From Cytophagaceae bacterium (lineage in GTDB: Bacteria > Bacteroidota > Bacteroidia > Cytophagales > Spirosomataceae), in NCBI GenBank assembly GCA_027491195.1, contig JAIXWQ010000008.1, positions 124,001 to 188,000 on the forward strand: DNA of 64,000 nt, written 5' to 3'. The position numbers were made by a program, and so were the translations under genes. The notes beneath the pieces were generated by a model. That model did not search any database and had not been told where the DNA came from. It saw only the letters and a program-made list of their open reading frames with translations. This document shows, one piece after another, positions 1 to 64,000 of this stretch (position 1 is its first letter; every line of letters begins with the position of its first letter).

Positions 1-714
1 CTAAGCATGATTCAATATTTCAACGATGTGTTTTACTTGAACTTTCGAGCCCTGACGCCTCAAAATTCCTTCCATGTGCATCAAACAAGACGTATCGGCA
101 CCCACAATATAGTCGACGGCATTCGCCGCATGTTCCTTAATTCGATCCTGCCCCATCTTCACCGAAACCGCCTCTTCCGTCACACAAAAAGTGCCGCCAA
201 ATCCACAACACTCGTCTTCTCGCTCCGGCATCACAACTTCTACACCATTCACCAGCGAGAGTAAATCTTCTAATTTCGAATAAGGCTTTTCGTTGCGTTC
301 AGACATCGAACTTAAACGTAGACCCCGTTGACCGTGGCAACTTTGGTGCAATCCGACGCGATGCGGGAAAGTCGCGGACAAAGCGGAGACTTTCAAAACG
401 TCCGTCAAAAACTCGCAAATTTCATAAACCGAATTTCTGATTTTCTCTGATGGATGATGCTCCTTCAAGTGTAATACGCAGGATCCTGAAGGCCCTACGA
501 TGTAATCAAATCCTTCAAAATTTTGGGTAAAATTTGCATCGCATCCTTCCGTTGAAGAGGCAAAACCGGAATTGGCCATCGGTTGGCCACAGCAGGTTTG
601 GTCAGTAGGAACAATTACTTCGCAGCCCAGTTTCTCTAACAATTCCAAACTCGCCACCGCAACCTGCGGATAGAATTGGTCAATGTAACAAGGAACAAAC
701 AGAGCTACGCGCAT
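1..714 (-). CDS. lutA: LutA-type (Fe-S) lactate utilisation protein
   Basis: A 237-residue protein of the LutA/YkgE family, a cytoplasmic cysteine-rich subunit of the LutABC complex that oxidises L-lactate to pyruvate. Two CCG domains are visible: the first has Cys9, the CCGQP motif at 41-45 and Cys79; the second has Cys126, ECCGFGG at 168-174 and Cys210. The length is normal for the family. It starts 1 base after the kinase stop, so it is the last gene seen in the rhamnose operon. L-lactaldehyde is the end product of rhamnose breakdown and is oxidised to lactate by the fusion enzyme upstream, so a lactate oxidase here completes the route. lutB and lutC, if present, lie off the left edge. Assignment to lactate rather than another hydroxyacid rests on context. 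Confidence 0.85.
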   Translation of the reverse strand: MRVALFVPCYIDQFYPQVAVASLELLEKLGCEVIVPTDQTCCGQPMANSGFASSTEGCDANFTQNFEGFDYIVGPSGSCVLHLKEHHPSEKIRNSVYEICEFLTDVLKVSALSATFPHRVGLHQSCHGQRGLRLSSMSERNEKPYSKLEDLLSLVNGVEVVMPEREDECCGFGGTFCVTEEAVSVKMGQDRIKEHAANAVDYIVGADTSCLMHMEGILRRQGSKVQVKHIVEILNHA

Positions 715-715
715 C

Positions 716-1999
716 TTAAAATCGTTTCAATTGAATTAAATTTTTGGGTGTCTCCCCTTCGTAAACCATCAACGCAGCGCCTAAAGCACTCGCTTGCGCT
801 ACTTCCGCCGCATAAACTTCCACTTCTGGCAACGCATGTGCTAACAAGCACATGTACCATTCGTTTTTACTAAAACCACCGTCCACTAGCAATTGTTTGA
901 CCGGCGCATCCTTCAGCAACAGGTTTAAACTATGGAGCTGTTGACCTACCAAATCTACCATGAATTGATCATACGCCGAAGCTAAATCTGGAAAATCATG
1001 TAAATCACATGAGGCAAAGGCACATTCAAAAACAGACGAACTCCTACTGGATAGTGAAAATACCCGTTCCGAAAACGTCAAATCATGATAGGAACCACCA
1101 AAATGCGCCTCCATTCTCGCTACCTGCTCCTCGTGAAAATGCCCTCCAAACAAGCGAGATGCCTTTACTGGTTTGCCATTTGGCTGCAAATAACACAACA
1201 CGTCCTCCGCTAATTCCTCCGCACTTAAAGGCGATTCATTGAACGGGTGCATCGCGATGCACCAGGTTCCGGTAGATAATAGCACAAATTCATCTGAAAT
1301 CGAACGTAAATAAGGAACAAGTGCCGCGGATGAATCATGCAAACCTAATCCGTAATTAATCCCGTCGATGGGTAAAAAGGCTTCCGTCGAAATAGGGGCT
1401 AATTGATCCTGAATAGTAGCAACCCATGGATGGTATTGACCTAAATCAAAGTCCCATAAAGCGGTGTGACAGCCGATGGACGTAATCTCTGAAACAAGAC
1501 GACCCGTAAATAAGGACGCTAAATAGTTAGAGAAATGGACCGCCTTGAATACCTCAGGCCAGAAAGATCTAAAAGTGGATTCATACACTTGCAAACCCGA
1601 ATTCAAATTGCCCAAGATGGGCGAAGCCGTCTTGCGTGCAAATTCGTCCTCTCCACCGTATTCAGTATATGGAAAGGATTTTGAGACAGGTTTCAAATAA
1701 TTATACAAGGGAGCTAGCGGTTCGCCCACCCGATCCACATAAACAATAGACGCGCCATAGGCGGAAAAATTTAAGCCTATAATCTCGAATTCGGGTAATT
1801 GACAAAGCTCAGCAAAAGTGGATACAATCCATTGTTGCAATGCTCCTAAATCCTCGCAGGCAAAGCCATCTTCATCTACGATCTCGTCGAAAGTCTGCTG
1901 CTTTTCAAACACAATCTCGAAAGTGGTTGACCAGAGAAAGACCTTCTTATTGGTCTTTCCTATGTCAAATACCGCGATAACTGGTGTTTTCAAACTCAT
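716..1999 (-). CDS. FGGY-family carbohydrate kinase, probable L-rhamnulokinase
   Basis: A 427-residue kinase of the FGGY/ASKHA fold. The N-terminal phosphate loop FDIGKTNKK is at residues 11-19, STGTW lies in the middle, and the C-terminal adenosine motif DGGFSKN is near residue 373. It would phosphorylate L-rhamnulose at C1 in the cytoplasm. It is somewhat shorter than the roughly 480-residue enterobacterial RhaB and belongs to the FGGY branch commonly paired with RhaI-type isomerases, so I leave the symbol blank. It starts 1 base after the isomerase stop and its stop lies 1 base before lutA, indicating a single transcript. Substrate is inferred from context; another ketose such as fuculose is possible but less likely. 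Confidence 0.82.
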   Translation of the reverse strand: MSLKTPVIAVFDIGKTNKKVFLWSTTFEIVFEKQQTFDEIVDEDGFACEDLGALQQWIVSTFAELCQLPEFEIIGLNFSAYGASIVYVDRVGEPLAPLYNYLKPVSKSFPYTEYGGEDEFARKTASPILGNLNSGLQVYESTFRSFWPEVFKAVHFSNYLASLFTGRLVSEITSIGCHTALWDFDLGQYHPWVATIQDQLAPISTEAFLPIDGINYGLGLHDSSAALVPYLRSISDEFVLLSTGTWCIAMHPFNESPLSAEELAEDVLCYLQPNGKPVKASRLFGGHFHEEQVARMEAHFGGSYHDLTFSERVFSLSSRSSSVFECAFASCDLHDFPDLASAYDQFMVDLVGQQLHSLNLLLKDAPVKQLLVDGGFSKNEWYMCLLAHALPEVEVYAAEVAQASALGAALMVYEGETPKNLIQLKRF

Positions 2000-2000
2000 C

Positions 2001-3260
2001 TTACAAACCCGTCGCTACCGTTTTAGCACCCCGCGCCGCGATTAATTGCTCGCGCATTTTCTCTTGACGGAACAAGGCAATTGGATCTAAAGCTCCGCCT
2101 AATTCTAAACGAGCCTGTGCCACCAAAGCGCGCACATCCGTGCGGAAAACCGCCTGTAAAATTTCTTGGCAACGCACTACATCGTTCGCTTCTCTTACTG
2201 CTTCTAAGGCTTTGCGGTCTACCAGCAATGCCTGAGCATAGGCGATTTGAATGGCCTCAACGGATTGCAACAAATCCTCTAACGGATCTTTTACGTTGTG
2301 GGAGGCGTCGATCATCCAGCCTAGGTCATTGGCATGATTCATACCTTTTGCATCCATCCCGTCTACTAATTCATTGAAGATCAAGAACAACTGATACGGT
2401 TTAATAGAACCGGCTGTTAAATCATCATCACCATACTTGGAATCGTTGAAATGGAAACCACCTAATTTCCCTTCCATTAAAAGAATCGAGACGATTTGCT
2501 CGATGTTCGCATTCGGTAAATGATGGCCTAAATCGACCAAAGTCTTCGCTTGTGGTCCTAATTTATTTACCATCGAATACGAGGCACCCCAGTCCCCTAC
2601 TGTCGTCGAATAGAAGTTAGGTTCGTAAGCTTTGTACTCTAAATACAAGGACCAATCCGATGGAAGCGCTGCATAAATCTCGCGCAAACTATCCACCGTG
2701 CGCTCATAAGCATGACGGAAGTTCAGTTGACCTGGAAAACAAGAACCATCTGACAACCAAACGGTTAATGCCTTCGAACCAAGTTCGACCCCGTGCTTTA
2801 TCACCTCGATATTATGATTAATCGCCTGTTTCCGAGTCGCTGCAGAAACGTGTTGCAAAGATCCGAACTTATACGAATGAGCCTGATCCGCTTGATCCTG
2901 AAAGGTATTCGAATTCACCGCATCGAAGGCCAATCCGTGTTGTGCCGCTAGCGTACGAATCGCCGCTGGATCCGTGGGGATGTCCCAAGGAATGTGCAAA
3001 GAAATCGCACCTGATGATTGATTCAATGCGTGCAATAAACCAACATCCGCTATTTTCTCTTCTAAATTACGTGGTTCGCCTCCGCCAGAAAAACGGCCGA
3101 AACGAGTTCCTCCTGTACCTAAAGCCCAAGAAGGAATAGCGATTTGGAAATCCTTTAATTTCTGTAAAATCCCAGCTGGCAGATTCACCTCTGATTTTAA
3201 AAAATCCAAGCGGCGATTGTGACCAGCTAGTAAAGCATCGTTATGGTTCGAAATATTCAT
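2001..3260 (-). CDS. rhaI: L-rhamnose isomerase (RhaI type)
   Basis: A 419-residue TIM-barrel sugar isomerase of the RhaI type (Pseudomonas/Rhizobium/Streptomyces subfamily rather than E. coli RhaA), converting L-rhamnose to L-rhamnulose with a divalent metal. Likely metal ligands are seen in order: Glu in LYLEYKAYEP, Asp and His in LVDLGHHLPN, and His and Asp in GGFHFNDSKYGDDD. The N-terminal SWALGTGGTRFGRF segment is typical of this subfamily. It lies 18 bases downstream of the aldolase/dehydrogenase and 1 base upstream of the kinase. The start is an ATG at 3260. The assignment is well supported by both family and operon. Confidence 0.93.
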   Translation of the reverse strand: MNISNHNDALLAGHNRRLDFLKSEVNLPAGILQKLKDFQIAIPSWALGTGGTRFGRFSGGGEPRNLEEKIADVGLLHALNQSSGAISLHIPWDIPTDPAAIRTLAAQHGLAFDAVNSNTFQDQADQAHSYKFGSLQHVSAATRKQAINHNIEVIKHGVELGSKALTVWLSDGSCFPGQLNFRHAYERTVDSLREIYAALPSDWSLYLEYKAYEPNFYSTTVGDWGASYSMVNKLGPQAKTLVDLGHHLPNANIEQIVSILLMEGKLGGFHFNDSKYGDDDLTAGSIKPYQLFLIFNELVDGMDAKGMNHANDLGWMIDASHNVKDPLEDLLQSVEAIQIAYAQALLVDRKALEAVREANDVVRCQEILQAVFRTDVRALVAQARLELGGALDPIALFRQEKMREQLIAARGAKTVATGL

Positions 3261-3278
3261 AGTGCTATTCAGACTAAA

Positions 3279-5357
3279 TTATCTTAAAAATCCTGCCGCT
3301 ACACCACCATCTACGTTCAAAGCATTTCCGGTCGACTTATTCAATAAGCCCCCCACGAATGCAAAGCAAGCGTTAGCGATATCATCTGGCAAAATAGATT
3401 CATTTAAAAGGGTACGTTTAGCGTAATACGCTGGCAATTCGGCTACAGTAATGCCATAGGCTTTTGCACGACCTTCGGCCCAGCCTCCAGCCCAAATGTT
3501 CGAATCCGCAATCACCGCATCCGGATTAACCGTATTGACACGGATGTGATCAGGTCCTAATTCAGCCGCTAATAATCGGGTCATGTGCGCTTGAGCAGCT
3601 TTGGCAGAACCATAACCTACGTTATTCGGTCCAGCTACGAAAGCATTCTTCGACACAATATTCACAATATCACCGCCTAAACCTTGCTTGCGCATCACGG
3701 CAATAGCCGCCTGCGAAACCAAGTATTGGCCTTTCACTAATATGTCATATAATTTATCCCAATCGCCCTGCGTGTGCTCCAGAATTCCCTTCGAAATCGA
3801 AATACCCGCATTGTTCACGATCAGATCCACTCCACCAAAATCCAAACAAGCCTGCTTCATCGCCGCTTCAATCGACTCTTGATTCGTCACGTCAGCGATA
3901 ACCGTCGAAACGACATCCTTCCCGAACAAACCAATGAACTCAGCTTTCGCCTCCGCTAAACGTTCTGCATTCACGTCATTCAAAATAACGCAGGCACCTT
4001 CCTGCGCCATCTTTTTAGCAATTGCTTTTCCAATTCCACCGCCAGAGCCTGTTACAAAAGCGACACGGCCTGACAAAGCTTTTGGCTTCGGCATACGTTG
4101 TAATTTCGCCTCCTCTAATAACCAATATTCAATATCGAATGCTTCTTGACGCGGTAGCGAAGTATAGGATGAAATCGCCTCCGCACCACGCATGACGTTG
4201 ATGGCGTTAGTATAGAATTCAGCAGCAACGCGGGCAGTTTGTTTGTCTTTGGCAAACGTAAACATGCCCACCCCTGGATATAAAATCACCACGGGATTCG
4301 GGTCACGCATCGCTGGTGAATTCGCATGCTTGCATCCATCGTAATAGGCTGCATACATTTGACGGTATTCTTCGAATAAGGGAGTCAATGCCTCCACCGA
4401 AACATCCGTTCCCAACACTAATGGCGAAATCTTCGTCCGCAAGAAGTGATCCGGGCAAGAAGTACCTAATGGAGCTAAACGATCTAAATCTTTTGAATTA
4501 ATGAATTGCAATACGCGCTCATCGTCAGAGAAATGCCCTACCATTTGAACATGGGAGGAACAAAAACCGCGTAAAACAGGTGCAAGAGCAGCCGCCTTCG
4601 CCAAACGTTCCTCAGGAGAAAATGAAGAGATACGTGCACCCCCAAAAATCGTCGACGTTTTCGACTCAATGAATTCCGCACATTTTTCGATCACCTCTAA
4701 GGTATTCACATAACATTCGTATGAGGTATCTCCCCAGGTAAATAAACCGTGAGAGCCCAGCATAATTCCGCGCAATTGAACACCGCGAGAAGCCGCCTCG
4801 TCTAAACAAGCCTTTAATTGCAATCCTAGGTCGAACCCTGGACGTTGCCAGCCTACCCAGCCAATTAATCCACCAAATAATTCTTTCGTAATTTGTTCTC
4901 CATCCTTCGAGGCAGCAATTGCGATCGCAGCATCTGGATGTAAGTGATCTATGTGCTTGAACGGTAAGAAACCGTGTAAGGGAGTGTCGATGGAAGGTGC
5001 TTTGGACGACAAATCAAAAATGCAATGGTTGAATAATTCCACCATCTCATCCTCGTGTGCTAATCCGCGGTACACATTCGTTAAAGAACGTAAACGGTCC
5101 ACATACAAAGCCGCACAACCTGATTTCTTCAAGGTGCCGATGTCGCCGCCTGATCCTTTAATCCACATCACTTCCGTCTCCGATCCGGTTAACGGATCTT
5201 TGTCTTGCAATTTCACCGAGGTATTGCCTCCGCCGTAATTCGTGATGCGTAAATCCGCTCCCAAAATGTTAGAGCGGTAGATAAATAAGTCGACTTCATT
5301 CCCTGCGAGCGTCGCTGCTTTCGCGTCATCCCAGAGATACGATACGTGTTTGTACAT
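3279..5357 (-). CDS. rhaD: Bifunctional rhamnulose-1-phosphate aldolase / L-lactaldehyde dehydrogenase
   Basis: A 692-residue fusion. The N-terminal class II aldolase domain (roughly residues 1-410) has NYGGGNTS and the metal-binding DHLHPDA segment, and splits rhamnulose-1-phosphate into DHAP and L-lactaldehyde. The C-terminal short-chain dehydrogenase domain has the Rossmann motif VTGSGGGIGKA, NNAG and the catalytic YGSAK, and oxidises lactaldehyde to lactate. This two-domain architecture is known from Bacteroidota and alphaproteobacterial rhamnose clusters. An in-frame TTG at 5402 would add 15 residues, but a promoter-like -7 box at 5376-5383 lies inside that extension, so the ATG at 5357 was chosen. 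The leader before this ATG is A-rich. It is the first gene of the catabolic part of the operon. Confidence 0.95.
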   Translation of the reverse strand: MYKHVSYLWDDAKAATLAGNEVDLFIYRSNILGADLRITNYGGGNTSVKLQDKDPLTGSETEVMWIKGSGGDIGTLKKSGCAALYVDRLRSLTNVYRGLAHEDEMVELFNHCIFDLSSKAPSIDTPLHGFLPFKHIDHLHPDAAIAIAASKDGEQITKELFGGLIGWVGWQRPGFDLGLQLKACLDEAASRGVQLRGIMLGSHGLFTWGDTSYECYVNTLEVIEKCAEFIESKTSTIFGGARISSFSPEERLAKAAALAPVLRGFCSSHVQMVGHFSDDERVLQFINSKDLDRLAPLGTSCPDHFLRTKISPLVLGTDVSVEALTPLFEEYRQMYAAYYDGCKHANSPAMRDPNPVVILYPGVGMFTFAKDKQTARVAAEFYTNAINVMRGAEAISSYTSLPRQEAFDIEYWLLEEAKLQRMPKPKALSGRVAFVTGSGGGIGKAIAKKMAQEGACVILNDVNAERLAEAKAEFIGLFGKDVVSTVIADVTNQESIEAAMKQACLDFGGVDLIVNNAGISISKGILEHTQGDWDKLYDILVKGQYLVSQAAIAVMRKQGLGGDIVNIVSKNAFVAGPNNVGYGSAKAAQAHMTRLLAAELGPDHIRVNTVNPDAVIADSNIWAGGWAEGRAKAYGITVAELPAYYAKRTLLNESILPDDIANACFAFVGGLLNKSTGNALNVDGGVAAGFLR

Positions 5358-5375
5358 GTTTATTTCTTTTTTTCT

Positions 5376-5383
5376 CAAAACTA
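5376..5383 (-). promoter_or_regulatory. Bacteroidota -7 box (TAGTTTTG) before the aldolase/dehydrogenase gene
   Basis: TAGTTTTG on the minus strand matches TAnnTTTG. A TTG lies 16 bases upstream, slightly shorter than the usual spacing. It sits 18 bases before the chosen ATG at 5357. It would allow the catabolic genes to be transcribed separately from the rhamnosidase gene upstream. The match is visible; activity is inferred. Confidence 0.5.
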
Positions 5384-5412
5384 CACAGGCAAAAGGGCTC
5401 AACCGTCCTATC

Positions 5413-7740
5413 CTACCTAGGGATAGTCAATAAATTTTTTCCCGCTTTTAATGGGTATTTCTTTCCTTGCCAAACAAAGCTTCCACTGATCGTTCCCGGC
5501 AAGGTAATCGAAGCGCTGCCTGGTTTGTAAGCAACCTGTATTTCTCCCTGCGGATGAGGAACAATTCCCTCTGCTTGAGAAAGTTCACCTAAATGTGGTT
5601 CGATTTTCACTTTTCCAAAAGCCGGCGCATCCGAATCCACCCCTAACACAATTCGGAAGAATTCAATATTCGGACTCGATCCCCAAGCATGGCAATCAGA
5701 ACGCGAAGTGGAAATATCAGACGTCTCTGCCCAAGTCGTTAAACCCATATCAATATTCTCCTTCCATTTGTCCAACCAAGTCATATAATCGTTCCCCTTA
5801 CCCGCTTTCGTTAAAGCCAAGTGAAGGTAGTATTTGAAATAGATGGAAGCTGGAGCTAAATCCTTTTCCACTAAAAGCTTATCCGCCACACCTGAAGCAG
5901 GCATTCCGGCTAATATCGCCAATGAATTCGCATGTTGAGAATATTTATCATGTACTTCCGTATCCGCATACAATCCGCGTCCAGCGTCCCAGTATAATTT
6001 TTGAAGAACCGGCTTCAAGGCTTTCACCTTCGCCTCATAACGAGCAGCCATTTCTGGATAACCAAAATACCTTTCTAATTCCGCCGCATTTTGCAGGACC
6101 CAGATATACTGAAAATCAAGTACAGAAGAACGCCCCGAAGGTCCCACTGGCGCAATTCCCCGCGGCCAGGCATTCACCCAGTCCGAGAACGTCCAATACG
6201 GAATATTTTGCAAGGTTCCGTCTGTTCCCTCAAAGCGAGCAAAATAATCCAAAATACCCCGCATCCCCGCCAGCTTATTTTTCAAGAAAGACGGCTCTTT
6301 TCCATACCGTAAGTAATCATGCAACATCCCGATGTACCATAAGGAGAAGGTCGGAATTTGCTGGTGCAAATCGGTCGGGTAACGACTAAGCGTAATCCCT
6401 TCCGCGATGCGCGAATGATCCATGTGATCTAAAGCTTGGCGAACCAAACGCTCATCACCTGCATAATACAAACTCACGAGGGCCTGAATCCGCGCATCCC
6501 CAATGTATTGCAATTGTTCATAGTAGGGACAATCCATATAAGTTTCCATCGCACATAATCGCGCGGTTCTGAAACCCACATCCAGCAATTGTGGAATCAA
6601 AGGATTGTTCGTTTTCAATGAGGCTTTGGCCTGAAATGGAAAACCAGTAAACACACTTTTGAAATCATGTAAAGTCAAATCCTCCGCTTCCGTCTTAATG
6701 GTCAATCGAACATAGCGAAACGTCCGATAGGTCATCGTCTCAAAGGTATGTGCTCCGCCATCCGCGATAAGGCTATCTTTGCGCCCTAACCAGTATTTAT
6801 TTTCAATCTCATTTCGATTACCCTTGTGGTTGCCGTTCTTCGTCGTCGTACTCAAAGGCTTCTTCTCATACAGTCCCTCTGCATAAGTCAAACCAATTTT
6901 AGCCTCTTTACCACCAGAGAAAATCAATTGTGGATACGCATTTGTTAGTTCTCCTTGATCGACCCATATATCCATAGAAGAATTGGCCATAATCACCAAT
7001 GGACTTCCATGAATCAAATCCCCCTCCCCTTTGCGAATCGCCGCAAATCGTTGCGATTTTAATTCCATAGCAGGAATAGCGGACGGGTATAACATCCATC
7101 CTCTCGAATCGATGGCCGCGCCTTTTGTTAGTCCCGGACCTAAAGATTTAGCAGAGATGAAGGGCGACCAACCTTTGGCATAGTCCTGCAGCTCTCCTGC
7201 GCCCGCCACATAATATCCGGGCACACGAACAGCCAGCGGACTAATTCCTCTATTTTTCGACACCTCCCAACCTACATTCGTGTTGAAAGCTTCAAAAGTC
7301 TCCTCATCAGCCTGCAAAATAAAACCAGTGGCATAGGATATTTGGGCTTCGGACTTCCCTTTCCCCTCATTCCAAACCAAGGCCTCCACTTTATTCTCTC
7401 CTGCCTTAAGATATGGGGCAATATCAAGCGTTTCAAAATTCCAGAAATACAAATCCCCCCGCGCTGGCCCGGCGGATACCCAGGTTCCATTAACGTATAA
7501 TTTGTATCGATTATCTCCGGAAACGTGAATGATGCATTTCGCAGGTTTCGCTAATAAGGGGACTTTGCGCTGAAAGCGGTACACTCCGTAATCCTTCAGC
7601 CCAACTAAATTATAGGCATTCGCCGAGTTTTCGGCGTAAGTTATCCAGGTGGCTTTCCAAGGTTTTTTCCAAAGTTCGGTCTTGATATTTTGGCCATAGG
7701 CGAAAGATCCTACCAAGAGGAGAAGGAGAAGTTTTTTCAT
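5413..7740 (-). CDS. Alpha-L-rhamnosidase, GH78 family, exported
   Basis: A 775-residue glycoside hydrolase of the bacterial alpha-L-rhamnosidase family (GH78). A signal peptide (MKKLLLLLLVGSFAYGQ) points to the periplasm or beyond. N-terminal beta-sandwich domains include a carbohydrate-binding-like segment with YKLYVNGTWVSAGPARGD. The (alpha/alpha)6 barrel follows, with the conserved DCPYYEQLQYIGDAR stretch that carries catalytic acidic residues in this family, and later TTWAETSD and SDCHAWGSSP. It would release terminal L-rhamnose from plant or microbial glycans and glycosides. The aldolase gene begins 55 bases downstream. Upstream is a strong hairpin whose T tract ends 11 bases before this ATG, leaving no room for an ordinary promoter. 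Confidence 0.92.
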   Translation of the reverse strand: MKKLLLLLLVGSFAYGQNIKTELWKKPWKATWITYAENSANAYNLVGLKDYGVYRFQRKVPLLAKPAKCIIHVSGDNRYKLYVNGTWVSAGPARGDLYFWNFETLDIAPYLKAGENKVEALVWNEGKGKSEAQISYATGFILQADEETFEAFNTNVGWEVSKNRGISPLAVRVPGYYVAGAGELQDYAKGWSPFISAKSLGPGLTKGAAIDSRGWMLYPSAIPAMELKSQRFAAIRKGEGDLIHGSPLVIMANSSMDIWVDQGELTNAYPQLIFSGGKEAKIGLTYAEGLYEKKPLSTTTKNGNHKGNRNEIENKYWLGRKDSLIADGGAHTFETMTYRTFRYVRLTIKTEAEDLTLHDFKSVFTGFPFQAKASLKTNNPLIPQLLDVGFRTARLCAMETYMDCPYYEQLQYIGDARIQALVSLYYAGDERLVRQALDHMDHSRIAEGITLSRYPTDLHQQIPTFSLWYIGMLHDYLRYGKEPSFLKNKLAGMRGILDYFARFEGTDGTLQNIPYWTFSDWVNAWPRGIAPVGPSGRSSVLDFQYIWVLQNAAELERYFGYPEMAARYEAKVKALKPVLQKLYWDAGRGLYADTEVHDKYSQHANSLAILAGMPASGVADKLLVEKDLAPASIYFKYYLHLALTKAGKGNDYMTWLDKWKENIDMGLTTWAETSDISTSRSDCHAWGSSPNIEFFRIVLGVDSDAPAFGKVKIEPHLGELSQAEGIVPHPQGEIQVAYKPGSASITLPGTISGSFVWQGKKYPLKAGKNLLTIPR

Positions 7741-7751
7741 AGGTTTAGGAT

Positions 7752-7785
7752 AAAAAAAGGGATCTGCCTAAAATAGCAGATCCCT
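7752..7785 (-). terminator. Strong intrinsic terminator between the M20 gene and the rhamnosidase gene
   Basis: On the minus strand a perfect 10-bp stem (AGGGATCTGC / GCAGATCCCT) with an 8-base loop is followed by seven T residues. It begins 6 bases beyond the M20 stop codon and ends 11 bases before the rhamnosidase ATG. It should end the M20 transcript, and it separates that operon from the rhamnose genes unless readthrough is regulated. Confidence 0.85.
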
Positions 7786-7791
7786 AATGAA

Positions 7792-9102
7792 TTATTTCTT
7801 GGCTTGTTCGAAGTAATCGACTACTAAGCTAGAGAGCGCTTTCACCCCTACTTGGAAATGACCTTCATCTAAATGAAAATCCGGAGTATGGTGTCCTGCC
7901 ACTTCGTCCGCCTTCTTGTTATCCGCGCGAGCGCCTAAAAAGAAGAAGAATCCAGGGACTTTTTGTTGGAAGAAGGAGAAATCTTCTGCCCCCGTATGCG
8001 CAGGAACAACACGTACCCGGTCTTTACCATTCACCCCCTGTAAAGTAGGCAACATTTTCTCCACAAGCTGTGGATTGTTGTAAGTAACCGGATAACCCGT
8101 ACCAATCGTCACATCGGCCTTGCCTCCACCACTTATAGCGATATTCGTGGCAATGTCCTTAATGCGTTGGTGAACTAATTTACGTTGCTCTACCCCAAAG
8201 GTACGGATGGTACCGATCATGTGAGACGACTCTGGAATGATGTTTTGGCGAATACCGCTGTGAATAGCACCTACCGTCACAATCGCTGGATCCTCTGTGA
8301 TATTTACCGAGCGTGAAACAATTGTTTGTAAACCCATCACAATCTGAGATGAGATGACAATCGGATCGATTCCCGTCCATGGACTTGCACCGTGTGCCTG
8401 CTTTCCATTTACTTTGATATCTAATTGATCCACTGCAGCCATAGTAGCACCCGGCTTGTACTCAATCACCCCATTATCAGAACCAGCAGCGATATGTAAA
8501 CCAAAAATGACATCCACCTTCGGATTCTCTAAAACGCCTTCTTTCACCATCAATTCGGCTCCAGAAAGTACCATTTCCCCTTTGTCGTTATACACGCCTT
8601 CCTCTGCAGGTTGGAAAATAAACTTAATGGTACCCGCTAATTTTGCTTTTTCGGATGCCAAAATCTCAGCCACCGCCATCAAGATCGCCACATGTGAATC
8701 GTGACCGCAAGCGTGCATGACACCCGTTTTTTGGCCATTAAACTCTGTAATTACCTTCGATTTAAATGGCAAATCACCTCGCTCCGTTACAGGTAAGCCA
8801 TCCATATCAGCACGTAACGCGACCACAGGACCAGGTTTACCCCCTTTCAATACACCGACAACCCCCGTATATCCTACTTTCTCTTGCACCTCAATCCCTA
8901 AAGAGCGTAAATGAGCCGCAACAATTCCAGCGGTTCTCACTTCTTGATTCCCAAGTTCTGGATGCTCATGAAAATCACGGCGCCAAGCGATGACCTTATC
9001 TTTCAAGGCATCTGCTTTTTGCGTAATTACTGGTTTTAACGAAGACTGTGCGTCCGCTAAAAAGGGTGCTGCTAATAAGGTGATTAAGGCTAGTTTTTTC
9101 AT
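7792..9102 (-). CDS. M20 family metallo-amidohydrolase, exported
   Basis: A 436-residue M20D-type amidohydrolase (IAA-amino acid hydrolase/hippurate hydrolase/N-acyl-amino-acid deacylase family) with a signal peptide ending near LADAQ. Metal-binding segments are visible: MHACGHDSHVA, QPAEEG and HTGAEDFSFF near the C terminus; the dimerisation domain lies between. It probably cleaves N-acyl amino acids outside the cytoplasm; the substrate cannot be told from sequence. An upstream in-frame start at 9126 would overlap the neighbouring gene, whereas MKKLALITLL at 9102 gives a normal signal peptide and an 8-base gap, so that start was chosen. It is co-directional with the TIM-barrel gene upstream and ends in a strong terminator. 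Confidence 0.9.
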   Translation of the reverse strand: MKKLALITLLAAPFLADAQSSLKPVITQKADALKDKVIAWRRDFHEHPELGNQEVRTAGIVAAHLRSLGIEVQEKVGYTGVVGVLKGGKPGPVVALRADMDGLPVTERGDLPFKSKVITEFNGQKTGVMHACGHDSHVAILMAVAEILASEKAKLAGTIKFIFQPAEEGVYNDKGEMVLSGAELMVKEGVLENPKVDVIFGLHIAAGSDNGVIEYKPGATMAAVDQLDIKVNGKQAHGASPWTGIDPIVISSQIVMGLQTIVSRSVNITEDPAIVTVGAIHSGIRQNIIPESSHMIGTIRTFGVEQRKLVHQRIKDIATNIAISGGGKADVTIGTGYPVTYNNPQLVEKMLPTLQGVNGKDRVRVVPAHTGAEDFSFFQQKVPGFFFFLGARADNKKADEVAGHHTPDFHLDEGHFQVGVKALSSLVVDYFEQAKK

Positions 9103-9110
9103 ATATGTGT

Positions 9111-10034
9111 TTATTTGTATCCCCATCCGCGCATAATCGCGATGTTTTCTTTCATGCAGTCTAAAGGCTGTAATCCTTGGTAGGCTTCTTGTTCAATGAT
9201 AAAGTGTTTTGTTCCACCCTCCTTATCCCCTAATTTAACAAGGGCTTGCACATCAATTTGGCCTGAACCTTTTCCTAAAACAGTCGATTCAAAATGCTCG
9301 TGGCCGGACTTAGCTGGCACCTCATCTTTTACGTGCATCGAAACGAAACGACCCGGGAATTTCTTCATCACCTCGGCCGGAACTCCACCCCCATTGATCA
9401 TATTACCTATATCTAATTGTTGTGCTACGAGTGTAGGATCCGTATTATTTAACATGAGGTCGTATAATAATTCCCCATCTAATTTCTCAGAGAACTCGAA
9501 ATCGTGGTTGTGGTAGCCGAAACGCATGCCCGATTTTTGGCATAACTCACCCGACTTATTAAAGATATCCATGTACTTCAATAACAGGTTCTTATCCTTG
9601 CGAATCCCCATATCGATAGACGGAGAAATCACCAATTCTTGCCCCATGACGGCTGCATCTTCTACCGTATATTTCCAAAGATCTGTAAAGTCATTCTTCG
9701 CATCATCCCAATGCAATTTTCCCATCACCGTGTGACCAGAAGGCATTTTCATCCCTAAATCATCGAGACGTTTCTTGAATTCTTTTGCTTCCCAGCCATA
9801 AAATTTACGACCAATGTAATTAGCATGTTCCACATACTTGTAACCCATTTGGGCTAAAGCTTCTAAAGTGGCTTGTGGATCCTTGCGCATGTCATCGCGA
9901 ACAGAATACAATTGAATGCCGACAAGTTTTTTGTATTTAACGGCTGCTAATGCCTGCAAGGCAGGTGAAGCGAAAGCCAATGCGCCTAAGCCTAAAGCGG
10001 AGGAACGCAGAAAAGAGCGTCTAGAATGATTCAT
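9111..10034 (-). CDS. Tat-exported sugar phosphate isomerase/epimerase-like TIM-barrel protein
   Basis: A 307-residue protein of the xylose-isomerase-like TIM-barrel (AP endonuclease 2) superfamily. The N terminus has a twin-arginine signal, SRRSFLRSS followed by a hydrophobic Ala/Leu stretch and a likely cleavage after LQALA, so it should fold in the cytoplasm and act in the periplasm. Barrel segments with likely metal ligands are FGYHNHDFEF, LVAQQLDIGNM, VSMHVKDE and FIIEQEAY. Periplasmic members in Bacteroidota are often tied to modified-sugar or 3-keto-glycoside metabolism; here that is only an inference. It is the first gene of a two-gene operon with the M20 amidohydrolase, 8 bases apart. 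Confidence 0.85.
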   Translation of the reverse strand: MNHSRRSFLRSSALGLGALAFASPALQALAAVKYKKLVGIQLYSVRDDMRKDPQATLEALAQMGYKYVEHANYIGRKFYGWEAKEFKKRLDDLGMKMPSGHTVMGKLHWDDAKNDFTDLWKYTVEDAAVMGQELVISPSIDMGIRKDKNLLLKYMDIFNKSGELCQKSGMRFGYHNHDFEFSEKLDGELLYDLMLNNTDPTLVAQQLDIGNMINGGGVPAEVMKKFPGRFVSMHVKDEVPAKSGHEHFESTVLGKGSGQIDVQALVKLGDKEGGTKHFIIEQEAYQGLQPLDCMKENIAIMRGWGYK

Positions 10035-10108
10035 AATTGATAGGTTTATTTAGAACATCAAGCTACAAATTCTATTTCTATTTTACAAAATTCCCGTAAC
10101 TTCGAAAG

Positions 10109-11353
10109 ATGATGCAGCCTCTCGCAGAACGAATGCGCCCCACTACTTTGGATGAGTACATTGGCCAAGAAAAGGTCGTGGGTGCGAATGCGCCTCTGCG
10201 AAAAGCAATCGAGGCGGGTCATTTGCCTTCCTGTATTCTTTGGGGACCTCCGGGTGTCGGAAAAACTACCCTAGCTACCTTGTTAGCGGGCGCTTTAAAA
10301 CGCACGATGTATTCCCTTTCTGCCGTTCAATCAGGTGTGAAAGAGGTTCGAGAAACACTGGAATTGGCGAAGAAGAACCGAATGTTCGAGGCGCAATCAC
10401 CCATCCTTTTTATCGATGAGATTCACCGATTCTCGAAATCGCAGCAGGATTCACTTTTGAATGCGGTCGAAAAAGGAATCGTCACTTTAGTGGGTGCGAC
10501 CACAGAGAACCCTTCCTTCGAAGTGATTTCTGCCCTTTTATCACGCTGTCAGGTCTATGTATTGGAATCGCTCTCGAATGAGCATTTGAATCAGATGTTG
10601 TCCAAAGCGATTGCCACCGATGCACTTTTTAAGGATAAAAAAATCACTTTAAAAGAGACCGATGCCCTCTTCCATTTCTCAGGTGGTGATGGGCGGAAGT
10701 TATTAAATCTGTTCGAGCTTTTAATTACCACGGAAGGCGGAAACGAACTCGAAGTAACCAATGCTTTAGTCACAGAGCGTTTGCAGAAAAACTTAGCGCA
10801 ATACGATAAAGATGGCGAGCAGCATTACGATATCATTTCTGCTTTCATTAAATCCATCCGAGGATCAGATCCAGATGCGGCGGTTTATTGGTTAGCACGA
10901 ATGCTAGCTGGAGGAGAATCTTTGGAATTTATCGGTCGCAGATTGTTAATTCTAGCCTCTGAAGATATTGGATTAGCGAACCCGAATGCGCTACTGTTAG
11001 CTCAATCTTGCTTCGATTCCATTCGCGTGATAGGAAATCCAGAATCTCGCATCATTCTTTCACAAACTGTTATCTATTTAGCCACATCGCCAAAAAGTAA
11101 TTCGGCCTATAACGCCATCAACAAAGCGATGGCCTATGTCGAACAAACAGGGGATTTGCCCGTGCCTTTGCACTTACGCAACGCACCTACGCGCATGATG
11201 AAGGATTTGAATTATGGGGCTGATTATAAATACCCACATGATTTTCCGGGAAATTGGGTGGAGCAGAATTACTTTCCAGAGGTAGCCTCCAGACCTGTTT
11301 TTTATAAACCTTCAGAGCAGGACAAAATCAATCGTGGCACTCCATCAAAATAA
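10109..11353 (+). CDS. rarA: Replication-associated recombination protein A (AAA+ ATPase)
   Basis: A 414-residue clamp-loader-like AAA+ ATPase of the RarA/MgsA family, which acts at stalled replication forks. Walker A GPPGVGKTT is at residues 46-54, Walker B ILFIDEIHRF follows, and GATTENPSFEV is a family hallmark; the C-terminal MgsA tetramerisation domain contains the GSDPDAAVYWLARM segment. Two ATG codons are adjacent (10109 and 10112) and either could be used. A near-match to the -7 box, TAACTTCG at 10097-10104, lies only 4 bases before the start, so a leaderless message is possible. The 3' end overlaps the convergent thiN gene by 26 bases. Confidence 0.95.
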   Translation: MMQPLAERMRPTTLDEYIGQEKVVGANAPLRKAIEAGHLPSCILWGPPGVGKTTLATLLAGALKRTMYSLSAVQSGVKEVRETLELAKKNRMFEAQSPILFIDEIHRFSKSQQDSLLNAVEKGIVTLVGATTENPSFEVISALLSRCQVYVLESLSNEHLNQMLSKAIATDALFKDKKITLKETDALFHFSGGDGRKLLNLFELLITTEGGNELEVTNALVTERLQKNLAQYDKDGEQHYDIISAFIKSIRGSDPDAAVYWLARMLAGGESLEFIGRRLLILASEDIGLANPNALLLAQSCFDSIRVIGNPESRIILSQTVIYLATSPKSNSAYNAINKAMAYVEQTGDLPVPLHLRNAPTRMMKDLNYGADYKYPHDFPGNWVEQNYFPEVASRPVFYKPSEQDKINRGTPSK

Positions 11354-11981
11354 GCGCCCCGCTTTCGTAGCTAATTTTCACGATTCCATCTTCCCGTGCT
11401 TCATTGCTCGAACTTGTTTGAGTTCCTAGTTTTAAAACAGGATGATTTAAATCGTAGACTAAACCGGAAGATTTCACTTGAAACGCCTCTCCATACGGAA
11501 TCAATGAAATAGGCGTTCCTGCCGGATACCACTTTTCGAAACTCGTAGGCAATAAATAAGACGTGGAATAATCGTCAAAGAATACAATCTTCAATTTCCG
11601 ACCATAACTTACCAGCGAATGAAAATTATTTAAGGTATGATCCATCCGTTTTCCGGATGCCCAAACGACATTAACGGCCGGATAACCCTCCTCAATTAAG
11701 TATTCAAAAGCTTTTTCTAGATCGGTTAAATTTTGATCCGGCGTATGGATTTTTTTCAAAGGATAATCACGGTAATCTGCCTCGTTCGAATGATCGAAAT
11801 CCCCTAACCAGACATCGACTTTGATGCCTAAGGAGATGACTCTTTCCAAAGCCCCATCGAGCACCACTACCGTAGGTGACCATTCGAGCAATTGTTCCAC
11901 TAAATCCAAAGAACAGGCCTCCCCATTCGCAATAATGAGCGCGGGTTCTTGCTTGTCTCGAATGATGTGGTGAGAAGACAT
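11328..11981 (-). CDS. thiN: Thiamine pyrophosphokinase
   Basis: A 217-residue cytoplasmic kinase transferring pyrophosphate from ATP to thiamine to give thiamine diphosphate. Family motifs are seen in order: LGDFDHS near residue 59, DQNLTDLEKAF, and ASGKRMDHTLNN (the GGRxDH motif), followed by a beta-rich C-terminal thiamine-binding domain. Length is usual. It begins 1 base after the moaC stop, so the two are probably co-transcribed. The stop lies inside the 3' end of rarA on the other strand (26-base overlap). Confidence 0.92.
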   Translation of the reverse strand: MSSHHIIRDKQEPALIIANGEACSLDLVEQLLEWSPTVVVLDGALERVISLGIKVDVWLGDFDHSNEADYRDYPLKKIHTPDQNLTDLEKAFEYLIEEGYPAVNVVWASGKRMDHTLNNFHSLVSYGRKLKIVFFDDYSTSYLLPTSFEKWYPAGTPISLIPYGEAFQVKSSGLVYDLNHPVLKLGTQTSSSNEAREDGIVKISYESGALILMECHD

Positions 11982-11982
11982 A

Positions 11983-12456
11983 TTAGGCTTGAAAATCAGA
12001 TTTACCGCCTGATTTAGAAATCAGTTTGGTTTCTTTTATCACGATGCCTTTAGACACCGATTTACACATATCGTATACCGTTAAAGCGGCTACAGAAGCA
12101 CCCACGAGCGCTTCCATTTCTACTCCCGTCTTCGCTTCTAATCGGCAAATACAGGTAATGATGATTTGATCTTTCTGTACTTTTGTCTCGAATTTGCAGG
12201 AATCTAATCCCAAAGGATGGCACAAAGGAATCAAATCCGAGGTCTTTTTAGCCGCCATGGTTCCAGCGATAACCGCTGTTTGCAGAATGCTCCCTTTCTT
12301 ATTTTGCCAGCCAGCCGCCTCAAAATGCTGCACGATTTCGGCTCCTAAATAGACGATAGATTGCGCTTTGGCTTCGCGAACCGTTTCGTTTTTTGAACTA
12401 ACATCCACCATTCCGGGCGTACCATCTGATTGCAAGTGAGAGAAGTCGATTGACAT
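11983..12456 (-). CDS. moaC: Cyclic pyranopterin monophosphate synthase
   Basis: A 157-residue MoaC, which with MoaA converts GTP to cyclic pyranopterin monophosphate in molybdenum cofactor synthesis. Conserved segments are MVDVSSK near the N terminus, LCHPLGLDSC, and VEMEALVGASVAALTVYDMCKS with the catalytic region. The frame is open to 12540, but residues before MSIDFSHLQ are not family-like and a -7 box lies within the extension, so the ATG at 12456 was chosen. It is divergent from moeA, another gene of the same pathway, and upstream of thiN. No moaA, moaE or moaD is in the window. Confidence 0.95.
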   Translation of the reverse strand: MSIDFSHLQSDGTPGMVDVSSKNETVREAKAQSIVYLGAEIVQHFEAAGWQNKKGSILQTAVIAGTMAAKKTSDLIPLCHPLGLDSCKFETKVQKDQIIITCICRLEAKTGVEMEALVGASVAALTVYDMCKSVSKGIVIKETKLISKSGGKSDFQA

Positions 12457-12478
12457 AGCTAATTTGAAATTTAGAAGA

Positions 12479-12486
12479 CAAAAATA
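12479..12486 (-). promoter_or_regulatory. -7 box (TATTTTTG) for moaC-thiN
   Basis: TATTTTTG on the minus strand matches TAnnTTTG and lies 22 bases before the moaC ATG in the 84-base moaC/moeA divergent region. No clear counterpart was found for moeA. Confidence 0.5.
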
Positions 12487-12540
12487 CGGGAGAATTAGCA
12501 AAAAATAGCGAAATTTAACAAATACGATAAAACCATACAC

Positions 12541-13677
12541 ATGATCAGCCCACTAGAAGCGATTGAATTACTTAAAAACATCACCATTCCTTTCCGTACA
12601 GAGAAAATGCCTTTGGCAAAAACGTTAGGAATGAACATCGCCGAGAAAATCGTGGCTGACCGTGACTTCCCTCCTTTCGACCGTGTCATGATGGATGGAA
12701 TCGCCGTAAAAGATATCACGGCACCTACCTGGAAAATTGAAGGCATTTTATTTGCGGGAGAACCAGTAAAGGCCATCAAAAAAACCGATGGTGCCTTAGA
12801 AATCATGACTGGTGCGACGGCACCACGCGGAACAGAAGCGATCATTAAGATCGAAGATCTGAGCATAGAAAAAAAGATCGCTACTTACATCGGCAAAACG
12901 CCATTGGAAAAAGGGCAACACATACATTCACAAGGGGCTGATGCGCCAGCAGGATCGGTTTTAGTTAAGAAAAGAACAAAGATTGGACCTGTCGAAATTG
13001 CGATTGCAGCGACGGTGGGAAAAGCCCACATTGAAGTTGAATCAAAGCCTCACGTGCATATTTTCTCTACTGGCGATGAAATCGTCGGTTTACATGAGAC
13101 GCCTGCAGATCACCAAATCCGCAGCTCGAATGTGATGATGTTGAAATCCGTTTTATTGTCCAAAGGATTCAAGGCGAACTCCAGCCACTTAGCCGATTCC
13201 GCTGAGAAAATTAAAGCTAGTATTGATAAGGCTTTGGATTCCAATGACATCATTTTATTGTCTGGTGGCGTTTCAGCTGGCAAAAAAGATTTAATTCCGG
13301 GTGTTCTAGCGGAGGCTGGATTCGAAACCGTTTTCCATAAAATTTCCCAAAAACCAGGTAGACCGCTATTAGTGGCTACACGCCCAGATGGCAAGGTCGT
13401 TTTTGCTTTCCCGGGTAATCCAATCTCGACTTTAACTTGTTTCTGGGTGTACTTCCTTCCTTGGGTTTCAGGGGAATGGCCGGAATACCAGGTGAAGGAG
13501 ATTAAATTTTTACCAAAACCTTCCGCAGAACTAGACCAATGGATTCCAGTAGAAAACGGCGAGGTATTAGCCCATAACGGATCTGGGGACTTGATTAATT
13601 GGTCGCGTGCGGATGGATTGGTTTGGCAAAAAGCAGGAGATAAAGCGAAGAAATTACCCTACATTCCACTCAAATAA
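12541..13677 (+). CDS. moeA: Molybdopterin molybdenumtransferase
   Basis: A 378-residue MoeA, which inserts molybdate into adenylylated molybdopterin in the last step of molybdenum cofactor synthesis. Recognisable segments include FDRVMMDGIAV (residues about 41-51), MTGATAPRGTEAIIKIED, the molybdopterin-binding domain with FSTGDEI, LLSGGVSAGKKD, and FPGNPIST. It is slightly shorter than E. coli MoeA (411), with a compact C-terminal domain IV. It is transcribed divergently from moaC-thiN; the dipeptide epimerase gene starts 6 bases after its stop, so transcription may continue. Confidence 0.95.
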   Translation: MISPLEAIELLKNITIPFRTEKMPLAKTLGMNIAEKIVADRDFPPFDRVMMDGIAVKDITAPTWKIEGILFAGEPVKAIKKTDGALEIMTGATAPRGTEAIIKIEDLSIEKKIATYIGKTPLEKGQHIHSQGADAPAGSVLVKKRTKIGPVEIAIAATVGKAHIEVESKPHVHIFSTGDEIVGLHETPADHQIRSSNVMMLKSVLLSKGFKANSSHLADSAEKIKASIDKALDSNDIILLSGGVSAGKKDLIPGVLAEAGFETVFHKISQKPGRPLLVATRPDGKVVFAFPGNPISTLTCFWVYFLPWVSGEWPEYQVKEIKFLPKPSAELDQWIPVENGEVLAHNGSGDLINWSRADGLVWQKAGDKAKKLPYIPLK

Positions 13678-13683
13678 GCCTGT

Positions 13684-14697
13684 ATGGAACTGAAACTACA
13701 TACCTTCGATCTGCCTCTAAAGCACACATTCACGATTACGCATGAATCGAGAGATGTGCAACCCACGCTAATTGTGGAGTTGAGCTGGCATGGTAAAAGT
13801 GGTTTTGGGGAAGCAACGGAAACGCCCTATTATGGGGTGACGATGGAGAAAATGAAGGCGCAGGTTGAATCTATTATTGATCTGTTGCCACACGATATTT
13901 TACCTCACCCGAGTGATTTTTGGGCGATGATGTCCAAAATGCTCTTAGATGAGCATCCCTTTGCGCTTTGTGCTTTGGATGTGGCCTATTGGGATTTGTG
14001 GGGCAAGACGCATAACAAGCCTCTGTATGAGATTTGGGAGTTAGACACCGCTAAGAATCCCATCACAGACTACACAATCGGGATTGATACGGTAGAGAAG
14101 ATGGTGGCCAAAATGCAGGAAACTCCCTTCCCTCTCTACAAAATCAAACTAGGCACTCCAGCTGATTTAGAGATCGTCGAAGCCTTGCGAAGAGAAACAA
14201 ACGCCATTTTCCGCGTCGATGCAAACACCGCGTGGACACCTGAGCAAACGATTTATTTTGCGCCTGAATTGCAAAAATTAGGCGTAGAATTCATTGAGCA
14301 ACCACTGAAAGCGGATAATTGGGAAGGCATGAAACGGGTGTATCAAGAATCTACTTTACCCATCATCGCCGATGAAAGCTGTATCCTGGAGTCTGATGTG
14401 GAAAAATGTGCCGGCTATTTTCATGGTATCAATATCAAACTGATGAAGTGTGGCGGCCTCACTCCTGCCTTGCGCATGATTAAAAAAGCGAGAGCCCTAG
14501 GCCTTAAAGTGATGGTGGGCTGCATGACCGAATCGACCATTGGCTGCTCAGCCATCGCTCAACTGCTTCCCTTATTGGATTACGTGGACATGGATGGTTG
14601 TTTACTTGTGGATGACACGATTTCTAGAGGGATTACCATCGATTATGGAGTCGTTTATTATTCAAATTTACCCGGAACTGGTGCTGAATTGCTATGA
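13684..14697 (+). CDS. Dipeptide epimerase (enolase superfamily, L-Ala-D/L-Glu epimerase type)
   Basis: A 337-residue member of the muconate-lactonising subgroup of the enolase superfamily. A catalytic Lys lies in YKIKLG, acidic metal ligands in FRVDANTAW, FIEQPL and IADES, and the second catalytic Lys in NIKLMKCGG; SNLPGTGAELL forms the C terminus. Family members epimerise L-Ala-D-Glu and similar dipeptides released from peptidoglycan, allowing their reuse as L-L dipeptides. The start codon overlap ATGA with the next gene shows tight coupling to a PLP-dependent enzyme and a beta-lactamase-like protein, a context that fits cell-wall peptide turnover. Exact dipeptide specificity is not readable. 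Confidence 0.9.
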   Translation: MELKLHTFDLPLKHTFTITHESRDVQPTLIVELSWHGKSGFGEATETPYYGVTMEKMKAQVESIIDLLPHDILPHPSDFWAMMSKMLLDEHPFALCALDVAYWDLWGKTHNKPLYEIWELDTAKNPITDYTIGIDTVEKMVAKMQETPFPLYKIKLGTPADLEIVEALRRETNAIFRVDANTAWTPEQTIYFAPELQKLGVEFIEQPLKADNWEGMKRVYQESTLPIIADESCILESDVEKCAGYFHGINIKLMKCGGLTPALRMIKKARALGLKVMVGCMTESTIGCSAIAQLLPLLDYVDMDGCLLVDDTISRGITIDYGVVYYSNLPGTGAELL

Positions 14698-15698
14698 GTT
14701 ATTCCATCACAGAAACACAGATTCCAGGCCGGAAAATTACTTTTGAGGGGGCAGAATACCTGTGGTTAGGAGGCACGAATTATTTAGGGATTGGCTCCCA
14801 TCCTACTTTTCAAAATGCCTTAGCGGAAGGCATTAAGCAGTATTCTCAAAACTTCGGCAGCTCACGTCGCAATAACTTACAATTCTCCATTTGGGAGGAT
14901 TTTGAACAGGCTTTAGCCGCCCATTTTAAGGTGGAAGCAGCCGCCTTATGTTCCTCCGGTTTAGCCGCTGCCCAAATCGCTATCCAATATGCCCAGCAAA
15001 AAGGCTTAACCTTAAACTTAGCTCCACAAGCACATCCGGCCTTGTGGCGCCATCCTTTTTTACCGTTTTCTGGTACATACAGCGAATGGATTTCAAGCCA
15101 TCAAAACGGCCAAATTCTAGCTTCCGATGGCATTGGTTCCCCTTGGATTACAACTTTCGACTTTTCTTTTGCGGCCTCCATGCATCCGGATAATTTTTTG
15201 ATTGTGGATGAATCGCACCGAGCTGGCATTCAGGATATTCAGATAAAATGTAGCGGCCATCTGTTGCAAACAGTTTCGCTTTCGAAAGCCTTTGGCATAC
15301 CAGCTGGTGTCATTTTAGGGTCGTCCGCGGATATTTCAGCCATTAAAACAGATTCTTTCTGGGTGGGTTCCTCACCTCCTAATCCGGCCTTTTGCTATGC
15401 CGGCTTAAAATCAATGGAAGCCTATTCTAGGTTAAGTCAGAAGAGTCAGGCTTTAGCTAATCGTTTTGCTGAAAATTTAAAAGGGCATGACCTTGCTATC
15501 ACCTATCAAGCGGGCTATCCTGCCTTTTGTTCCAAAGCCCCAGGGCTTTTTGAGCACTTGAAATCTGCTGGCATTTTAGTCAACCATTTTTCTTACCCAG
15601 ATATCACCGCACCTCCCGTTTGCCGCGCTATTTTACCTGCGTGCCTAACAGAATCAGATATCGACCACATCACTGCAGCCATCCTCAGCTATGCGTAA
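14694..15698 (+). CDS. PLP-dependent class I/II aminotransferase-fold enzyme (AONS-like)
   Basis: A 334-residue fold type I PLP enzyme resembling 2-amino-3-ketobutyrate ligase/8-amino-7-oxononanoate synthase. Seen are YLWLGGTNYLGIGSHP at the N terminus, GSSRRNN, the Asp/His pair in VDESHRAG, and the PLP lysine in SLSKAFGIPAG. It is about 50 residues shorter than BioF. It overlaps the dipeptide epimerase by 4 bases (ATGA) and the following serine hydrolase by 8 bases, so it belongs to a three-gene unit. No biotin genes are nearby, so a role in amino acid or cell-wall peptide metabolism is as likely as biotin synthesis. Reaction unknown. Confidence 0.8.
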   Translation: MSYSITETQIPGRKITFEGAEYLWLGGTNYLGIGSHPTFQNALAEGIKQYSQNFGSSRRNNLQFSIWEDFEQALAAHFKVEAAALCSSGLAAAQIAIQYAQQKGLTLNLAPQAHPALWRHPFLPFSGTYSEWISSHQNGQILASDGIGSPWITTFDFSFAASMHPDNFLIVDESHRAGIQDIQIKCSGHLLQTVSLSKAFGIPAGVILGSSADISAIKTDSFWVGSSPPNPAFCYAGLKSMEAYSRLSQKSQALANRFAENLKGHDLAITYQAGYPAFCSKAPGLFEHLKSAGILVNHFSYPDITAPPVCRAILPACLTESDIDHITAAILSYA

Positions 15699-16914
15699 CC
15701 TACTTTTTCTATTGATCAGCATGAGTACATTCGCTCAAAAACCTACGAATATCCTAGAGCAGCTCTTGCTTGCACATCCAGAAAAGTTCAAAAAGCTGAC
15801 GGATCATCCGGAGAAATACCGCCTTCAAATCCTGTATACCCAGATTGATCGGGATGCAAATAACAAACCTAGCCTAACTACCTATTCTTATCGGGCAGAC
15901 ACGAATGAATATTTCTATCCGGCGAGTACGGTAAAATTAGCGGCTAGTGTGTTAGCCCTAGAAAAACTGAATACCCTTAAAATTAAAAAAGAGACGACCT
16001 TTCAAACATTTAAAAACCGACCTTCTCAGCTAGAAATTAAGACCGATTCTACGGCAGCGTCCGGTTTACCCAGCATTGCTCATTACATCAAAAAGATTCT
16101 TTTGGTCTCTGATAATGAAGCCTATAATCGTCTGTATGAGTTTTTAGGCCAAAGATCCTTCAACGAATCCATGGCAAAAAAAGGATTCGAAGGAGTCCGC
16201 CTCACGCACCGCTTACAAACTCCCCTACCTCGCCTAGAAAATCAATACACCAATCCCATTAAATTGATTGATGCATCCGGCAAATTGTTGTATCAGCAAC
16301 CAGAAACATTTAACGATAAGCCCTATGCAGCAAATAACCCCATTTTATTAGGAAAAGGAACCATGAATGATGCGGGGGTGGTGGAAGATCGACCTCTGGA
16401 CTTTAGTCTTAAAAATGCCTACCCCTTACAAGCTCAGCATCTATTTTTACAGCGATTATTGCTGCCAGAGGCATTCACTAAAAAGGATCAATTCATTCTT
16501 TCAAAAGAGGATTACCAATTCCTATATCGCTACATGTCAATGTATCCTACGGAATCGAAGGAGCCCGCCTACCAAGAAGAATTCGCCACCTATTGTAAAT
16601 TCTTGTATTATGGATCGGAGAAAAATGCCGTATTAAACCCCTCGATTCGGATATTTAACAAAGTGGGTGATGCCTACGGCTTTCTACTTGACAACGCCTT
16701 TGTGGTCGACTTTGATAAGAAGGTTGAATTTATGGTAACGGCGGTGTTACTCTGCAATGAAGACGAAATCTTCAATGACGAAAAATACGATTATGACTCC
16801 ATCGGATTTCCTTTCTATAAAAACCTAGGTGAAGTCATATACGAATACGAGTTAAAAAGACCTAAAAAGCACCTACCCGATTTATCGCACCTGCGCTTTG
16901 ACTATACTAAGTAG
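15691..16914 (+). CDS. Exported class A beta-lactamase-like serine hydrolase
   Basis: A 407-residue serine hydrolase with a short signal peptide (MRNLLFLLISMSTFAQ). The active-site S-x-x-K is Ser79-Thr-Val-Lys82 in YPASTVKLAAS, the second motif is SDNEAYN, and KVG in FNKVGDAYG takes the place of KTG. It is much longer than a typical 290-residue class A enzyme, with an insertion between motifs two and three. It could be a beta-lactamase, a DD-peptidase or an amidase; linkage to the dipeptide epimerase favours cell-wall peptide processing. It overlaps the preceding gene by 8 bases, and its 3' end overlaps the convergent lgt gene by 8 bases. Confidence 0.82.
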   Translation: MRNLLFLLISMSTFAQKPTNILEQLLLAHPEKFKKLTDHPEKYRLQILYTQIDRDANNKPSLTTYSYRADTNEYFYPASTVKLAASVLALEKLNTLKIKKETTFQTFKNRPSQLEIKTDSTAASGLPSIAHYIKKILLVSDNEAYNRLYEFLGQRSFNESMAKKGFEGVRLTHRLQTPLPRLENQYTNPIKLIDASGKLLYQQPETFNDKPYAANNPILLGKGTMNDAGVVEDRPLDFSLKNAYPLQAQHLFLQRLLLPEAFTKKDQFILSKEDYQFLYRYMSMYPTESKEPAYQEEFATYCKFLYYGSEKNAVLNPSIRIFNKVGDAYGFLLDNAFVVDFDKKVEFMVTAVLLCNEDEIFNDEKYDYDSIGFPFYKNLGEVIYEYELKRPKKHLPDLSHLRFDYTK

Positions 16915-17737
16915 TTTTACGCTTAGCATACAACAGAACGCCTACCCCGAAAAGAACGGCTGGAATGGATAAGATTTGACCCATATTCAACGACAAACCG
17001 TCCTCAAATGAACTCTGATTTTCCTTCAAAAACTCATAAAAGAAACGAAGCGTAAATAGGATAATCATAAAAAGACCGGTCAAAATCCCATGGGGTGTAT
17101 TTTGTTTTTGACGGTTCCACATCCACAACAAAAAGGCAAAGATGACCAAACAAGAAAGCGCCTCATACAATTGAGATGGATGACGGGGCACGACAAAAGC
17201 AGCTAAACCACTCGGGTTAAACTCGTAATCACGCATAAATTTAAAGCCCCAAGGCAAATCAGTCGGCTTGCCAATAATCTCAGAATTCATCAAATTCCCG
17301 AAACGTATAAAGAAGCCCGCTAAAGCTGCAGCTATCACTATCCTGTCAGTTACGTATAAATAGGACTGATCTTTGTTCTTTTTCGTGTATAGATAATAAG
17401 CCGTAAAAAGACCAATAGCTGCTCCATGAGAGGCTAATCCTGAAAAAGGTGGGGTAATCATTTGAATAAAAAAACGAACCGGATCGGCTAAAAGTAACGG
17501 AAATTCATAGAAAAAATAATGCCCCATTCTCGCACCAGCCACCGTACCCACCATGGTATAGATCAATAATTGATCCGCTTGCTCAACCGGTCTACCCTCT
17601 TTCTTGAATATATAAGCAACTACCTGAAAACCTGCTAAGAAAGCGAAAGCGAAACATAATCCGTACCAACGGATGGGGAATCCCAGTAAATTAATGATGG
17701 TTGGATCAGCGTTCCACTCAATAAATAAGTTTATCAT
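16907..17737 (-). CDS. lgt: Prolipoprotein diacylglyceryl transferase
   Basis: A 276-residue polytopic inner-membrane enzyme that transfers diacylglycerol from phosphatidylglycerol to the lipobox cysteine of prolipoproteins. About seven membrane segments are evident. Conserved stretches are GARMGHYFFYE, GLASHGAAIG, FIRFGNLMNSEIIGKPTDLPWG (the Lgt signature region) and RHPSQLYEAL. The length is usual. The ATG at 17737 lies 17 bases after a TAATTTTG box. Lipoproteins in this window (18113, 32983, 51606, 58479) are likely substrates. It overlaps the convergent serine hydrolase gene by 8 bases. Confidence 0.95.
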   Translation of the reverse strand: MINLFIEWNADPTIINLLGFPIRWYGLCFAFAFLAGFQVVAYIFKKEGRPVEQADQLLIYTMVGTVAGARMGHYFFYEFPLLLADPVRFFIQMITPPFSGLASHGAAIGLFTAYYLYTKKNKDQSYLYVTDRIVIAAALAGFFIRFGNLMNSEIIGKPTDLPWGFKFMRDYEFNPSGLAAFVVPRHPSQLYEALSCLVIFAFLLWMWNRQKQNTPHGILTGLFMIILFTLRFFYEFLKENQSSFEDGLSLNMGQILSIPAVLFGVGVLLYAKRKTT

Positions 17738-17753
17738 GTTTCGGTCTTTTGAC

Positions 17754-17761
17754 CAAAATTA
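17754..17761 (-). promoter_or_regulatory. -7 box (TAATTTTG) for lgt
   Basis: TAATTTTG on the minus strand matches TAnnTTTG, 16 bases before the lgt ATG. A small inverted repeat GGTC-N4-GACC lies between box and start codon, and could form a weak hairpin in the leader. Confidence 0.45.
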
Positions 17762-17765
17762 AACA

Positions 17766-17906
17766 TTATTTCTTTACGTTTTTCACAAAAACCTGGATTG
17801 TCTTTTTAAATAACTTAGCCGGGTGTAAACGATGAGGAAAGCCCAAAGATAAGGCCTGGAAGCTGCAAAATAGGATTAGTAGAAAAATAACAAACCGCTG
17901 TTTCAT
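17766..17906 (-). CDS. Very small secreted or membrane-anchored peptide, unknown function
   Basis: A 46-residue ORF starting MKQRFVIFLLILFCSFQALSLG. The N terminus is a classic signal sequence or single membrane segment. The remaining 24 or so residues are strongly basic (several Lys, plus His and Arg) and end in KNVKK. A longer frame to 17981 exists, but a matched -7 box (TATCTTTG, 17929-17936) and a palindrome lie in that extension, so the ATG at 17906 is preferred. It is not recognised. A cationic exported peptide under a dedicated promoter could be a regulator or toxin-like peptide, but this is speculation. Confidence 0.5.
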   Translation of the reverse strand: MKQRFVIFLLILFCSFQALSLGFPHRLHPAKLFKKTIQVFVKNVKK

Positions 17907-17928
17907 AGTTGAGCTGTTGATTGTACTG

Positions 17929-17936
17929 CAAAGATA
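17929..17936 (-). promoter_or_regulatory. -7 box (TATCTTTG) for the small secreted peptide gene
   Basis: TATCTTTG on the minus strand matches TAnnTTTG exactly. A TTG lies 19 bases upstream inside the palindrome at 17948-17968. The ATG at 17906 is 22 bases downstream. Confidence 0.55.
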
Positions 17937-17947
17937 AAAAACAAAAG

Positions 17948-17968
17948 GTACTTTGCAATACAAGGTAC
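17948..17968. promoter_or_regulatory. Palindromic operator-like site in a divergent promoter region
   Basis: Arms GTACTTTGCA (17948-17957) and TACAAGGTAC (17959-17968) around a single central A form a 21-bp dyad with 8 of 10 positions symmetric. It covers the -33 region of the minus-strand promoter and lies next to the expected -33 region of the plus-strand promoter (-7 box at 17990). From memory, PadR-family regulators in Bacteroidota use dyads of the GTACTTTG...CAAAGTAC kind, so a PadR-like repressor is a candidate; no such gene is in the window. Confidence 0.55.
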
Positions 17969-17989
17969 TATAAATAATCATTTAACTGA

Positions 17990-17997
17990 TAATTTTG
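17990..17997 (+). promoter_or_regulatory. -7 box (TAATTTTG) for the lipoprotein gene and its upstream ORF
   Basis: TAATTTTG matches TAnnTTTG. Transcription would begin near 18003, only a few bases before the ATG of the 36-codon ORF at 18006 and about 110 bases before the lipoprotein ATG at 18113. Confidence 0.5.
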
Positions 17998-18005
17998 TAG
18001 ACTAG

Positions 18006-18116
18006 ATGCGCCCGTTCGTCGATTGGTTGCACCGACACTTCTTTTTTAAAAGATCGAATTATATTATTGCGACAGAATTACCGTTTGATAACCGAATCAA
18101 ATCTTTAAAATCATGA
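18006..18116 (+). CDS. Possible 36-residue upstream ORF coupled to the lipoprotein gene
   Basis: An ATG-initiated 36-codon frame begins MRPFVDWLHRHFFFKRSNY and ends at a TGA that overlaps the lipoprotein ATG (ATGA at 18113-18116). It begins about 8 bases after a -7 box, so it could be translated from a nearly leaderless message. The peptide is basic and aromatic-rich and not recognised. It may be a leader ORF that couples translation to the next gene, or a chance open frame in a 5' untranslated region. Confidence 0.3.
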   Translation: MRPFVDWLHRHFFFKRSNYIIATELPFDNRIKSLKS

Positions 18117-19276
18117 AAACAAAAATTTCATTAATTGCACTTGTATCTGTTTTGGCCTTAAATGCCTGCACCCAGGATCAAAATGTAGATCCACAAAATG
18201 CATCAACTCTTGCACCTCAAGAGGTTCCCGTATTAGTCACTCAAGCAGTAGCTACCGTTTACCCGAAAATGACCGCAGTTGATTATACCTCTCTGCAGAC
18301 GAATTCGATTTATGTTGCTAATGTAACCACTCCTGTCACTGAAGCACAAGTTGTTGTTTCAAATAAAGGCATCGTGAAGGAAGTGGCCGTAAAAATTGCT
18401 AAAGCTGATTTACCAGCTGCTGTGATTACCTACATTGATTCAAATTTCCCAGGAGCTACCTTTGAGCACGCTTTGAAAAAAACTAAAGGAGATAAATTAG
18501 GTTTTCGAGTTGAGCTTATCTTCAATAAAGAGCATTATTCCATTTTCTTCGATGAAACAGGTGCTTTCTTGAATCAAGTAACTGGATTACAAGGAAAACC
18601 AGGTAAAAAAGGGCCTGCTCCTGCTGCCACTGAGATTTCCTTAGCTGATCTTCCTGCTCCGGTTCAGGCGGCATTGAATGGGATGACTTTCAAACGAGCT
18701 ATTTTAACTAAAGATCAAAATGGGGTAGCTGTTTACCATATTCACGTAGACAAGGCTGGCGTTCTGTTAAGTTTAGATCTAGACGCGAATGGAACGGTCC
18801 TAAAATCAAAAGAGGTAAGCCAAAAAGGAGCTAATTTCACTAAAATTGATCTAACAACTTTACCAGCTGGATTAACTAGCTTTTTAAATACAAACGCAGC
18901 AGGATTTACTGTAGATTATGCCGTTGCGATCAAAAAGGATTCAATTATCGTTGAATACCATATTGGCGTAACTATTGGAACAGCAAAAAAAGAATTTCAT
19001 TTGGATGCTAATTTCCAACTACTAAAAAATCAACCAACAAAAGGTGGCCATACACCTCCTAATGTAACTATTACGAATTTAACAGCATCTACTCTACCTG
19101 TTGCCATCAAAACCTATTTAGATACAAATTATGCAGGATGGGCCTTGGTAAAAGCAGCAAGTGCAGCGGTTGACTCTGTTGTAAAAGATTACCATGTCGT
19201 GATTGAAGTGGCTACAAAAAAGTATTTACTTGAATTCGATGGTGATGGCAAATTTGAAAAGGCCGTTGTCCTTTAA
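18113..19276 (+). CDS. Lipoprotein with four PepSY-like repeats
   Basis: A 387-residue lipoprotein: the signal sequence ends in LNAC, giving acylated Cys19 or so. The mature part has four diverged copies of a PepSY-like unit (the family annotated as putative beta-lactamase-inhibitor-like), each starting with a DLPA/TLPA motif followed by a helix and three or four strands: DLPAAVITYIDSNFPGATF, DLPAPVQAALNGMTF, TLPAGLTSFLNTNAAGF and TLPVAIKTYLDTNYAGW. Such proteins sit in the periplasm; their ligands are mostly unknown. It is followed by a strong terminator, so it is monocistronic apart from the upstream small frame. Confidence 0.82.
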   Translation: MKTKISLIALVSVLALNACTQDQNVDPQNASTLAPQEVPVLVTQAVATVYPKMTAVDYTSLQTNSIYVANVTTPVTEAQVVVSNKGIVKEVAVKIAKADLPAAVITYIDSNFPGATFEHALKKTKGDKLGFRVELIFNKEHYSIFFDETGAFLNQVTGLQGKPGKKGPAPAATEISLADLPAPVQAALNGMTFKRAILTKDQNGVAVYHIHVDKAGVLLSLDLDANGTVLKSKEVSQKGANFTKIDLTTLPAGLTSFLNTNAAGFTVDYAVAIKKDSIIVEYHIGVTIGTAKKEFHLDANFQLLKNQPTKGGHTPPNVTITNLTASTLPVAIKTYLDTNYAGWALVKAASAAVDSVVKDYHVVIEVATKKYLLEFDGDGKFEKAVVL

Positions 19277-19296
19277 ATTTAGCAGTATACTTGAAT

Positions 19297-19325
19297 AAAA
19301 AGGCTTGCGATTGCAAGCCTTTTTT
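19297..19325 (+). terminator. Intrinsic terminator after the PepSY-like lipoprotein gene
   Basis: Stem AGGCTTGC / GCAAGCCT with a GATT loop, preceded by an A run and followed by TTTTT. It lies 21 bases after the stop codon. Confidence 0.9.
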
Positions 19326-19338
19326 GTGTAATTAGGGT

Positions 19339-19911
19339 ATGCAAAACATTGAACCCTCGTTTCAGTGGGAATCCATTTATGTCGCGGCTCGCGATAAAAA
19401 GTCCCCATTTTTCGGTAGACATTATTCAGAAACCACGTACGAAAATGATATTTATGGCTATTATATCCATCCCTTATGGGACGATATAGGCTCTGAAACA
19501 CTCTTTTGTAAGATTCTTTACACAGATTATGCGGCTAAATACACGATTATCGAATTATTTGGGGAGTGGAATGATACGTTGCATAATGACATCATGCATT
19601 TGAAACGAACGGTGGTGGACCATTTAGTCGATGAGGGGATTAAACATTTTATTCTGATCGGAGAAAATGTACTTAATTTTCACGGGGCCTGGGAGGATGA
19701 CTATTATGCAGAATGGTTTGAGGATGTGGAAGATGGGTGGATTGCTGCGATGCATTTTGCTCCTTTTGTGGAGCAGGAATGGACAAAATACAAGGTGGAT
19801 TATTACCTGAATTTTGGTGGGAATCTCCAAATTCCAAACTGGAGAACGCTGAAACCTGAAATGCTCTTTTTTATGCTGGACAAATTGATGAAAAGAAGAT
19901 TAAATCCGTAA
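19339..19911 (+). CDS. Conserved-type hypothetical cytoplasmic protein
   Basis: A 190-residue protein without signal or membrane segment, rich in aromatic and acidic residues (for example WEDDYYAEWFEDVEDGW near residues 115-130). I do not recognise a family. Alternating hydrophobic strands (CKILYTDYAAKYTIIELFG; HFILIGENVLNF) and helices suggest a compact alpha/beta fold. It starts 14 bases after the terminator of the previous gene, so it needs its own promoter; none is obvious. A NIPSNAP gene begins 24 bases downstream on the same strand. Confidence 0.75.
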   Translation: MQNIEPSFQWESIYVAARDKKSPFFGRHYSETTYENDIYGYYIHPLWDDIGSETLFCKILYTDYAAKYTIIELFGEWNDTLHNDIMHLKRTVVDHLVDEGIKHFILIGENVLNFHGAWEDDYYAEWFEDVEDGWIAAMHFAPFVEQEWTKYKVDYYLNFGGNLQIPNWRTLKPEMLFFMLDKLMKRRLNP

Positions 19912-19935
19912 ATTCGTACAAACCTATTTAAAACC

Positions 19936-20691
19936 ATGAAAAAAATATTCCTATTGACCTTGCTTTGTGCAGGTCTATTTTCGTTTGCTGTAGAGGCTAA
20001 AAAAACAGATAATCGCTACTTCGAAATGCGTATCTATTATTGCCATCCAGGCAGATTAGACGCCTTAATCCAACGATTTACGAATCACACCACGAAGATT
20101 TTCGAGAAACACGGAATGACGAATGTGGGGTATTGGATTCCAACAAACAATACCGAGAATGCCCTCTACTATATTTTAGCCTACCCTTCTAAAGCAGAAC
20201 GTGATTCTTCATGGAAACACTTCAGCAGTGATCCAGAATGGAAAACAGTCTCTAAGAAATCGGAGGAAACAGGAAAAATTGTTGCTAAAGTGACGAGTAT
20301 TTTCATGAATGCTACTGATTTCAGCCCTAAAATTAAACCTTCGGGAGGTGCAGTAGATCAGGTTTTCGAATTACGTACCTATACCCAATTGCCGGGAAGA
20401 AATCCTGCGATTTTGTCTCGATTCAGAGATCATACCATGAAGATCTTTAAGTCGCATGATATCAAAAATATCGCCTATTTCACTACCATCGAAAAGGATC
20501 CTGCGGTTCAAAGTAAATTGGTTTATCTAGTAGCACATCCATCGGAGGAAGCTGCAAAGACGAATTGGGCGGCCTTTGTGAATGATCCAAAATGGAAACA
20601 AGTTTCGTCTGATTCCGAAAAAGATGGCAAGATTATCGAAAAAATCGAGTCCATTTTCATGACTCCTACTAGCTTCTCTACCATTCGTTAA
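19936..20691 (+). CDS. Exported protein with two NIPSNAP domains
   Basis: A 251-residue protein with a signal peptide (MKKIFLLTLLCAGLFSFAVEA) and two NIPSNAP ferredoxin-like domains. The first opens RYFEMRIYYCHPGRLDALIQRF and the second FELRTYTQLPGRNPAILSRF; both continue with a conserved H-T-x-K-I-F segment and end SIFM. The biochemical role of bacterial NIPSNAP proteins is not settled. It lies 4 bases before the PVC-type cytochrome gene and is probably co-transcribed with it and the TIM-barrel gene, a combination seen in Bacteroidota and Planctomycetes loci for oxidative sugar metabolism. Confidence 0.88.
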   Translation: MKKIFLLTLLCAGLFSFAVEAKKTDNRYFEMRIYYCHPGRLDALIQRFTNHTTKIFEKHGMTNVGYWIPTNNTENALYYILAYPSKAERDSSWKHFSSDPEWKTVSKKSEETGKIVAKVTSIFMNATDFSPKIKPSGGAVDQVFELRTYTQLPGRNPAILSRFRDHTMKIFKSHDIKNIAYFTTIEKDPAVQSKLVYLVAHPSEEAAKTNWAAFVNDPKWKQVSSDSEKDGKIIEKIESIFMTPTSFSTIR

Positions 20692-20695
20692 AACT

Positions 20696-23692
20696 ATGAA
20701 ATTCGCTAAAAATACACCGCTCCTATTCCTAGGTGGGATGATTAGCCTTGTTAGCTTAGGCATCCCAGCTGTGATTCAGCCGAAAAAAATAACGTCTGAT
20801 TCTGTTCAAGTGAAAGTGTCCGAACTTCAGGTACCTGAAGGCTTAGAGGTCAAACCCTTCGCCTCAGAGCCTATGCTCATCAATCCTACAAATATCGATG
20901 TTGATTCAAAAGGGCGGGTTTGGGTATTGGAAGCCTATAATTACCGACCAGGCATCAATGGAAATCCAACCAATCCTCAGGGGGATCGAATCGTGATCTT
21001 GGAAGATACGGATGGTGACGGTCAAGCGGATTCGAGAAAGGTGTTCTACCAGTCACCAGAACTCAATTCTCCCTTAGGCATCGCGGTGTTAGATTCGATG
21101 GTCATAGTTTCCCAAAGTCCGTATATCTGGAAAATGTTTGACGATAACCGGGATGGGAAAGCGGATCGCAAGGAAGTGATGTTCTCTGGCATTGGAGGCG
21201 ATCAGCATGATCATGGGGCGCATGCCTTTACGTTTGGGCCTGACGGGAAATTGTATTTCAACATTGGAAATGAAGGGAAGCAGTTGTTAGATGCCAAAGG
21301 CAATCCCGTTTTAGACCAAGATGGAGACCCAATCGGACCTAAAAAATACCGCCAAGGGATGGTATTTCGCTGTAATCTAGATGGAAGTCAGGTGGAAGTT
21401 TTAGGTCACAACTTTAGAAATAATTATGAAGTGGCGGTGGATTCGTATGGGGGACTTTGGCAATCAGATAATGATGATGATGGCAATAAAGGGGTACGAA
21501 TTAATGCCGTTTTCGAGCATGGAAACTACGGATATGTGGATGAAATGACTGGAGAAGGATGGTCAGTGAACCGTACGAATATTGAAAAAGAGATTCCATT
21601 GCGCCACTGGCACTTAAATGACCCAGGTGTTGTACCTAATTTATTGCAAACGGGTGCAGGATCACCTACCGGAATGATTATTTATGAGGGAAATTTATTG
21701 CCTTCTAAGTTCCAAAACCAGATGATTCATACCGATGCGGGTCCTAATGTGGTGCGTTCGTATGCGACTACGCCTTGGGGAGCTGGATATGAAGCTCGCA
21801 TCAATAACTTGATTACTTCCCGTGATCAATGGTTTAGACCTGCCGATGTCGCGGCAGCTCCGGATGGGTCTTTATTTGTAGCAGATTGGTATGATCCAGG
21901 CGTAGGAGGACACCAAGCTGGTGATCAGGCCAAAGGCCGCATTTACCGCATCGCACCGAAAGGTCATACCTACAAGAAAACAACATTCGATCTCAGCACA
22001 CCAGAATCAGCCTTTCAAGCGCTAGAGAACCCGAACTTAGAAATTCGTTTCCTCGCTTTTCAGGCTTTGAAAAAAATGGGTGCAAAAGCAGAATCCGTTT
22101 TAGAGAATGCTTTTAATACGAATGAAAATCCTCGCTTCCGAGCGAGAGCGTTTTGGGTATTAAATCAAGGACCTCGTTCGAATGAGATTATCTCCAAAGC
22201 CTTCGATCAAGCGAACCCTAATTTGAAAATGATGGCGATTCGAGCGGCAAAGCAAAAGCCTTTCGCTGAATGGTCTGCCCTAGCGGCGAAAGCAGCAAAA
22301 GATCAACACGCCTCCGTGAGACGTGAATTAGCGATAGCTTTACGCCATCTTTCAGGAGAGGCTGTCAATCAAATTTGGGCATCTTTAGCTATGCGCCATG
22401 GTGGAACAGATCGCTGGTATTTGGAAGCATTGGGTATTGGGGCGGATGGAAATTGGGATGAGCGATATATGGCCTACACTGCTTTAAAACCAGAAAATTC
22501 GAAGGGTTATGCTGATATTGTGTGGAGAGCAAGAACGGAAAAAGCATTACCAGCCTTAATCGAATTGATTGGGAATACGAAGTCATTAGCTTATTTCAGA
22601 GCCTTGGATTTCATGCCAGGTGAACAGAAATCAGAAGCTATTATCGGGCTCATTTCAGGGAAATTTGCGAATGACCTAACTGCACAGCTGGAAGCGATTC
22701 GCCATATTAAACCAGCCTACATTGCGGCACATCCAGAGGCGAAGGCCATGCTTTCTACTTTACTAAAACAAATCGATGGCAAACCCTACCTTGAACTTGT
22801 CGATTATTACCAATTAAAAGAGGAAAGCTCCCGTGTTTTAGGGATGATTCTAACTAAAACAGAATCATCTAAAGCCTGCCAAGTATTGTATAACCTTCCA
22901 GGCGGTGCGGAATTAATTCGTGCGAAATTCTTTGCAGGAAAAGAAGCCGAGCAATTAGCTTTCATTGAATCCCTGCGCTACCAAGGAAAAACGGAGTCAG
23001 CTCAATTATTATTTGATGCAATGACTACACCAGCCTGCAGTAAAACAGTTCAAATGCAGGCCGCACGCGTCATAGGCAATGCCTATCCTACGGAAGAATT
23101 CGTATTGGACCTATTAGAAAAGAAGAAAATTGCCGAATCCTACGTACCCTTAGTGGTAGAGAGCTTACAAAAAGCCTGGAGAAAGTCCATTCGCATGAAG
23201 GCAAATAGTTATTTAGACAAACATCAAACTGAAACCAAAAAGGCACACCCTGCCTTAGCCGTATTAGTTAAAATGTCAGGGGATGCGGTGAAAGGCAAAA
23301 TAGTCTTTACTAATTCCTGCGCGATGTGCCACATGGTTGATAAGGAAGGAATAGATTTCGGTCCAAAACTGTCAGAAATTGGCTCTAAACTCTCAAAAGA
23401 GGGTATGTATACGTCTATCTTTTATCCGAATGCCGGTATTGGTTTTGGCTATGAGACCTTCGAAGTAAAAACAAAAAGCGGAGATACGTATCAAGGGATT
23501 GTCGTTTCAAAAAATGAAACGGATATCGTCCTTCGTATCCCCGGTGGTATCGTGAAGAGCTTCAAAACATCTGCATTAAAATCCTACAAACAATTGCCCG
23601 AGTCATTAATGCCAGAGGGTTTAGCGGATGGAATGAGTACGAAAGAATTAGTTGATTTAATGGATTATTTATCCACTTTAAAGAAGAAATAA
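20696..23692 (+). CDS. PVC-type heme-binding CxxCH protein (dehydrogenase-like propeller, HEAT repeats, cytochrome c)
   Basis: A 998-residue exported protein. After an N-terminal signal/anchor (residues about 1-28) comes a beta-propeller of the membrane-bound dehydrogenase type with calcium-like loops (DTDGDGQAD, DDNRDGKADRKE, DHGAHAFTFGPDGKLYFNIG) and NGNP segments. HEAT-like helical repeats follow from about residue 430, and a C-terminal cytochrome c domain has C875-A-M-C878-H879. By family it would oxidise a sugar or alcohol in the periplasm and pass electrons through its heme; the substrate is unknown. It sits between NIPSNAP and TIM-barrel genes with gaps of 4 and 1 bases. Confidence 0.88.
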   Translation: MKFAKNTPLLFLGGMISLVSLGIPAVIQPKKITSDSVQVKVSELQVPEGLEVKPFASEPMLINPTNIDVDSKGRVWVLEAYNYRPGINGNPTNPQGDRIVILEDTDGDGQADSRKVFYQSPELNSPLGIAVLDSMVIVSQSPYIWKMFDDNRDGKADRKEVMFSGIGGDQHDHGAHAFTFGPDGKLYFNIGNEGKQLLDAKGNPVLDQDGDPIGPKKYRQGMVFRCNLDGSQVEVLGHNFRNNYEVAVDSYGGLWQSDNDDDGNKGVRINAVFEHGNYGYVDEMTGEGWSVNRTNIEKEIPLRHWHLNDPGVVPNLLQTGAGSPTGMIIYEGNLLPSKFQNQMIHTDAGPNVVRSYATTPWGAGYEARINNLITSRDQWFRPADVAAAPDGSLFVADWYDPGVGGHQAGDQAKGRIYRIAPKGHTYKKTTFDLSTPESAFQALENPNLEIRFLAFQALKKMGAKAESVLENAFNTNENPRFRARAFWVLNQGPRSNEIISKAFDQANPNLKMMAIRAAKQKPFAEWSALAAKAAKDQHASVRRELAIALRHLSGEAVNQIWASLAMRHGGTDRWYLEALGIGADGNWDERYMAYTALKPENSKGYADIVWRARTEKALPALIELIGNTKSLAYFRALDFMPGEQKSEAIIGLISGKFANDLTAQLEAIRHIKPAYIAAHPEAKAMLSTLLKQIDGKPYLELVDYYQLKEESSRVLGMILTKTESSKACQVLYNLPGGAELIRAKFFAGKEAEQLAFIESLRYQGKTESAQLLFDAMTTPACSKTVQMQAARVIGNAYPTEEFVLDLLEKKKIAESYVPLVVESLQKAWRKSIRMKANSYLDKHQTETKKAHPALAVLVKMSGDAVKGKIVFTNSCAMCHMVDKEGIDFGPKLSEIGSKLSKEGMYTSIFYPNAGIGFGYETFEVKTKSGDTYQGIVVSKNETDIVLRIPGGIVKSFKTSALKSYKQLPESLMPEGLADGMSTKELVDLMDYLSTLKKK

Positions 23693-23693
23693 G

Positions 23694-24587
23694 ATGAATC
23701 GCAGAGATTTTGCTTCGCTCTTAGGTGCTAGTTTACTGTTACCCACATTCAGTAAGGCATCGAGTCTTGCTAGAGAAAAACCTTTTGATTTACATTATGC
23801 ACCCCATTTTGGGATGTTTAAAAATCACGCTGGGCCTAACGAACTAGATCAATTACAATTTATGTATGATCAAGGGTTTACTGCTTTAGAGGATAATGAA
23901 TTGATGGAGAGACCTGTTGCCTTGCAAGAAAAAATCGGGGAGAAACTAGCGAAACTGAACATGAAAATGGGGGTTTTCGTTATCAAATTCGATGGTTTTT
24001 TTGACAAGCAAACCATGACGACGGGTAAAAAAGAATGGACAGATTTATTCCTTGCCTCCTGCCGAAAAGCCGTGGAAACATCTAAAAGGGTCAATGCTAA
24101 ATGGGCAACCGTTGTTCCTGGGAATTTCACACGTGAACTACCTATGGGGATTCAAACAGGTCACGTGATTGATAACTTAAAAAGAGCCGTTGAAATACTG
24201 GAACCAGCAGGACTGACCATGGTATTAGAGCCTTTGAGCGACAACTCAGATCTATTTTTACGCTATTCCGACCAAACCTACAGCATTTGCCGTGCAGTAG
24301 ACTCTCCTTCCTGCAAGATTCTTTTCGACATGTACCATATGCAGCGAAATGAAGGGAACTTAATTGCTAACATGGACAAATGCTGGAACGAAATTGGCTA
24401 CCTCCAAATCGGAGACAATCCAGGCCGTAAAGAACCGACTACGGGTGAGGTCAATTACCAAAACATTTTCAGGCATCTAAAACAAAAAGGATATTCCGGC
24501 GTTCTAGGCATGGAACATGGAAATTCAAAGCCTGGGAAAGAAGGAGAATTAGCTTTGATAGAGGCTTACCGCAAATCAGATGTCTAA
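23694..24587 (+). CDS. Exported hydroxypyruvate isomerase-like TIM-barrel protein
   Basis: A 297-residue xylose-isomerase-like TIM-barrel protein. The N terminus MNRRDFASLLGASLLLP is a twin-arginine-type signal, so the protein likely acts in the periplasm. Likely metal-binding residues are Glu in MVLEPLSD, Asp and His in ILFDMYHMQ, the segment GYLQIGDNPGR and Glu in GVLGMEHGN, as in hydroxypyruvate isomerase. It starts 1 base after the cytochrome stop, and co-expression with a periplasmic oxidase-like protein suggests action on the oxidised sugar. The reaction is not known. Confidence 0.85.
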   Translation: MNRRDFASLLGASLLLPTFSKASSLAREKPFDLHYAPHFGMFKNHAGPNELDQLQFMYDQGFTALEDNELMERPVALQEKIGEKLAKLNMKMGVFVIKFDGFFDKQTMTTGKKEWTDLFLASCRKAVETSKRVNAKWATVVPGNFTRELPMGIQTGHVIDNLKRAVEILEPAGLTMVLEPLSDNSDLFLRYSDQTYSICRAVDSPSCKILFDMYHMQRNEGNLIANMDKCWNEIGYLQIGDNPGRKEPTTGEVNYQNIFRHLKQKGYSGVLGMEHGNSKPGKEGELALIEAYRKSDV

Positions 24588-24622
24588 TTTCTTGTTAATT
24601 CAAAAAATAATTTAGACATTCG

Positions 24623-24640
24623 CTTAATTATCTAATTAAG
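24623..24640. promoter_or_regulatory. Perfect palindrome directly before the ArsR regulator gene
   Basis: CTTAATTA (24623-24630), TC, TAATTAAG (24633-24640) form a perfect 8+8 inverted repeat ending at the base before the ATG at 24641. A -7-like TAATTTAG lies upstream at 24610-24617. The placement is what is expected for an autoregulatory operator of the winged-helix repressor encoded next. Binding is inferred. Confidence 0.65.
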
Positions 24641-24934
24641 ATGGACGCAAAATTCAAAGCAATCAACGACCCTACCCGGAGAGAGATATTGCAATTTCTA
24701 GTCAATGGCCCGCAAAATGCAGGTAAAATTGCTGAGCAATTTGAGATGAGCAAGCCTAGCATTTCGCATCACTTGGATTTGCTCAAGCAAGCAAAATTGA
24801 TCCAAGCGGAGAAAAAAGGCCAATTTATAGAATATAAGTTGGATAAATCGGGATTCGAGGTAATCCATACCTGGTTTCAATCCTTTTCTAAATATTTTGA
24901 ATTCCCTAAGCCTAAAATTAGAATCGAAATTTAA
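24641..24934 (+). CDS. ArsR-family winged-helix repressor (SdpR-like autorepressor group)
   Basis: A 97-residue helix-turn-helix regulator. FKAINDPTRREILQFL at residues 4-19 and the recognition region MSKPSISHHLDLLKQAKLI are typical; a beta-wing follows (EKKGQFIEYKLDK). The metal-binding CxC motif of ArsR/SmtB sensors is missing, so it belongs with the non-metal group related to SdpR/YceK-type autorepressors. A perfect palindrome abuts the ATG. The gene for a 168-residue unknown protein starts 11 bases downstream and is the probable regulated partner. Confidence 0.9.
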   Translation: MDAKFKAINDPTRREILQFLVNGPQNAGKIAEQFEMSKPSISHHLDLLKQAKLIQAEKKGQFIEYKLDKSGFEVIHTWFQSFSKYFEFPKPKIRIEI

Positions 24935-24945
24935 TCTGTTTTATT

Positions 24946-25452
24946 ATGCAACTGCCCAGCTCATTTCAATTTATCCAATCACACCTACCTTTGAATACAA
25001 AAGGATTAGGAATTACAACATTAAGTAAACGTAATTTCTTTCAGTCGATTGGGGATTATTTCGCAGAAAAATCAGGTAAGAATCGGGTATCCTATGTGGC
25101 TGTAGGGGATGATTTTATCACCCTTTTGCACTTTCAGGGAACTGATCTTATTGATGAAAAAACAATTAAATTAGATCAATTAGACCACTTTTACGTTTCA
25201 GAAGGGCAAACGGCAGACGGAATTATACACCACCTATCTTGTGATGCCACGGTCATCATTTCTGAAAAGAAGATGTTTGATCACCACGTTAAGATATTGC
25301 CTTGTTTATTAGGCGAAAACGCTAGCAATGTACAAGCGATTCAAAGCATCCAATGGGCACAGGAATCCAAAAAAAATATCACAGATATCTTGAAAGGTTG
25401 GCCAGAACTAATCGCTAAGAAGAAAGCGAAATTGGCAGAGGAGAACGCTTAA
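24946..25452 (+). CDS. Hypothetical protein co-transcribed with the ArsR regulator
   Basis: A 168-residue soluble protein with no signal peptide or membrane segment and no family I recognise. Pattern: an alpha/beta N-terminal half with KRNFFQSIGDYFAEKSGKN and VSYVAVGDDFITLLHFQG, a middle HHLSCDATVIISEKKMFDHH with several His residues, and a Lys-rich C-terminal helix (KKKAKLAEEN). It follows the ArsR gene by 11 bases, so it is likely the gene whose expression that repressor controls. Its stop codon shares a TTAA tetranucleotide with the stop of the convergent MFS gene. Confidence 0.75.
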   Translation: MQLPSSFQFIQSHLPLNTKGLGITTLSKRNFFQSIGDYFAEKSGKNRVSYVAVGDDFITLLHFQGTDLIDEKTIKLDQLDHFYVSEGQTADGIIHHLSCDATVIISEKKMFDHHVKILPCLLGENASNVQAIQSIQWAQESKKNITDILKGWPELIAKKKAKLAEENA

Positions 25453-26711
25453 TCTTCGGCTATTTTTTGATCGACCTTCAAATCAAATAATTCTTTGGAC
25501 GTCAAGGCAACTAAGCTCACTAATACTAAGGTTACCCCTGCTCCGAGTAATACAGAGGGCACTGTTCCGAAAAATTTAGCGGCCACACCTGATTCGAAAG
25601 CACCCATTTCATTCGAAGTACTCACGAATACACCGTTCACGGATGATACACGGCCTCTCATTTCGTCGGGCGTGTAGAAACGAAGCACGGTTTGGCGGAT
25701 AACTACGGAGATGGAATCAAAGGCCCCTGTGAAAAATAAGGCGACCACAGAAATCCAAAAATTAGTCGAAACTCCGAAAATCAAAGTCGCCACACCAAAT
25801 CCCGCAATAGCTAAAATGAGGTTTCTCCAAGCGTGTTTTAAGGGGGGAAAGTAAACCAAAGTGACCATCGTCACCACCGCTCCTACCGATGGCGCCGCAC
25901 GCAAAATGCCCAATCCCTCTGCTCCCACCTTCAAAATATCTTCCGCGAAAATGGGTAAGATAGCGATTACACCCCCAAACAACACCGAAAACAAATCCAA
26001 GGAAATCGAATACAGGATGATCTTCGTCTTAAATACATAGGCAATCCCTTCGCGCAAACTATGCCAAATAGATTCGTGCTGCACGGTTTTCACTGGGACA
26101 GGCCTATTTTCGATTTGAAATATACAAACCATTACACCCAGCAATAAGGCGATTACTGTTATCAATGAACCTGATAATCCAGCATAGGCATATAAAAACC
26201 CAGCCACCCCCGGGCCTAAAATGGATCCTAACTGCCAGAAAGAACTATTCCAGGTAGCTGCATTCGCAAACACCTCTTTAGGCACTAAAAAGGGATTGAG
26301 AGAGGAAGCGGCGGGGCTGAAAAAACCTTTGGAAAGACCAATAATAAAAATGACCGCGTAAATCGAATAGATATGGAAATCCTGATCCGCTGACTGCAGT
26401 TGCGTACTCGAGTACAAGAGAAATACGGAGGACGCAATGATCAAGGAAAGCGTCACTTGCATGATTTTTTTCTTATCCCGGTTATCCGCAAAATGCCCCC
26501 CAAACAACACCAAAGAAATAAACGGAACAGCTTCAGCCAATCCAATCAAGCCTAAGGCAAGCGGATTATGCGTAATCTTATAAATCTCGTAGGCAAGTAC
26601 GACTTCTTGAATCAACAAGGCTATCGTAAAAAGGGTATTTCCAGTAACATAAGCCCTAAATTCCGGAAATTGCAAAGCTTTGTACGCGTCTTTATGTTGA
26701 AAAAATCCCAT
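25449..26711 (-). CDS. MFS transporter, EntS-like exporter group
   Basis: A 420-residue major facilitator with about 12 membrane segments and the conserved loop GGHFADNRDKKKIM between segments 2 and 3. The overall pattern (early TGNTLFTIALLIQEVVLAYEIY, later GRVSSVNGVFVSTSNEMGAFESG) resembles the enterobactin-exporter-like MFS_3 group. Substrate unknown. Its start overlaps the preceding membrane protein gene by 20 bases, so the MOSC gene, the membrane protein gene and this gene form one transcript. The stop overlaps the convergent hypothetical gene by 4 bases. Confidence 0.88.
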   Translation of the reverse strand: MGFFQHKDAYKALQFPEFRAYVTGNTLFTIALLIQEVVLAYEIYKITHNPLALGLIGLAEAVPFISLVLFGGHFADNRDKKKIMQVTLSLIIASSVFLLYSSTQLQSADQDFHIYSIYAVIFIIGLSKGFFSPAASSLNPFLVPKEVFANAATWNSSFWQLGSILGPGVAGFLYAYAGLSGSLITVIALLLGVMVCIFQIENRPVPVKTVQHESIWHSLREGIAYVFKTKIILYSISLDLFSVLFGGVIAILPIFAEDILKVGAEGLGILRAAPSVGAVVTMVTLVYFPPLKHAWRNLILAIAGFGVATLIFGVSTNFWISVVALFFTGAFDSISVVIRQTVLRFYTPDEMRGRVSSVNGVFVSTSNEMGAFESGVAAKFFGTVPSVLLGAGVTLVLVSLVALTSKELFDLKVDQKIAED

Positions 26712-27435
26712 GTAGTAGATAAATAAGTGGACTCCAAAACGCCAGATCAGCCCAAATTCGCCGATCCTCAGACAGGGACATTCGGGACAAAAGGAACGTT
26801 ATCCCAAATGTAACCAAAAAAGGTAATACCAGGAAAAGATCCTGGCCACTCGCATACATTCCGCTCAGCAGGCCCATGATCACCCACTCTGACTTTCGTA
26901 AACGCGACGCATAAAATACACTTTGACCCTCTAAAAGCGCGAAATAACAGAGATTTTGATACGCCAATGCAGCTAAAGCAAGCACCCCTAAAAAAGCGCG
27001 AGGCTCTCTAACCCATACCACTAAAACCACCCCTACAGCATATAAAACGGCTGTACACAATTCTTTTTCTTGTTGAAGCCAGCCTTTGTGTGTGAAATAC
27101 CCATACAAAACGACAGCCATGGCAAGCATCACTCCTGCCATTAAAACCGCAGAGCTAATAAAGGGCAATAAACATAAAATAGCGACTAAAATCGCCCCCA
27201 TAAGAGCACGCAACACGCGCTGATGTTCTACATGGAATTGATGCCTTTGATCTCTTAAAGGCAAAAAAATGTTATCGACTTGCCGGTCGAGTAAATAAAT
27301 AAACCAAACCACTAAGGCTAAAATTACCCCCTCTTGAAGGGATGGAAAGACATGTAAATAGAATGCTGAAAGAAAAATTTGGTATAAACATGCCCCAATG
27401 ACGACTTCAAGAGAAGAAAACTTAATAAACCGCAT
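26692..27435 (-). CDS. Polytopic membrane protein, possibly UbiA-like
   Basis: A 247-residue protein with about seven or eight hydrophobic segments. An Asp/Arg-containing motif, YLLDRQVDN near residue 47 followed by RHQFHVEHQ, recalls the first Asp-rich motif of UbiA prenyltransferases, but the canonical NDxxDxxxD is not present and a second DxxxD motif is not clear. UbiA-like membership is therefore a guess. It overlaps the MOSC gene by 14 bases and the MFS gene by 20 bases, so translation of all three is probably coupled. Confidence 0.65.
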   Translation of the reverse strand: MRFIKFSSLEVVIGACLYQIFLSAFYLHVFPSLQEGVILALVVWFIYLLDRQVDNIFLPLRDQRHQFHVEHQRVLRALMGAILVAILCLLPFISSAVLMAGVMLAMAVVLYGYFTHKGWLQQEKELCTAVLYAVGVVLVVWVREPRAFLGVLALAALAYQNLCYFALLEGQSVFYASRLRKSEWVIMGLLSGMYASGQDLFLVLPFLVTFGITFLLSRMSLSEDRRIWADLAFWSPLIYLLHGIFST

Positions 27436-28234
27436 CTTGCGTCCGGATTACCTGAACCTCGTCACCCACCTGGATTTCTCCTAGCGAAATCGGAACAAAT
27501 TGTTGACCAAAATAGACCTTGTTATTCAAGGTTCGAAACGAAGCCAGCGTCTTTAATGTCTTTTTATCTGATTCTCCAGAATAGGGATCCACATTCACTA
27601 AGGGGCATCTAGCACAAGGCTTAGCACCAGATAGACAAAGCTCCCCTACCTGAATTTCGGCCCAAGAATCTTCGATAAATGGCGTATCAGAGGAGACAAT
27701 GATGTTAGGTCGGAAACGCAAACGATCTACTTCTTGCTCCATCCGATCTTCTAAGGCTTGATAAGAAGCTGAACCTACTACTAAAAGCGGCAAGGAATCA
27801 GCAAAGGAGGTATTTTTAGCTAAATCAGTTTGGTACTTCGCCTTCATCTCCCGGGGACTATCATCAGTAAGTTGAACTAAACTTACCGATTCAGCAAGCG
27901 CTTTGGAAAACCAATCAGCCCAACCGTCCAGCACTTCCCGCGCAGGTAAATGATCCTCCCAAATCTCCACCTGCAGGTGAGACCCTAACACAGGAAACCA
28001 AGGTAATTCCTTCGCTAATCCTGAAACGACATCCTTTACTAAAAAGCCTCCAACTGTTTCAGATAGCACAAAACGCGTTAATTCTGGTCTGGTTCGTTGG
28101 GTGATAAATTTGCCCTGCGCATCTACCAACATAAATCGACGATCACCCCGTAGGCCTTCTTTTTCCATCACTACTTTTTGCAAAGAGATGGCTCCTAATG
28201 ATTTAATGGGGTAAATGTAGAGATGCGAAATCAT
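27422..28234 (-). CDS. MOSC domain protein (YcbX-like)
   Basis: A 270-residue protein with an N-terminal MOSC beta-barrel domain (IYPIKSLGAISLQKVVMEKEGLRGDRRFMLVD) and a C-terminal MOSC domain with FRPNIIV and the conserved CLSGAKPCARCPLVNVDPYSGE, where the cysteine is expected to bind the molybdenum cofactor. Members such as YcbX and mARC reduce N-hydroxylated compounds. The N-terminal ferredoxin partner seen in YcbX is absent, so an external electron donor is needed. A -7 box lies 4 bases before the ATG, suggesting a leaderless message. moaC and moeA elsewhere in the window would supply its cofactor. Confidence 0.9.
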   Translation of the reverse strand: MISHLYIYPIKSLGAISLQKVVMEKEGLRGDRRFMLVDAQGKFITQRTRPELTRFVLSETVGGFLVKDVVSGLAKELPWFPVLGSHLQVEIWEDHLPAREVLDGWADWFSKALAESVSLVQLTDDSPREMKAKYQTDLAKNTSFADSLPLLVVGSASYQALEDRMEQEVDRLRFRPNIIVSSDTPFIEDSWAEIQVGELCLSGAKPCARCPLVNVDPYSGESDKKTLKTLASFRTLNNKVYFGQQFVPISLGEIQVGDEVQVIRTQDAVY

Positions 28235-28238
28235 GAGA

Positions 28239-28246
28239 CAAAAGTA
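28239..28246 (-). promoter_or_regulatory. -7 box (TACTTTTG) abutting the MOSC gene start
   Basis: TACTTTTG matches TAnnTTTG and ends 4 bases before the ATG at 28234. If used, the transcript would start at or within a base or two of the start codon. No clear -33 TTTG was found. Confidence 0.4.
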
Positions 28247-28315
28247 CTCTTTTCTGTGAAAAATGCCTTATGGGTACTTATAGGCTTTCGTCTTCCTAAT
28301 GTGCACAGATTTTCC

Positions 28316-28323
28316 TAAGTTTG
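28316..28323 (+). promoter_or_regulatory. -7 box (TAAGTTTG) for the TolC-family gene
   Basis: TAAGTTTG matches TAnnTTTG, 28 bases before the ATG at 28352. Confidence 0.5.
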
Positions 28324-28351
28324 TTACCTTGTAAATACGCAACCTATTTCT

Positions 28352-29659
28352 ATGAAACATATCCGCCTTTATTTTATCGCTTTATTGTGCCCTGTGATGG
28401 CGAAAGCACAACAAACATTGACCTTAGAAGAAGCGATCCAACAAGGTATCACGAAGCAATATTCGATTCAAATTTCGAGACAAAGAGAGCGAATTGCAGC
28501 AAATGAGAATAGTCTAGGCAATGCGGGTTTTTTACCCACAATCACCGGATCTGCGAATAAAAATTATACGATTTCGGGATTGAATCAATCGTTTTTTGGT
28601 GGCTTACGTCCCCCATTAGTACAGTCTGGTGTTAATTCAAACTCGGGGAATGCGGGTGTGGCGATGGCTTGGACGCTGTATGATGGAAAAGGGATGTTTA
28701 TCCTGCGTGATCGATTTAAGGAATTACAAAACTTAGGTGCGAAGCAAACTGAGAGTAACATTGAGAACCTAATCGCCTTAATTTCAAGCACTTATTATGA
28801 TATTATACGCCAAAGTCTTCGCGTAAACAACTTCAAAAAAGGGCTAGAAATTTCCAACGACCGCTTAAAATTAGCCAAAGATCGCTACGAGGTGGGACAA
28901 GGATCGAAGGTGGATTATTACTCCGCACAAGTAGATTACAATGAAGATAAAGCCTTATTAATCGCCCAAGAGCAAGCTTTCACCAATACAAAGATTGGTT
29001 TCAACACTTTACTCATAAAAGAGTACAAAGCTGACTTTAGCATCAACAATACCATTGACTTGTTACCTAAGTTGACGCTTAGCGAATTAAAAATGAGTGC
29101 CTTATCTCAAAATCCAGCGCTAATCGGGGCTATTTTATCGAAAAAAATTAGCGATTTAGAGACGAAAAATATTCAGAGTCAGCAGAAACCACAAATCGAT
29201 CTAGTAGCTGGTTACAACTTAAATAGTGTGGCGAATGGGGCAGGTTTTGGCGTGGAGAAAGGTAGTAGTGATGTTTTCAACTATGGCTTACGTGCAACTA
29301 TCAATATTTTTGATGGATATAATCAGAAACGTAGAATTCAAAACGCGAAAATCAATGCAGAGATTGCTTCTATGCAAATTGAGGATTTAAAGAATGCCTT
29401 GTTATCAGCCTTAGAAAGAACCTATGTGACCTACGAGAACTCTTTGAATTTGATTCAGTTAGAGACGGAAAACTATGCGATTGCGAAACAAAACATTGAC
29501 ATCGCTTTCGATCGCTTTAAAGTGGGTATTGCCACTTCCTATGAATTACGTGAGGTACAACGAAATGCGGTAGCAGCAGAGACGCGATTGATTGAGGCAA
29601 AATTTGCAGCTAAATCGGCTGAAATTGAATTAATTCGATTGAGTGGAAACTTGTTGTAA
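28352..29659 (+). CDS. TolC-family outer-membrane efflux protein
   Basis: A 435-residue outer-membrane channel protein with signal peptide MKHIRLYFIALLCPVMAKAQ. It has the two-fold repeat of long coiled-coil helices typical of TolC: LTLEEAIQQG at the start, LAKDRYEVGQGSKVDYYSAQVDYNEDKALLIAQ in repeat one and FDRFKVGIATSYELREVQRNAVAAETRLIEAKF in repeat two. Membrane-fusion and RND or ABC partners are not adjacent on the same strand; the convergent ABC exporter gene overlaps its 3' end by 30 bases and could be a functional partner, although it is on the other strand. Confidence 0.92.
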   Translation: MKHIRLYFIALLCPVMAKAQQTLTLEEAIQQGITKQYSIQISRQRERIAANENSLGNAGFLPTITGSANKNYTISGLNQSFFGGLRPPLVQSGVNSNSGNAGVAMAWTLYDGKGMFILRDRFKELQNLGAKQTESNIENLIALISSTYYDIIRQSLRVNNFKKGLEISNDRLKLAKDRYEVGQGSKVDYYSAQVDYNEDKALLIAQEQAFTNTKIGFNTLLIKEYKADFSINNTIDLLPKLTLSELKMSALSQNPALIGAILSKKISDLETKNIQSQQKPQIDLVAGYNLNSVANGAGFGVEKGSSDVFNYGLRATINIFDGYNQKRRIQNAKINAEIASMQIEDLKNALLSALERTYVTYENSLNLIQLETENYAIAKQNIDIAFDRFKVGIATSYELREVQRNAVAAETRLIEAKFAAKSAEIELIRLSGNLL

Positions 29660-31432
29660 CTCCTCGTTCAACTGTTGCTGGTAAAGCTCAAAATAAAGCG
29701 TTTGGTCTTTCATTAATTCGTCATGCGTTCCGCTTTCGACGATTCTACCTTCCGCTAAAACAAAGATTCGATTCGCTAATCGAGCGGAGGAAACACGGTG
29801 AGAAATAATCAGAGAAGATTTCCCTTTCGTCACTTGCTTTAAATTCTCCAGAATAGTGTGCTCTGTATGTGTGTCAACCGCAGAAAGACAATCATCTAAG
29901 ATGAGCATCTTCGGATTTTTTGCCAAAGCTCGGGCAATGGACACCCGTTGTTTTTGGCCACCAGAAAGCGTAATTCCGCGTTCTCCTAAGATAGTCTCGA
30001 AACCATCTGGAAACTCCATAATATTAGCATACACATCTGCCTGCTTCGCTGCCGTTTCAATGGCTTCTTGATCTAGCTGATCATTTCCAAAACGAATATT
30101 ATCCGAGATACTCGTCGAAAACAAGAAGACATCCTGCGGAACAAAACCTACAAAAGAGCGTACCCAGGCAATATCCCAATCTTTTAACGGAATCCCATCG
30201 AGTAAAATTTCTCCAGAACTAGGGTCATAAAAACGAGCCATTAGAAGGGCCACGGTAGATTTACCGGAACCGGTTTGGCCTAAAAGGGTCACGGATTCTC
30301 CAGCTTTAATGGTCAAATTAATCTTCTCTAAAACAGGTCGATCAGAACCTGGATAAACAAAGCTTACGTCCTTAAATTCCCAATTCCCCACAATATCTTG
30401 GCGTATCTGCTTCCCAGGCGTCAACTCTGATTTTGCTTCTAGAAACTCATTAATTCGCTTCTGAGAGGCGGCAGCTCTTTGTATCTGAGAACTAGTCCAA
30501 CCCAAAGCCGTCACCGGCCAGGTCAACATAAACACATACATAATGAACTCGGTGATATTACCCACCGTCATTCGACCGGCAATTACCTCTTGAGAACCAA
30601 TATAAACGACAAGAATGGTAGAAAATCCCACTAATAAGGCAATCAAGGGAGTAAACAACGAATCCACCTTCACCAAACCAAGCGATTTAGAGCGGTAGGC
30701 ATTAGAGGCTTCGGCAAATGAATTCACTGATTTTCGCTCTCTGACAAAGGACTTCAACACCCGAATACCTGAAAACGCTTCTTGTGCAAAGGTGGAAATT
30801 TGAGATAGAGCACCTTGAATTTCCTCAGACTTTCGGATGATGACCGAATTCACATAATAGATACTCAAAGACAAAATGGGCAAGGGCATCAAAACGTACC
30901 ACATTAATTTTTGATTCACCTGCCACATGGAATAAATCACCAGGATAAATACCGTGATCAAATTAAGGCCATACATGATGCTGGGACCTACATACATCCG
31001 CACTTTTCCCACGTCTTCGGAGATACGAGCCATTAAATCCCCCGTATTTTGTTGTCTATAGAAGGACAAAGGCAGTTTTTGGTACTGCGTATAAATCTCA
31101 TTTTTCAATTCGAATTCGATGTGACGGGACATCACTATCAATGTTTGACGAACTAAAAACAGGAAAACTCCTTTCAAAATGGCCATCAAAATGATTAAGC
31201 CACCGTAAAAAAACAGGGTAAAACCAAAAATTTCGTAAAAGGCCTTTTGTAGAGTAAACTGACTGAAAAGAAAATAAATGGCGATGGTTTCAGTCACTAA
31301 ATCGAGTGCATATCGCACTAATTGAGCAGGAAAAACACCGAAGAAATTCGATAGCAGTGTAAACAAAATCCCCAAAATGAGTAGCGACTTATATTTCCAG
31401 AAATACTGATTGATATGACTTAGCGCGCCCAT
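29630..31432 (-). CDS. ABC exporter, fused permease and ATPase (MsbA/YheI-like)
   Basis: A 600-residue half transporter with six N-terminal membrane segments and a C-terminal ATPase domain: Walker A LLGQTGSGKST, signature LSGGQKQR, Walker B MLILDDCLSAVD, and a switch His in IISHR. The residue after the Walker B Asp is Asp, not the usual catalytic Glu (codon at 29891-29893), as in some YheI/BmrC-type subunits that work in heterodimers. A TTG at 31471 would add 13 residues, but a -7 box at 31451-31458 lies inside that extension; the ATG at 31432 is preferred. The 3' end overlaps the convergent TolC gene by 30 bases. Confidence 0.9.
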   Translation of the reverse strand: MGALSHINQYFWKYKSLLILGILFTLLSNFFGVFPAQLVRYALDLVTETIAIYFLFSQFTLQKAFYEIFGFTLFFYGGLIILMAILKGVFLFLVRQTLIVMSRHIEFELKNEIYTQYQKLPLSFYRQQNTGDLMARISEDVGKVRMYVGPSIMYGLNLITVFILVIYSMWQVNQKLMWYVLMPLPILSLSIYYVNSVIIRKSEEIQGALSQISTFAQEAFSGIRVLKSFVRERKSVNSFAEASNAYRSKSLGLVKVDSLFTPLIALLVGFSTILVVYIGSQEVIAGRMTVGNITEFIMYVFMLTWPVTALGWTSSQIQRAAASQKRINEFLEAKSELTPGKQIRQDIVGNWEFKDVSFVYPGSDRPVLEKINLTIKAGESVTLLGQTGSGKSTVALLMARFYDPSSGEILLDGIPLKDWDIAWVRSFVGFVPQDVFLFSTSISDNIRFGNDQLDQEAIETAAKQADVYANIMEFPDGFETILGERGITLSGGQKQRVSIARALAKNPKMLILDDCLSAVDTHTEHTILENLKQVTKGKSSLIISHRVSSARLANRIFVLAEGRIVESGTHDELMKDQTLYFELYQQQLNEELQQVSTQSN

Positions 31433-31450
31433 AAATTGATTAATTGCCCA

Positions 31451-31458
31451 CAAAGATA
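31451..31458 (-). promoter_or_regulatory. -7 box (TATCTTTG) for the ABC exporter gene
   Basis: TATCTTTG on the minus strand, 18 bases before the ATG at 31432. It lies inside the possible longer reading frame and so argues for the shorter start. Confidence 0.5.
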
Positions 31459-31481
31459 GGACCTTTCTCAATTAAAATTCT

Positions 31482-31489
31482 TAATTTTG
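31482..31489 (+). promoter_or_regulatory. -7 box (TAATTTTG) for the nusB operon
   Basis: TAATTTTG matches TAnnTTTG. A transcript from here begins near 31496, after the upstream in-frame TTG at 31487 and before the ATG at 31520, which supports the latter as the nusB start. Confidence 0.5.
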
Positions 31490-31519
31490 GAATTCAAACA
31501 AGACGCTCTTTTTTTTCGG

Positions 31520-32683
31520 ATGGTTAACAGGAGATTACTACGGGTCAAAGCATTTCAGCAATTGTATGCTTTTTACACCCAAGAACGTGCCCAATATCAA
31601 TTAGCTTTTGATGGTTTAGCGACCATTTTTCAGCCTGATTTATCCCTTATGGTCTCAAAAGAGGACCAAATGCCTCGTTTAGAGGGCCTGAGACAACTTG
31701 CCGAGATTCAATTAAAAGAGTATTTCCAAGAAATCACTTCCGAAGAAAGCATTCCTGCAGAAGCGCAAGATGCGGCTCAATCTGTCTATAAATTGTACCA
31801 AGCGAACGTGAAACAAATCGCGAAACGCCTGAAGCAAGACATGGTGGTAGAGGTTGAGGCTATTAATAAGCAGTATTTAAAAATCCTTTATTACTTACAG
31901 CAATTGCCTATTATTGCCCTTTGGGATGAGAATAGACGACTTTTGGAGAATAACACGAAGACATCCTTACTTGCGAAGAACAAGGTCTTGTATATTTTGT
32001 CCAAATGGGGAGATCTACAACGTGCCTTCGAGAAAAATCACATCGGCTGGTCAGAAGATGAAGAAAATTTAATCAAGAAATTATTTATCGAGAACATCTT
32101 GACCGATGAAACCTTCTTAACTTACCTTCCTACAGCAGGTAAAAAGTTTGAAGATGATTTAGAATTCGTCAAATATGTGCTGAAAAATTTCCTTTTAAAA
32201 CACGAGTCGATGACGGAGTATTTTGAGGAAAAAGATTTAAATTGGTCTTTGAATAAAGATGTGGTGAAGAGTTTAGCGACTAAAACCTTTAAAATAGAGG
32301 CTTTAGAAGACTTAAGTTTACAACCACTCGCGATCCAATGGGAAGACGATAAATTATTCTTTGAAGAATTATTCGATTACAGCGTTACAGAAGACAAGCA
32401 ATTAAGTGCTTGGATCGGTGACCAAACGAAAAACTGGGAGTCCGATCGCTTAGCGGTTGCGGATTTTATTATCCTAAAAATGGCGCTAGCGGAGATGGTA
32501 AAATTCTCGAGCATCCCAGTGAAAGTAAGTATTAACGAGTACATCGAACTAGCTAAAAACTATTCGACACCGAAGTCTGGCCAGTTTATCAACGGTATAT
32601 TAGACGTGGTTTCGAACCGCCTAGTTCACGAAAAAGTGATTAATAAATCAGGTCGAGGATTAATCGACATAGCTAACAAATAA
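31520..32683 (+). CDS. nusB: Transcription antitermination factor NusB, long Bacteroidota form
   Basis: A 387-residue protein. The N terminus MVNRRLLRVKAFQQLYAF matches the first NusB helix, a long helical insertion follows, and the C-terminal NusB domain (about residues 255-380) holds WESDRLAVADFIILKMALAEMVKFSSIPVKVSINEYIELAKNYS with the conserved ELAK. Short NusB proteins are about 140 residues; the long form is usual in Cytophagales. NusB binds boxA of rRNA leader transcripts with NusE. The ATG at 31520 was chosen over the upstream TTG because the promoter box lies between. It leads an operon with ytxH, a DUF1573 gene, yajC and coaE. Confidence 0.9.
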   Translation: MVNRRLLRVKAFQQLYAFYTQERAQYQLAFDGLATIFQPDLSLMVSKEDQMPRLEGLRQLAEIQLKEYFQEITSEESIPAEAQDAAQSVYKLYQANVKQIAKRLKQDMVVEVEAINKQYLKILYYLQQLPIIALWDENRRLLENNTKTSLLAKNKVLYILSKWGDLQRAFEKNHIGWSEDEENLIKKLFIENILTDETFLTYLPTAGKKFEDDLEFVKYVLKNFLLKHESMTEYFEEKDLNWSLNKDVVKSLATKTFKIEALEDLSLQPLAIQWEDDKLFFEELFDYSVTEDKQLSAWIGDQTKNWESDRLAVADFIILKMALAEMVKFSSIPVKVSINEYIELAKNYSTPKSGQFINGILDVVSNRLVHEKVINKSGRGLIDIANK

Positions 32684-32684
32684 A

Positions 32685-32981
32685 ATGAGCAAATCATCTA
32701 GATCTTTTTGGGCCTTCGTAGTAGGTGCTGCTGCAGGAGCGGTTATCGGTATTTTATACGCTCCAGATAAAGGGGAAAATACACGTAACAAATTGTATTA
32801 TCAATTAAATAAATACCGTGATCAATTAAAGCAATTGATTAATGATATCGTGGATGGTAAAGAGGTGATCGAAACTACCGCAAAATCAGAAGGTAAAAAA
32901 GTGGTGCAAGACGCGAAAATCAAGGCAGAAAAATTGCTTGAGGACGTGGAAAAAATGATGACCCAAATCAAGGCTAAATAA
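32685..32981 (+). CDS. YtxH domain protein
   Basis: A 98-residue protein with one N-terminal membrane segment rich in Gly and Ala (FWAFVVGAAAGAVIGILYAP), followed by the conserved PDKGENTR and a long charged helix. This is the YtxH arrangement of a single-span envelope-associated protein of unknown function. It starts 1 base after the nusB stop and ends 1 base before the DUF1573 gene. Confidence 0.9.
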   Translation: MSKSSRSFWAFVVGAAAGAVIGILYAPDKGENTRNKLYYQLNKYRDQLKQLINDIVDGKEVIETTAKSEGKKVVQDAKIKAEKLLEDVEKMMTQIKAK

Positions 32982-32982
32982 A

Positions 32983-33423
32983 ATGTCCAAGGCTCTCCTT
33001 TTATTCTGTTTAGTTGGGATGCTCTCCTGCACAAATCAGCAAAAAGAGGCGAATAATGCGACGGAAAATGCCATTCCAGCCGCATTAAAACCAAGTGCAG
33101 AAAAACAGCCCATTTTGAAAGTAGATAAACCCTATGTTTCACTAGGCAGAATCACCGAAGGAGATAGTGTTTTTCACACCTTCAATTTTAAGAATACCGG
33201 CAATTTGCCTTTGAAAATTATCTCCGTAAATGCCTCCTGCGGGTGCACAACGCCTAAATGGACGACAGAGATTATTCAACCTGGGAAAAAAGGTTTCATT
33301 CGCGTGAAATTTGATTCAAAAGGAAAAGAAGGGAAATTGCAAAAGTCCATTACCGCCTACTGTAATACGCTTCCAGCGGAGAACAGAATGGCATTTAAAG
33401 TAGAAGTCTTACCTAAAAAATAA
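32983..33423 (+). CDS. DUF1573 lipoprotein
   Basis: A 146-residue lipoprotein: the signal sequence ends in MLSC, so Cys16 or so would be acylated. The mature domain is DUF1573, an immunoglobulin-like fold with the diagnostic motif VNASCGCTTPKW (about residues 81-92) and IQPGKKGFIRVKFDSKGKEG. Its function is not established. Its place between ytxH and yajC is conserved in many Bacteroidota. Confidence 0.9.
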   Translation: MSKALLLFCLVGMLSCTNQQKEANNATENAIPAALKPSAEKQPILKVDKPYVSLGRITEGDSVFHTFNFKNTGNLPLKIISVNASCGCTTPKWTTEIIQPGKKGFIRVKFDSKGKEGKLQKSITAYCNTLPAENRMAFKVEVLPKK

Positions 33424-33427
33424 AAAC

Positions 33428-33727
33428 ATGTTATTATTACAAGCTCAGAGTCCTGCCTACATGCAAATCATCCTTTTTGGAGGAATTTTCGTGGTATTTT
33501 ATTTCTTCATGATTCGACCACAGCAACAAAAAGCGAAAGAAGCGAAAAAATTCATTGAAGAATTAAAGACAGGGGATAAAGTTGTTACTATCGGAGGTGC
33601 ACATGGCACAGTGGTAACGATTCGCGAAAAAACCATCGTTGTAGAAGTAGATTCTAGCAAAGGTGTTCGCATGGTATTTGAAAAAACAGCGATCTCGAAA
33701 GATGCATCGTCTCGTTTAGAAGAGTAA
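33428..33727 (+). CDS. yajC: Preprotein translocase accessory subunit YajC
   Basis: A 99-residue YajC: one N-terminal membrane segment (ILFGGIFVVFYFFMIRPQQQKAKE) with the hallmark FMIRPQQQ, and a cytoplasmic domain with LKTGDKVVTIGGAHGTV. It associates with SecDF of the Sec translocon. It starts 4 bases after the DUF1573 gene and 5 bases before coaE. Confidence 0.95.
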   Translation: MLLLQAQSPAYMQIILFGGIFVVFYFFMIRPQQQKAKEAKKFIEELKTGDKVVTIGGAHGTVVTIREKTIVVEVDSSKGVRMVFEKTAISKDASSRLEE

Positions 33728-33732
33728 TCGAT

Positions 33733-35148
33733 ATGACTACAGGCCTGAAACCATTCATCGGAATTACAGGCGGAATCGGATCCGGCAAATCAACTATTTG
33801 CCGGATTTTTTCGTGTTTAGGCATCCCTGTTTTCGAGGCTGACAAAGCAGCTCGTGAAATTTGTGATCAAGATACGGCCGTAAAAGAAGCGATTATTGCG
33901 GAGTTTGGGCCTAAAGCCTACCTCCCGGATGGAAGCTATAATCGTGCTTGGATAAAGGGTTTACTCCAAAAATACCCAGGCGATGTGGCCCACCTAAATG
34001 CCATCATTCATCCAGCGGTTCGACAAAAAGCAACGGAATGGTTCGCGGCTACTCCTGATGCCCCCTTCTGCTTATACGAATCGGCCCTCATCACACCGCA
34101 AAAGAAACCGGAGCCAATTTCACAAATCATCACGGTGGATGCTCCTTTGAGTGAACGAATTCAAAACATTCAAAAAAGAAGTAACATGAGTTATATGGAA
34201 ACGATGCAAATAATTGACCTGCAACCGAAGCCCAAAAACTATTTATGGGGCGCTGATTTCGTCATTCAAAACGGGAAAAATGATCAAGTTTTTCCACAGG
34301 TGATGCAGATTTTAAAAGCCTTTACTTGCTTCCTATTGCTATTAGTGGGCCCATCTGCATCCGCACAACTTAAAGCGATGACCTTTAATGTCCGCCTTGA
34401 TACGGAATCTGATGGCCTAAATCAATGGAAATACCGGAGCAAACACTGCGGCGAACTTATCCGTTACCACCAGGCGGACATCATCGGTTTACAAGAGGCA
34501 TTTTTACATCAAATAACGGATTTAGAAAAAGAATTACCTGGTTTTGGCTGGTTCGGCAAAGGTCGAGATGATGGCAAAGCGGAAGGAGAATTCTCTGCTT
34601 TAATGTACCGCAAATCAAAGTTTAAATTAATCAAAGAAAGTACATTTTGGCTTTCCGATTCCTGCGACAAAGTAGGCTTTGGCTGGGATGCGGCTTGTCG
34701 CCGTGTGGTGACCTGGGGCCAATTTCAAGAAATAAAAACGGGGAAGAAATTCTTCGTATTTAATACCCATTTCGATCATTTAGGCAAAGTGGCGCGTAGA
34801 GAAAGTGCAAAGCTCGTTTTGCGAAAAATCGCAGAAATTGCTGGCAAAGCTCCAGTCATTTTAACGGGGGATTTCAATGCCACACCTGACGACGAACCGA
34901 TTCAAATCCTAGTAGACCCCAAAAATCCAGCCCGAGTGATTGATACAGAAAAGATTAGCCAAAATGGCCACTATGGCCCCTACAGCTCATTTAATGGATT
35001 CACTAAGGAACAGGAAGGCAAACACATTGACTATGTATTTGTTAAAAACGGGCCTGTCGTATTGCAACATACGACACATAGCGAGACTTGGGAAAACAAA
35101 TATCCGACAGATCATTTCCCGGTGAGCGCGGTGATTAGAATCCCGTAA
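33733..35148 (+). CDS. coaE: Dephospho-CoA kinase fused in frame to an exported-type endonuclease/exonuclease/phosphatase domain
   Basis: A 471-residue frame holding two proteins. Residues 1-190 are a full dephospho-CoA kinase (P-loop GITGGIGSGKST at 10-21, FEADKAARE, NAIIHPAVRQ), the last step of coenzyme A synthesis. Residues 191-212 (MQILKAFTCFLLLLVGPSAS and AQ) look exactly like a signal peptide, and residues 213-471 are an endonuclease/exonuclease/phosphatase domain (MTFNVRLDT, GLQEAFL, LTGDFNATPDDEP, HIDYVF, PTDHFPVSAV). No stop separates them. An internal ATG at 34303 would give a normal 281-residue exported enzyme. Either a true fusion with a buried membrane segment, or two products from nested starts. 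Confidence 0.85.
   Translation: MTTGLKPFIGITGGIGSGKSTICRIFSCLGIPVFEADKAAREICDQDTAVKEAIIAEFGPKAYLPDGSYNRAWIKGLLQKYPGDVAHLNAIIHPAVRQKATEWFAATPDAPFCLYESALITPQKKPEPISQIITVDAPLSERIQNIQKRSNMSYMETMQIIDLQPKPKNYLWGADFVIQNGKNDQVFPQVMQILKAFTCFLLLLVGPSASAQLKAMTFNVRLDTESDGLNQWKYRSKHCGELIRYHQADIIGLQEAFLHQITDLEKELPGFGWFGKGRDDGKAEGEFSALMYRKSKFKLIKESTFWLSDSCDKVGFGWDAACRRVVTWGQFQEIKTGKKFFVFNTHFDHLGKVARRESAKLVLRKIAEIAGKAPVILTGDFNATPDDEPIQILVDPKNPARVIDTEKISQNGHYGPYSSFNGFTKEQEGKHIDYVFVKNGPVVLQHTTHSETWENKYPTDHFPVSAVIRIP
34303..35148 (+). CDS. Possible separate product: exported endonuclease/exonuclease/phosphatase family protein (nested start)
   Basis: Starting from the in-frame ATG at 34303, the product would be a 281-residue protein with an N-terminal signal peptide (cleavage after about SASAQ) and a metal-dependent phosphodiesterase domain of the DNase I/sphingomyelinase fold. 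Residues expected for catalysis are visible: Glu in GLQEA, Asn/His in FNTHFDH, Asp/Asn in TGDFNATP and the terminal Asp-His in TDHFP. Substrates of the family range from nucleic acids to phospholipids. CACAGG lies 2 to 7 bases before the ATG. This is an alternative reading of the 3' part of the coaE fusion. Confidence 0.45.
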   Translation: MQILKAFTCFLLLLVGPSASAQLKAMTFNVRLDTESDGLNQWKYRSKHCGELIRYHQADIIGLQEAFLHQITDLEKELPGFGWFGKGRDDGKAEGEFSALMYRKSKFKLIKESTFWLSDSCDKVGFGWDAACRRVVTWGQFQEIKTGKKFFVFNTHFDHLGKVARRESAKLVLRKIAEIAGKAPVILTGDFNATPDDEPIQILVDPKNPARVIDTEKISQNGHYGPYSSFNGFTKEQEGKHIDYVFVKNGPVVLQHTTHSETWENKYPTDHFPVSAVIRIP

Positions 35149-35152
35149 GGCA

Positions 35153-35184
35153 TTTGGGAATTAAGGCTTAAAAAGGTAAATTTG
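35153..35184 (+). promoter_or_regulatory. Promoter of dnaX (TTTG-N20-TAAATTTG)
   Basis: TTTG at 35153-35156 and TAAATTTG at 35177-35184, separated by 20 bases, match both Bacteroidota promoter elements. The -7 box ends 3 bases before the dnaX ATG at 35188, so the message should be leaderless or nearly so. Confidence 0.6.
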
Positions 35185-35187
35185 ATT

Positions 35188-36978
35188 ATGGAAAATTTCA
35201 TCGTTTCAGCGCGTAAATACCGCCCTACCCTATTTGATTCTGTGGTAGGCCAAAGTCATATTACCACCACCCTCAAGAATGCGATTAAATCGAATCATCT
35301 AGCACAAGCATTTTTGTTTTGTGGTCCTAGAGGTGTGGGAAAAACGACTTGTGCGCGTATTCTTGCGAAGACGATTAATTGCCAAGATCTAGGAGCGGAT
35401 GGTGAAGCCTGCGGAAAATGTTCGTCTTGTCATTCATTTCAAGAAAATACCTCATTAACGATTCACGAGCTTGATGCCGCTTCGAATAACTCTGTTGAAG
35501 ATATTCGCAACCTGATTGATCAAGTTCGCTATCCTCCTCAAAACGGAAAATACAAGATCTACATCATCGATGAGGTTCACATGTTATCGGCTGCTGCCTT
35601 TAACGCCTTTTTAAAAACCTTAGAAGAACCCCCTTCTTATGCTATTTTTATTTTAGCGACGACGGAAAAGCATAAGATTTTGCCTACGATTTTATCTCGT
35701 TGCCAAATCTTTGATTTCAACCGCATCCAGTGGAAAGACATGGCTTCTCACCTGGCGTCTATCGCCAGCAAAGAGGGTATTAATGCAGAGCCTGCTGCCT
35801 TGGAATTGATTTCGATTAAGGCAGATGGGGGACTTCGTGACGCGTTGTCCATGTTTGACTTAAATGTCACCTTCTCGACAGACAATTCGCTAAAACATGC
35901 GGATGTATTGGAGAACCTTCACATTTTAGATAGTGACTATTATTTTAAGTTAACAGATTTCTTTGTTAACCAGCAACATACGGACGCTCTTGTTTTATTA
36001 GACGAGATTATGCGCAAAGGTTTCGATGGACAGCAATTCATCGCGGGACTTTCTGAGCATTTCCGGAATTTATTATTTGCCAAAGATCCGAAGACGCTTG
36101 CCCTTATGGAGTTAAGCGAGGAAAATCGGACAAAATTCCAGGCTCAATGCGCTAAGACGTCTGCTTCCTTCCTACTTTCAGCTATGAATCTTTGTTCTCA
36201 ATGCGAGATTCATTACAAAGCGGCGAAAAATGCCCGTCTTCACGTAGAGCTTACCTTACTTAAGATCAATTATTTGCCGTCGGTCTACCAGCCTGCAGCA
36301 CAACCTGCGGTGGAGGGTGGCGCCGGAAAAAAGTCTGAGAGTAAACCGATAGCTCCGGCTGCGGTTTCCGTGGCCCCTACAACCTCTGCTCCGGTGGTCG
36401 AAGCAACATCACCTACCATTGCACCAGTAGAGGCAGTGGTTGCTCCTACTCCCGCAGCCCCTATTGCACCAGCACCCATTTCGGCGACTCCAGAAATTCC
36501 AGCTCCTAGACCGAGCAGCCATGGATTGCGTAGTGCGAAGAAAGTAGTGACTGCGAATCAATCTGAAAGTGCGGATGAAGCCAGTGTTCAAGGAAAGGCG
36601 CAGCATGAGCCTTTTACTTTTGAGGAGCTGAATTTTGTTTGGACCCAAATCGCCCAAGGATTTAAGCATGGCAATTTCATCAACAAGTATGTGATGATGA
36701 ATCGAGAGATTAGTCTAGTCGATTCAGTGATTCACATGAAGGTGGAGGGCGAAGTACAGATTCAACAATTTAATGACTCCTTGAAGCTGGAATTATTAAC
36801 TCAATTAAGAGAGAAATTGAAAAATGACTCGATTGATTTGAGCTTAGATCTCATTGAAGGTGACGTGTCCGATAAAAAGCTGATTTATACACAATCGGAT
36901 AAATACGAATTCTTATCCCAAAAGCACCCGATTTTAGTGGAAATGAAGCAGAGAATGGGATTGGATCACGAATTTTAA
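35188..36978 (+). CDS. dnaX: DNA polymerase III subunits gamma and tau
   Basis: A 596-residue clamp-loader ATPase. The N-terminal AAA+ domain has FDSVVGQSHITTTLKNAI, Walker A GPRGVGKTT, the zinc module with CGKCSSC, Walker B IYIIDEVHMLS, and LEEPPSYAIFILATTEKHKILPTILSRC. Residues about 370-450 form an Ala/Pro/Val-rich linker, followed by a C-terminal tau-like domain. An upstream TTG at 35182 falls in the -7 box, so the ATG at 35188 (MENFIVSARKYRP) was chosen. Its stop shares TTAA with the stop of convergent proA. A programmed frameshift producing gamma cannot be judged by eye. Confidence 0.96.
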   Translation: MENFIVSARKYRPTLFDSVVGQSHITTTLKNAIKSNHLAQAFLFCGPRGVGKTTCARILAKTINCQDLGADGEACGKCSSCHSFQENTSLTIHELDAASNNSVEDIRNLIDQVRYPPQNGKYKIYIIDEVHMLSAAAFNAFLKTLEEPPSYAIFILATTEKHKILPTILSRCQIFDFNRIQWKDMASHLASIASKEGINAEPAALELISIKADGGLRDALSMFDLNVTFSTDNSLKHADVLENLHILDSDYYFKLTDFFVNQQHTDALVLLDEIMRKGFDGQQFIAGLSEHFRNLLFAKDPKTLALMELSEENRTKFQAQCAKTSASFLLSAMNLCSQCEIHYKAAKNARLHVELTLLKINYLPSVYQPAAQPAVEGGAGKKSESKPIAPAAVSVAPTTSAPVVEATSPTIAPVEAVVAPTPAAPIAPAPISATPEIPAPRPSSHGLRSAKKVVTANQSESADEASVQGKAQHEPFTFEELNFVWTQIAQGFKHGNFINKYVMMNREISLVDSVIHMKVEGEVQIQQFNDSLKLELLTQLREKLKNDSIDLSLDLIEGDVSDKKLIYTQSDKYEFLSQKHPILVEMKQRMGLDHEF

Positions 36979-38222
36979 CGGATTTGGCCCTGGCCTTTAC
37001 CAATCCATTTTTCTGTCACTAATTTCTCCAATGCAAAGGGCCCGCGGGCGTGCAATTTTTGAGTAGAAATTCCGATTTCAGCTCCAAGACCAAATTGTCC
37101 ACCATCCGTAAATCGGGTAGACGCGTTCCAATACACAGCAGCTGCATCTACAGCCGATAGGAAATAGTTAGCTTCCGATTCATCCGATGTGATAATTGCT
37201 TCGGAATGTCGCGAAGAATAAGTAGCAATATGGGCGAGCGCTTCAGAGAAATCATCTACTACCTTGATGGAGCAAGCAAAATCTAAGAATTCGCGACCAA
37301 AATCAGCCTCTGCTGCCTTCTCCAGTAAAGGGTAACCTACCGACTCCAAAATCGCATAGGACGATTCATCCGCATATACTTTAACCGCGTGTGCTGTAAA
37401 CGGCTCCCTCACTTGAGCTAAGAATTCCGACGCAATGGAACGGTGTAATACAATGGTATCCAATGAATTACAGACAGAAGGACGAGAGACTTTGGCATTC
37501 ACCACTACCTCCACCGCCATCTTCAAACCTGCAGATTCGGCCACATAGGTATGACAAACCCCTGCCCCCGTTTCTATGGTAGGAACTAAAGATTCTTTTC
37601 TCACGCGCTGAATCAAGGCTTCAGAGCCACGAGGAATAAGTACATCAATGTATTTAACCGCCGTTAATAAAGTAGAGACTAATTCACGGTCAGTCGGCAT
37701 CAAGTAGACCACATCCGTTGAAATCCCTTGCTGCGTTAAGGCTTGATGAACGATATCCACTAAAATGGTATTCGTATGAAAGGCATCTGAACCACCTCGT
37801 AAAACCGCCGCATTTCCGGAACGGATACATAGCGCAGCCACGTCAATGGTCACATTAGGTCTAGATTCAAAAATAACGCCAACCACTCCTAGGGGCACCG
37901 TTATTTTTGTTAATTCCAATCCATTAGGAAGCGTTTTTTGTGATAAAATATGGCCTGCAGGATCTGGCAATTGAGTCACCGAAATCACACTTTCCACTAA
38001 ATCGACTAATCTTTCTGGCGTTAACTTCAGTCGATCAAGCATGGGATGATCTACCGACATTTGATCTAAGTCCTTTTGATTTTCCTGCAAGATTTCTACC
38101 GACTTTTCCTGAATTAATAGGGCCATATGACGAAGAATCGCATTCCTAGTCTCCCCACTAGCCATCGCTAAAGAGGCCGCAGCTGAACGGGTACGTTGAA
38201 ATTGAGCAATAATCGTAGACAT
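36975..38222 (-). CDS. proA: Glutamate-5-semialdehyde dehydrogenase
   Basis: A 415-residue gamma-glutamyl phosphate reductase of proline synthesis, reducing glutamyl-5-phosphate with NADPH. Seen are GVIFESRPNVTIDVAALCIRSGNAAVLRGG, the nucleophilic Cys in VSRPSVCNSLDTIVLH, and TDGGQFGLGAEIGISTQKLHARGPFAL near the C terminus. proB is not next to it in this window. It starts 1 base after the CotH gene stop, so it is the last member of the long minus-strand run. The stop overlaps dnaX by 4 bases. Confidence 0.96.
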   Translation of the reverse strand: MSTIIAQFQRTRSAAASLAMASGETRNAILRHMALLIQEKSVEILQENQKDLDQMSVDHPMLDRLKLTPERLVDLVESVISVTQLPDPAGHILSQKTLPNGLELTKITVPLGVVGVIFESRPNVTIDVAALCIRSGNAAVLRGGSDAFHTNTILVDIVHQALTQQGISTDVVYLMPTDRELVSTLLTAVKYIDVLIPRGSEALIQRVRKESLVPTIETGAGVCHTYVAESAGLKMAVEVVVNAKVSRPSVCNSLDTIVLHRSIASEFLAQVREPFTAHAVKVYADESSYAILESVGYPLLEKAAEADFGREFLDFACSIKVVDDFSEALAHIATYSSRHSEAIITSDESEANYFLSAVDAAAVYWNASTRFTDGGQFGLGAEIGISTQKLHARGPFALEKLVTEKWIGKGQGQIR

Positions 38223-38223
38223 A

Positions 38224-39879
38224 TTAATTCGAAATGGTTAACCTTAATTTTTGACTTGATTCTTCTGTTGCATTCCATTGAAACAGATAAGATCCGGCAG
38301 GTAGGCTGGAGAAATCTAATGTATAAATCTGCTCCCCTGACCCAAAATTAAGGCTTTTTGAGCTAATTAACACACGTCCTTGCAGATCAAGTACCTGGTA
38401 ATTGACTTCGGCTGATTTGGAAAGAGTAAATCGCCAAGTAAAAAGTCCTTTGGACGGATTAGGATACACCAGAGAAGGCAATTCAACCTGTTCATTGCCC
38501 AGTATGGGACTATCAAAAAGAGCCATTTGGGCATCTAACCAAGTTAATCGTCCTTGTATCCAATTTTTCAACCAATTCACCTCATCCGTCAAGCTTGATC
38601 CAACATAATAATTAGGCCAGATTTTACGACCCATCAATTGGTATTTTTGGAAATTTCGCGTTAAAGGCTCTTTTAGAACCACCTGAGCTGAATCGATCGT
38701 CGAATTTAAGGTATTTGTATTTAGAAAAGAGGATCTTACTTCTTTCCAACGCGTCGCCAACGCTTTCCTAAAATTAGCATCTTGAATTAATTTATTCCAC
38801 CAAAAAGGCACTTGCCAATAATCATTTTTACCCCCATCATTCTCCATCGCCTTGTACACAAAGCCATTCGTCATCCAACCATTTAAGTAATCTGCATTCC
38901 CAAAAGCAATATTAAAATCCCAAGCCGGTCCCATTTTAATTTTACCCCCTAAAGACTCTTTGTCTTTATATAAATAGGTACTTAAGCGAAAGCCATCCAC
39001 GTTACGCGTAACTTCATTCAAGATGAAAAAATTCACGAAGGAGGGCATGTCCATTATATCTCTAAAACTCGCTTTCGGATCATTCATGTCCTCTGTCATG
39101 AGTTTACGTTCCCAGGTATTGATGTAATCCCGTATGTAAATCAATTGCTGCTGAGTGATAATCCCGTATTTAGGGTATTCAATCTGAAACTCACATTTCT
39201 GAGTAGCGGTAATACCAGAGGTATAATTACTCTTCCATGAAGTGGAAGGCGAACCACTCGACTTATCTATTTTCAATAAATACCCACCTGTTACATCATC
39301 TCCCGAATTTTCTGTCGGGTATAGATCAGAGATAGGCACGCGATTTTTTCCCTGCTTAATTTTCTCCATGAGGACGTATACACCTCGGTATTCGTCATTA
39401 ATGATTAATTCAACAAATTTAGTTTTGCTATTTAATACGCCCAGACGCCCTGCGATCATTTGCGCTAAAAAATCACGCATAAAGGAGCGGTCATTATAGG
39501 AGGCATTTAACACCCAATCCGTCTCCTCCGGCATCTGAACAAGGGACATTTTTTTAGCATTCACCCCTGATGTATCCGTCCAAATTTCAATCCCATACGG
39601 CTTTTTAACATAACCAGGTAGGAAAATAAAATCAGCTTGAGAAGTCGAACCCCTAAACTCAATTCCGGCAATCGTAGTAAGGGTAGGCGTCGAAGAAACT
39701 TGATTTAATTGCCCAACCCCTTTATCAAAAATTTCCATCACCACTGGAATCTTAGGTTCATCCTGAATAACCCTAGAATTTGTGTTGATGCGAAGAATGG
39801 GCAGGTTAGAGACGCTGAGACTTTGGCCTACTAAAAGAGCAGGCAACAGCAGCCAAAAAAAGAATAGGCATTTTTTCAT
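38224..39879 (-). CDS. CotH kinase-family protein with T9SS type A sorting domain
   Basis: A 551-residue secreted protein with a signal peptide (MKKCLFFFWLLLPALLVGQ). The central CotH domain contains GVYVLMEKIKQGKNR, GGYLLKIDKSSG and NEVTRNVDGFRLSTYLYKDKE followed by KMGPAWDFNIAFGN, matching the spore-coat kinase-like fold. The last 80 or so residues start LVYPNPSKGLFTWRF and end in a Lys-Leu-Arg-containing tail, the type A C-terminal domain recognised by the type IX secretion system, so the protein should reach the cell surface. It lies directly after the 1005-residue barrel protein gene (no gap) and 1 base before proA. Confidence 0.9.
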   Translation of the reverse strand: MKKCLFFFWLLLPALLVGQSLSVSNLPILRINTNSRVIQDEPKIPVVMEIFDKGVGQLNQVSSTPTLTTIAGIEFRGSTSQADFIFLPGYVKKPYGIEIWTDTSGVNAKKMSLVQMPEETDWVLNASYNDRSFMRDFLAQMIAGRLGVLNSKTKFVELIINDEYRGVYVLMEKIKQGKNRVPISDLYPTENSGDDVTGGYLLKIDKSSGSPSTSWKSNYTSGITATQKCEFQIEYPKYGIITQQQLIYIRDYINTWERKLMTEDMNDPKASFRDIMDMPSFVNFFILNEVTRNVDGFRLSTYLYKDKESLGGKIKMGPAWDFNIAFGNADYLNGWMTNGFVYKAMENDGGKNDYWQVPFWWNKLIQDANFRKALATRWKEVRSSFLNTNTLNSTIDSAQVVLKEPLTRNFQKYQLMGRKIWPNYYVGSSLTDEVNWLKNWIQGRLTWLDAQMALFDSPILGNEQVELPSLVYPNPSKGLFTWRFTLSKSAEVNYQVLDLQGRVLISSKSLNFGSGEQIYTLDFSSLPAGSYLFQWNATEESSQKLRLTISN

Positions 39880-42800
39880 TTAAAAGTCGTATCCCAGAGT
39901 TAAATAGGTCACTGGAGATTTCACTTCCTTATTTTCTAGACCAAACGCATAATCAAACTTCACAAAGTACCCAAACACATTCGCACGTGCCCCCATTCCG
40001 TAGCCCATTAAAAAAGGATTACGAAAATCTGTGACGGTCGCTTGGAAGGGGTTCGTATTCCCGCCATACACATTGGTATTGAATCCATTTGATTTTTCAA
40101 AAGGACTGGAGCCCGTCCAGGCAGTTCCTACATCCGTGAATCCGACCAATTGTAGGGAATTCAAAAAAGAAGAAGACTCAACAGACATTAAGGACTTAAC
40201 AGGCATTCTCAATTCGACGTTTAACAATAAATGACTGTTGCCACTCAATTTATTATAGGAGAATCCACGCAATGGGGCGATAAATTCACTCATGAAAATA
40301 TCCCGATTCGCTAATCCCTGAGTCCCCAAAGGAGTTTCCTGCGTTCTAGTTTCTGCTTTATTAAACAACCAATTATCCACCCCGCCTAACATAGAAGCTG
40401 GAGCGGAAGAGCCCACTTGGTGCGAGGCAGAAAACCGCGTCGCCACATAAAATGAATTGGATATTTTTTTATAGTAGCGGGTGTCCAAAACCAAGCGAAT
40501 AAATTCCCCCGACTTCTCAACTGCCGTATTTGCCTCAGCACTGACACTGAATCGTAAACCAGTCCTTAGATTCTCTCCTGCCGGTATCGTATGATCGTAG
40601 ACATAATTTACTTGCGCACCGGCGTAACCGATATAATCCTCAGGACTGGACAAAGTGTATTGACTAAACAACCGATTTGTTCGGTACATTCCCGTCATAG
40701 TCAATCTACTGAGTAAGCTGAAGGGATAACTGGCACTCAGCGCAAATCGATTATAACGTATTTTTTGAATTTCTGATTCCGTGTCTTGACCCAGCACTTT
40801 CCGATCATAGCGGAATGTCCAATCTAGCTTATTAGCTAGGTAATTGTATTCCCCCCAAAGATCTGTATTACGCAGATTCGCCGCTAAAAATATTCCTGCC
40901 TTGAATAGGTGGTTTTCGAGTAAATCATTTGCCTTCAACTCATAAGCATAGCCTAATCCTCGAATGGGATCTGATTTGAATAGCCCCTCTGAACTATTCA
41001 TCACAAAAGAACTTTCATAATCATAGGGCCCTATCAACTTCCCTGGCTCTCTTTTCAATCGAATGCTTTGCTGTCTCTCGAGTCGAGCACGTCTTTGTTT
41101 TTTAGCCGCATCTGTAGTTTCAATAGCAGGCGTTTCCAGACTCGCTTGCACCACCGGATCTAGGATGGTAGGTATCCAGGCTGAATTCGTTAGTTCGTCA
41201 ATACTCGACCAAGAATAACGCGCGATTTTGTCTGTCAATATGGTATTCTCCTTACTAGAGATTCCCGTAGGGGAAATTTCAAATTGATCCCAAGCCACAG
41301 AGCGCAAAGCCATTTGCTGGAAGGAGGTATCCGCTAGATTAAATCGGATGAGTCGGTTACCTTGACTTTGGGAATGTAAAAAATAGGCAATCGAATCCGA
41401 GCGAAACTGAAAATTAGACACTTTACCCGAGGTTGAAAAAAGGCGTATCGGATTCTCAGGCTCTTCTGGATTATAGATAAATGCAGAGGAGAATGGGGCT
41501 GCAGGCGCAGGCAAGGAATCAATGTACCGATCGCTTACATACAAAATGCGGTTATCAGGCAATAAACGAGCCTCCGTTTCATCAAAAGCATCCTTCGTGA
41601 TCAGATTTAGGCGATTGCGCTTTACATCATACATCCCTACATCCACTTGGCCTTTTTCCAAAACACGTACCAACATCTTCGTTCCATTCGGATTCATCTC
41701 CATCGATAAATAGGACAGATTCGCGATCTTCTTTTTTTGATCACCCGTGCTGCGGCCATTTTTGTCAACTTGGAACGTTTTTAACCACGTGAATCCTTGA
41801 TCTGAAAACAAAACATGCAACTGATTTTTACCGCTCCAAGACAATAATGGGCCTTTACCTGCAGACAAGCGATTGACCTCTTTCAAGCCTGACTGCAAAA
41901 TTACCTGTGACTTTTTCGAAGCAAGCGTATGTAAATGAACACTGAAACGTCCGGATTCATCACTTACCCACACCTCGTGCAATCCATCTGGGCTCATCCG
42001 ATGCGATTGAATTCCGGCAGGCGTACCCGCGAAATCATCCGTAGAGAATACTTTTTGAGAATTTACTTCCAGCTGCTTCGCATCGTTTAAATAATAGTCA
42101 AACCATTCCTTTAAAAACTTCGAGAAGGGCTTCCTAATCGTACTAGCTACACTTGACTGCTCACTCCGTATAATCCGAGTCAAATTCAAAATATTACCAA
42201 TGGCTTGTCTCCCATACGTGCTTGCGATATAGGACCAAATCGATTGCCCTAGTAGCTCCGCTTCCTTACCTTTCGCTAATGGCAGTTTTCGAATCTTATT
42301 TTCACTGATGATTTGGTAGGTAAAACGGCGCATTTCTGGTGAATCCCCTGTAGCAATATAGGCGGCCATCCCTAAAACGTACCAATCAGATAAGTTTAAC
42401 AATAACGAATTTTGTAATACATCCTTTACACTTCCGCCATAGAGCAGGTCGTGCAAGTAGACACGCACCACTTGTTTCGTTAATTCTTGCTTAAATGAAT
42501 ATAAATTATCCTTAAAGGGGATTTCGAGACGGAATTTAGAGAGGTTTTCACTGTCCACCTCTTTCGCATCACTCAGCGATATTCCACTGTTACTTTGTAA
42601 CCACGATTCGTGGTTAGGGTAGATAAAAATTTTGACTTTTTGTACTGGAGAATAAGAAATCAGTTCCGTAATTCGAACAAAATCCGCTTCTAAATAGGTT
42701 AGCGTTGACTTAGCTAATGGCTCGTCCTTATCCAGGTAATAGACCTCGTAATTCGAACTTGCCACATATTTCCAGGCAAATTTCTGGTATTGAATGCGGT

Positions 42801-42897
42801 GATTCTCTTCTATCCATTGCGAATTCTGCGCTTTAAGCTGATTATAGCTGAAAGACAGAAGCAGTAGAACGGCGAAAAAGAATTTTACACTACGCAT
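39880..42897 (-). CDS. Large outer-membrane beta-barrel protein with degenerate peptidase and TolB-like domains
   Basis: A 1005-residue exported protein (signal MRSVKFFFAVLLLLSFSYNQLKA). Three parts are visible. The N-terminal region (about 25-270) resembles the peptidase_MA arrangement, but the HExxH zinc motif is not present (the helix reads FKQELTKQVVRVYLHDLLYGG). A TolB-like WD40 propeller (about 285-560) has repeated MSPDG, EMNPNGTKMLVRVL and NRILYVSDR motifs. The C-terminal 350 residues are an Omp85/surface-antigen-like barrel ending in aromatic YLTLGYDF. Cytophagales members are usually left as hypothetical or TolB-like. A -7 box lies 20 bases upstream. Confidence 0.8.
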   Translation of the reverse strand: MRSVKFFFAVLLLLSFSYNQLKAQNSQWIEENHRIQYQKFAWKYVASSNYEVYYLDKDEPLAKSTLTYLEADFVRITELISYSPVQKVKIFIYPNHESWLQSNSGISLSDAKEVDSENLSKFRLEIPFKDNLYSFKQELTKQVVRVYLHDLLYGGSVKDVLQNSLLLNLSDWYVLGMAAYIATGDSPEMRRFTYQIISENKIRKLPLAKGKEAELLGQSIWSYIASTYGRQAIGNILNLTRIIRSEQSSVASTIRKPFSKFLKEWFDYYLNDAKQLEVNSQKVFSTDDFAGTPAGIQSHRMSPDGLHEVWVSDESGRFSVHLHTLASKKSQVILQSGLKEVNRLSAGKGPLLSWSGKNQLHVLFSDQGFTWLKTFQVDKNGRSTGDQKKKIANLSYLSMEMNPNGTKMLVRVLEKGQVDVGMYDVKRNRLNLITKDAFDETEARLLPDNRILYVSDRYIDSLPAPAAPFSSAFIYNPEEPENPIRLFSTSGKVSNFQFRSDSIAYFLHSQSQGNRLIRFNLADTSFQQMALRSVAWDQFEISPTGISSKENTILTDKIARYSWSSIDELTNSAWIPTILDPVVQASLETPAIETTDAAKKQRRARLERQQSIRLKREPGKLIGPYDYESSFVMNSSEGLFKSDPIRGLGYAYELKANDLLENHLFKAGIFLAANLRNTDLWGEYNYLANKLDWTFRYDRKVLGQDTESEIQKIRYNRFALSASYPFSLLSRLTMTGMYRTNRLFSQYTLSSPEDYIGYAGAQVNYVYDHTIPAGENLRTGLRFSVSAEANTAVEKSGEFIRLVLDTRYYKKISNSFYVATRFSASHQVGSSAPASMLGGVDNWLFNKAETRTQETPLGTQGLANRDIFMSEFIAPLRGFSYNKLSGNSHLLLNVELRMPVKSLMSVESSSFLNSLQLVGFTDVGTAWTGSSPFEKSNGFNTNVYGGNTNPFQATVTDFRNPFLMGYGMGARANVFGYFVKFDYAFGLENKEVKSPVTYLTLGYDF

Positions 42898-42917
42898 TTG
42901 GCCAAAGACTTTAAAAC

Positions 42918-42925
42918 CAAATTTA
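42918..42925 (-). promoter_or_regulatory. -7 box (TAAATTTG) for the barrel-CotH-proA genes
   Basis: TAAATTTG on the minus strand, 20 bases before the ATG at 42897, in the 33-base gap after the FAD oxidoreductase. It would give the three distal genes their own promoter within the long minus-strand run. Confidence 0.45.
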
Positions 42926-42930
42926 CTGAT

Positions 42931-43905
42931 TTAAACGGAAAATAAATGATAAAATCGACGAATTGATGCTTCAGAATTTACCTCTGCTTTTCCGAGAATT
43001 TCTTGCGTCCATTGTTTAGCAAAAAAAGGACTCAATGACACTCCTTTTGAGCCAAATCCGTTAAAAATACCCGCTTTCCCATCTGGTCGAAAACCGACAA
43101 ACGGACGTCGATCCTGGGTCGCGGGACGAACACCAGTTTTTTGGGAAATAAATGCATAAGCCTCCACACCCATTCCTTTCAATTTATCCTCTAAAGCTTC
43201 TCGGGATTCTGAGGTAATTTCATTCGTGAATTCCTTCCAACTATAGGTAGCTCCAACCTTGAATTGCTTTCCACCCAAAGGCAGGATAAAGCCATTTTTA
43301 TTTAAAATATAGTCCTCAGAGGGTTCGTGTGATTGAATTTCCATCAACTCCCCTTTAGCCGGCAAGAAAGGCAAACTTGCCCACAGTGGATTTTTTTGAC
43401 CATGAAATCCCTCGCAAAATATCGCTTCATGGCCTGTATAGGTTTCTGTTTTCAATAGACCCTTTTCGATGAAATAAAGACGAGAGACCTGCAATAGCTT
43501 CACTACGTCCACCCAACCGGCCTGTTCCACCCAAACTCCCTCCGCTTCCCAACGCAAAAAAGCATGGTCAATCGTCTCCTTTCGATCCATTAACCAGGTC
43601 TTCATCTCCACATTCGCAAAGGGACGAAAAAGAGGCATGGGGTAAAAAAAGGAAGCCCCTAGAGTTGCCTCTAAGCGAGAATAAAAATCAACTAAATAGG
43701 GAAATAAGTCTTCTGCAAGCCAGGTCTTTTCTAATTTTCTACCTGTTACCGGATTAAAAATGCCACCAGCGGCCTTTGATGAGGTAAAATGAGTCTCCGG
43801 GGAATCGTAAATCACAAAGGGAATCCCGGCCTCCAAGAAATGATGGGCTAAAATGGTGCCAGCTAAACCCTGGCCTACGATGATAAATGGACTAGCGTTT
43901 TTCAC
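42931..43905 (-). CDS. FAD-dependent oxidoreductase (D-amino acid oxidase-like fold)
   Basis: A 324-residue flavoprotein. The dinucleotide-binding motif is IIVGQGLAGTILAHHFLEAG at residues 8-27, then ASKAAGGIFNPVTGRKLEK, and a C-terminal FAD-contacting segment GVRPATQDRRPFVGFRPD followed by GFGSKGVSLSPFFA. The DAO-like fold oxidises amines or amino acids, but the substrate is unknown. It starts with GTG (43905) inside the 3' end of cmk, a 14-base overlap; no ATG lies near. Confidence 0.82.
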   Translation of the reverse strand: MKNASPFIIVGQGLAGTILAHHFLEAGIPFVIYDSPETHFTSSKAAGGIFNPVTGRKLEKTWLAEDLFPYLVDFYSRLEATLGASFFYPMPLFRPFANVEMKTWLMDRKETIDHAFLRWEAEGVWVEQAGWVDVVKLLQVSRLYFIEKGLLKTETYTGHEAIFCEGFHGQKNPLWASLPFLPAKGELMEIQSHEPSEDYILNKNGFILPLGGKQFKVGATYSWKEFTNEITSESREALEDKLKGMGVEAYAFISQKTGVRPATQDRRPFVGFRPDGKAGIFNGFGSKGVSLSPFFAKQWTQEILGKAEVNSEASIRRFYHLFSV

Positions 43906-44578
43906 CTTGCACGCGTCGAACGTGATCTAAAACAAACTCAACTTGCTCGTCCATCGTACGATAAGAAGTATCTAAATCAATCGCATCGGCTGCCCGCTTC
44001 AAAGGACCTTCACTCCGGTTTGAATCAATTTCATCCCTTTTGCGCAGGTTTTCAACGATTTCTTCCAAAGGTAAATCTTCTCCTTTTTGCAGTAGTTCTA
44101 ATTTGCGTCGCTGGGCCCGAATATGCGGCTCGGCTGTCATGAATATCTTTAATTCAGCGTTTGGGAAAACAACCGTTCCAATGTCACGGCCATCCATCAC
44201 AATCCCCTTCTTTTCGCCCATTCGCTGTTGTTGAGCCACCATCGCATGTCTTACTTCAGGGATAGCCGCTATCTGGCTCACTAAATCTGAAATATACATT
44301 TTACGAATCTCCGCCTCTACATTCTCCCCATTCAACAAGGTATCTGATGCTTGTTTTGAAGGATTAAACTGAAAGGTAATCTCTACATGCGAAAGCGCGT
44401 CTTTTACGGCTTGAAGGTTCGATACATCGACGTTTTGGCGGTGAAAATACAGGGCTACTGCTCGGTACATGGCACCCGTATCCAAAAAGGCATAGTGCAA
44501 GGCTGCCGCTACGTGGCGGGCAGTCGTACTTTTTCCACAAGAAGAAAAGCCATCCAGGGCAATGATAATATCAGACAT
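43892..44578 (-). CDS. cmk: Cytidylate kinase
   Basis: A 228-residue (d)CMP kinase. The P-loop reads DGFSSCGKSTTARHVA (a variant of GPSGSGKS), followed by FLDTGAMYRAVALYF, the acceptor-site stretch VMDGRDIGTVVFPNAELKIFMTA and DSNRSEGPLKRAADAIDLDTS, all typical for CMK. It overlaps the alpha/beta hydrolase gene by 8 bases at its 5' end and the oxidoreductase gene by 14 bases at its 3' end, so translation is likely coupled. Confidence 0.95.
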   Translation of the reverse strand: MSDIIIALDGFSSCGKSTTARHVAAALHYAFLDTGAMYRAVALYFHRQNVDVSNLQAVKDALSHVEITFQFNPSKQASDTLLNGENVEAEIRKMYISDLVSQIAAIPEVRHAMVAQQQRMGEKKGIVMDGRDIGTVVFPNAELKIFMTAEPHIRAQRRKLELLQKGEDLPLEEIVENLRKRDEIDSNRSEGPLKRAADAIDLDTSYRTMDEQVEFVLDHVRRVQGEKR

Positions 44579-45263
44579 TCACAAATTGATTAATCGCCTC
44601 AGCAACTGCTTCAGGCGCTTCGTAGGTACCTTGATGGCCTACATTGGGCAAAATTACGACGGATTTTTGAATAAAACGAGCAATAGATTCAGGAGAGATT
44701 AGGGCATCCTCAGCTCCCAAAATAAATAAAAAGGGTATCGAAGTAGCTTGAACAAAGTCCGTGAAATCTTTTCGGTCTCGCATCGCTTTTGTCGCCGCAA
44801 TTAACCCTTCCACAGGCAAGGTTCTGTAACGCTCTGACAAGACAGCAATCTGCTCGCTAGAGGAAACAGCAAATAAATTTGGGAGAAAGGGGCCTATAAA
44901 AAACGCGGTTCCTTTTTTAGCCAATAGTTCAACCGTTCTATCCCGATTGATTTTCTTTTCTTCGGTATCGGGCAAAAACGTAGAATGTAACATCACCACT
45001 TTTTTTACCTGCTCAGGAAATAAGGAAGCTAATTCCAGGGCGATGTACCCTCCCATCGAGTGACCCACCACACAAAAGGGAAGACCAGCAGGCAAAGAAG
45101 ATTGTATTTTTTTCGCGTAATCGGCTAGCGTAGCACAGTCCGTCCAAGCGGCATAAGATGGCGTGTGAATGGTGAAATTCTCCCCTAAACAAGGAGAGAA
45201 ATCCGCCCAAATACGTTCATCTTCCCCAAAACCATGCAATAAAACAAGCTGGGTTTCAAGCAT
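44571..45263 (-). CDS. Alpha/beta hydrolase
   Basis: A 230-residue cytoplasmic alpha/beta hydrolase. The oxyanion segment LLHGFGEDERIW is at residues 7-18, the nucleophile elbow is VVGHSMGGYIAL (Ser), the acid lies in FILGAEDALIS, and the His in ILPNVGHQGTYEAPEAV. Substrate unknown. The frame is open to 45332, but the ATG at 45263 gives a family-like start and avoids a 68-base overlap with the preceding gene; the gap is then 1 base. Confidence 0.88.
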   Translation of the reverse strand: MLETQLVLLHGFGEDERIWADFSPCLGENFTIHTPSYAAWTDCATLADYAKKIQSSLPAGLPFCVVGHSMGGYIALELASLFPEQVKKVVMLHSTFLPDTEEKKINRDRTVELLAKKGTAFFIGPFLPNLFAVSSSEQIAVLSERYRTLPVEGLIAATKAMRDRKDFTDFVQATSIPFLFILGAEDALISPESIARFIQKSVVILPNVGHQGTYEAPEAVAEAINQFVNV

Positions 45264-45264
45264 C

Positions 45265-45651
45265 TTAATAGGTGTGCAATAAGCCTGCAATCGTAAATAA
45301 TAGGCCAATAAAGGCAGATAAACCACCGACAAAACCTAAGCCTAACACCACTAAAATCACACCCAAAGCAAGCAGGGTAAAACCTATTTTTACTTTCGGA
45401 TGCCATCCTCTTGGCTCCACCGCTTTTTTAACTGCTTTCACCTCTGAGCTAAGAGAAACCTGCTCTTTCCGAGTTTTCATTTCGGGAGCGACCTTAGGAG
45501 CAACAAGCGTTTCCACCGCCGGAGCGACAGAAGGCGCAGTAGAAGGCGTGACCTTTTCAACCGGCGCCATCTGCAAGGCAGTTGGTTTGTTATTTTCTTC
45601 TCCAGCAAAGGCTGGCAAGCCCATCAATAAAAATAAAATGAATTTTTTCAT
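45265..45651 (-). CDS. Small exported or membrane protein with a Pro/Ala-rich spacer
   Basis: A 128-residue protein: signal peptide (MKKFILFLLMGLPAFAGEE), a low-complexity Ala/Pro/Val/Thr spacer (about residues 26-75), then a basic stretch and one long or two short hydrophobic segments at the C terminus (KIGFTLLALGVILVVLGLGF and SAFIGLLFTIAGLL). Probably anchored in the inner membrane by its C terminus. No family recognised. It starts 4 bases after the clpX stop and lies 1 base before the hydrolase gene. Confidence 0.78.
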   Translation of the reverse strand: MKKFILFLLMGLPAFAGEENNKPTALQMAPVEKVTPSTAPSVAPAVETLVAPKVAPEMKTRKEQVSLSSEVKAVKKAVEPRGWHPKVKIGFTLLALGVILVVLGLGFVGGLSAFIGLLFTIAGLLHTY

Positions 45652-45655
45652 AGCA

Positions 45656-46900
45656 TTAAGCGACTACTTTCATTTGATGAAATACCGTTCTTTCGAACTT
45701 CGATTTTGCATAATTCAAATCCACCTCGAATTTCTTTAACTCAGTTTGGGATGGAATTTCGTACATCGCGTCAGTCATCACCGCTTCCATAATAGAGCGT
45801 AACCCACGCGCACCTAATTTATATTGCATGGCTTGTTCTACCATGTAGACTAAAGCATCGTGTTGGAAAGTCAATGAAACGCCTTCCATCTCGAAAAGCT
45901 TCTCGTATTGCTTCACTAACGCGTTCTTAGGCTCCGTTAAGATAGACAACAAAGCCGTCGTATCTAATGGATTCAAATAAGTCACGACCGGAAGACGACC
46001 TAATAGTTCAGGAATCAAGCCAAAAGACTTCAAGTCCTGCGCCGTCACATACTTCATGATTTGGTCCTTCTCGAATGATTCGTGGAAGGTATCATCGCCT
46101 GAGAATCCAATCGGACGTGAATTCAAGCGCTTCGCAATGTGGCGATCGATGCCATCAAAAGCACCGCCACAAATGAATAAAATGTTCTCCGTGTTCACGG
46201 CGATCATCTTTTGGTCTGGGTGCTTGCGACCTCCTTGCGGTGGTACGTTCACAATCGAACCTTCTAATAATTTCAATAAAGCCTGCTGTACTCCTTCACC
46301 AGACACATCACGTGTGATGGATGGGTTATCAGATTTACGGGCGATTTTATCTATTTCATCAATGAAAACGATACCACATTCCGCCTTCTCCACGTCATAA
46401 TTCGCTGCTTGAAGTAAACGAGTTAGAATCGTTTCCACGTCCTCACCCACATAACCTGCCTCCGTAATCACGGTGGCATCGGCGATGCAGAAAGGTACTT
46501 GTAATTTTTGGGCAAGTGTACGAGCTAGGTAGGTTTTACCCGTCCCTGTCTCGCCTACCATCAAGATATTCGACTTCTCGATCTTGACATCGTCATTCGA
46601 AGGAGCTTGCATTAAACGCTTGTAGTGGTTATAAACCGCCACAGAAAGGTGCTTTTTAGCTTCTTCCTGTCCGATGATATAGCCATCTAAATATTCTTTC
46701 AAATCCTTCGGCTTCACTAATTCGAACGAGTGTTTCGTGCCCGCTTTCGCTTGAGCCGCCACACCCATCTCCTCTTTCACCACCTCATATCCTTGTTGCA
46801 AGCAGTTATTGCAAATGTGGCCATCAATGCCAGAAAGCAATAAACCTACCTCGTTTTTAGGACGACCGCAGAAGGAACAACTTGTTTTTTTACTAGCCAC
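45656..46900 (-). CDS. clpX: ATP-dependent Clp protease ATP-binding subunit ClpX
   Basis: A 414-residue AAA+ unfoldase. The N-terminal zinc domain has C8, C11, C30 and C33 (CSFCGRP and HICNNC). Then come [12 protein letters not shown] (Walker A), the pore-loop [21 protein letters not shown] (Walker B) and [22 protein letters not shown] (sensor 2). It feeds substrates to ClpP. The start is GTG at 46900, sharing one base with the clpP stop (TAGTG), so it is translationally coupled to clpP. Confidence 0.97.
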
Positions 46901-47607
46901 TAGACAGTTCTTGTTAAAATCTCGTCAATTAAACCATATTCTTTCGCCTCAGCTGCTTTCATCCAATAGTCACGATCTGAATCGCGCTCGATATCTTCGA
47001 ATGATTTACCCGAGTGCTTCGCTAAGATTTCATATAATTCTTGGCGAATTTTCACGATTTCGCGGGCGGTGATTTCGATGTCACGTGACTGACCTTGCGC
47101 ACCACCGGAAGGTTGGTGAATCATCACACGCGCGTGCTCTAAGGCAGAACGCTTACCAGCTGCACCACCGGCTAATAAAACCGCTCCCATCGAAGCAGCA
47201 AGCGAAGTACAAACCGTAGCCACTTCTGGACGGATATAATTCATCGTATCGTAGATACCTAAACCAGCGTAAACAGATCCACCTGGGCTATTGATATACA
47301 TCACGATGTCTTTCTTTGCATCCGTAGACTCCATGAATAATAATTGAGCTACAATAATATTTGCCATGTAATCATCTACCGGAACACCCATAAAGATGAT
47401 GCGATCCATGATTAAACGAGAGAATACATCGATTTGAGCGAAACGCATGGGACGTTCTTCAATGATGTATTGCGTCATATCTTCGATTTGGTGCATCGGG
47501 CGACTGCCGATGTTATTCATATATTGATCAACTGCAAGACCGTTCAAACCTCTATGGTGAACCGCATACTTGCGAAATTCTTCTGATGATAACTCCTTTG
47601 GATACAT
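46900..47607 (-). CDS. clpP: ATP-dependent Clp protease proteolytic subunit ClpP
   Basis: A 235-residue serine protease of the ClpP family. The catalytic Ser139 is in [16 protein letters not shown], His164 in [13 protein letters not shown], and the Asp lies in the [12 protein letters not shown] segment; [17 protein letters not shown] marks the substrate-binding strand. It has an N-terminal extension of about 35 residues compared with E. coli ClpP. A TTG at 47616 would add three residues, but the ATG at 47607 is preferred. A promoter-like -7 box lies upstream, after the tig terminator. clpX follows directly. Confidence 0.96.
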
Positions 47608-47655
47608 AGATTTCAATGTTTAAGAATCAAATTTCTGCTTTTAATAGGTAGAACA

Positions 47656-47663
47656 CAAATATA
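47656..47663 (-). promoter_or_regulatory. -7 box (TATATTTG) for clpP-clpX
   Basis: TATATTTG on the minus strand, 48 bases before the clpP ATG and after the trigger factor terminator. It would drive clpPX and perhaps the long gene run that follows. Confidence 0.5.
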
Positions 47664-47680
47664 CAAACCTTTGTTCACAG

Positions 47681-47701
47681 AAAACCCCGCAATTTGCGGG
47701 G
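47681..47701 (-). terminator. Intrinsic terminator after trigger factor gene
   Basis: On the minus strand CCCCGCA / TGCGGGG with a 3-base loop is followed by TTTT. It lies 28 bases after the tig stop and separates tig from clpP. Confidence 0.85.
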
Positions 47702-47729
47702 CTTTCAAAAATATAAAGACAATTTAAAA

Positions 47730-49070
47730 TTAAAGCGCCGCAGCGATTTCTTTAAACTTGTCTACGTCTATTTTCGTCACTTTGTGAGGAACGTTAGCTA
47801 CAATTGCCGCTGAAACTTTATCAGCAAAAGCTTGATTGTATAAGTTCATGAAGTTATCTGACTTCGATTTATCGCTCAAATAACCCATCGCGATTTTCTC
47901 AATCATTTCTTCGATACCTGGCTCGTTAGATGATAAATAACCACCAAACTGCGCGCGTACCATATCTTTCGCCTTCTCCACTACCTCTGGGTATTCTACT
48001 TTCACATCGAATTTCTCTGCGATTTCGTTCTTGATCAAGTTCCAACGCATGTCTTTCTTCACATTATCAAAATCTTGATCGATTTGCTCAGCTGTAAATT
48101 TACCCTCGTTGATACGGATTAACCAAGTGCGTAAGAATGCTTCTGGTAAATCAATTTTAACTTGCTCTAAAATCGCTTTCTCCGCATCGATACGTAATAA
48201 GTATTCCGCCTCACGCTTGTAGTTTTCTGTTACAATCGTTTCAACCTGCTCGCGGAATGATTTCTCATCTGTCGCTTTGCCAGCACCTAATACTTTGTCA
48301 AAAAACGCCACGTTTAATTCCGATGGAACTTGACGCGTGATATCTTCCACTACGAATGAAACCTCTCCTTTCAAATCAGCTACTTCGTCTTCTTTCTTTC
48401 CTGTCGCTAAAGCCAAAGCCTTTGCATCTACGAATACTTTGTCGATCGCAAATTTCAAGGTATCGTCTTTCTTCGCTCCGATGAACACTTTCTTCGACTT
48501 ATCGTTGATCGCGTGCATGGGGATAGCCGATTTCTCAACCCACTCCCCTTGCGTGAAAGTACCGAATACTAAATCACGGTCTTCAACTGAATCTGGGTGT
48601 GTTTGATCACCAAATTGCTTCTTCAAGTTCTCAATCGTTTCTTCGATTTCCTTCTTGTCAGCTTTGATTTCGTAGGAGTTGATTGTTTTGATTTTGGCCA
48701 AATCCACCGAAAAATCTCCGTGGAAACCTAAATCATAATGGAAGGTAAATTCCGTATCTTTTTCCCAGTCGATCGCATCCGCCTCTTCAACAGCTGGCAA
48801 AGGCTCTCCTACTAAGTTCAATTTGTTTTCTTTGATATAATCAGAAACCGCATGTCCTAACAAGTGGTTGATCTCGTCTACTAAAGCAGATTGACCATAT
48901 AATTTCTTCACAAGCGCAGCTGGGACCATTCCTGGACGGAATCCTTTGATGGAAGCTTTTTTGCGATAATCTTTCAATTTAGCCTCTACTTTGTCCGCAT
49001 AGTCTGCTGGTGAAACTGCCACGGTCAAACGACCTTCTAAATCTCCTGCCTTGTTAAGTGAAATGTTCAT
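47730..49070 (-). CDS. tig: Trigger factor chaperone
   Basis: A 446-residue ribosome-associated chaperone. The N-terminal ribosome-binding domain carries KASIKGFRPGMVPAALVKKLYG (the GFRxGxxP signature, residues about 38-59). The central FKBP-like domain is diverged, without a clear PPIase active site, and the C-terminal helical arms contain LPEAFLRTWLIRINEG. The length is usual for Bacteroidota. It lies downstream of tRNA-Leu with a terminator between, and its own promoter is not obvious. clpP and clpX follow, a common trio. Confidence 0.95.
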   Translation of the reverse strand: MNISLNKAGDLEGRLTVAVSPADYADKVEAKLKDYRKKASIKGFRPGMVPAALVKKLYGQSALVDEINHLLGHAVSDYIKENKLNLVGEPLPAVEEADAIDWEKDTEFTFHYDLGFHGDFSVDLAKIKTINSYEIKADKKEIEETIENLKKQFGDQTHPDSVEDRDLVFGTFTQGEWVEKSAIPMHAINDKSKKVFIGAKKDDTLKFAIDKVFVDAKALALATGKKEDEVADLKGEVSFVVEDITRQVPSELNVAFFDKVLGAGKATDEKSFREQVETIVTENYKREAEYLLRIDAEKAILEQVKIDLPEAFLRTWLIRINEGKFTAEQIDQDFDNVKKDMRWNLIKNEIAEKFDVKVEYPEVVEKAKDMVRAQFGGYLSSNEPGIEEMIEKIAMGYLSDKSKSDNFMNLYNQAFADKVSAAIVANVPHKVTKIDVDKFKEIAAAL

Positions 49071-49095
49071 TTGTGATTATTTATAATTAGCTTTT

Positions 49096-49131
49096 AAAAT
49101 AAAACCCTCAAAACCTTTTTGGTGTTGAGGG
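49096..49131 (-). terminator. Intrinsic terminator after tRNA-Leu
   Basis: On the minus strand CCCTCAA pairs with TTGAGGG, with an inner ACC/GGT pairing and an A-rich loop, then TTTTATTTT. It lies 8 bases after the tRNA 3' end. Confidence 0.75.
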
Positions 49132-49139
49132 CTTGCCAT

Positions 49140-49224
49140 TGGTACGGGTGAAGGGACTCGAACCCCCATGCCTCGCGGCGCCAGATCCTAAGTCTGGTAT
49201 GTCTACCAATTCCACCACACCCGC
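49140..49224 (-). tRNA. tRNA-Leu (anticodon TAG)
   Basis: An 85-base gene on the minus strand with encoded CCA. The acceptor stem is GCGGGTG / CACCCGT, the D arm includes TGGTAGAC, and the anticodon stem CCAGA / TCTGG encloses the loop CTTAGGA, giving anticodon TAG. A long variable arm follows, as expected for tRNA-Leu, and the T loop reads GGTTCGAGTCC. It has its own promoter and terminator. Confidence 0.96.
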
Positions 49225-49237
49225 GTAAATTGGAGTG

Positions 49238-49269
49238 CAAAGGTAGTCAGCAATTTTAAAAATTCAAAA
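49238..49269 (-). promoter_or_regulatory. Promoter of tRNA-Leu (TTTTG-N19-TACCTTTG)
   Basis: On the minus strand TTTTG (49265-49269) and TACCTTTG (49238-49245) are 19 bases apart, a full match to the Bacteroidota housekeeping promoter. The mature tRNA 5' end is 13 bases further down. Confidence 0.7.
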
Positions 49270-49292
49270 GCTTTTAAATATAAATATTGGAT

Positions 49293-49300
49293 TAACTTTG
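49293..49300 (+). promoter_or_regulatory. -7 box (TAACTTTG) for the small membrane peptide and symporter genes
   Basis: TAACTTTG matches TAnnTTTG, 17 bases before the ATG at 49318. A TTTT run lies 17 bases upstream in place of a clear -33 TTTG. Confidence 0.5.
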
Positions 49301-49317
49301 GCAAAAATAAACCTCCT

Positions 49318-49407
49318 ATGAAATTCAGTCGCTGGTACGTCGCTTTAATGGCATTCCTCATCGGAGTAATTGCGACCTTCATTTTTTTAACAGAAACCTT
49401 TAAGTAG
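49318..49407 (+). CDS. 29-residue single-span membrane peptide upstream of a sodium:solute symporter
   Basis: A very short frame, from ATG at 49318 to TAG at 49407, encodes 29 residues: MKFSRWYVALMAFLIGVIAT followed by FIFLTETFK. A short basic N terminus, one hydrophobic segment of about 20 residues and a charged tail give a plausible single-span inner-membrane peptide (basic end inside). A -7 box lies 17 bases upstream, and the symporter ATG comes 2 bases after the stop, so the two are probably translated together. It may be a small subunit or regulator of the symporter. No family recognised. Confidence 0.6.
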   Translation: MKFSRWYVALMAFLIGVIATFIFLTETFK

Positions 49408-49409
49408 TC

Positions 49410-51071
49410 ATGCAAGCACTCGATTGGATCGTTTTATTGGTGACTATAGGTGGGATTGTGGCCTATGGAAGCTGGAAAGGAAATCAAACTAAGCACTCGT
49501 TGCAGGGATTTCTGTTAGCCGACCGCGAATTACCTTGGTACCACATTTTATTATCCGTAATGGCCACCCAGGCCTCTGCGATCACTTTTTTATCGGTTCC
49601 AGGCCAAGCCTACCACGATGGAATGCGTTTTGTGCAGTTTTACCTGGGCCTACCTATCGCGATGATCGTCCTTTCGATGACCTTCATTCCGCATTATTTC
49701 TCTTTAAAAGTATATACAGCCTACGAGTTTTTAGAGAATCGTTTTGATGCCAAAACCCGAGTGCTCACCTCGCTCTTATTTTTAATACCACGTGCTCTGT
49801 CTACCGGAGTGACCATTGCAGCTCCCTCCATCATCCTTTCTACCCTATTAGGCTGGGACTTAGCGGGAACGAATGCGCTGACCGCTGCCATTGTCACGAC
49901 GTATTGTATGCTGGGTGGATCTAAGGCCATTTCTTATACTCAAATGTTACAGATGGCCGTCGTTTTAACGGGGATGGTATTTGTCGGTTTTTATGTTGTG
50001 TCACAATTACCAGCAGAAATAGGCGTGAAAGAATCACTCCAAATCGCCGGAAAAATGGGTAAAGTAAATCTCATCGACTGGAAATTTGATTTGAATAACC
50101 GCTATAATATCTGGTCTGGGATCATTGGTGGCTTCTTTTTGCAGCTGTCTTATTTCGGTACGGACCAAAGTCAAGTGGGCCGCTACCTTTCAGGCGTTTC
50201 TGCCTCTGAAATCAAGAAAGGCCTATTAATGAATGGATTTCTAAAGATTCCGATGCAATTCTTCATTCTTCTAGTCGGCATCCTAGTCTTTACCTATTAC
50301 CAATTCAACGCCCCTCCCACCTTCTTCAATAAGAATACTGAAGTGGTCTATCGCTCCGTACCTGGACACGAGGCCATTGAGAAAGAGAAAGCGGATATTT
50401 TTACGGCTAAAAAAGAGGCCATTTTACAAAAGGATTATAATCGCCTACATGAACTGAATGCAAAAGCGGGCGAAAATCAAGAAAAGGCCGTTGAATTATT
50501 GAAAACGGCACAGCCCAACAACGACGCGCAGGATACGAATTACATCTTCCTCCGCTACATTATCGATAATCTACCCATTGGATTTATTGGCTTCTTGATC
50601 GCGATGATCTTGTTATCGTCGATGGGATCGATGGCCTCGGCTTTTGGGTCTTTGACTTCCACTTCGATGGTCGATATTTACGAACGCTTCATTGCCCCAG
50701 AAAGAAGCAATCAGCATTATTGGTGGATCTCGAAGCTGATTACGCTGGGATGGGGAATCCTATGTTTAGTGGTGGCTCAGTTTGCTGTAAATATGGGCAG
50801 CTTAATTGAGGTAGTGAATATTTTGGGGTCTTGGTTCTACGGGACTATCCTAGGTATTTTCTTATGTGCGTTTTATTTGCCTAAAACCACAGGGACACAA
50901 GTTTTCGTGGCGGCATTAATTGCTGAAGCCTTTGTGATTTATGCTTGGAAGGTGGAATGGATGGCCTTTCTTTGGCTTAACGTCTTAGGCTGTTTGCTTG
51001 TGATGGCGATTGCCTTTTTATTAAGTCTTATTTCTGGTCCAAAACAGACATCGAAAACTTCACCGGAATAA
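49410..51071 (+). CDS. Sodium:solute symporter (SSS family)
   Basis: A 553-residue inner-membrane symporter with about 13 membrane segments. Family features include ADRELPWYHILLSVMATQASAITFLSVPGQAYHDGMRF near the N terminus, YTAYEFLENRFDAKTRVLTS, and the sodium-site region LSSMGSMASAFGSLTSTSMVDIYERF. The pattern is close to the SGLT/sialic acid/glucose branch, but the substrate cannot be named. A charged cytoplasmic insert (about residues 310-370) with a Lys/Glu-rich helix interrupts the membrane part. Its 3' end overlaps the convergent PPIase gene by 44 bases. Confidence 0.92.
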   Translation: MQALDWIVLLVTIGGIVAYGSWKGNQTKHSLQGFLLADRELPWYHILLSVMATQASAITFLSVPGQAYHDGMRFVQFYLGLPIAMIVLSMTFIPHYFSLKVYTAYEFLENRFDAKTRVLTSLLFLIPRALSTGVTIAAPSIILSTLLGWDLAGTNALTAAIVTTYCMLGGSKAISYTQMLQMAVVLTGMVFVGFYVVSQLPAEIGVKESLQIAGKMGKVNLIDWKFDLNNRYNIWSGIIGGFFLQLSYFGTDQSQVGRYLSGVSASEIKKGLLMNGFLKIPMQFFILLVGILVFTYYQFNAPPTFFNKNTEVVYRSVPGHEAIEKEKADIFTAKKEAILQKDYNRLHELNAKAGENQEKAVELLKTAQPNNDAQDTNYIFLRYIIDNLPIGFIGFLIAMILLSSMGSMASAFGSLTSTSMVDIYERFIAPERSNQHYWWISKLITLGWGILCLVVAQFAVNMGSLIEVVNILGSWFYGTILGIFLCAFYLPKTTGTQVFVAALIAEAFVIYAWKVEWMAFLWLNVLGCLLVMAIAFLLSLISGPKQTSKTSPE

Positions 51072-51606
51072 CGGGTTTCTCGTCAAATGAACGTTCTTTT
51101 TTGATGGAATCCACAACGGCCATCCCTTTTGTCACTTTGCCAAAAACCACGTATTTACGGTAAAATCGGGCTGCTTGTTCTGTATCGGTCACGATGAAAA
51201 ACTCCGTAGGTGAAGAAGATTGCAAGGGATTCCCTTCGTCATAACGGGCCATAGCAATGCTTCCACGAATTGGCCTTAACTCTTCTCGATACTCCGCCGG
51301 CACTAAATAATTCAAACGATCAAAATACTCTCCGCCGCCTTGAATCCCAATCTCGTAGACATTGCGATAGAAGTAACGATCTTTAAAATAACCCATCTTG
51401 ACCAGGCGAATAAAGCTCACCGAATGCAAAGGGGTGCGATCGTCTAATTCGAGTTCAAAATCCCCTAAACGAGTTTCTACTTTGATGTGGCGCTCGGTAT
51501 TTTCTGCAGCCTTTACCTGCAATTCCTCTTTGACACGCGTAGGATCAAGTCGCCAATTTGGCTTGCAGGAAAGAAACAAAAAGGGTAGAATTAAAAGGTA
51601 ACGCAT
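51028..51606 (-). CDS. Cyclophilin-type peptidyl-prolyl isomerase lipoprotein
   Basis: A 192-residue protein with a short lipoprotein signal ending in FLSC (Cys14 or so), followed by a cyclophilin domain: TRLGDFELELDDRTPLHSVSFIRLVKMGYFKDRYFYRNV, IQGGGEYF, RGSIAMARYDEGNPLQSSSPTEFFIV and the end KYVVFGKVTKGMAVVDSI. Several canonical catalytic residues are altered (for example the FHRVI region reads FYRNV), so activity is uncertain. It is probably a periplasmic folding factor. The ATG lies directly after the T tract of a terminator from the upstream MFS gene. It overlaps the convergent symporter gene by 44 bases. Confidence 0.87.
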   Translation of the reverse strand: MRYLLILPFLFLSCKPNWRLDPTRVKEELQVKAAENTERHIKVETRLGDFELELDDRTPLHSVSFIRLVKMGYFKDRYFYRNVYEIGIQGGGEYFDRLNYLVPAEYREELRPIRGSIAMARYDEGNPLQSSSPTEFFIVTDTEQAARFYRKYVVFGKVTKGMAVVDSIKKERSFDEKPVIPVKFSMSVLDQK

Positions 51607-51633
51607 AAAAAAAGGGGGCCTTTCGAGCCCCCT
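51607..51633 (-). terminator. Intrinsic terminator after the sugar MFS gene, abutting the PPIase start codon
   Basis: On the minus strand AGGGGGC / GCCCCCT with a 7-base loop is followed by seven T bases, the last of which precedes the PPIase ATG directly. It should stop MFS transcripts 20 bases after their stop codon. Confidence 0.85.
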
Positions 51634-51653
51634 AAATTAATTAAAATTCTATA

Positions 51654-52862
51654 CTAAGCGTGCTTCGCTTTCTTTCCAAAGAAATAAAGACCCGCAAATG
51701 CCACGATTAAGATCGCTGGGAATAACACCATTTGTGCCATCGTCGCTTGACCAGCCGCTAACGCTACTGCATCCCCTGTTAAAGTTTTAGCCGCTTCCGC
51801 CGTGTTAGCATCTAACCAAGAACCGATGATAGGTTGGAAGATTGAAGTAGCAAACATACCCATACCACCCATGATAGAAAGTCCAAAAGCACCTGTTAAA
51901 GGGATGTTTTCAGCTACATATCCAATCATAGTTGGCCAGAAATAGCACACACCTAATGCGAAGATAATCGCAGAAATATAGACCATATTACCAGTTGCAC
52001 CAGCCATTAAATAAACACCTACCGTTGTTAAAATAGCCGAAACTAATAACACGCCACCCGCATCTAATTTGTGTACAATCGGACCTGCGAAATAACGACC
52101 TACCGCCATTAAACCGGTTACGATCGCTAAGATAATCATTGGACTTGCACCCGCTTGACCCATAATTGGTCCAATCCATTGCTCAGGACCGAATTCAGAG
52201 ATGGCAGTTAAAGCCATACAAGCAAGCATAAATAAATATAAAGGAGATAACATCGCTTTGAAGTTCTCCCCTGTCGATGCACCACCTTCCACTTTCGCTT
52301 CTGGGAATGCCTGACCATAGAATAAATACGCATAAATAACCGCAGGAACTAAAATCGCAGCGATTTGCAATTGCCATCCCATGTTGTTATCTGTCATAAA
52401 TTGAGATAATAACGTAGCGATTACGATACCACCAGGGAACCACATGTGGAAACGGTTTAACATTTTAGTCTTGTCCTTACCTTCGAACATATCCGAAATC
52501 ATCGGGTTACAAGCCGCTTCCACCGTACCATTACCGAATCCAACGAAGAAAGTTGATAATAATAAAGTCCAAAAACCGCCAGAGAAAATCGTCATCACAA
52601 GACCAATTACGTGCGTAAAGAAAGCTACCCAGATAATTTTTTTAGGTCCTAATACATTGTACAAAGGTCCACCGATGATCATGGCGATAGGGAAACCTAA
52701 GAAGGCCATTTGGTTAACGTAACCTAATTGCTCGTTATCCAATTGGAAACTAACACCTAATTGAGTTAAAACACCGGCCCGGATACCGAAGGCCATTGAA
52801 GTGGTGATGAGGGCAAAACATGACGCCAAAAATAATCGATTGGCATTAACCGTTTGATTCAT
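51654..52862 (-). CDS. MFS transporter, sugar/nucleoside-type
   Basis: A 402-residue major facilitator with about 12 membrane segments; conserved features include NQMAFLGFPIAMIIGGPLYNVLGPKK between segments 2 and 3, GNGTVEAACNPMISDMF and NRFHMWFPGG. It is transcribed away from two Gfo/Idh/MocA genes and a TIM-barrel isomerase gene, with 214 bases between, so it is the likely uptake system for their sugar or sugar acid. A strong terminator follows. Substrate unknown. Confidence 0.88.
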   Translation of the reverse strand: MNQTVNANRLFLASCFALITTSMAFGIRAGVLTQLGVSFQLDNEQLGYVNQMAFLGFPIAMIIGGPLYNVLGPKKIIWVAFFTHVIGLVMTIFSGGFWTLLLSTFFVGFGNGTVEAACNPMISDMFEGKDKTKMLNRFHMWFPGGIVIATLLSQFMTDNNMGWQLQIAAILVPAVIYAYLFYGQAFPEAKVEGGASTGENFKAMLSPLYLFMLACMALTAISEFGPEQWIGPIMGQAGASPMIILAIVTGLMAVGRYFAGPIVHKLDAGGVLLVSAILTTVGVYLMAGATGNMVYISAIIFALGVCYFWPTMIGYVAENIPLTGAFGLSIMGGMGMFATSIFQPIIGSWLDANTAEAAKTLTGDAVALAAGQATMAQMVLFPAILIVAFAGLYFFGKKAKHA

Positions 52863-53043
52863 AATTGTTTGAGGTTTAGTTACTAAGTTTAGATTGGTTA
52901 TTCTTTAAAAAATTAAATTCTTCATTGGAAAAATCGTAACAAAAAAACAAAAAGTTTTTGGGATAATGCTATCAATGGGCATTTATTTTTACAATTATGT
53001 CAAAAAAAGAGGGATTTAGAGGCTAGAAAACCAAATTTTGCTC
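52863..53043. other. AT-rich divergent intergenic region of the sugar locus
   Basis: A 181-base AT-rich stretch between the MFS gene and the Gfo/Idh/MocA promoter. I see the direct repeat GTTTAG (52875 and 52888) and poly-A/T runs around 52940, but no convincing -7 box for the MFS gene and no strong palindrome. Confidence 0.4.
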
Positions 53044-53051
53044 TATTTTTG
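53044..53051 (+). promoter_or_regulatory. -7 box (TATTTTTG) for the Gfo/Idh/MocA operon
   Basis: TATTTTTG matches TAnnTTTG, 25 bases before the ATG at 53077, and lies inside the longer open frame from 53038, supporting the later start. Confidence 0.5.
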
Positions 53052-53076
53052 TAACATATCTAAATCTATAAAAATT

Positions 53077-54273
53077 ATGATTCAAGGAGGTTCTGCTACA
53101 CAGGCAAAATCACGCCAAAGTAGGAAAATCAGAATGGGAATGATCGGTGGAAGCCAAGAGGCCTTCATCGGTGCAGTACACCGTCGCGGTTCCCAATTAG
53201 ACGGAGAAATCGAATTAGTTTGCGGCGCATTTAGTTCTAGCGCTGAAAAATCAAAAGCTACAGGTAATGCCCTTTATCTTCCAGAAAACCGCGTTTACGG
53301 TTCATACGAGGAGATGATTTTGAAGGAAAAGGAATTGCCAGAAGGAGAACGCATGGATTTCGTTTCTATCGTTACCCCTAATCACGTGCACTTCCCTGCC
53401 GCTAAAATGGCACTGGAGAATGGATTCCATGTCGTTTGCGATAAGCCAGCGACTTTGAATTTAGCGGAAGCAAAAGAATTAAAGAAAATCATCGAGAAAT
53501 CGGGGCTGATTTTTGCTTTAACTCATAATTATACGGCCTATCCGATGGTAAAAGAGGCGAAACACCTAGTGGACTCCGGTCAATTAGGGGAGATTCGTAA
53601 GATCATTGTAGAATATCCACAAGGTTGGTTAATCGACTTAGTGGAAGCAACGGGCCAAAAACAAGCGGCCTGGAGAACAGATCCAGCGCGTTGCGGAGCG
53701 GCTGGTGCGATCGGAGATATCGGTACACACTGCGAGAATTTAATCGAATACATCACTGGATTACATATTAAAGAGCTTTGCGCAGATTTAACCATCTTCG
53801 TGGAAGGTCGTATGCTAGATGATGATGGCAATATCTTAATCCATTATGATAATGGGGCCAAAGGTATTTTACATTGTTCCCAAATCTGCAACGGTGAGGA
53901 AAACGACTTCAACTTCCGTATCTATGGAAGTAAGGCGGGGATTACCTGGCACCAGATGGAGCCGAATACGATGGTGTTCAGGACGCGCGACGAAGGAGCG
54001 CGGATTATTCGTACGGCCGTAGGCCAGCTATCTCCGGCAGCAAATGCGCATACGCGTCAGCCAGCAGGTCACCCAGAAGGTTATGTGGAGACTTTTGCGA
54101 ATATCTACCGCAACTTTGCTTTTGCCCTAAGGGCAAGATGGGAAGGCAAAGCGCAAGATCCGATTTATGATTTCCCAGGCATTGACGAAGGAATCATGGG
54201 TATGGCCTTCATCGAAAATGTGGTGAGATCTGCCCAAGACAATACAAACAAGTGGACAAAATTTGAACTATAA
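53077..54273 (+). CDS. Gfo/Idh/MocA family oxidoreductase (first of pair)
   Basis: A 398-residue NAD(P)-dependent sugar dehydrogenase-like protein. After about 20 residues comes the Rossmann motif RMGMIGGSQEAFIG, then VTPNHVHFPAAKMALENG and the catalytic-type VVCDKPATLNLAEA (the EKP motif reads DKP), followed by the C-terminal alpha/beta domain with GAIGDIGTHCENLIEYITG (likely catalytic His). The start at 53077 is an ATG; an upstream TTG frame was rejected because the promoter box lies within it. It is followed after 7 bases by a second family member and then a TIM-barrel isomerase. Such pairs oxidise and reduce inositols, glycosides or sugar acids. Confidence 0.9.
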   Translation: MIQGGSATQAKSRQSRKIRMGMIGGSQEAFIGAVHRRGSQLDGEIELVCGAFSSSAEKSKATGNALYLPENRVYGSYEEMILKEKELPEGERMDFVSIVTPNHVHFPAAKMALENGFHVVCDKPATLNLAEAKELKKIIEKSGLIFALTHNYTAYPMVKEAKHLVDSGQLGEIRKIIVEYPQGWLIDLVEATGQKQAAWRTDPARCGAAGAIGDIGTHCENLIEYITGLHIKELCADLTIFVEGRMLDDDGNILIHYDNGAKGILHCSQICNGEENDFNFRIYGSKAGITWHQMEPNTMVFRTRDEGARIIRTAVGQLSPAANAHTRQPAGHPEGYVETFANIYRNFAFALRARWEGKAQDPIYDFPGIDEGIMGMAFIENVVRSAQDNTNKWTKFEL

Positions 54274-54280
54274 TATAACC

Positions 54281-55426
54281 ATGACTAAAATCAAAGTTGG
54301 AATCGTAGGAACCGGTTTTATCGGACCCGCTCATATCGAGGCATTACGCCGTTTACCTAATATTGATGTAGCTGCGCTTTGCGAAGTGACCATCGAACTA
54401 GCTGAAGCGAAAGCGAAGCAATTAGGCATTGGCCGCTGGTATACCTTTGAAGAATTATTAAAGCAAGACGATATTCAGTGTGTACACATCTGTACGCCTA
54501 ACTTCTTACACTACTCGCAGTCGAAAGCTGCTTTGCTAGCTGGGAAGCACGTGGTGTGTGAAAAGCCTTTGGCAAAAGACCTACACGAAGCAGAAGAATT
54601 AGTCGAATTAGCGGCTAAAACAGGTTTAGTGAATGCGGTTCACTTTAACTTACGCTACTACCCTTTAGTACGTCAAATGAAGACGATGCGCGAGAAAGGT
54701 GATTTAGGAGAAATCTATTCAATCATCGGTAGCTACTTACAAGATTGGTTATTCTACAATACGGATTATAACTGGCGTTTAGAGCCGGACAAATCAGGTG
54801 ATTCCCGCGCTATCGCCGATATCGGATCTCACTTATTAGACGTTATCGAATACATCACAGGTTTGAAAACAGTCGAAGTGATGGCTGATTTCAACACGGT
54901 TCACAAGGTGCGTAAGAAGCCTTTGAAGCCAGTAGAAACGTATTCAGGCAAAATGTTGCAACCTGAAGATTATGCGGATGTACACATTAACACGGAAGAC
55001 CACGCGAACGTTTTATTGCGTTTTGACAATGGAAACCGTGGTTGTGTGACTGTATCACAAGTTTCAGCAGGTCGCAAGAACCAATTGAAATTAGAGATCT
55101 CTGGTTCGAACAAGACTTTTGCCTTTAACTCTGAGTCCCCTAACGAGATGTGGATTGGTAACCGTGATCAAGCGAACCAAGTGTTGATGCGCGATCCATC
55201 TTTGGCTTACCCAGAAGCAACGGCGTTAATGACTTTCCCAGGAGGTCACAACGAAGGTTTCTCTGATACATCGAAGCAATTATTCAAGGAAGTGTACGCA
55301 GCCGTTGAAGCTGGCAAGCAACCTGAAAACCCGAAATACCCCACTTTTGCAGACGGATACCGTGAATTACTAATTTGCGAGCGCATTTTAGATTCAACAC
55401 GTTCTCAACAATGGGTTAAAATCTAA
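54281..55426 (+). CDS. Gfo/Idh/MocA family oxidoreductase (second of pair)
   Basis: A 381-residue NAD(P)-dependent oxidoreductase. VGIVGTGFIGPAHIEALRRL near the N terminus binds the dinucleotide, ICTPNFLHYSQSKAALLAGKHVVCEKPLAK holds the classical EKP motif, and IADIGSHLLDVIEYITG carries the likely catalytic His. It is only distantly similar to its neighbour, so the pair does not look like a recent duplication. An in-frame TTG at 54263 would overlap the preceding gene; the ATG at 54281 was chosen. It lies 11 bases before the TIM-barrel gene. Confidence 0.92.
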   Translation: MTKIKVGIVGTGFIGPAHIEALRRLPNIDVAALCEVTIELAEAKAKQLGIGRWYTFEELLKQDDIQCVHICTPNFLHYSQSKAALLAGKHVVCEKPLAKDLHEAEELVELAAKTGLVNAVHFNLRYYPLVRQMKTMREKGDLGEIYSIIGSYLQDWLFYNTDYNWRLEPDKSGDSRAIADIGSHLLDVIEYITGLKTVEVMADFNTVHKVRKKPLKPVETYSGKMLQPEDYADVHINTEDHANVLLRFDNGNRGCVTVSQVSAGRKNQLKLEISGSNKTFAFNSESPNEMWIGNRDQANQVLMRDPSLAYPEATALMTFPGGHNEGFSDTSKQLFKEVYAAVEAGKQPENPKYPTFADGYRELLICERILDSTRSQQWVKI

Positions 55427-55437
55427 ACCTCTATTAT

Positions 55438-56490
55438 ATGAAAACGATACAAGGGCCAGCGATATTTTTGGCACAATTTATGGGCGACGAAGCCCCATTT
55501 AATTCCTTAGACAGCATCACCACGTGGGTAGCTTCTTTAGGTTACAAAGGTGTGCAGATTCCTTCTTGGGATTCACGTTGCATCGACCTACAGAAAGCCG
55601 CAGAATCAAAGACGTATTGCGATGAGATCGTAGGGATGTTAGCTACCAAAGGCTTACAAATCACCGAATTATCTACGCACCTTCAGGGTCAATTAGTCGC
55701 GGTTAACCCGGCTTATGACCTAGGATTCGATGCTTTTGCCCCAGATTCCGTAAAAGGAAATCCAAAGGCACGTACTGAATGGGCGATCCAACAATTAAAA
55801 TACGCAGCTAAAGCCTCTCAAAACTTAGGCCTAAACGCGCACGCCACTTTCTCCGGCGCTTTAATGTGGCACACGGTTTATCCTTGGCCACAACGTCCAG
55901 CTGGATTAGTCGAGCAAGGATTCAAAGAATTAGGACGCCGTTGGTTACCGATTTTAAATACCTTCGATGAATGTGGCGTAGATTTATGCTACGAGATTCA
56001 CCCTGGTGAAGATTTACACGATGGCGTGACGTTTGAGATGTTCTTAGACGAGGTAAAAGGTCACAAGCGCGCGAATCTATTGTATGATCCATCGCACTTT
56101 GTGTTACAGGCTTTGGACTACAAACAATACATTGACTTCTACCACGAGCGCATCAAAATGTTCCACGTAAAAGACGCCGAATTCAATCCAACAGGAAAGC
56201 AAGGCGTTTATGGTGGCTACCAATCTTGGATCAACCGCGCCGGCCGTTTCCGCTCATTAGGCGACGGACAAGTGGATTTCAAAAGCATCTTCTCTAAATT
56301 AACCCAATACGGATACGACGGATGGGCTGTTTTAGAATGGGAATGCTGTATCAAAGATCCAGTTCAGGGAGCAACAGAGGGTGCGCCGTTCATCGCGAGC
56401 CACATCATCAAAGCAACCGAGAAGGTATTCGATGATTTTGCTGGAACCGGAGCGGATGAAGAGTTCAATAAGAAGATTTTAGGTCTTTAA
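55438..56490 (+). CDS. Sugar phosphate isomerase/epimerase-like TIM-barrel protein, cytoplasmic
   Basis: A 350-residue xylose-isomerase-like TIM-barrel protein without a signal peptide. Likely metal ligands are Glu in DLCYEIHPGED, Asp and His in LLYDPSHFVLQ, His in MFHVKDAEF and Glu in GWAVLEWECC. It is the last gene of the three-gene Gfo/Idh/MocA operon and ends before a bidirectional terminator. Together with the dehydrogenases it probably isomerises, epimerises or cleaves a keto-sugar intermediate. Inosose isomerase-like or 3-keto-glycoside-processing roles are possible. Confidence 0.9.
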   Translation: MKTIQGPAIFLAQFMGDEAPFNSLDSITTWVASLGYKGVQIPSWDSRCIDLQKAAESKTYCDEIVGMLATKGLQITELSTHLQGQLVAVNPAYDLGFDAFAPDSVKGNPKARTEWAIQQLKYAAKASQNLGLNAHATFSGALMWHTVYPWPQRPAGLVEQGFKELGRRWLPILNTFDECGVDLCYEIHPGEDLHDGVTFEMFLDEVKGHKRANLLYDPSHFVLQALDYKQYIDFYHERIKMFHVKDAEFNPTGKQGVYGGYQSWINRAGRFRSLGDGQVDFKSIFSKLTQYGYDGWAVLEWECCIKDPVQGATEGAPFIASHIIKATEKVFDDFAGTGADEEFNKKILGL

Positions 56491-56510
56491 GACTTACCTC
56501 ATTATTCAAT

Positions 56511-56543
56511 AAAAAAGCCCCTGAATTTACAGGGGCTTTTTTT
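56511..56543. terminator. Bidirectional terminator between the TIM-barrel and DoxX genes
   Basis: A6 GCCCCTG - AATTTA - CAGGGGC T7: a 7-bp GC-rich stem flanked by A and T runs, able to act on both strands. It serves the plus-strand sugar operon and the minus-strand DoxX operon; the DoxX stop lies at its edge (56542). Confidence 0.9.
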
Positions 56544-56967
56544 ATTCCTTCGTTAACACATAGATAAACCAAGAGGCAGATAACAAGACCACATTCTTAA
56601 TAATGTATTGTCCTGTCAAAGTCAGGGTTAAAAAGGATTGCCACGTTTCGTTTGGCAAGAAAATGACTGGCAAAAATGTTGTAAACATATGCGCAATCAT
56701 CACCCAAAAAGCCACTTTTGTCAAGCGCGGGAACAACCATAAAAAACCAACAACACACTCCCCTATTCCTAACATCACTAGAAACGTTTGAATTCCCATA
56801 TAAGGCTCTAACGTTAGATTGAAAAGCTTAGTCACCAATCCCTCTGCAGGAGAAGTACCTAGCACTTTCAAAAGCCCAAACCAAATATAAACCAATGCGA
56901 TCATCGCTCGATTCATCCAAGCAGCCGTCTCTAAGGCATGCAAGCGTGTTTTGCTGATAGTTACCAT
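56542..56967 (-). CDS. DoxX-like small membrane protein
   Basis: A 141-residue inner-membrane protein with four hydrophobic segments, the first with the DoxX-like pattern WMNRAMIALVYIWFGLLKVLG and the second GIGECVVGFLWLFP. DoxX-type proteins are linked to redox or sulphur stress, but this branch is uncharacterised. It starts 3 bases after the haloperoxidase-like gene and is the last gene of that operon. Confidence 0.8.
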   Translation of the reverse strand: MVTISKTRLHALETAAWMNRAMIALVYIWFGLLKVLGTSPAEGLVTKLFNLTLEPYMGIQTFLVMLGIGECVVGFLWLFPRLTKVAFWVMIAHMFTTFLPVIFLPNETWQSFLTLTLTGQYIIKNVVLLSASWFIYVLTKE

Positions 56968-56970
56968 GAC

Positions 56971-58479
56971 TTATTGTGCGCCGTCCGCATTAGCTTTTTG
57001 AACTGCATACGTCCCTATCGCCTTTCCATGCTTTCCTCCCATCGTGCAATCCACCCGGAAGTGAATCAAACCATACACACGGGAATCAGATGCCTGCTGT
57101 GCATAATTGTTGAATGCATTTGATTTCTCAGGAAAAAATGCGGCTAAAACCGTTGAGGCAGCAAATGAAAAAGTGGAGTGCCCAGAGGTATAACTTGGGA
57201 AATTAGGCAATCCAACCGATGTTTTTAGACCAAACTGCTGCGGACGAGGACTATAATAGAAATACTTTGTCTCCCAACACGCAATTCCCGCATCCATCAG
57301 AGCTGTACCTACATAAGCTAACATGCGCGCCATACGGACTTCAGAATACTTTGCTTCCACACCTGCCTCACAAGCATAGCGATGCCAGTGTCCTGGTGGC
57401 GTGTAGGAACCCGGACCATCTGCCCAATAATTAGCGATGGCTGCTTGCTCTCTCGTTTGGCTTTCATTAATCCGCTGTAATTCAGCTAAATCAGCAGTAA
57501 ATTCAGTAGAACCCGGCAAATATGGAATCGCTGGACGAATGGATTCTAAGGTTGCGCGGTCAAAATTCCAAGTCTTCACCGCACCATAATTAGGCAACAT
57601 AGGAGGACGTGCTGGTAATTCCTGACTTGCCCAAAGCGTAGTCAATCCTACCTTTTTCGCATTTGCAATTAAATCCGGAACAATCGCTTGATTATTTGAT
57701 GCACTCATTCCATCTGTTTTCGCTCTTGCCATTACCTTAGCGGCTACGGCCGCCCCAAGATTTGCACCCGCAACTACATCCGAAGTCACATTGACCTTCG
57801 CCCATAGCGGAGCATTTTTTGCTTCCGCTAATTTAGCCGCTAAAAAAGGGCCTTCACCTGGGAACATCGCTAACAAAATTACATAACTCGCCTGTGCCAC
57901 TACCGCATCTTCAGAAGGATAGGAAGGCATCGTTGAAATAGGTAATAAAGGCTTAATTGTCGCATCTAGCACGTAAGGCGCCTGGCGATTGTACTGGTAT
58001 TTGTACTTCCAAGCACTAACCAGCGCATCGTATTGTGCCACCGATAAATAGGCTAAAGCTCTAGCCGTATAGGGAGGATTAGCAAATGGGAATTTCGGAT
58101 CTGCCAAAGGGTCCGCCGCATTAGGCACTGGATAAACACCCGCCGCATTCGCCGCTGGAGGAATATTGTACCGCGCAGCTAATTCCCGACCTATTTCATT
58201 CCAACGCAAAACCGCACCAGCTCCCCAATACTGAACCGCTGCTTTTTGGTCCGCCGTAATTTCTAGCACTTTCACTGAATCTACTTCCTTTTTATAAGCC
58301 GCATCTGAATTTAATGCAGGCACCGTAACTTCCGTAGGACTGGTTAAAATAAAGGTTTTCCAATTTCCAGCCGCTTCATCTACCTTAGCTGGAGCATAGG
58401 GTTCAATAACCGATTCCAAGACAGATTTATCGCATGACCACACCGTGATCAAGACGAACAAACTAAGTATATATTTCAT
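56971..58479 (-). CDS. Vanadium-dependent haloperoxidase-like / PAP2 lipoprotein
   Basis: A 502-residue lipoprotein (signal ending VWSC). The C-terminal third holds a complete PAP2/haloperoxidase phosphate- or vanadate-binding set: K-x6-RP in KYFYYSPRP, SGH in FPSYTSGHSTF, and SR-x5-H in SRVYGLIH. Earlier helices (AVQYWGAGAVLRWNEIGRELAARY, YWADGPGSYTPPGHW) fit bacterial vanadium haloperoxidase-type proteins. Whether it halogenates or acts as a phosphatase cannot be told. It lies 1 base after the outer-membrane protein gene and 3 bases before DoxX, so all three are co-transcribed. Confidence 0.88.
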   Translation of the reverse strand: MKYILSLFVLITVWSCDKSVLESVIEPYAPAKVDEAAGNWKTFILTSPTEVTVPALNSDAAYKKEVDSVKVLEITADQKAAVQYWGAGAVLRWNEIGRELAARYNIPPAANAAGVYPVPNAADPLADPKFPFANPPYTARALAYLSVAQYDALVSAWKYKYQYNRQAPYVLDATIKPLLPISTMPSYPSEDAVVAQASYVILLAMFPGEGPFLAAKLAEAKNAPLWAKVNVTSDVVAGANLGAAVAAKVMARAKTDGMSASNNQAIVPDLIANAKKVGLTTLWASQELPARPPMLPNYGAVKTWNFDRATLESIRPAIPYLPGSTEFTADLAELQRINESQTREQAAIANYWADGPGSYTPPGHWHRYACEAGVEAKYSEVRMARMLAYVGTALMDAGIACWETKYFYYSPRPQQFGLKTSVGLPNFPSYTSGHSTFSFAASTVLAAFFPEKSNAFNNYAQQASDSRVYGLIHFRVDCTMGGKHGKAIGTYAVQKANADGAQ

Positions 58480-58480
58480 T

Positions 58481-59365
58481 CTAATTAATTTTAAATTGAT
58501 ACAATACCCCTACTGAAATAGAGATGCTTTGACCCACGTTTTGGCCATCGACTACATAAGCAACTCGCGCGTTGACACCGATTTTCTTGGGCTGGTATTT
58601 ACCATAAATACCCACCGTAGTCATCGTCAAATCATTCGTCAAGAAAGGCATGTCATTACGACGGATATCATCCCCTTTCGTACAAGAGAAGTGCTCAGCA
58701 AACAATTCGAGTTGGTTATCCTTCTTCAGATAGCCCAAACGAAAGGCCCCATCAAAGGCATCTGGAACAGGAACCTGATTTGAATTATACAATCTGCTAC
58801 CACCTAAAAAGGAATCACGATCGGTTTTCACCTTACCTCTTGCTTGATATGCGATAGAGCTATTTAGATAGAGATGATTTGGCAAAGCATACGAAAGCAT
58901 ACCACGCAACATGGCCGCTTTTGTTCCTAAACCAATCGACAAAGGCATGAAATCTGGTACATAATTAGTGACCGGTGTACTTAATCCAACTACCGCATGT
59001 GCGGTTATACCTTTATATGCCTTGCTTTTTACTTTGACAAAAACCGAGGCATCTTGAAAACCTTGCTGACCCATCAAGTTACCCTGGCTCGCATTCGTTT
59101 TCACATAGGGAACCATGGCGATTACATTGATATCACGCGTTATACCGTAAGCCATCATCGCTGTTGCGGATTCCGTGCTTAGACGTCCTAAATTCGGATT
59201 ATCCCGCTTTAGGTTATTTTCCCAGTAATTTGTCCAGGAGCTGTGGCCATAAATCAAGGCGCCACAGGCTAATTTTTTGTTCATATAGATCGCGTCATGA
59301 GGCATTTGAGCCTTTAATTCAACGAAACCTAGCAAACAAAATAAAAGAGTTATACACTTTTTCAT
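58481..59365 (-). CDS. Outer-membrane beta-barrel protein, transporter-like
   Basis: A 294-residue exported protein (signal MKKCITLLFCLLGFVELKA). The mature part is a series of amphipathic strands with alternating aromatic residues, such as ITAHAVVGLSTPVTNYVPDF, MLSYALPNHLYLNSSIAYQARG and AFRLGYLKKDNQLELFAEHFS, ending in SVGVLYQFKIN with a terminal aromatic pattern. It resembles the MetA-pathway/phenol-degradation-type barrel group, but identity is not certain. It is the first gene of the haloperoxidase operon; a 22-bp inverted repeat lies 31 bases upstream. Confidence 0.75.
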   Translation of the reverse strand: MKKCITLLFCLLGFVELKAQMPHDAIYMNKKLACGALIYGHSSWTNYWENNLKRDNPNLGRLSTESATAMMAYGITRDINVIAMVPYVKTNASQGNLMGQQGFQDASVFVKVKSKAYKGITAHAVVGLSTPVTNYVPDFMPLSIGLGTKAAMLRGMLSYALPNHLYLNSSIAYQARGKVKTDRDSFLGGSRLYNSNQVPVPDAFDGAFRLGYLKKDNQLELFAEHFSCTKGDDIRRNDMPFLTNDLTMTTVGIYGKYQPKKIGVNARVAYVVDGQNVGQSISISVGVLYQFKIN

Positions 59366-59395
59366 TTGCTTAATTTTTTAAATAATACACGATAT

Positions 59396-59417
59396 TCTGG
59401 GACATTCCTGTCCTAGA
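59396..59417. promoter_or_regulatory. Inverted repeat upstream of the haloperoxidase operon
   Basis: TCTGGGACA (59396-59404), TTCC, TGTCCTAGA (59409-59417) form a dyad with 8 of 9 symmetric positions. It lies 31 bases before the outer-membrane protein ATG at 59365, in the 70-base gap after the hypothetical gene. No T tract follows on either side, so it fits an operator better than a terminator. The binding factor is unknown. Confidence 0.5.
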
Positions 59418-59435
59418 AAATAAAGAGTAGAAAAA

Positions 59436-59954
59436 TTAAGCTTGCCGTGGCGGCGAGAAAAATGCAGACGAGAAGTCTTGAGTGGGTAAAATTGGATGAC
59501 TGATTGCCTCTTTAGCAGTAGGCCAATCTAAGATATAGAATACCCAGCCAGATGACTGAGCACAATATTCTTTCACTAAGGTATTAATTAATTTAGTTTT
59601 AGCTGGAGTAGAACCAGGCTCATCTGTTAGATGCTCATTTACCTGCTCGGCTAAATCAAAGAAGTTCTCGCGGGCATTTCGGTCTTTCACCATGACCGTT
59701 ACTAAGGTGTCATTTTCCACCTTACGAGACTTCATCTCATAGAATTCATCTCCTTGGCGAACAGATCCATCTACTTCTTCAGCAGATACCCAATCTGTTT
59801 GATAAGGCAAATTGATCGGGATTTTAACGACAACCGTTTCTTCCGTTTCCGGATCGATGGCTACCGTATTCCCATCCGAAAGATACTGCAACGCGAAACC
59901 GCCTGCTTGGTAAAGCAGCACAGAGAATAGCATTATGGCAAGTATTTTCTTCAT
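59436..59954 (-). CDS. Hypothetical exported protein
   Basis: A 172-residue protein with an N-terminal hydrophobic signal or anchor (MKKILAIMLFSVLLYQAGGFAL), an acidic region with strand-like segments (ETEETVVVKIPINLPYQTDW), a helical middle and an unusual C terminus ending FFSPPRQA. I do not recognise a family. It starts 17 bases after the dnaG stop, so it may be co-transcribed with dnaG; the inverted repeat at 59396 separates it from the outer-membrane protein gene. Confidence 0.72.
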   Translation of the reverse strand: MKKILAIMLFSVLLYQAGGFALQYLSDGNTVAIDPETEETVVVKIPINLPYQTDWVSAEEVDGSVRQGDEFYEMKSRKVENDTLVTVMVKDRNARENFFDLAEQVNEHLTDEPGSTPAKTKLINTLVKEYCAQSSGWVFYILDWPTAKEAISHPILPTQDFSSAFFSPPRQA

Positions 59955-59971
59955 TATAGAGTAAAAATAGG

Positions 59972-61924
59972 CTATTTTTCAATAACTGTGCCTAATTCTT
60001 GGGAAATATTTTTTTGAATTTCTTTCAAACGGAGGAATTCTAGCAAGACGCCATCCATCTCCGGAGAGTCAGCTTGCAAAGAATCCAATTTAGAAAGTAC
60101 TTCCTGCAAATGCTGATCATTATATACTTTACGAAGTCGTAATACATTTTTATAGGCCAAATCCTCTAGCATCTCCTCATCCGTATTCACGCGAATTTCA
60201 TGCTTATCCTTCCATTCGGAAGACACAGAATGCTTATCAGACGAGATATTAATCGAGAAAGATTGGATTTCCTCATCTGCATGATGTAGAAAGAAATCAG
60301 GCTTAGGTGCACGCTGAGCCGCAAATTCTTGCTTGCAAAGGTCCAAAATGCGAATAAAAAGCGGCGTTTGAAAAACGGTTCCCTCCAGTTCATCGATTAA
60401 ATAATGAACCACAGTTAATCCTGGCGCCTGTGTTGGATTAATTTCCAAATGACCATAATTGATCATCAAACGCACACATTCTAATTCTTGGTAATAGGCT
60501 AGATTTTGTACTTCAACCGTCTGATCACCCTGAACAGGTTCGATCAGGTCTCTTACCTCCGCATATTGCTGCGCGGAGATTTGTTGAGGCTCATTGGAAG
60601 CCCCTTTCATTTTCTTTAACTGAATCTTATTTAATTCAGCCAGCAAGACATCTTCATCCATCCGCATCATGGAGGCGGTCTTTTGAATGAATAAGCTACG
60701 CTGAATCGCATCAGGTATTTTGGAAATGGATTGCACCATTTCTTTAATCATCTCTGCCTTTTTGAAGGGATCGTCTCCCGCTTCTTCTTTGAAAAGATTT
60801 GCTTGAAATGAGATGACATCCTTCGCCTCTTTCTTAATATAGTCAACAAAGGCCTCAGAACCGATTTTCCGAACGAAGGAATCCGGGTCATTCCCTTCTG
60901 GGAACACCACTAACTTCACTTGTAAGCCTTCTTCAAGAATCAAATCCATTCCACGTAATGCGGCCTTGATACCTGCAGAATCACCATCATACAACACAGT
61001 AACATGCTGAGTGAATCGACCGATCAACTTGATTTGCTCGATGGTCAATGAGGTACCTGATGACGCTACCACATTTTTTATCCCTGCTTGGTGCAGGGAA
61101 ATTACATCGGTATAGCCTTCTACTAAATAACAAACGTCTTTCGAACGAATCTCATTTTTCGCTTGGGAGATACCATATAAAGTGGCCGACTTATGGTAGA
61201 CTTCTGTTTCAGGAGAGTTGAGGTATTTCGCCTGGTTCTTTGCATCATTACGCAGGATACGCGCACCAAAAGCGATGATCTTTCCCGACACATTGTGAAT
61301 CGGAAAAATTACTCGATTACGGAATCGGTCATAGACTTTTCCGTCGTCATTTTTCTGTGTGACTAGACCCGCCTTTTCAATGATTTCTTGCGAGAACCCT
61401 TGTTTTAAAGCCGATTTCAAGAAGGCATCCCAAGCTTCTGGGCTATAGCCTAAATCGAAGGATTGTAAGGTTGCATCGGAGAAACCGCGTTCCTTGAAAT
61501 AAGGAAGTGCGATAGACTTGCCTTCGTCTGTATCGTATAATTGCTTTTTGAAAAATTCTTTGGCGTATTCGAGGATGATGAGTAGACTTTCGCGCTCGTT
61601 TTGACGAACGAGCTGGTCGTCGGTCATTTCCTCTTCTTGGATGTCGATGCCGTATTTTTTGGCCAAATGACGTAAAGCCTCGCCATATCCCAGCCCCTCC
61701 ATATCCATAACAAAGCGGACAGAATCTCCGGCCTTACCACAACCAAAACATTTGTAGATTCCCTTCGCAGGTGAAATAGAGAAGGAAGGCGTTTTCTCGC
61801 CGTGAAAAGGACAACAAGCCCAATAGTTCGCTCCCTTTTTCTTAATAGTGACATAATCCCCGATGACGTCTGCCACCGCAGCCGTTTGCTTTATTCGCTC
61901 GACGGTTTCGGGATCAATGCGCAT
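59972..61924 (-). CDS. dnaG: DNA primase
   Basis: A 650-residue primase. The N-terminal CHC2 zinc domain has C38, H41, C59 and C62 (CCPFHGEKTPSFSI and YKCFGCG). The catalytic core and TOPRIM domain contain GFGARIL-type RNAP-basic segments, YLVEGYTDVISLHQAG, VASSGTSLT and VTVLYDGDSAGIKAALRG. The C-terminal helicase-binding domain is present. Length is normal. The nucleoside transporter gene upstream ends 1 base before the ATG (61924). Confidence 0.96.
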   Translation of the reverse strand: MRIDPETVERIKQTAAVADVIGDYVTIKKKGANYWACCPFHGEKTPSFSISPAKGIYKCFGCGKAGDSVRFVMDMEGLGYGEALRHLAKKYGIDIQEEEMTDDQLVRQNERESLLIILEYAKEFFKKQLYDTDEGKSIALPYFKERGFSDATLQSFDLGYSPEAWDAFLKSALKQGFSQEIIEKAGLVTQKNDDGKVYDRFRNRVIFPIHNVSGKIIAFGARILRNDAKNQAKYLNSPETEVYHKSATLYGISQAKNEIRSKDVCYLVEGYTDVISLHQAGIKNVVASSGTSLTIEQIKLIGRFTQHVTVLYDGDSAGIKAALRGMDLILEEGLQVKLVVFPEGNDPDSFVRKIGSEAFVDYIKKEAKDVISFQANLFKEEAGDDPFKKAEMIKEMVQSISKIPDAIQRSLFIQKTASMMRMDEDVLLAELNKIQLKKMKGASNEPQQISAQQYAEVRDLIEPVQGDQTVEVQNLAYYQELECVRLMINYGHLEINPTQAPGLTVVHYLIDELEGTVFQTPLFIRILDLCKQEFAAQRAPKPDFFLHHADEEIQSFSINISSDKHSVSSEWKDKHEIRVNTDEEMLEDLAYKNVLRLRKVYNDQHLQEVLSKLDSLQADSPEMDGVLLEFLRLKEIQKNISQELGTVIEK

Positions 61925-61925
61925 A

Positions 61926-63164
61926 TTACAATAATAAACCAGCTAGGGTTGCAGATAAGTAAGAAGCTAATGTACCCGCGATTAAGGCTTTAAATCCTAA
62001 TTTAGCTAAGTCTGAACGACGGGAAGGAGCTAATTCGCCGATACCACCGATTTGGATAGCTACCGAAGAAAAATTAGCAAAACCACAAAGCGCAAAACTT
62101 GTAATGGCAATTGTTTTAGGGTCTAAAGTCGCCTTCAAGTGAACCATATCAAGATATGCCACAAATTCATTTACGACCATTTTCTTACCCATTAAGGCAC
62201 CAGCCACTTCAATATCTTGGGCAGGCACACCCATAGCGAAAGCAAATACAGAGAATAACTTGCCTAAAATCGTATTCATCGATAGTTCTGGATAATTCAC
62301 CCAAGCACCGATATGGCCTAAACCTAAGTCAACTAAAGCAATTAAGGCAATAAAACCGATTAACATCGCGATGACATTTAAACCTACTTTCAATCCCTCA
62401 CTCGCACCTGCCGCGATCGCATCTACTAAATTCGCATGCGTTTTAGACAATTCTAATTTCACTTCGCCTTCGGTTTCTGACTTCTCCGTTTCAGGGAACA
62501 TGATTTTAGAGATAACTAAAGCACCTGGCGCCGCCATTAAACTAGCCGCTAATAAATAGGCCGCTGGAACACCTAGCGAGATATAAACAGCCATAACACC
62601 ACCTGCGATGCAGGCGAAAGAACCTGTCATCGAAGCCATCAGCTCCGAATTCGTCATATTTTTCAGATAAGGCTTGATCATGATTTGCGCCTCTACTTGG
62701 CCTACAAAAGTAGATGCCACATTCGAAAGAGCCTCTGCCCCACTCACGCCCATTAACCAGTGTACACCTTTACCCATGAAAGAAACGACACGCTGAAGAA
62801 TGCCTAAATGATAGAACATATTCACTAAAACAGCCACAAAAATGATCGTAGGAACTACTTTAAAGAAGAAAATATAATCGTTTCCTGGACCAAAAGCCTT
62901 GATCATCAAATCACGATTCACTAACGAACCGAACACAAATTGTGCCCCTTTGTCCGCTTGACCTAACAAGGTATTGATGGAATCACCTAACCACTGGAAG
63001 AGGTTTTGGCCTACTTCAGTCTTCAAGATAAAGACCGCTAACAACACTTGTAACAAAAGACCTACGCCTACTGTCCGGTAATTAATTGCTTTACGGTTAT
63101 TTGACATTAAAAATGCTACCCCTAAAATCAATACGATACCGAGTAACCCTGTAAATCTTTCCAT
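61926..63164 (-). CDS. Concentrative nucleoside transporter (NupC/CNT family)
   Basis: A 412-residue inner-membrane nucleoside:cation symporter with about 10 membrane segments. Family parts in order: an N-terminal transmembrane domain, the gate domain with VSGAEALSNVASTFVGQVEAQIMIKPYLKNMTNSELMA (the GQ-E-x motif region), and a C-terminal domain with SFALCGFANFSSVAIQIGGIGELAPSRRSDLAKLG. It probably imports nucleosides with H+ or Na+. It lies 24 bases after ppk1 and 1 base before dnaG. Confidence 0.95.
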   Translation of the reverse strand: MERFTGLLGIVLILGVAFLMSNNRKAINYRTVGVGLLLQVLLAVFILKTEVGQNLFQWLGDSINTLLGQADKGAQFVFGSLVNRDLMIKAFGPGNDYIFFFKVVPTIIFVAVLVNMFYHLGILQRVVSFMGKGVHWLMGVSGAEALSNVASTFVGQVEAQIMIKPYLKNMTNSELMASMTGSFACIAGGVMAVYISLGVPAAYLLAASLMAAPGALVISKIMFPETEKSETEGEVKLELSKTHANLVDAIAAGASEGLKVGLNVIAMLIGFIALIALVDLGLGHIGAWVNYPELSMNTILGKLFSVFAFAMGVPAQDIEVAGALMGKKMVVNEFVAYLDMVHLKATLDPKTIAITSFALCGFANFSSVAIQIGGIGELAPSRRSDLAKLGFKALIAGTLASYLSATLAGLLL

Positions 63165-63188
63165 TATGCTGTTGTTGGTGTAATTCGC

Positions 63189-64000
63189 CTATTTTTTTTC
63201 AAGGCTAATTGTAAATTTATCAAATGCTAAGCCCTCAACCAAATCCTCTTCTTTGATTTCATAAAATTTCGTGTGGATATCAAACGGTTCATCACTCTCA
63301 ATTTTCCAATAAGTCCCATCCTCTTGCATTTCATAGGAGTTTTTGGTATCCCGTAAATTCCAATCCAAGATGGTGATGGCCAAATTTTTAGCGCGCGTAT
63401 TCACTAGTTCAAAGAGTGATTCAATGCGTCTGTCAAAGCTTCGCACCATCACGTCTGCACTTCCTCCATAAATTTTCGCATCGCCCTCATTGTGGAAATA
63501 ATACAAACGGGTATGCTCTAAATACTCCCCTACGATCGATTTAATGAAGATATTCTCTGATAAACCCTTGCGCTGAGGACGCAGGCAGCAAATGCCTCTC
63601 ACGATCAATAAAACTGGCAAACCCGCTTGAGAAGCCTTATAGAGCGCATCCATCGTCTTCAAATCTTGCAAGGAATTGATCTTCCAGCAAATACCTGCCG
63701 GTTTTCCTTCTTTGTGATTCTTCACCTCCATCTCAATCATTTCAATTAAACGATTCCGCATGTCGCGCGGAGCCGTAATCAAATGCTCGTAATGAGTCGG
63801 CATCGAGTGCCCTGTAATAACATTGAAGAACTCTGAAATATCTTGTGTAATACGCGTATCTGTCGTTAAAAGACCAATATCGGTATATAATTTAGCCGTA
63901 TCCTCGTTATAATTTCCAGAGGAAAGATGGGCATAACTTACTACATGATTGCCTTCATTGCGAATGACTTGAAGTAATTTAGTGTGCGTTTTTAAACCCG
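63189..64000 (-). CDS. ppk1: Polyphosphate kinase 1, C-terminal part (runs off the window)
   Basis: The last 270 or so residues of a polyphosphate kinase, which makes polyphosphate from ATP. Reading in from the right edge, the frame begins GLKTHTKLLQVIRNEGNH, then SSGNYNEDTAKLYTDIGLLT and DISEFFNVITGHS, all typical of the phospholipase D-like domain of PPK1. The final conserved part includes GICWKINSLQDLKTMDALYKAS, IVRGICCLRP and IYGGSADVMVRSFDRRIESLFEL. The N-terminal and dimerisation domains lie beyond 64000. It is likely the first visible gene of the ppk1-nucleoside transporter-dnaG run. Confidence 0.95.
   Translation of the reverse strand, partial: GLKTHTKLLQVIRNEGNHVVSYAHLSSGNYNEDTAKLYTDIGLLTTDTRITQDISEFFNVITGHSMPTHYEHLITAPRDMRNRLIEMIEMEVKNHKEGKPAGICWKINSLQDLKTMDALYKASQAGLPVLLIVRGICCLRPQRKGLSENIFIKSIVGEYLEHTRLYYFHNEGDAKIYGGSADVMVRSFDRRIESLFELVNTRAKNLAITILDWNLRDTKNSYEMQEDGTYWKIESDEPFDIHTKFYEIKEEDLVEGLAFDKFTISLEKK

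Follow-up and report, generated by a model that had tools for sequence, protein, structure and literature searches.

How can an essential enzyme of the cytosol and an enzyme that looks destined for export be encoded in one uninterrupted reading frame? The window (the whole stretch of 64,000 nucleotides that was analysed) comes from a Cytophagaceae genome of 2.49 Mb that is 98% complete, and it holds such a frame on the forward strand, at 33733..35148, where 471 codons run without a stop. The frame joins a dephospho-CoA kinase (CoaE), a signal-like linker and an endonuclease/exonuclease/phosphatase (EEP) domain in a chain of 471 amino acids. Coenzyme A synthesis depends on CoaE, which is essential. 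A signal peptide is usually expected at the N-terminus, whereas the signal-like segment here lies about 190 residues from the coaE start. Gene-fusion logic, in turn, assumes that fused enzymes share a compartment or a pathway.

Two enzymes in one frame

Profile searches bear out the original prediction of a CoaE, a signal-like segment and an EEP domain in a single frame. The Pfam CoaE model (PF01121) covers residues 8-181 (33754..34275, forward strand) at 119.2 bits against a cut-off of 27, and the NCBIfam equivalog TIGR00152 scores 88.7 bits, above its cut-off of 65.55, with protein residues 9-186 spanning positions 2-179 of the 188 in the model. The P-loop GSGKS, at residues 16-20, is invariant in all 27 aligned fusion proteins. 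By this full-length curated match and the P-loop, the first half is predicted to be a dephospho-CoA kinase, the same complete domain as in stand-alone CoaE (TIGR00152, PF01121; PDB 1jjv, 9bkz, 1t3h). Stand-alone CoaE ends at about 200 amino acids, whereas the chain described here continues into the signal-like segment and a second enzyme. That second domain matches Pfam Exo_endo_phos (PF03372) over residues 216-461 (34378..35115, forward strand) at 72.4 bits against a cut-off of 24.5, and N219, E255, H346, D348, H349, D380, N382, D460 and H461, which we take to be the catalytic residues of the domain, are also invariant in 27/27. The Pfam match and these conserved catalytic-type residues point to an EEP phosphatase. 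The neighbours are intact, as had been stated, with yajC upstream (33428..33727, forward; PF02699) and dnaX downstream (35182..36978, forward; NF011531, 786 bits against a cut-off of 685). A whole-protein search of the window's genome at E 1e-3 or better returned this single match, with no second coaE and no second copy of the phosphatase. With no stop at the end of coaE and no other copy detected, ribosomes that begin at the coaE start must make the fused chain.

An AlphaFold2 model built from a 27-row alignment has modest confidence (mean pLDDT 73.8, pTM 0.50). It predicts two folded domains, a helix at residues 186-204 in which the hydrophobic segment continues the C-terminal helix of CoaE, and a low-confidence break at 204-210. 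The best PDB matches by Foldseek are Bacteroides EEP proteins, followed by CoaE structures. These Bacteroides proteins, 3g6s, 3mpr and 4c1r (Bt3783 mannosyl-6-phosphatase), are the nearest solved relatives (E 1.5e-56 to 8.8e-46). They were solved as separate proteins. The domain in the fusion resembles Bt3783 in sequence and fold; its substrate may be sugar-phosphate-like.

CoaE with an additional C-terminal domain has a precedent in the mycobacterial CoaE-UPF0157 (GrpB) fusion, and we considered whether the window protein belongs there. It scores 88.2 bits against NF002879, presumably the model of that fusion, far below the cut-off of 215, and its second domain is PF03372, unrelated to UPF0157, so this assignment was rejected. 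In mycobacteria, the UPF0157 domain is reported to help CoaE to fold (PMC2765170).

All three parts of the chain are under purifying selection. Within six clades, dN/dS is 0.05-0.17 for CoaE, 0.02-0.06 for the EEP domain and 0.07-0.32 for the linker, the last a rough figure drawn from about 26 codons. When neutral evolution was simulated to one change per site, 5% of the linkers were still free of stops and hydrophobic at the same time.

Spread and history of the fusion

The fusion is found at full length and without an internal stop in 26 of 36 other Aquirufa genomes, at 59-91% identity; the copy at locus L004, which is among these, lacks its first codons at a contig edge. The remaining ten comprise one genome in which a contig edge splits the fusion and one piece crosses the junction in frame, five with CoaE alone, one with only a contig-edge piece, and three with no match. 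A further Aquirufa species beyond the 36 carries the fusion, as does a 2.7-Mb genome of a neighbouring genus (G225), in which the gene order, ytxH-DUF1573-yajC-coaE-dnaX, is the same. Sandaracinomonas is named as the genus closely related to Aquirufa in PMC10821818, and our guess is that G225 belongs to it. With the window's own, this makes a set of 29 fused genes from 29 genomes in two genera.

Wider scans returned the same group. A scan of named genomes gave 582 relatives, and of the best 80 of these, 10 loci were fused and the other 70 had the phosphatase without CoaE on the locus; the top loci came from Aquirufa antheringensis, A. nivalisilvae, A. ecclesiirivi, A. beregesia and MAGs labelled Cytophagaceae. 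The fusion is present in named isolates of all four species. The full-length matches in 390 genomes of the order were eight of the genus and G225. The family scan covered 200 genomes at E 1e-90 or better. Scans of the class and the phylum (395 genomes each, E 1e-95 or better, thresholds that a very different, independent fusion could escape) gave no further fusion, and the single other match in the phylum was to the phosphatase part alone. Among the order, family, class and phylum genomes scanned, the fusion was thus found only in Aquirufa and one neighbouring genus. An adjacent but separate arrangement of coaE and phosphatase was absent from the 70 unfused loci (flanks of at most 4 kb, shorter near contig ends), and none was seen by eye in two further sets of unfused loci (n=8 and n=6). 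The nearest unfused phosphatases, from two genomes, begin with a signal-like segment of their own and are not beside coaE within the 6.5-7 kb read. Our literature search returned no report of a CoaE-EEP phosphatase fusion among the matches listed.

How old is the fusion? In a phylogeny built from four neighbouring proteins (36 rows, with G225 as the root), fused genes fall to either side of the root, and those with CoaE alone are nested within two well-supported clades. Some CoaE-only genes also carry what reads as a linker remnant. In L033-L035, which form one clade, CoaE ends in KSITGLT or KSIAGLA, 53 bases before dnaX, and by its sequence this ending is a cut-off copy of the fusion linker, the scar of a lost phosphatase. 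The position of the fused genes, the nesting of the CoaE-only genes and the remnant together indicate that the fusion is old and ancestral to Aquirufa, and that the phosphatase was probably lost in two lineages while CoaE was kept. Parsimony on the tree counts three changes; we read two losses because L033-L035 share the 53-base spacer and the same kind of ending. In the other two CoaE-only loci, L031 and L032, 23 bases separate the end of coaE at its stop from the ATG of dnaX downstream. A separate phosphatase was not found in the five CoaE-only genomes, which are 79-94% complete, so that a copy could be missed. These five genomes, with their two apparent losses, show that the coupling of kinase and phosphatase is dispensable.

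The recent loss of a stop codon, one of the explanations first offered for the locus, is refuted by this history, in which the fusion is ancestral to the genus and extends to its neighbour. Nor do all close relatives have separate coaE and nuclease genes, the pattern that had been named as evidence against a real fusion; 26 of the 36 Aquirufa genomes are fused. We give a sequencing or assembly error, or a recently lost coaE stop, next to no chance. Nothing speaks in favour of either, and the in-frame fusion recurs in 29 genes from 29 genomes of two genera, named isolates included.

The junction and the fate of the chain

The linker has the features of a signal peptide for signal peptidase I: a positive residue, a hydrophobic core, and small residues before a predicted cut. 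In the window, the core lies at 34318..34347 (forward strand; residues 196-205), preceded by a Lys and largely within the modelled helix 186-204. The predicted signal peptidase I region follows at 34348..34368 (forward; residues 206-212), with the cut placed between residues 211 and 212, next to the model break at 204-210. All 29 fused genes have the same layout, from the CoaE C-terminal helix through a Lys/Arg-containing stretch and a hydrophobic core to a small residue plus Gln and then the phosphatase. An A, G or S directly precedes the Gln in 29/29, and K or R, judged by eye, precedes the core in 29/29. Over the 10 residues ahead of the best 15-residue window, however, the net charge amounts to only -1 to +2. 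For the position three residues before the Gln we used a loose rule (A, S, T, V, L, I, G, C or M allowed); L018 has Met there, which is unusual at that distance from a signal peptidase cut. The best 10-residue hydropathy of the linkers has a mean of 2.90 and a minimum of 2.22, against a mean of 2.74 and a minimum of 0.04 for the N-termini of 69 unfused relatives, whose starts were chosen crudely. On average, the linker core is as hydrophobic as those N-termini. Elsewhere in the chain, the best value is at most 2.52 in the CoaE part and 1.85 in the EEP part. In four fused genes (L002, L003, L006 and L007), a 7-residue insert follows the predicted cleavage site, at the equivalent of about 34366 in the window, and adds, a short way ahead of the phosphatase, a second Gln that follows an Ala or Gly.

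These features, with the homology to enzymes that start with a signal-like segment, support the earlier suggestion that the second domain is exported. We propose that translation begins at coaE and that the kinase at the N-terminus folds and acts in the cytosol. The signal peptide that once began the phosphatase, and that now occupies residues ~190-211, would then emerge and be inserted by Sec with its N side in, so that the phosphatase is exported. Signal peptidase I would probably cut before Gln212. This would free the phosphatase, and CoaE would retain a short membrane tail at its C-terminus, which an S2P protease might then shorten. The window's genome encodes both a signal peptidase I and an M50 (S2P) protease, and a signal inserted N side in gives the topology of type II membrane proteins. 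Escherichia coli RseP removes remnant signal peptides after cutting by leader peptidase and generally cuts type II proteins (PMC8144685). From the topology, the RseP precedent and the two encoded proteases, we infer export and cutting at about even odds, and we give a probability of roughly 0.5 to one chain ending in two compartments, with cytosolic CoaE, a Sec-exported phosphatase and a signal peptidase cut between them. The stricter proposal, a two-compartment polyprotein in which CoaE and an unrelated exported phosphatase are obligatorily made as one chain and parted by signal peptidase at the buried signal, is one that we hold only tentatively.

The cytochrome b/c1 precursor FbcH of Bradyrhizobium is a bacterial polyprotein cut at an internal signal sequence, and it is likewise one chain with an internal signal that gives two proteins. 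However, the FbcH parts belong to one membrane complex, whereas here an essential cytosolic enzyme would be parted from an unrelated, probably exported one by a cut that we deduce from the junction. No other bacterial internal-signal polyprotein was found in the literature searched.

Could the phosphatase instead be made from a start of its own? The original prediction had raised nested starts at 33733 and 34303. On such a reading, the fusion would be a by-product that supplies CoaE, and the internal start would give a normal secreted precursor. The ATG at residue 191 (34303..34305, forward strand) does stand directly before a plausible signal peptide, and all seven genes of the window's clade have a start-type codon there (ATG in six, TTG in L004). 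At that place it occurs in 0/22 others, although five further genes have other nearby starts, so that 12/29 in all have an ATG, GTG or TTG within five codons upstream of the core. The nearest lies 14 codons away in 2/29 and 21 in 3/29, and in L014 it coincides with the opening codon of the core. In 11/29, the neighbouring genus included, the 25 codons upstream of the core contain none. Several fused genes have start-type codons inside the core, and several of the 11 have them only there, where a start would leave a shortened core without its charged beginning. The coaE start is the sole one common to the fused genes and, given the 11 genes, both domains must as a rule come from the fused chain. 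Nor did the junction show the additional constraint on its nucleotides that a concealed start or a site of frameshifting would leave; synonymous divergence there is near average (pS 0.54-0.56 against a mean of 0.59). With coaE lacking its own stop, the fused chain would be made in any case. Internal initiation thus fails as a general mechanism and is unlikely as the explanation of the locus, though an extra start may remain in the window's clade.

The main rival keeps the chain whole, as the original prediction of a membrane-tethered fusion did. The fusion is real, in two genera; the tether, with CoaE on the inner face and the phosphatase on the outer face of a type II single-pass protein, seems to us somewhat improbable. 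In some clades, the hydrophobic stretch of the linker is longer (for example, L014, L015, L018, L022 and L027), and the model predicts an unbroken helix at 186-204 in the window protein. Against this, the core in the window is short, at ~10-11 residues, and every fused gene has a small residue before the Gln, as in a cleavable signal. The same modelled helix, running on from the C-terminal helix of CoaE, would also suit a bifunctional enzyme that stays in the cytosol with the segment as a buried linker, and CoaE is fused to another domain in mycobacteria as well (PMC2765170). However, the small-residue site before Gln is kept here too, and the unfused relatives begin with signal-like segments; because the closest of them are the same enzyme with such an N-terminal segment, we counted them for export of the fused phosphatase. 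We know of no functional link between such an EEP phosphatase and CoaE, and consider a wholly cytosolic enzyme quite unlikely.

On the preferred reading of one chain for two compartments, a freshwater genus appears, throughout its history, to have used a cytosolic housekeeping enzyme as leader for an enzyme that is normally exported. The locus would then provide a naturally occurring and testable example of Sec export in which a folded cytosolic domain precedes the exported part. It would also caution against methods that take the fusion of two domains as a sign of a functional link.

A hairpin in the P-loop codons

A terminator-like hairpin with a T-run lies inside coaE at 33778..33810 (forward strand), in codons 16-26, which encode the P-loop. 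Its DNA reads GGATCCGGCAAATC-N4-ATTTGYCGGATTTTT, with 13 counted pairs and a T-run, the most pairs of 32 terminator-like sites in 20000-39900 on both strands, and its folding z-score is -4.21. In 15-codon sliding windows, synonymous divergence is almost frozen over coaE codons 1-30 (pS 0.09-0.23 against the mean of 0.59). Across 36 loci in 36 genomes, the hairpin bases are identical except for the four middle bases, one A/G change at one locus, and one C/T site (12/24), which pairs with G either way in RNA and would break a DNA palindrome. Among hairpin codons with an invariant amino acid, 8/10 use a single codon in all 29 fused genes, against 2/141 beyond codon 30 (Fisher 3.6e-10, with columns treated as independent). 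Of 130 family genomes, 13 carry the hairpin, each in a single copy, namely 12 of the genus and G225; it was absent from the other 117 at up to 3 mismatches. It is also kept in the CoaE-only species, so that it concerns coaE or dnaX rather than the fusion.

How unusual is such a structure? No Rfam match was found at E 1 or better for 33300-35300. We compared the coaE P-loop regions of other families, 13 being readable of 20 fetched (7 had no P-loop match); four of these also fold at -18 to -23 kcal/mol and four, one of them shared, also have five Ts at the Phe codon. The case for the hairpin therefore rests on the frozen codons and on the stem abutting the T-run, not on energy or the T-run alone. 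The amino acids V/I-C-R-I-F occur in two of these families too, so the hairpin did not create them. With its G-C-paired stem, T-run and conservation, the hairpin has the features of an intrinsic terminator, and we read it as a candidate terminator or attenuator inside coding sequence, relieved by translating ribosomes. It possibly also gates the amount of fused chain and of downstream dnaX. This is a case separate from the fusion, in which one stretch of DNA specifies a catalytic loop and, it appears, also a signal that stops transcription. The half-word TCCGGCAAAT of the hairpin has one further copy in the window, at 16276-16285 on the forward strand, giving 3 matches in total against 0.21 expected.
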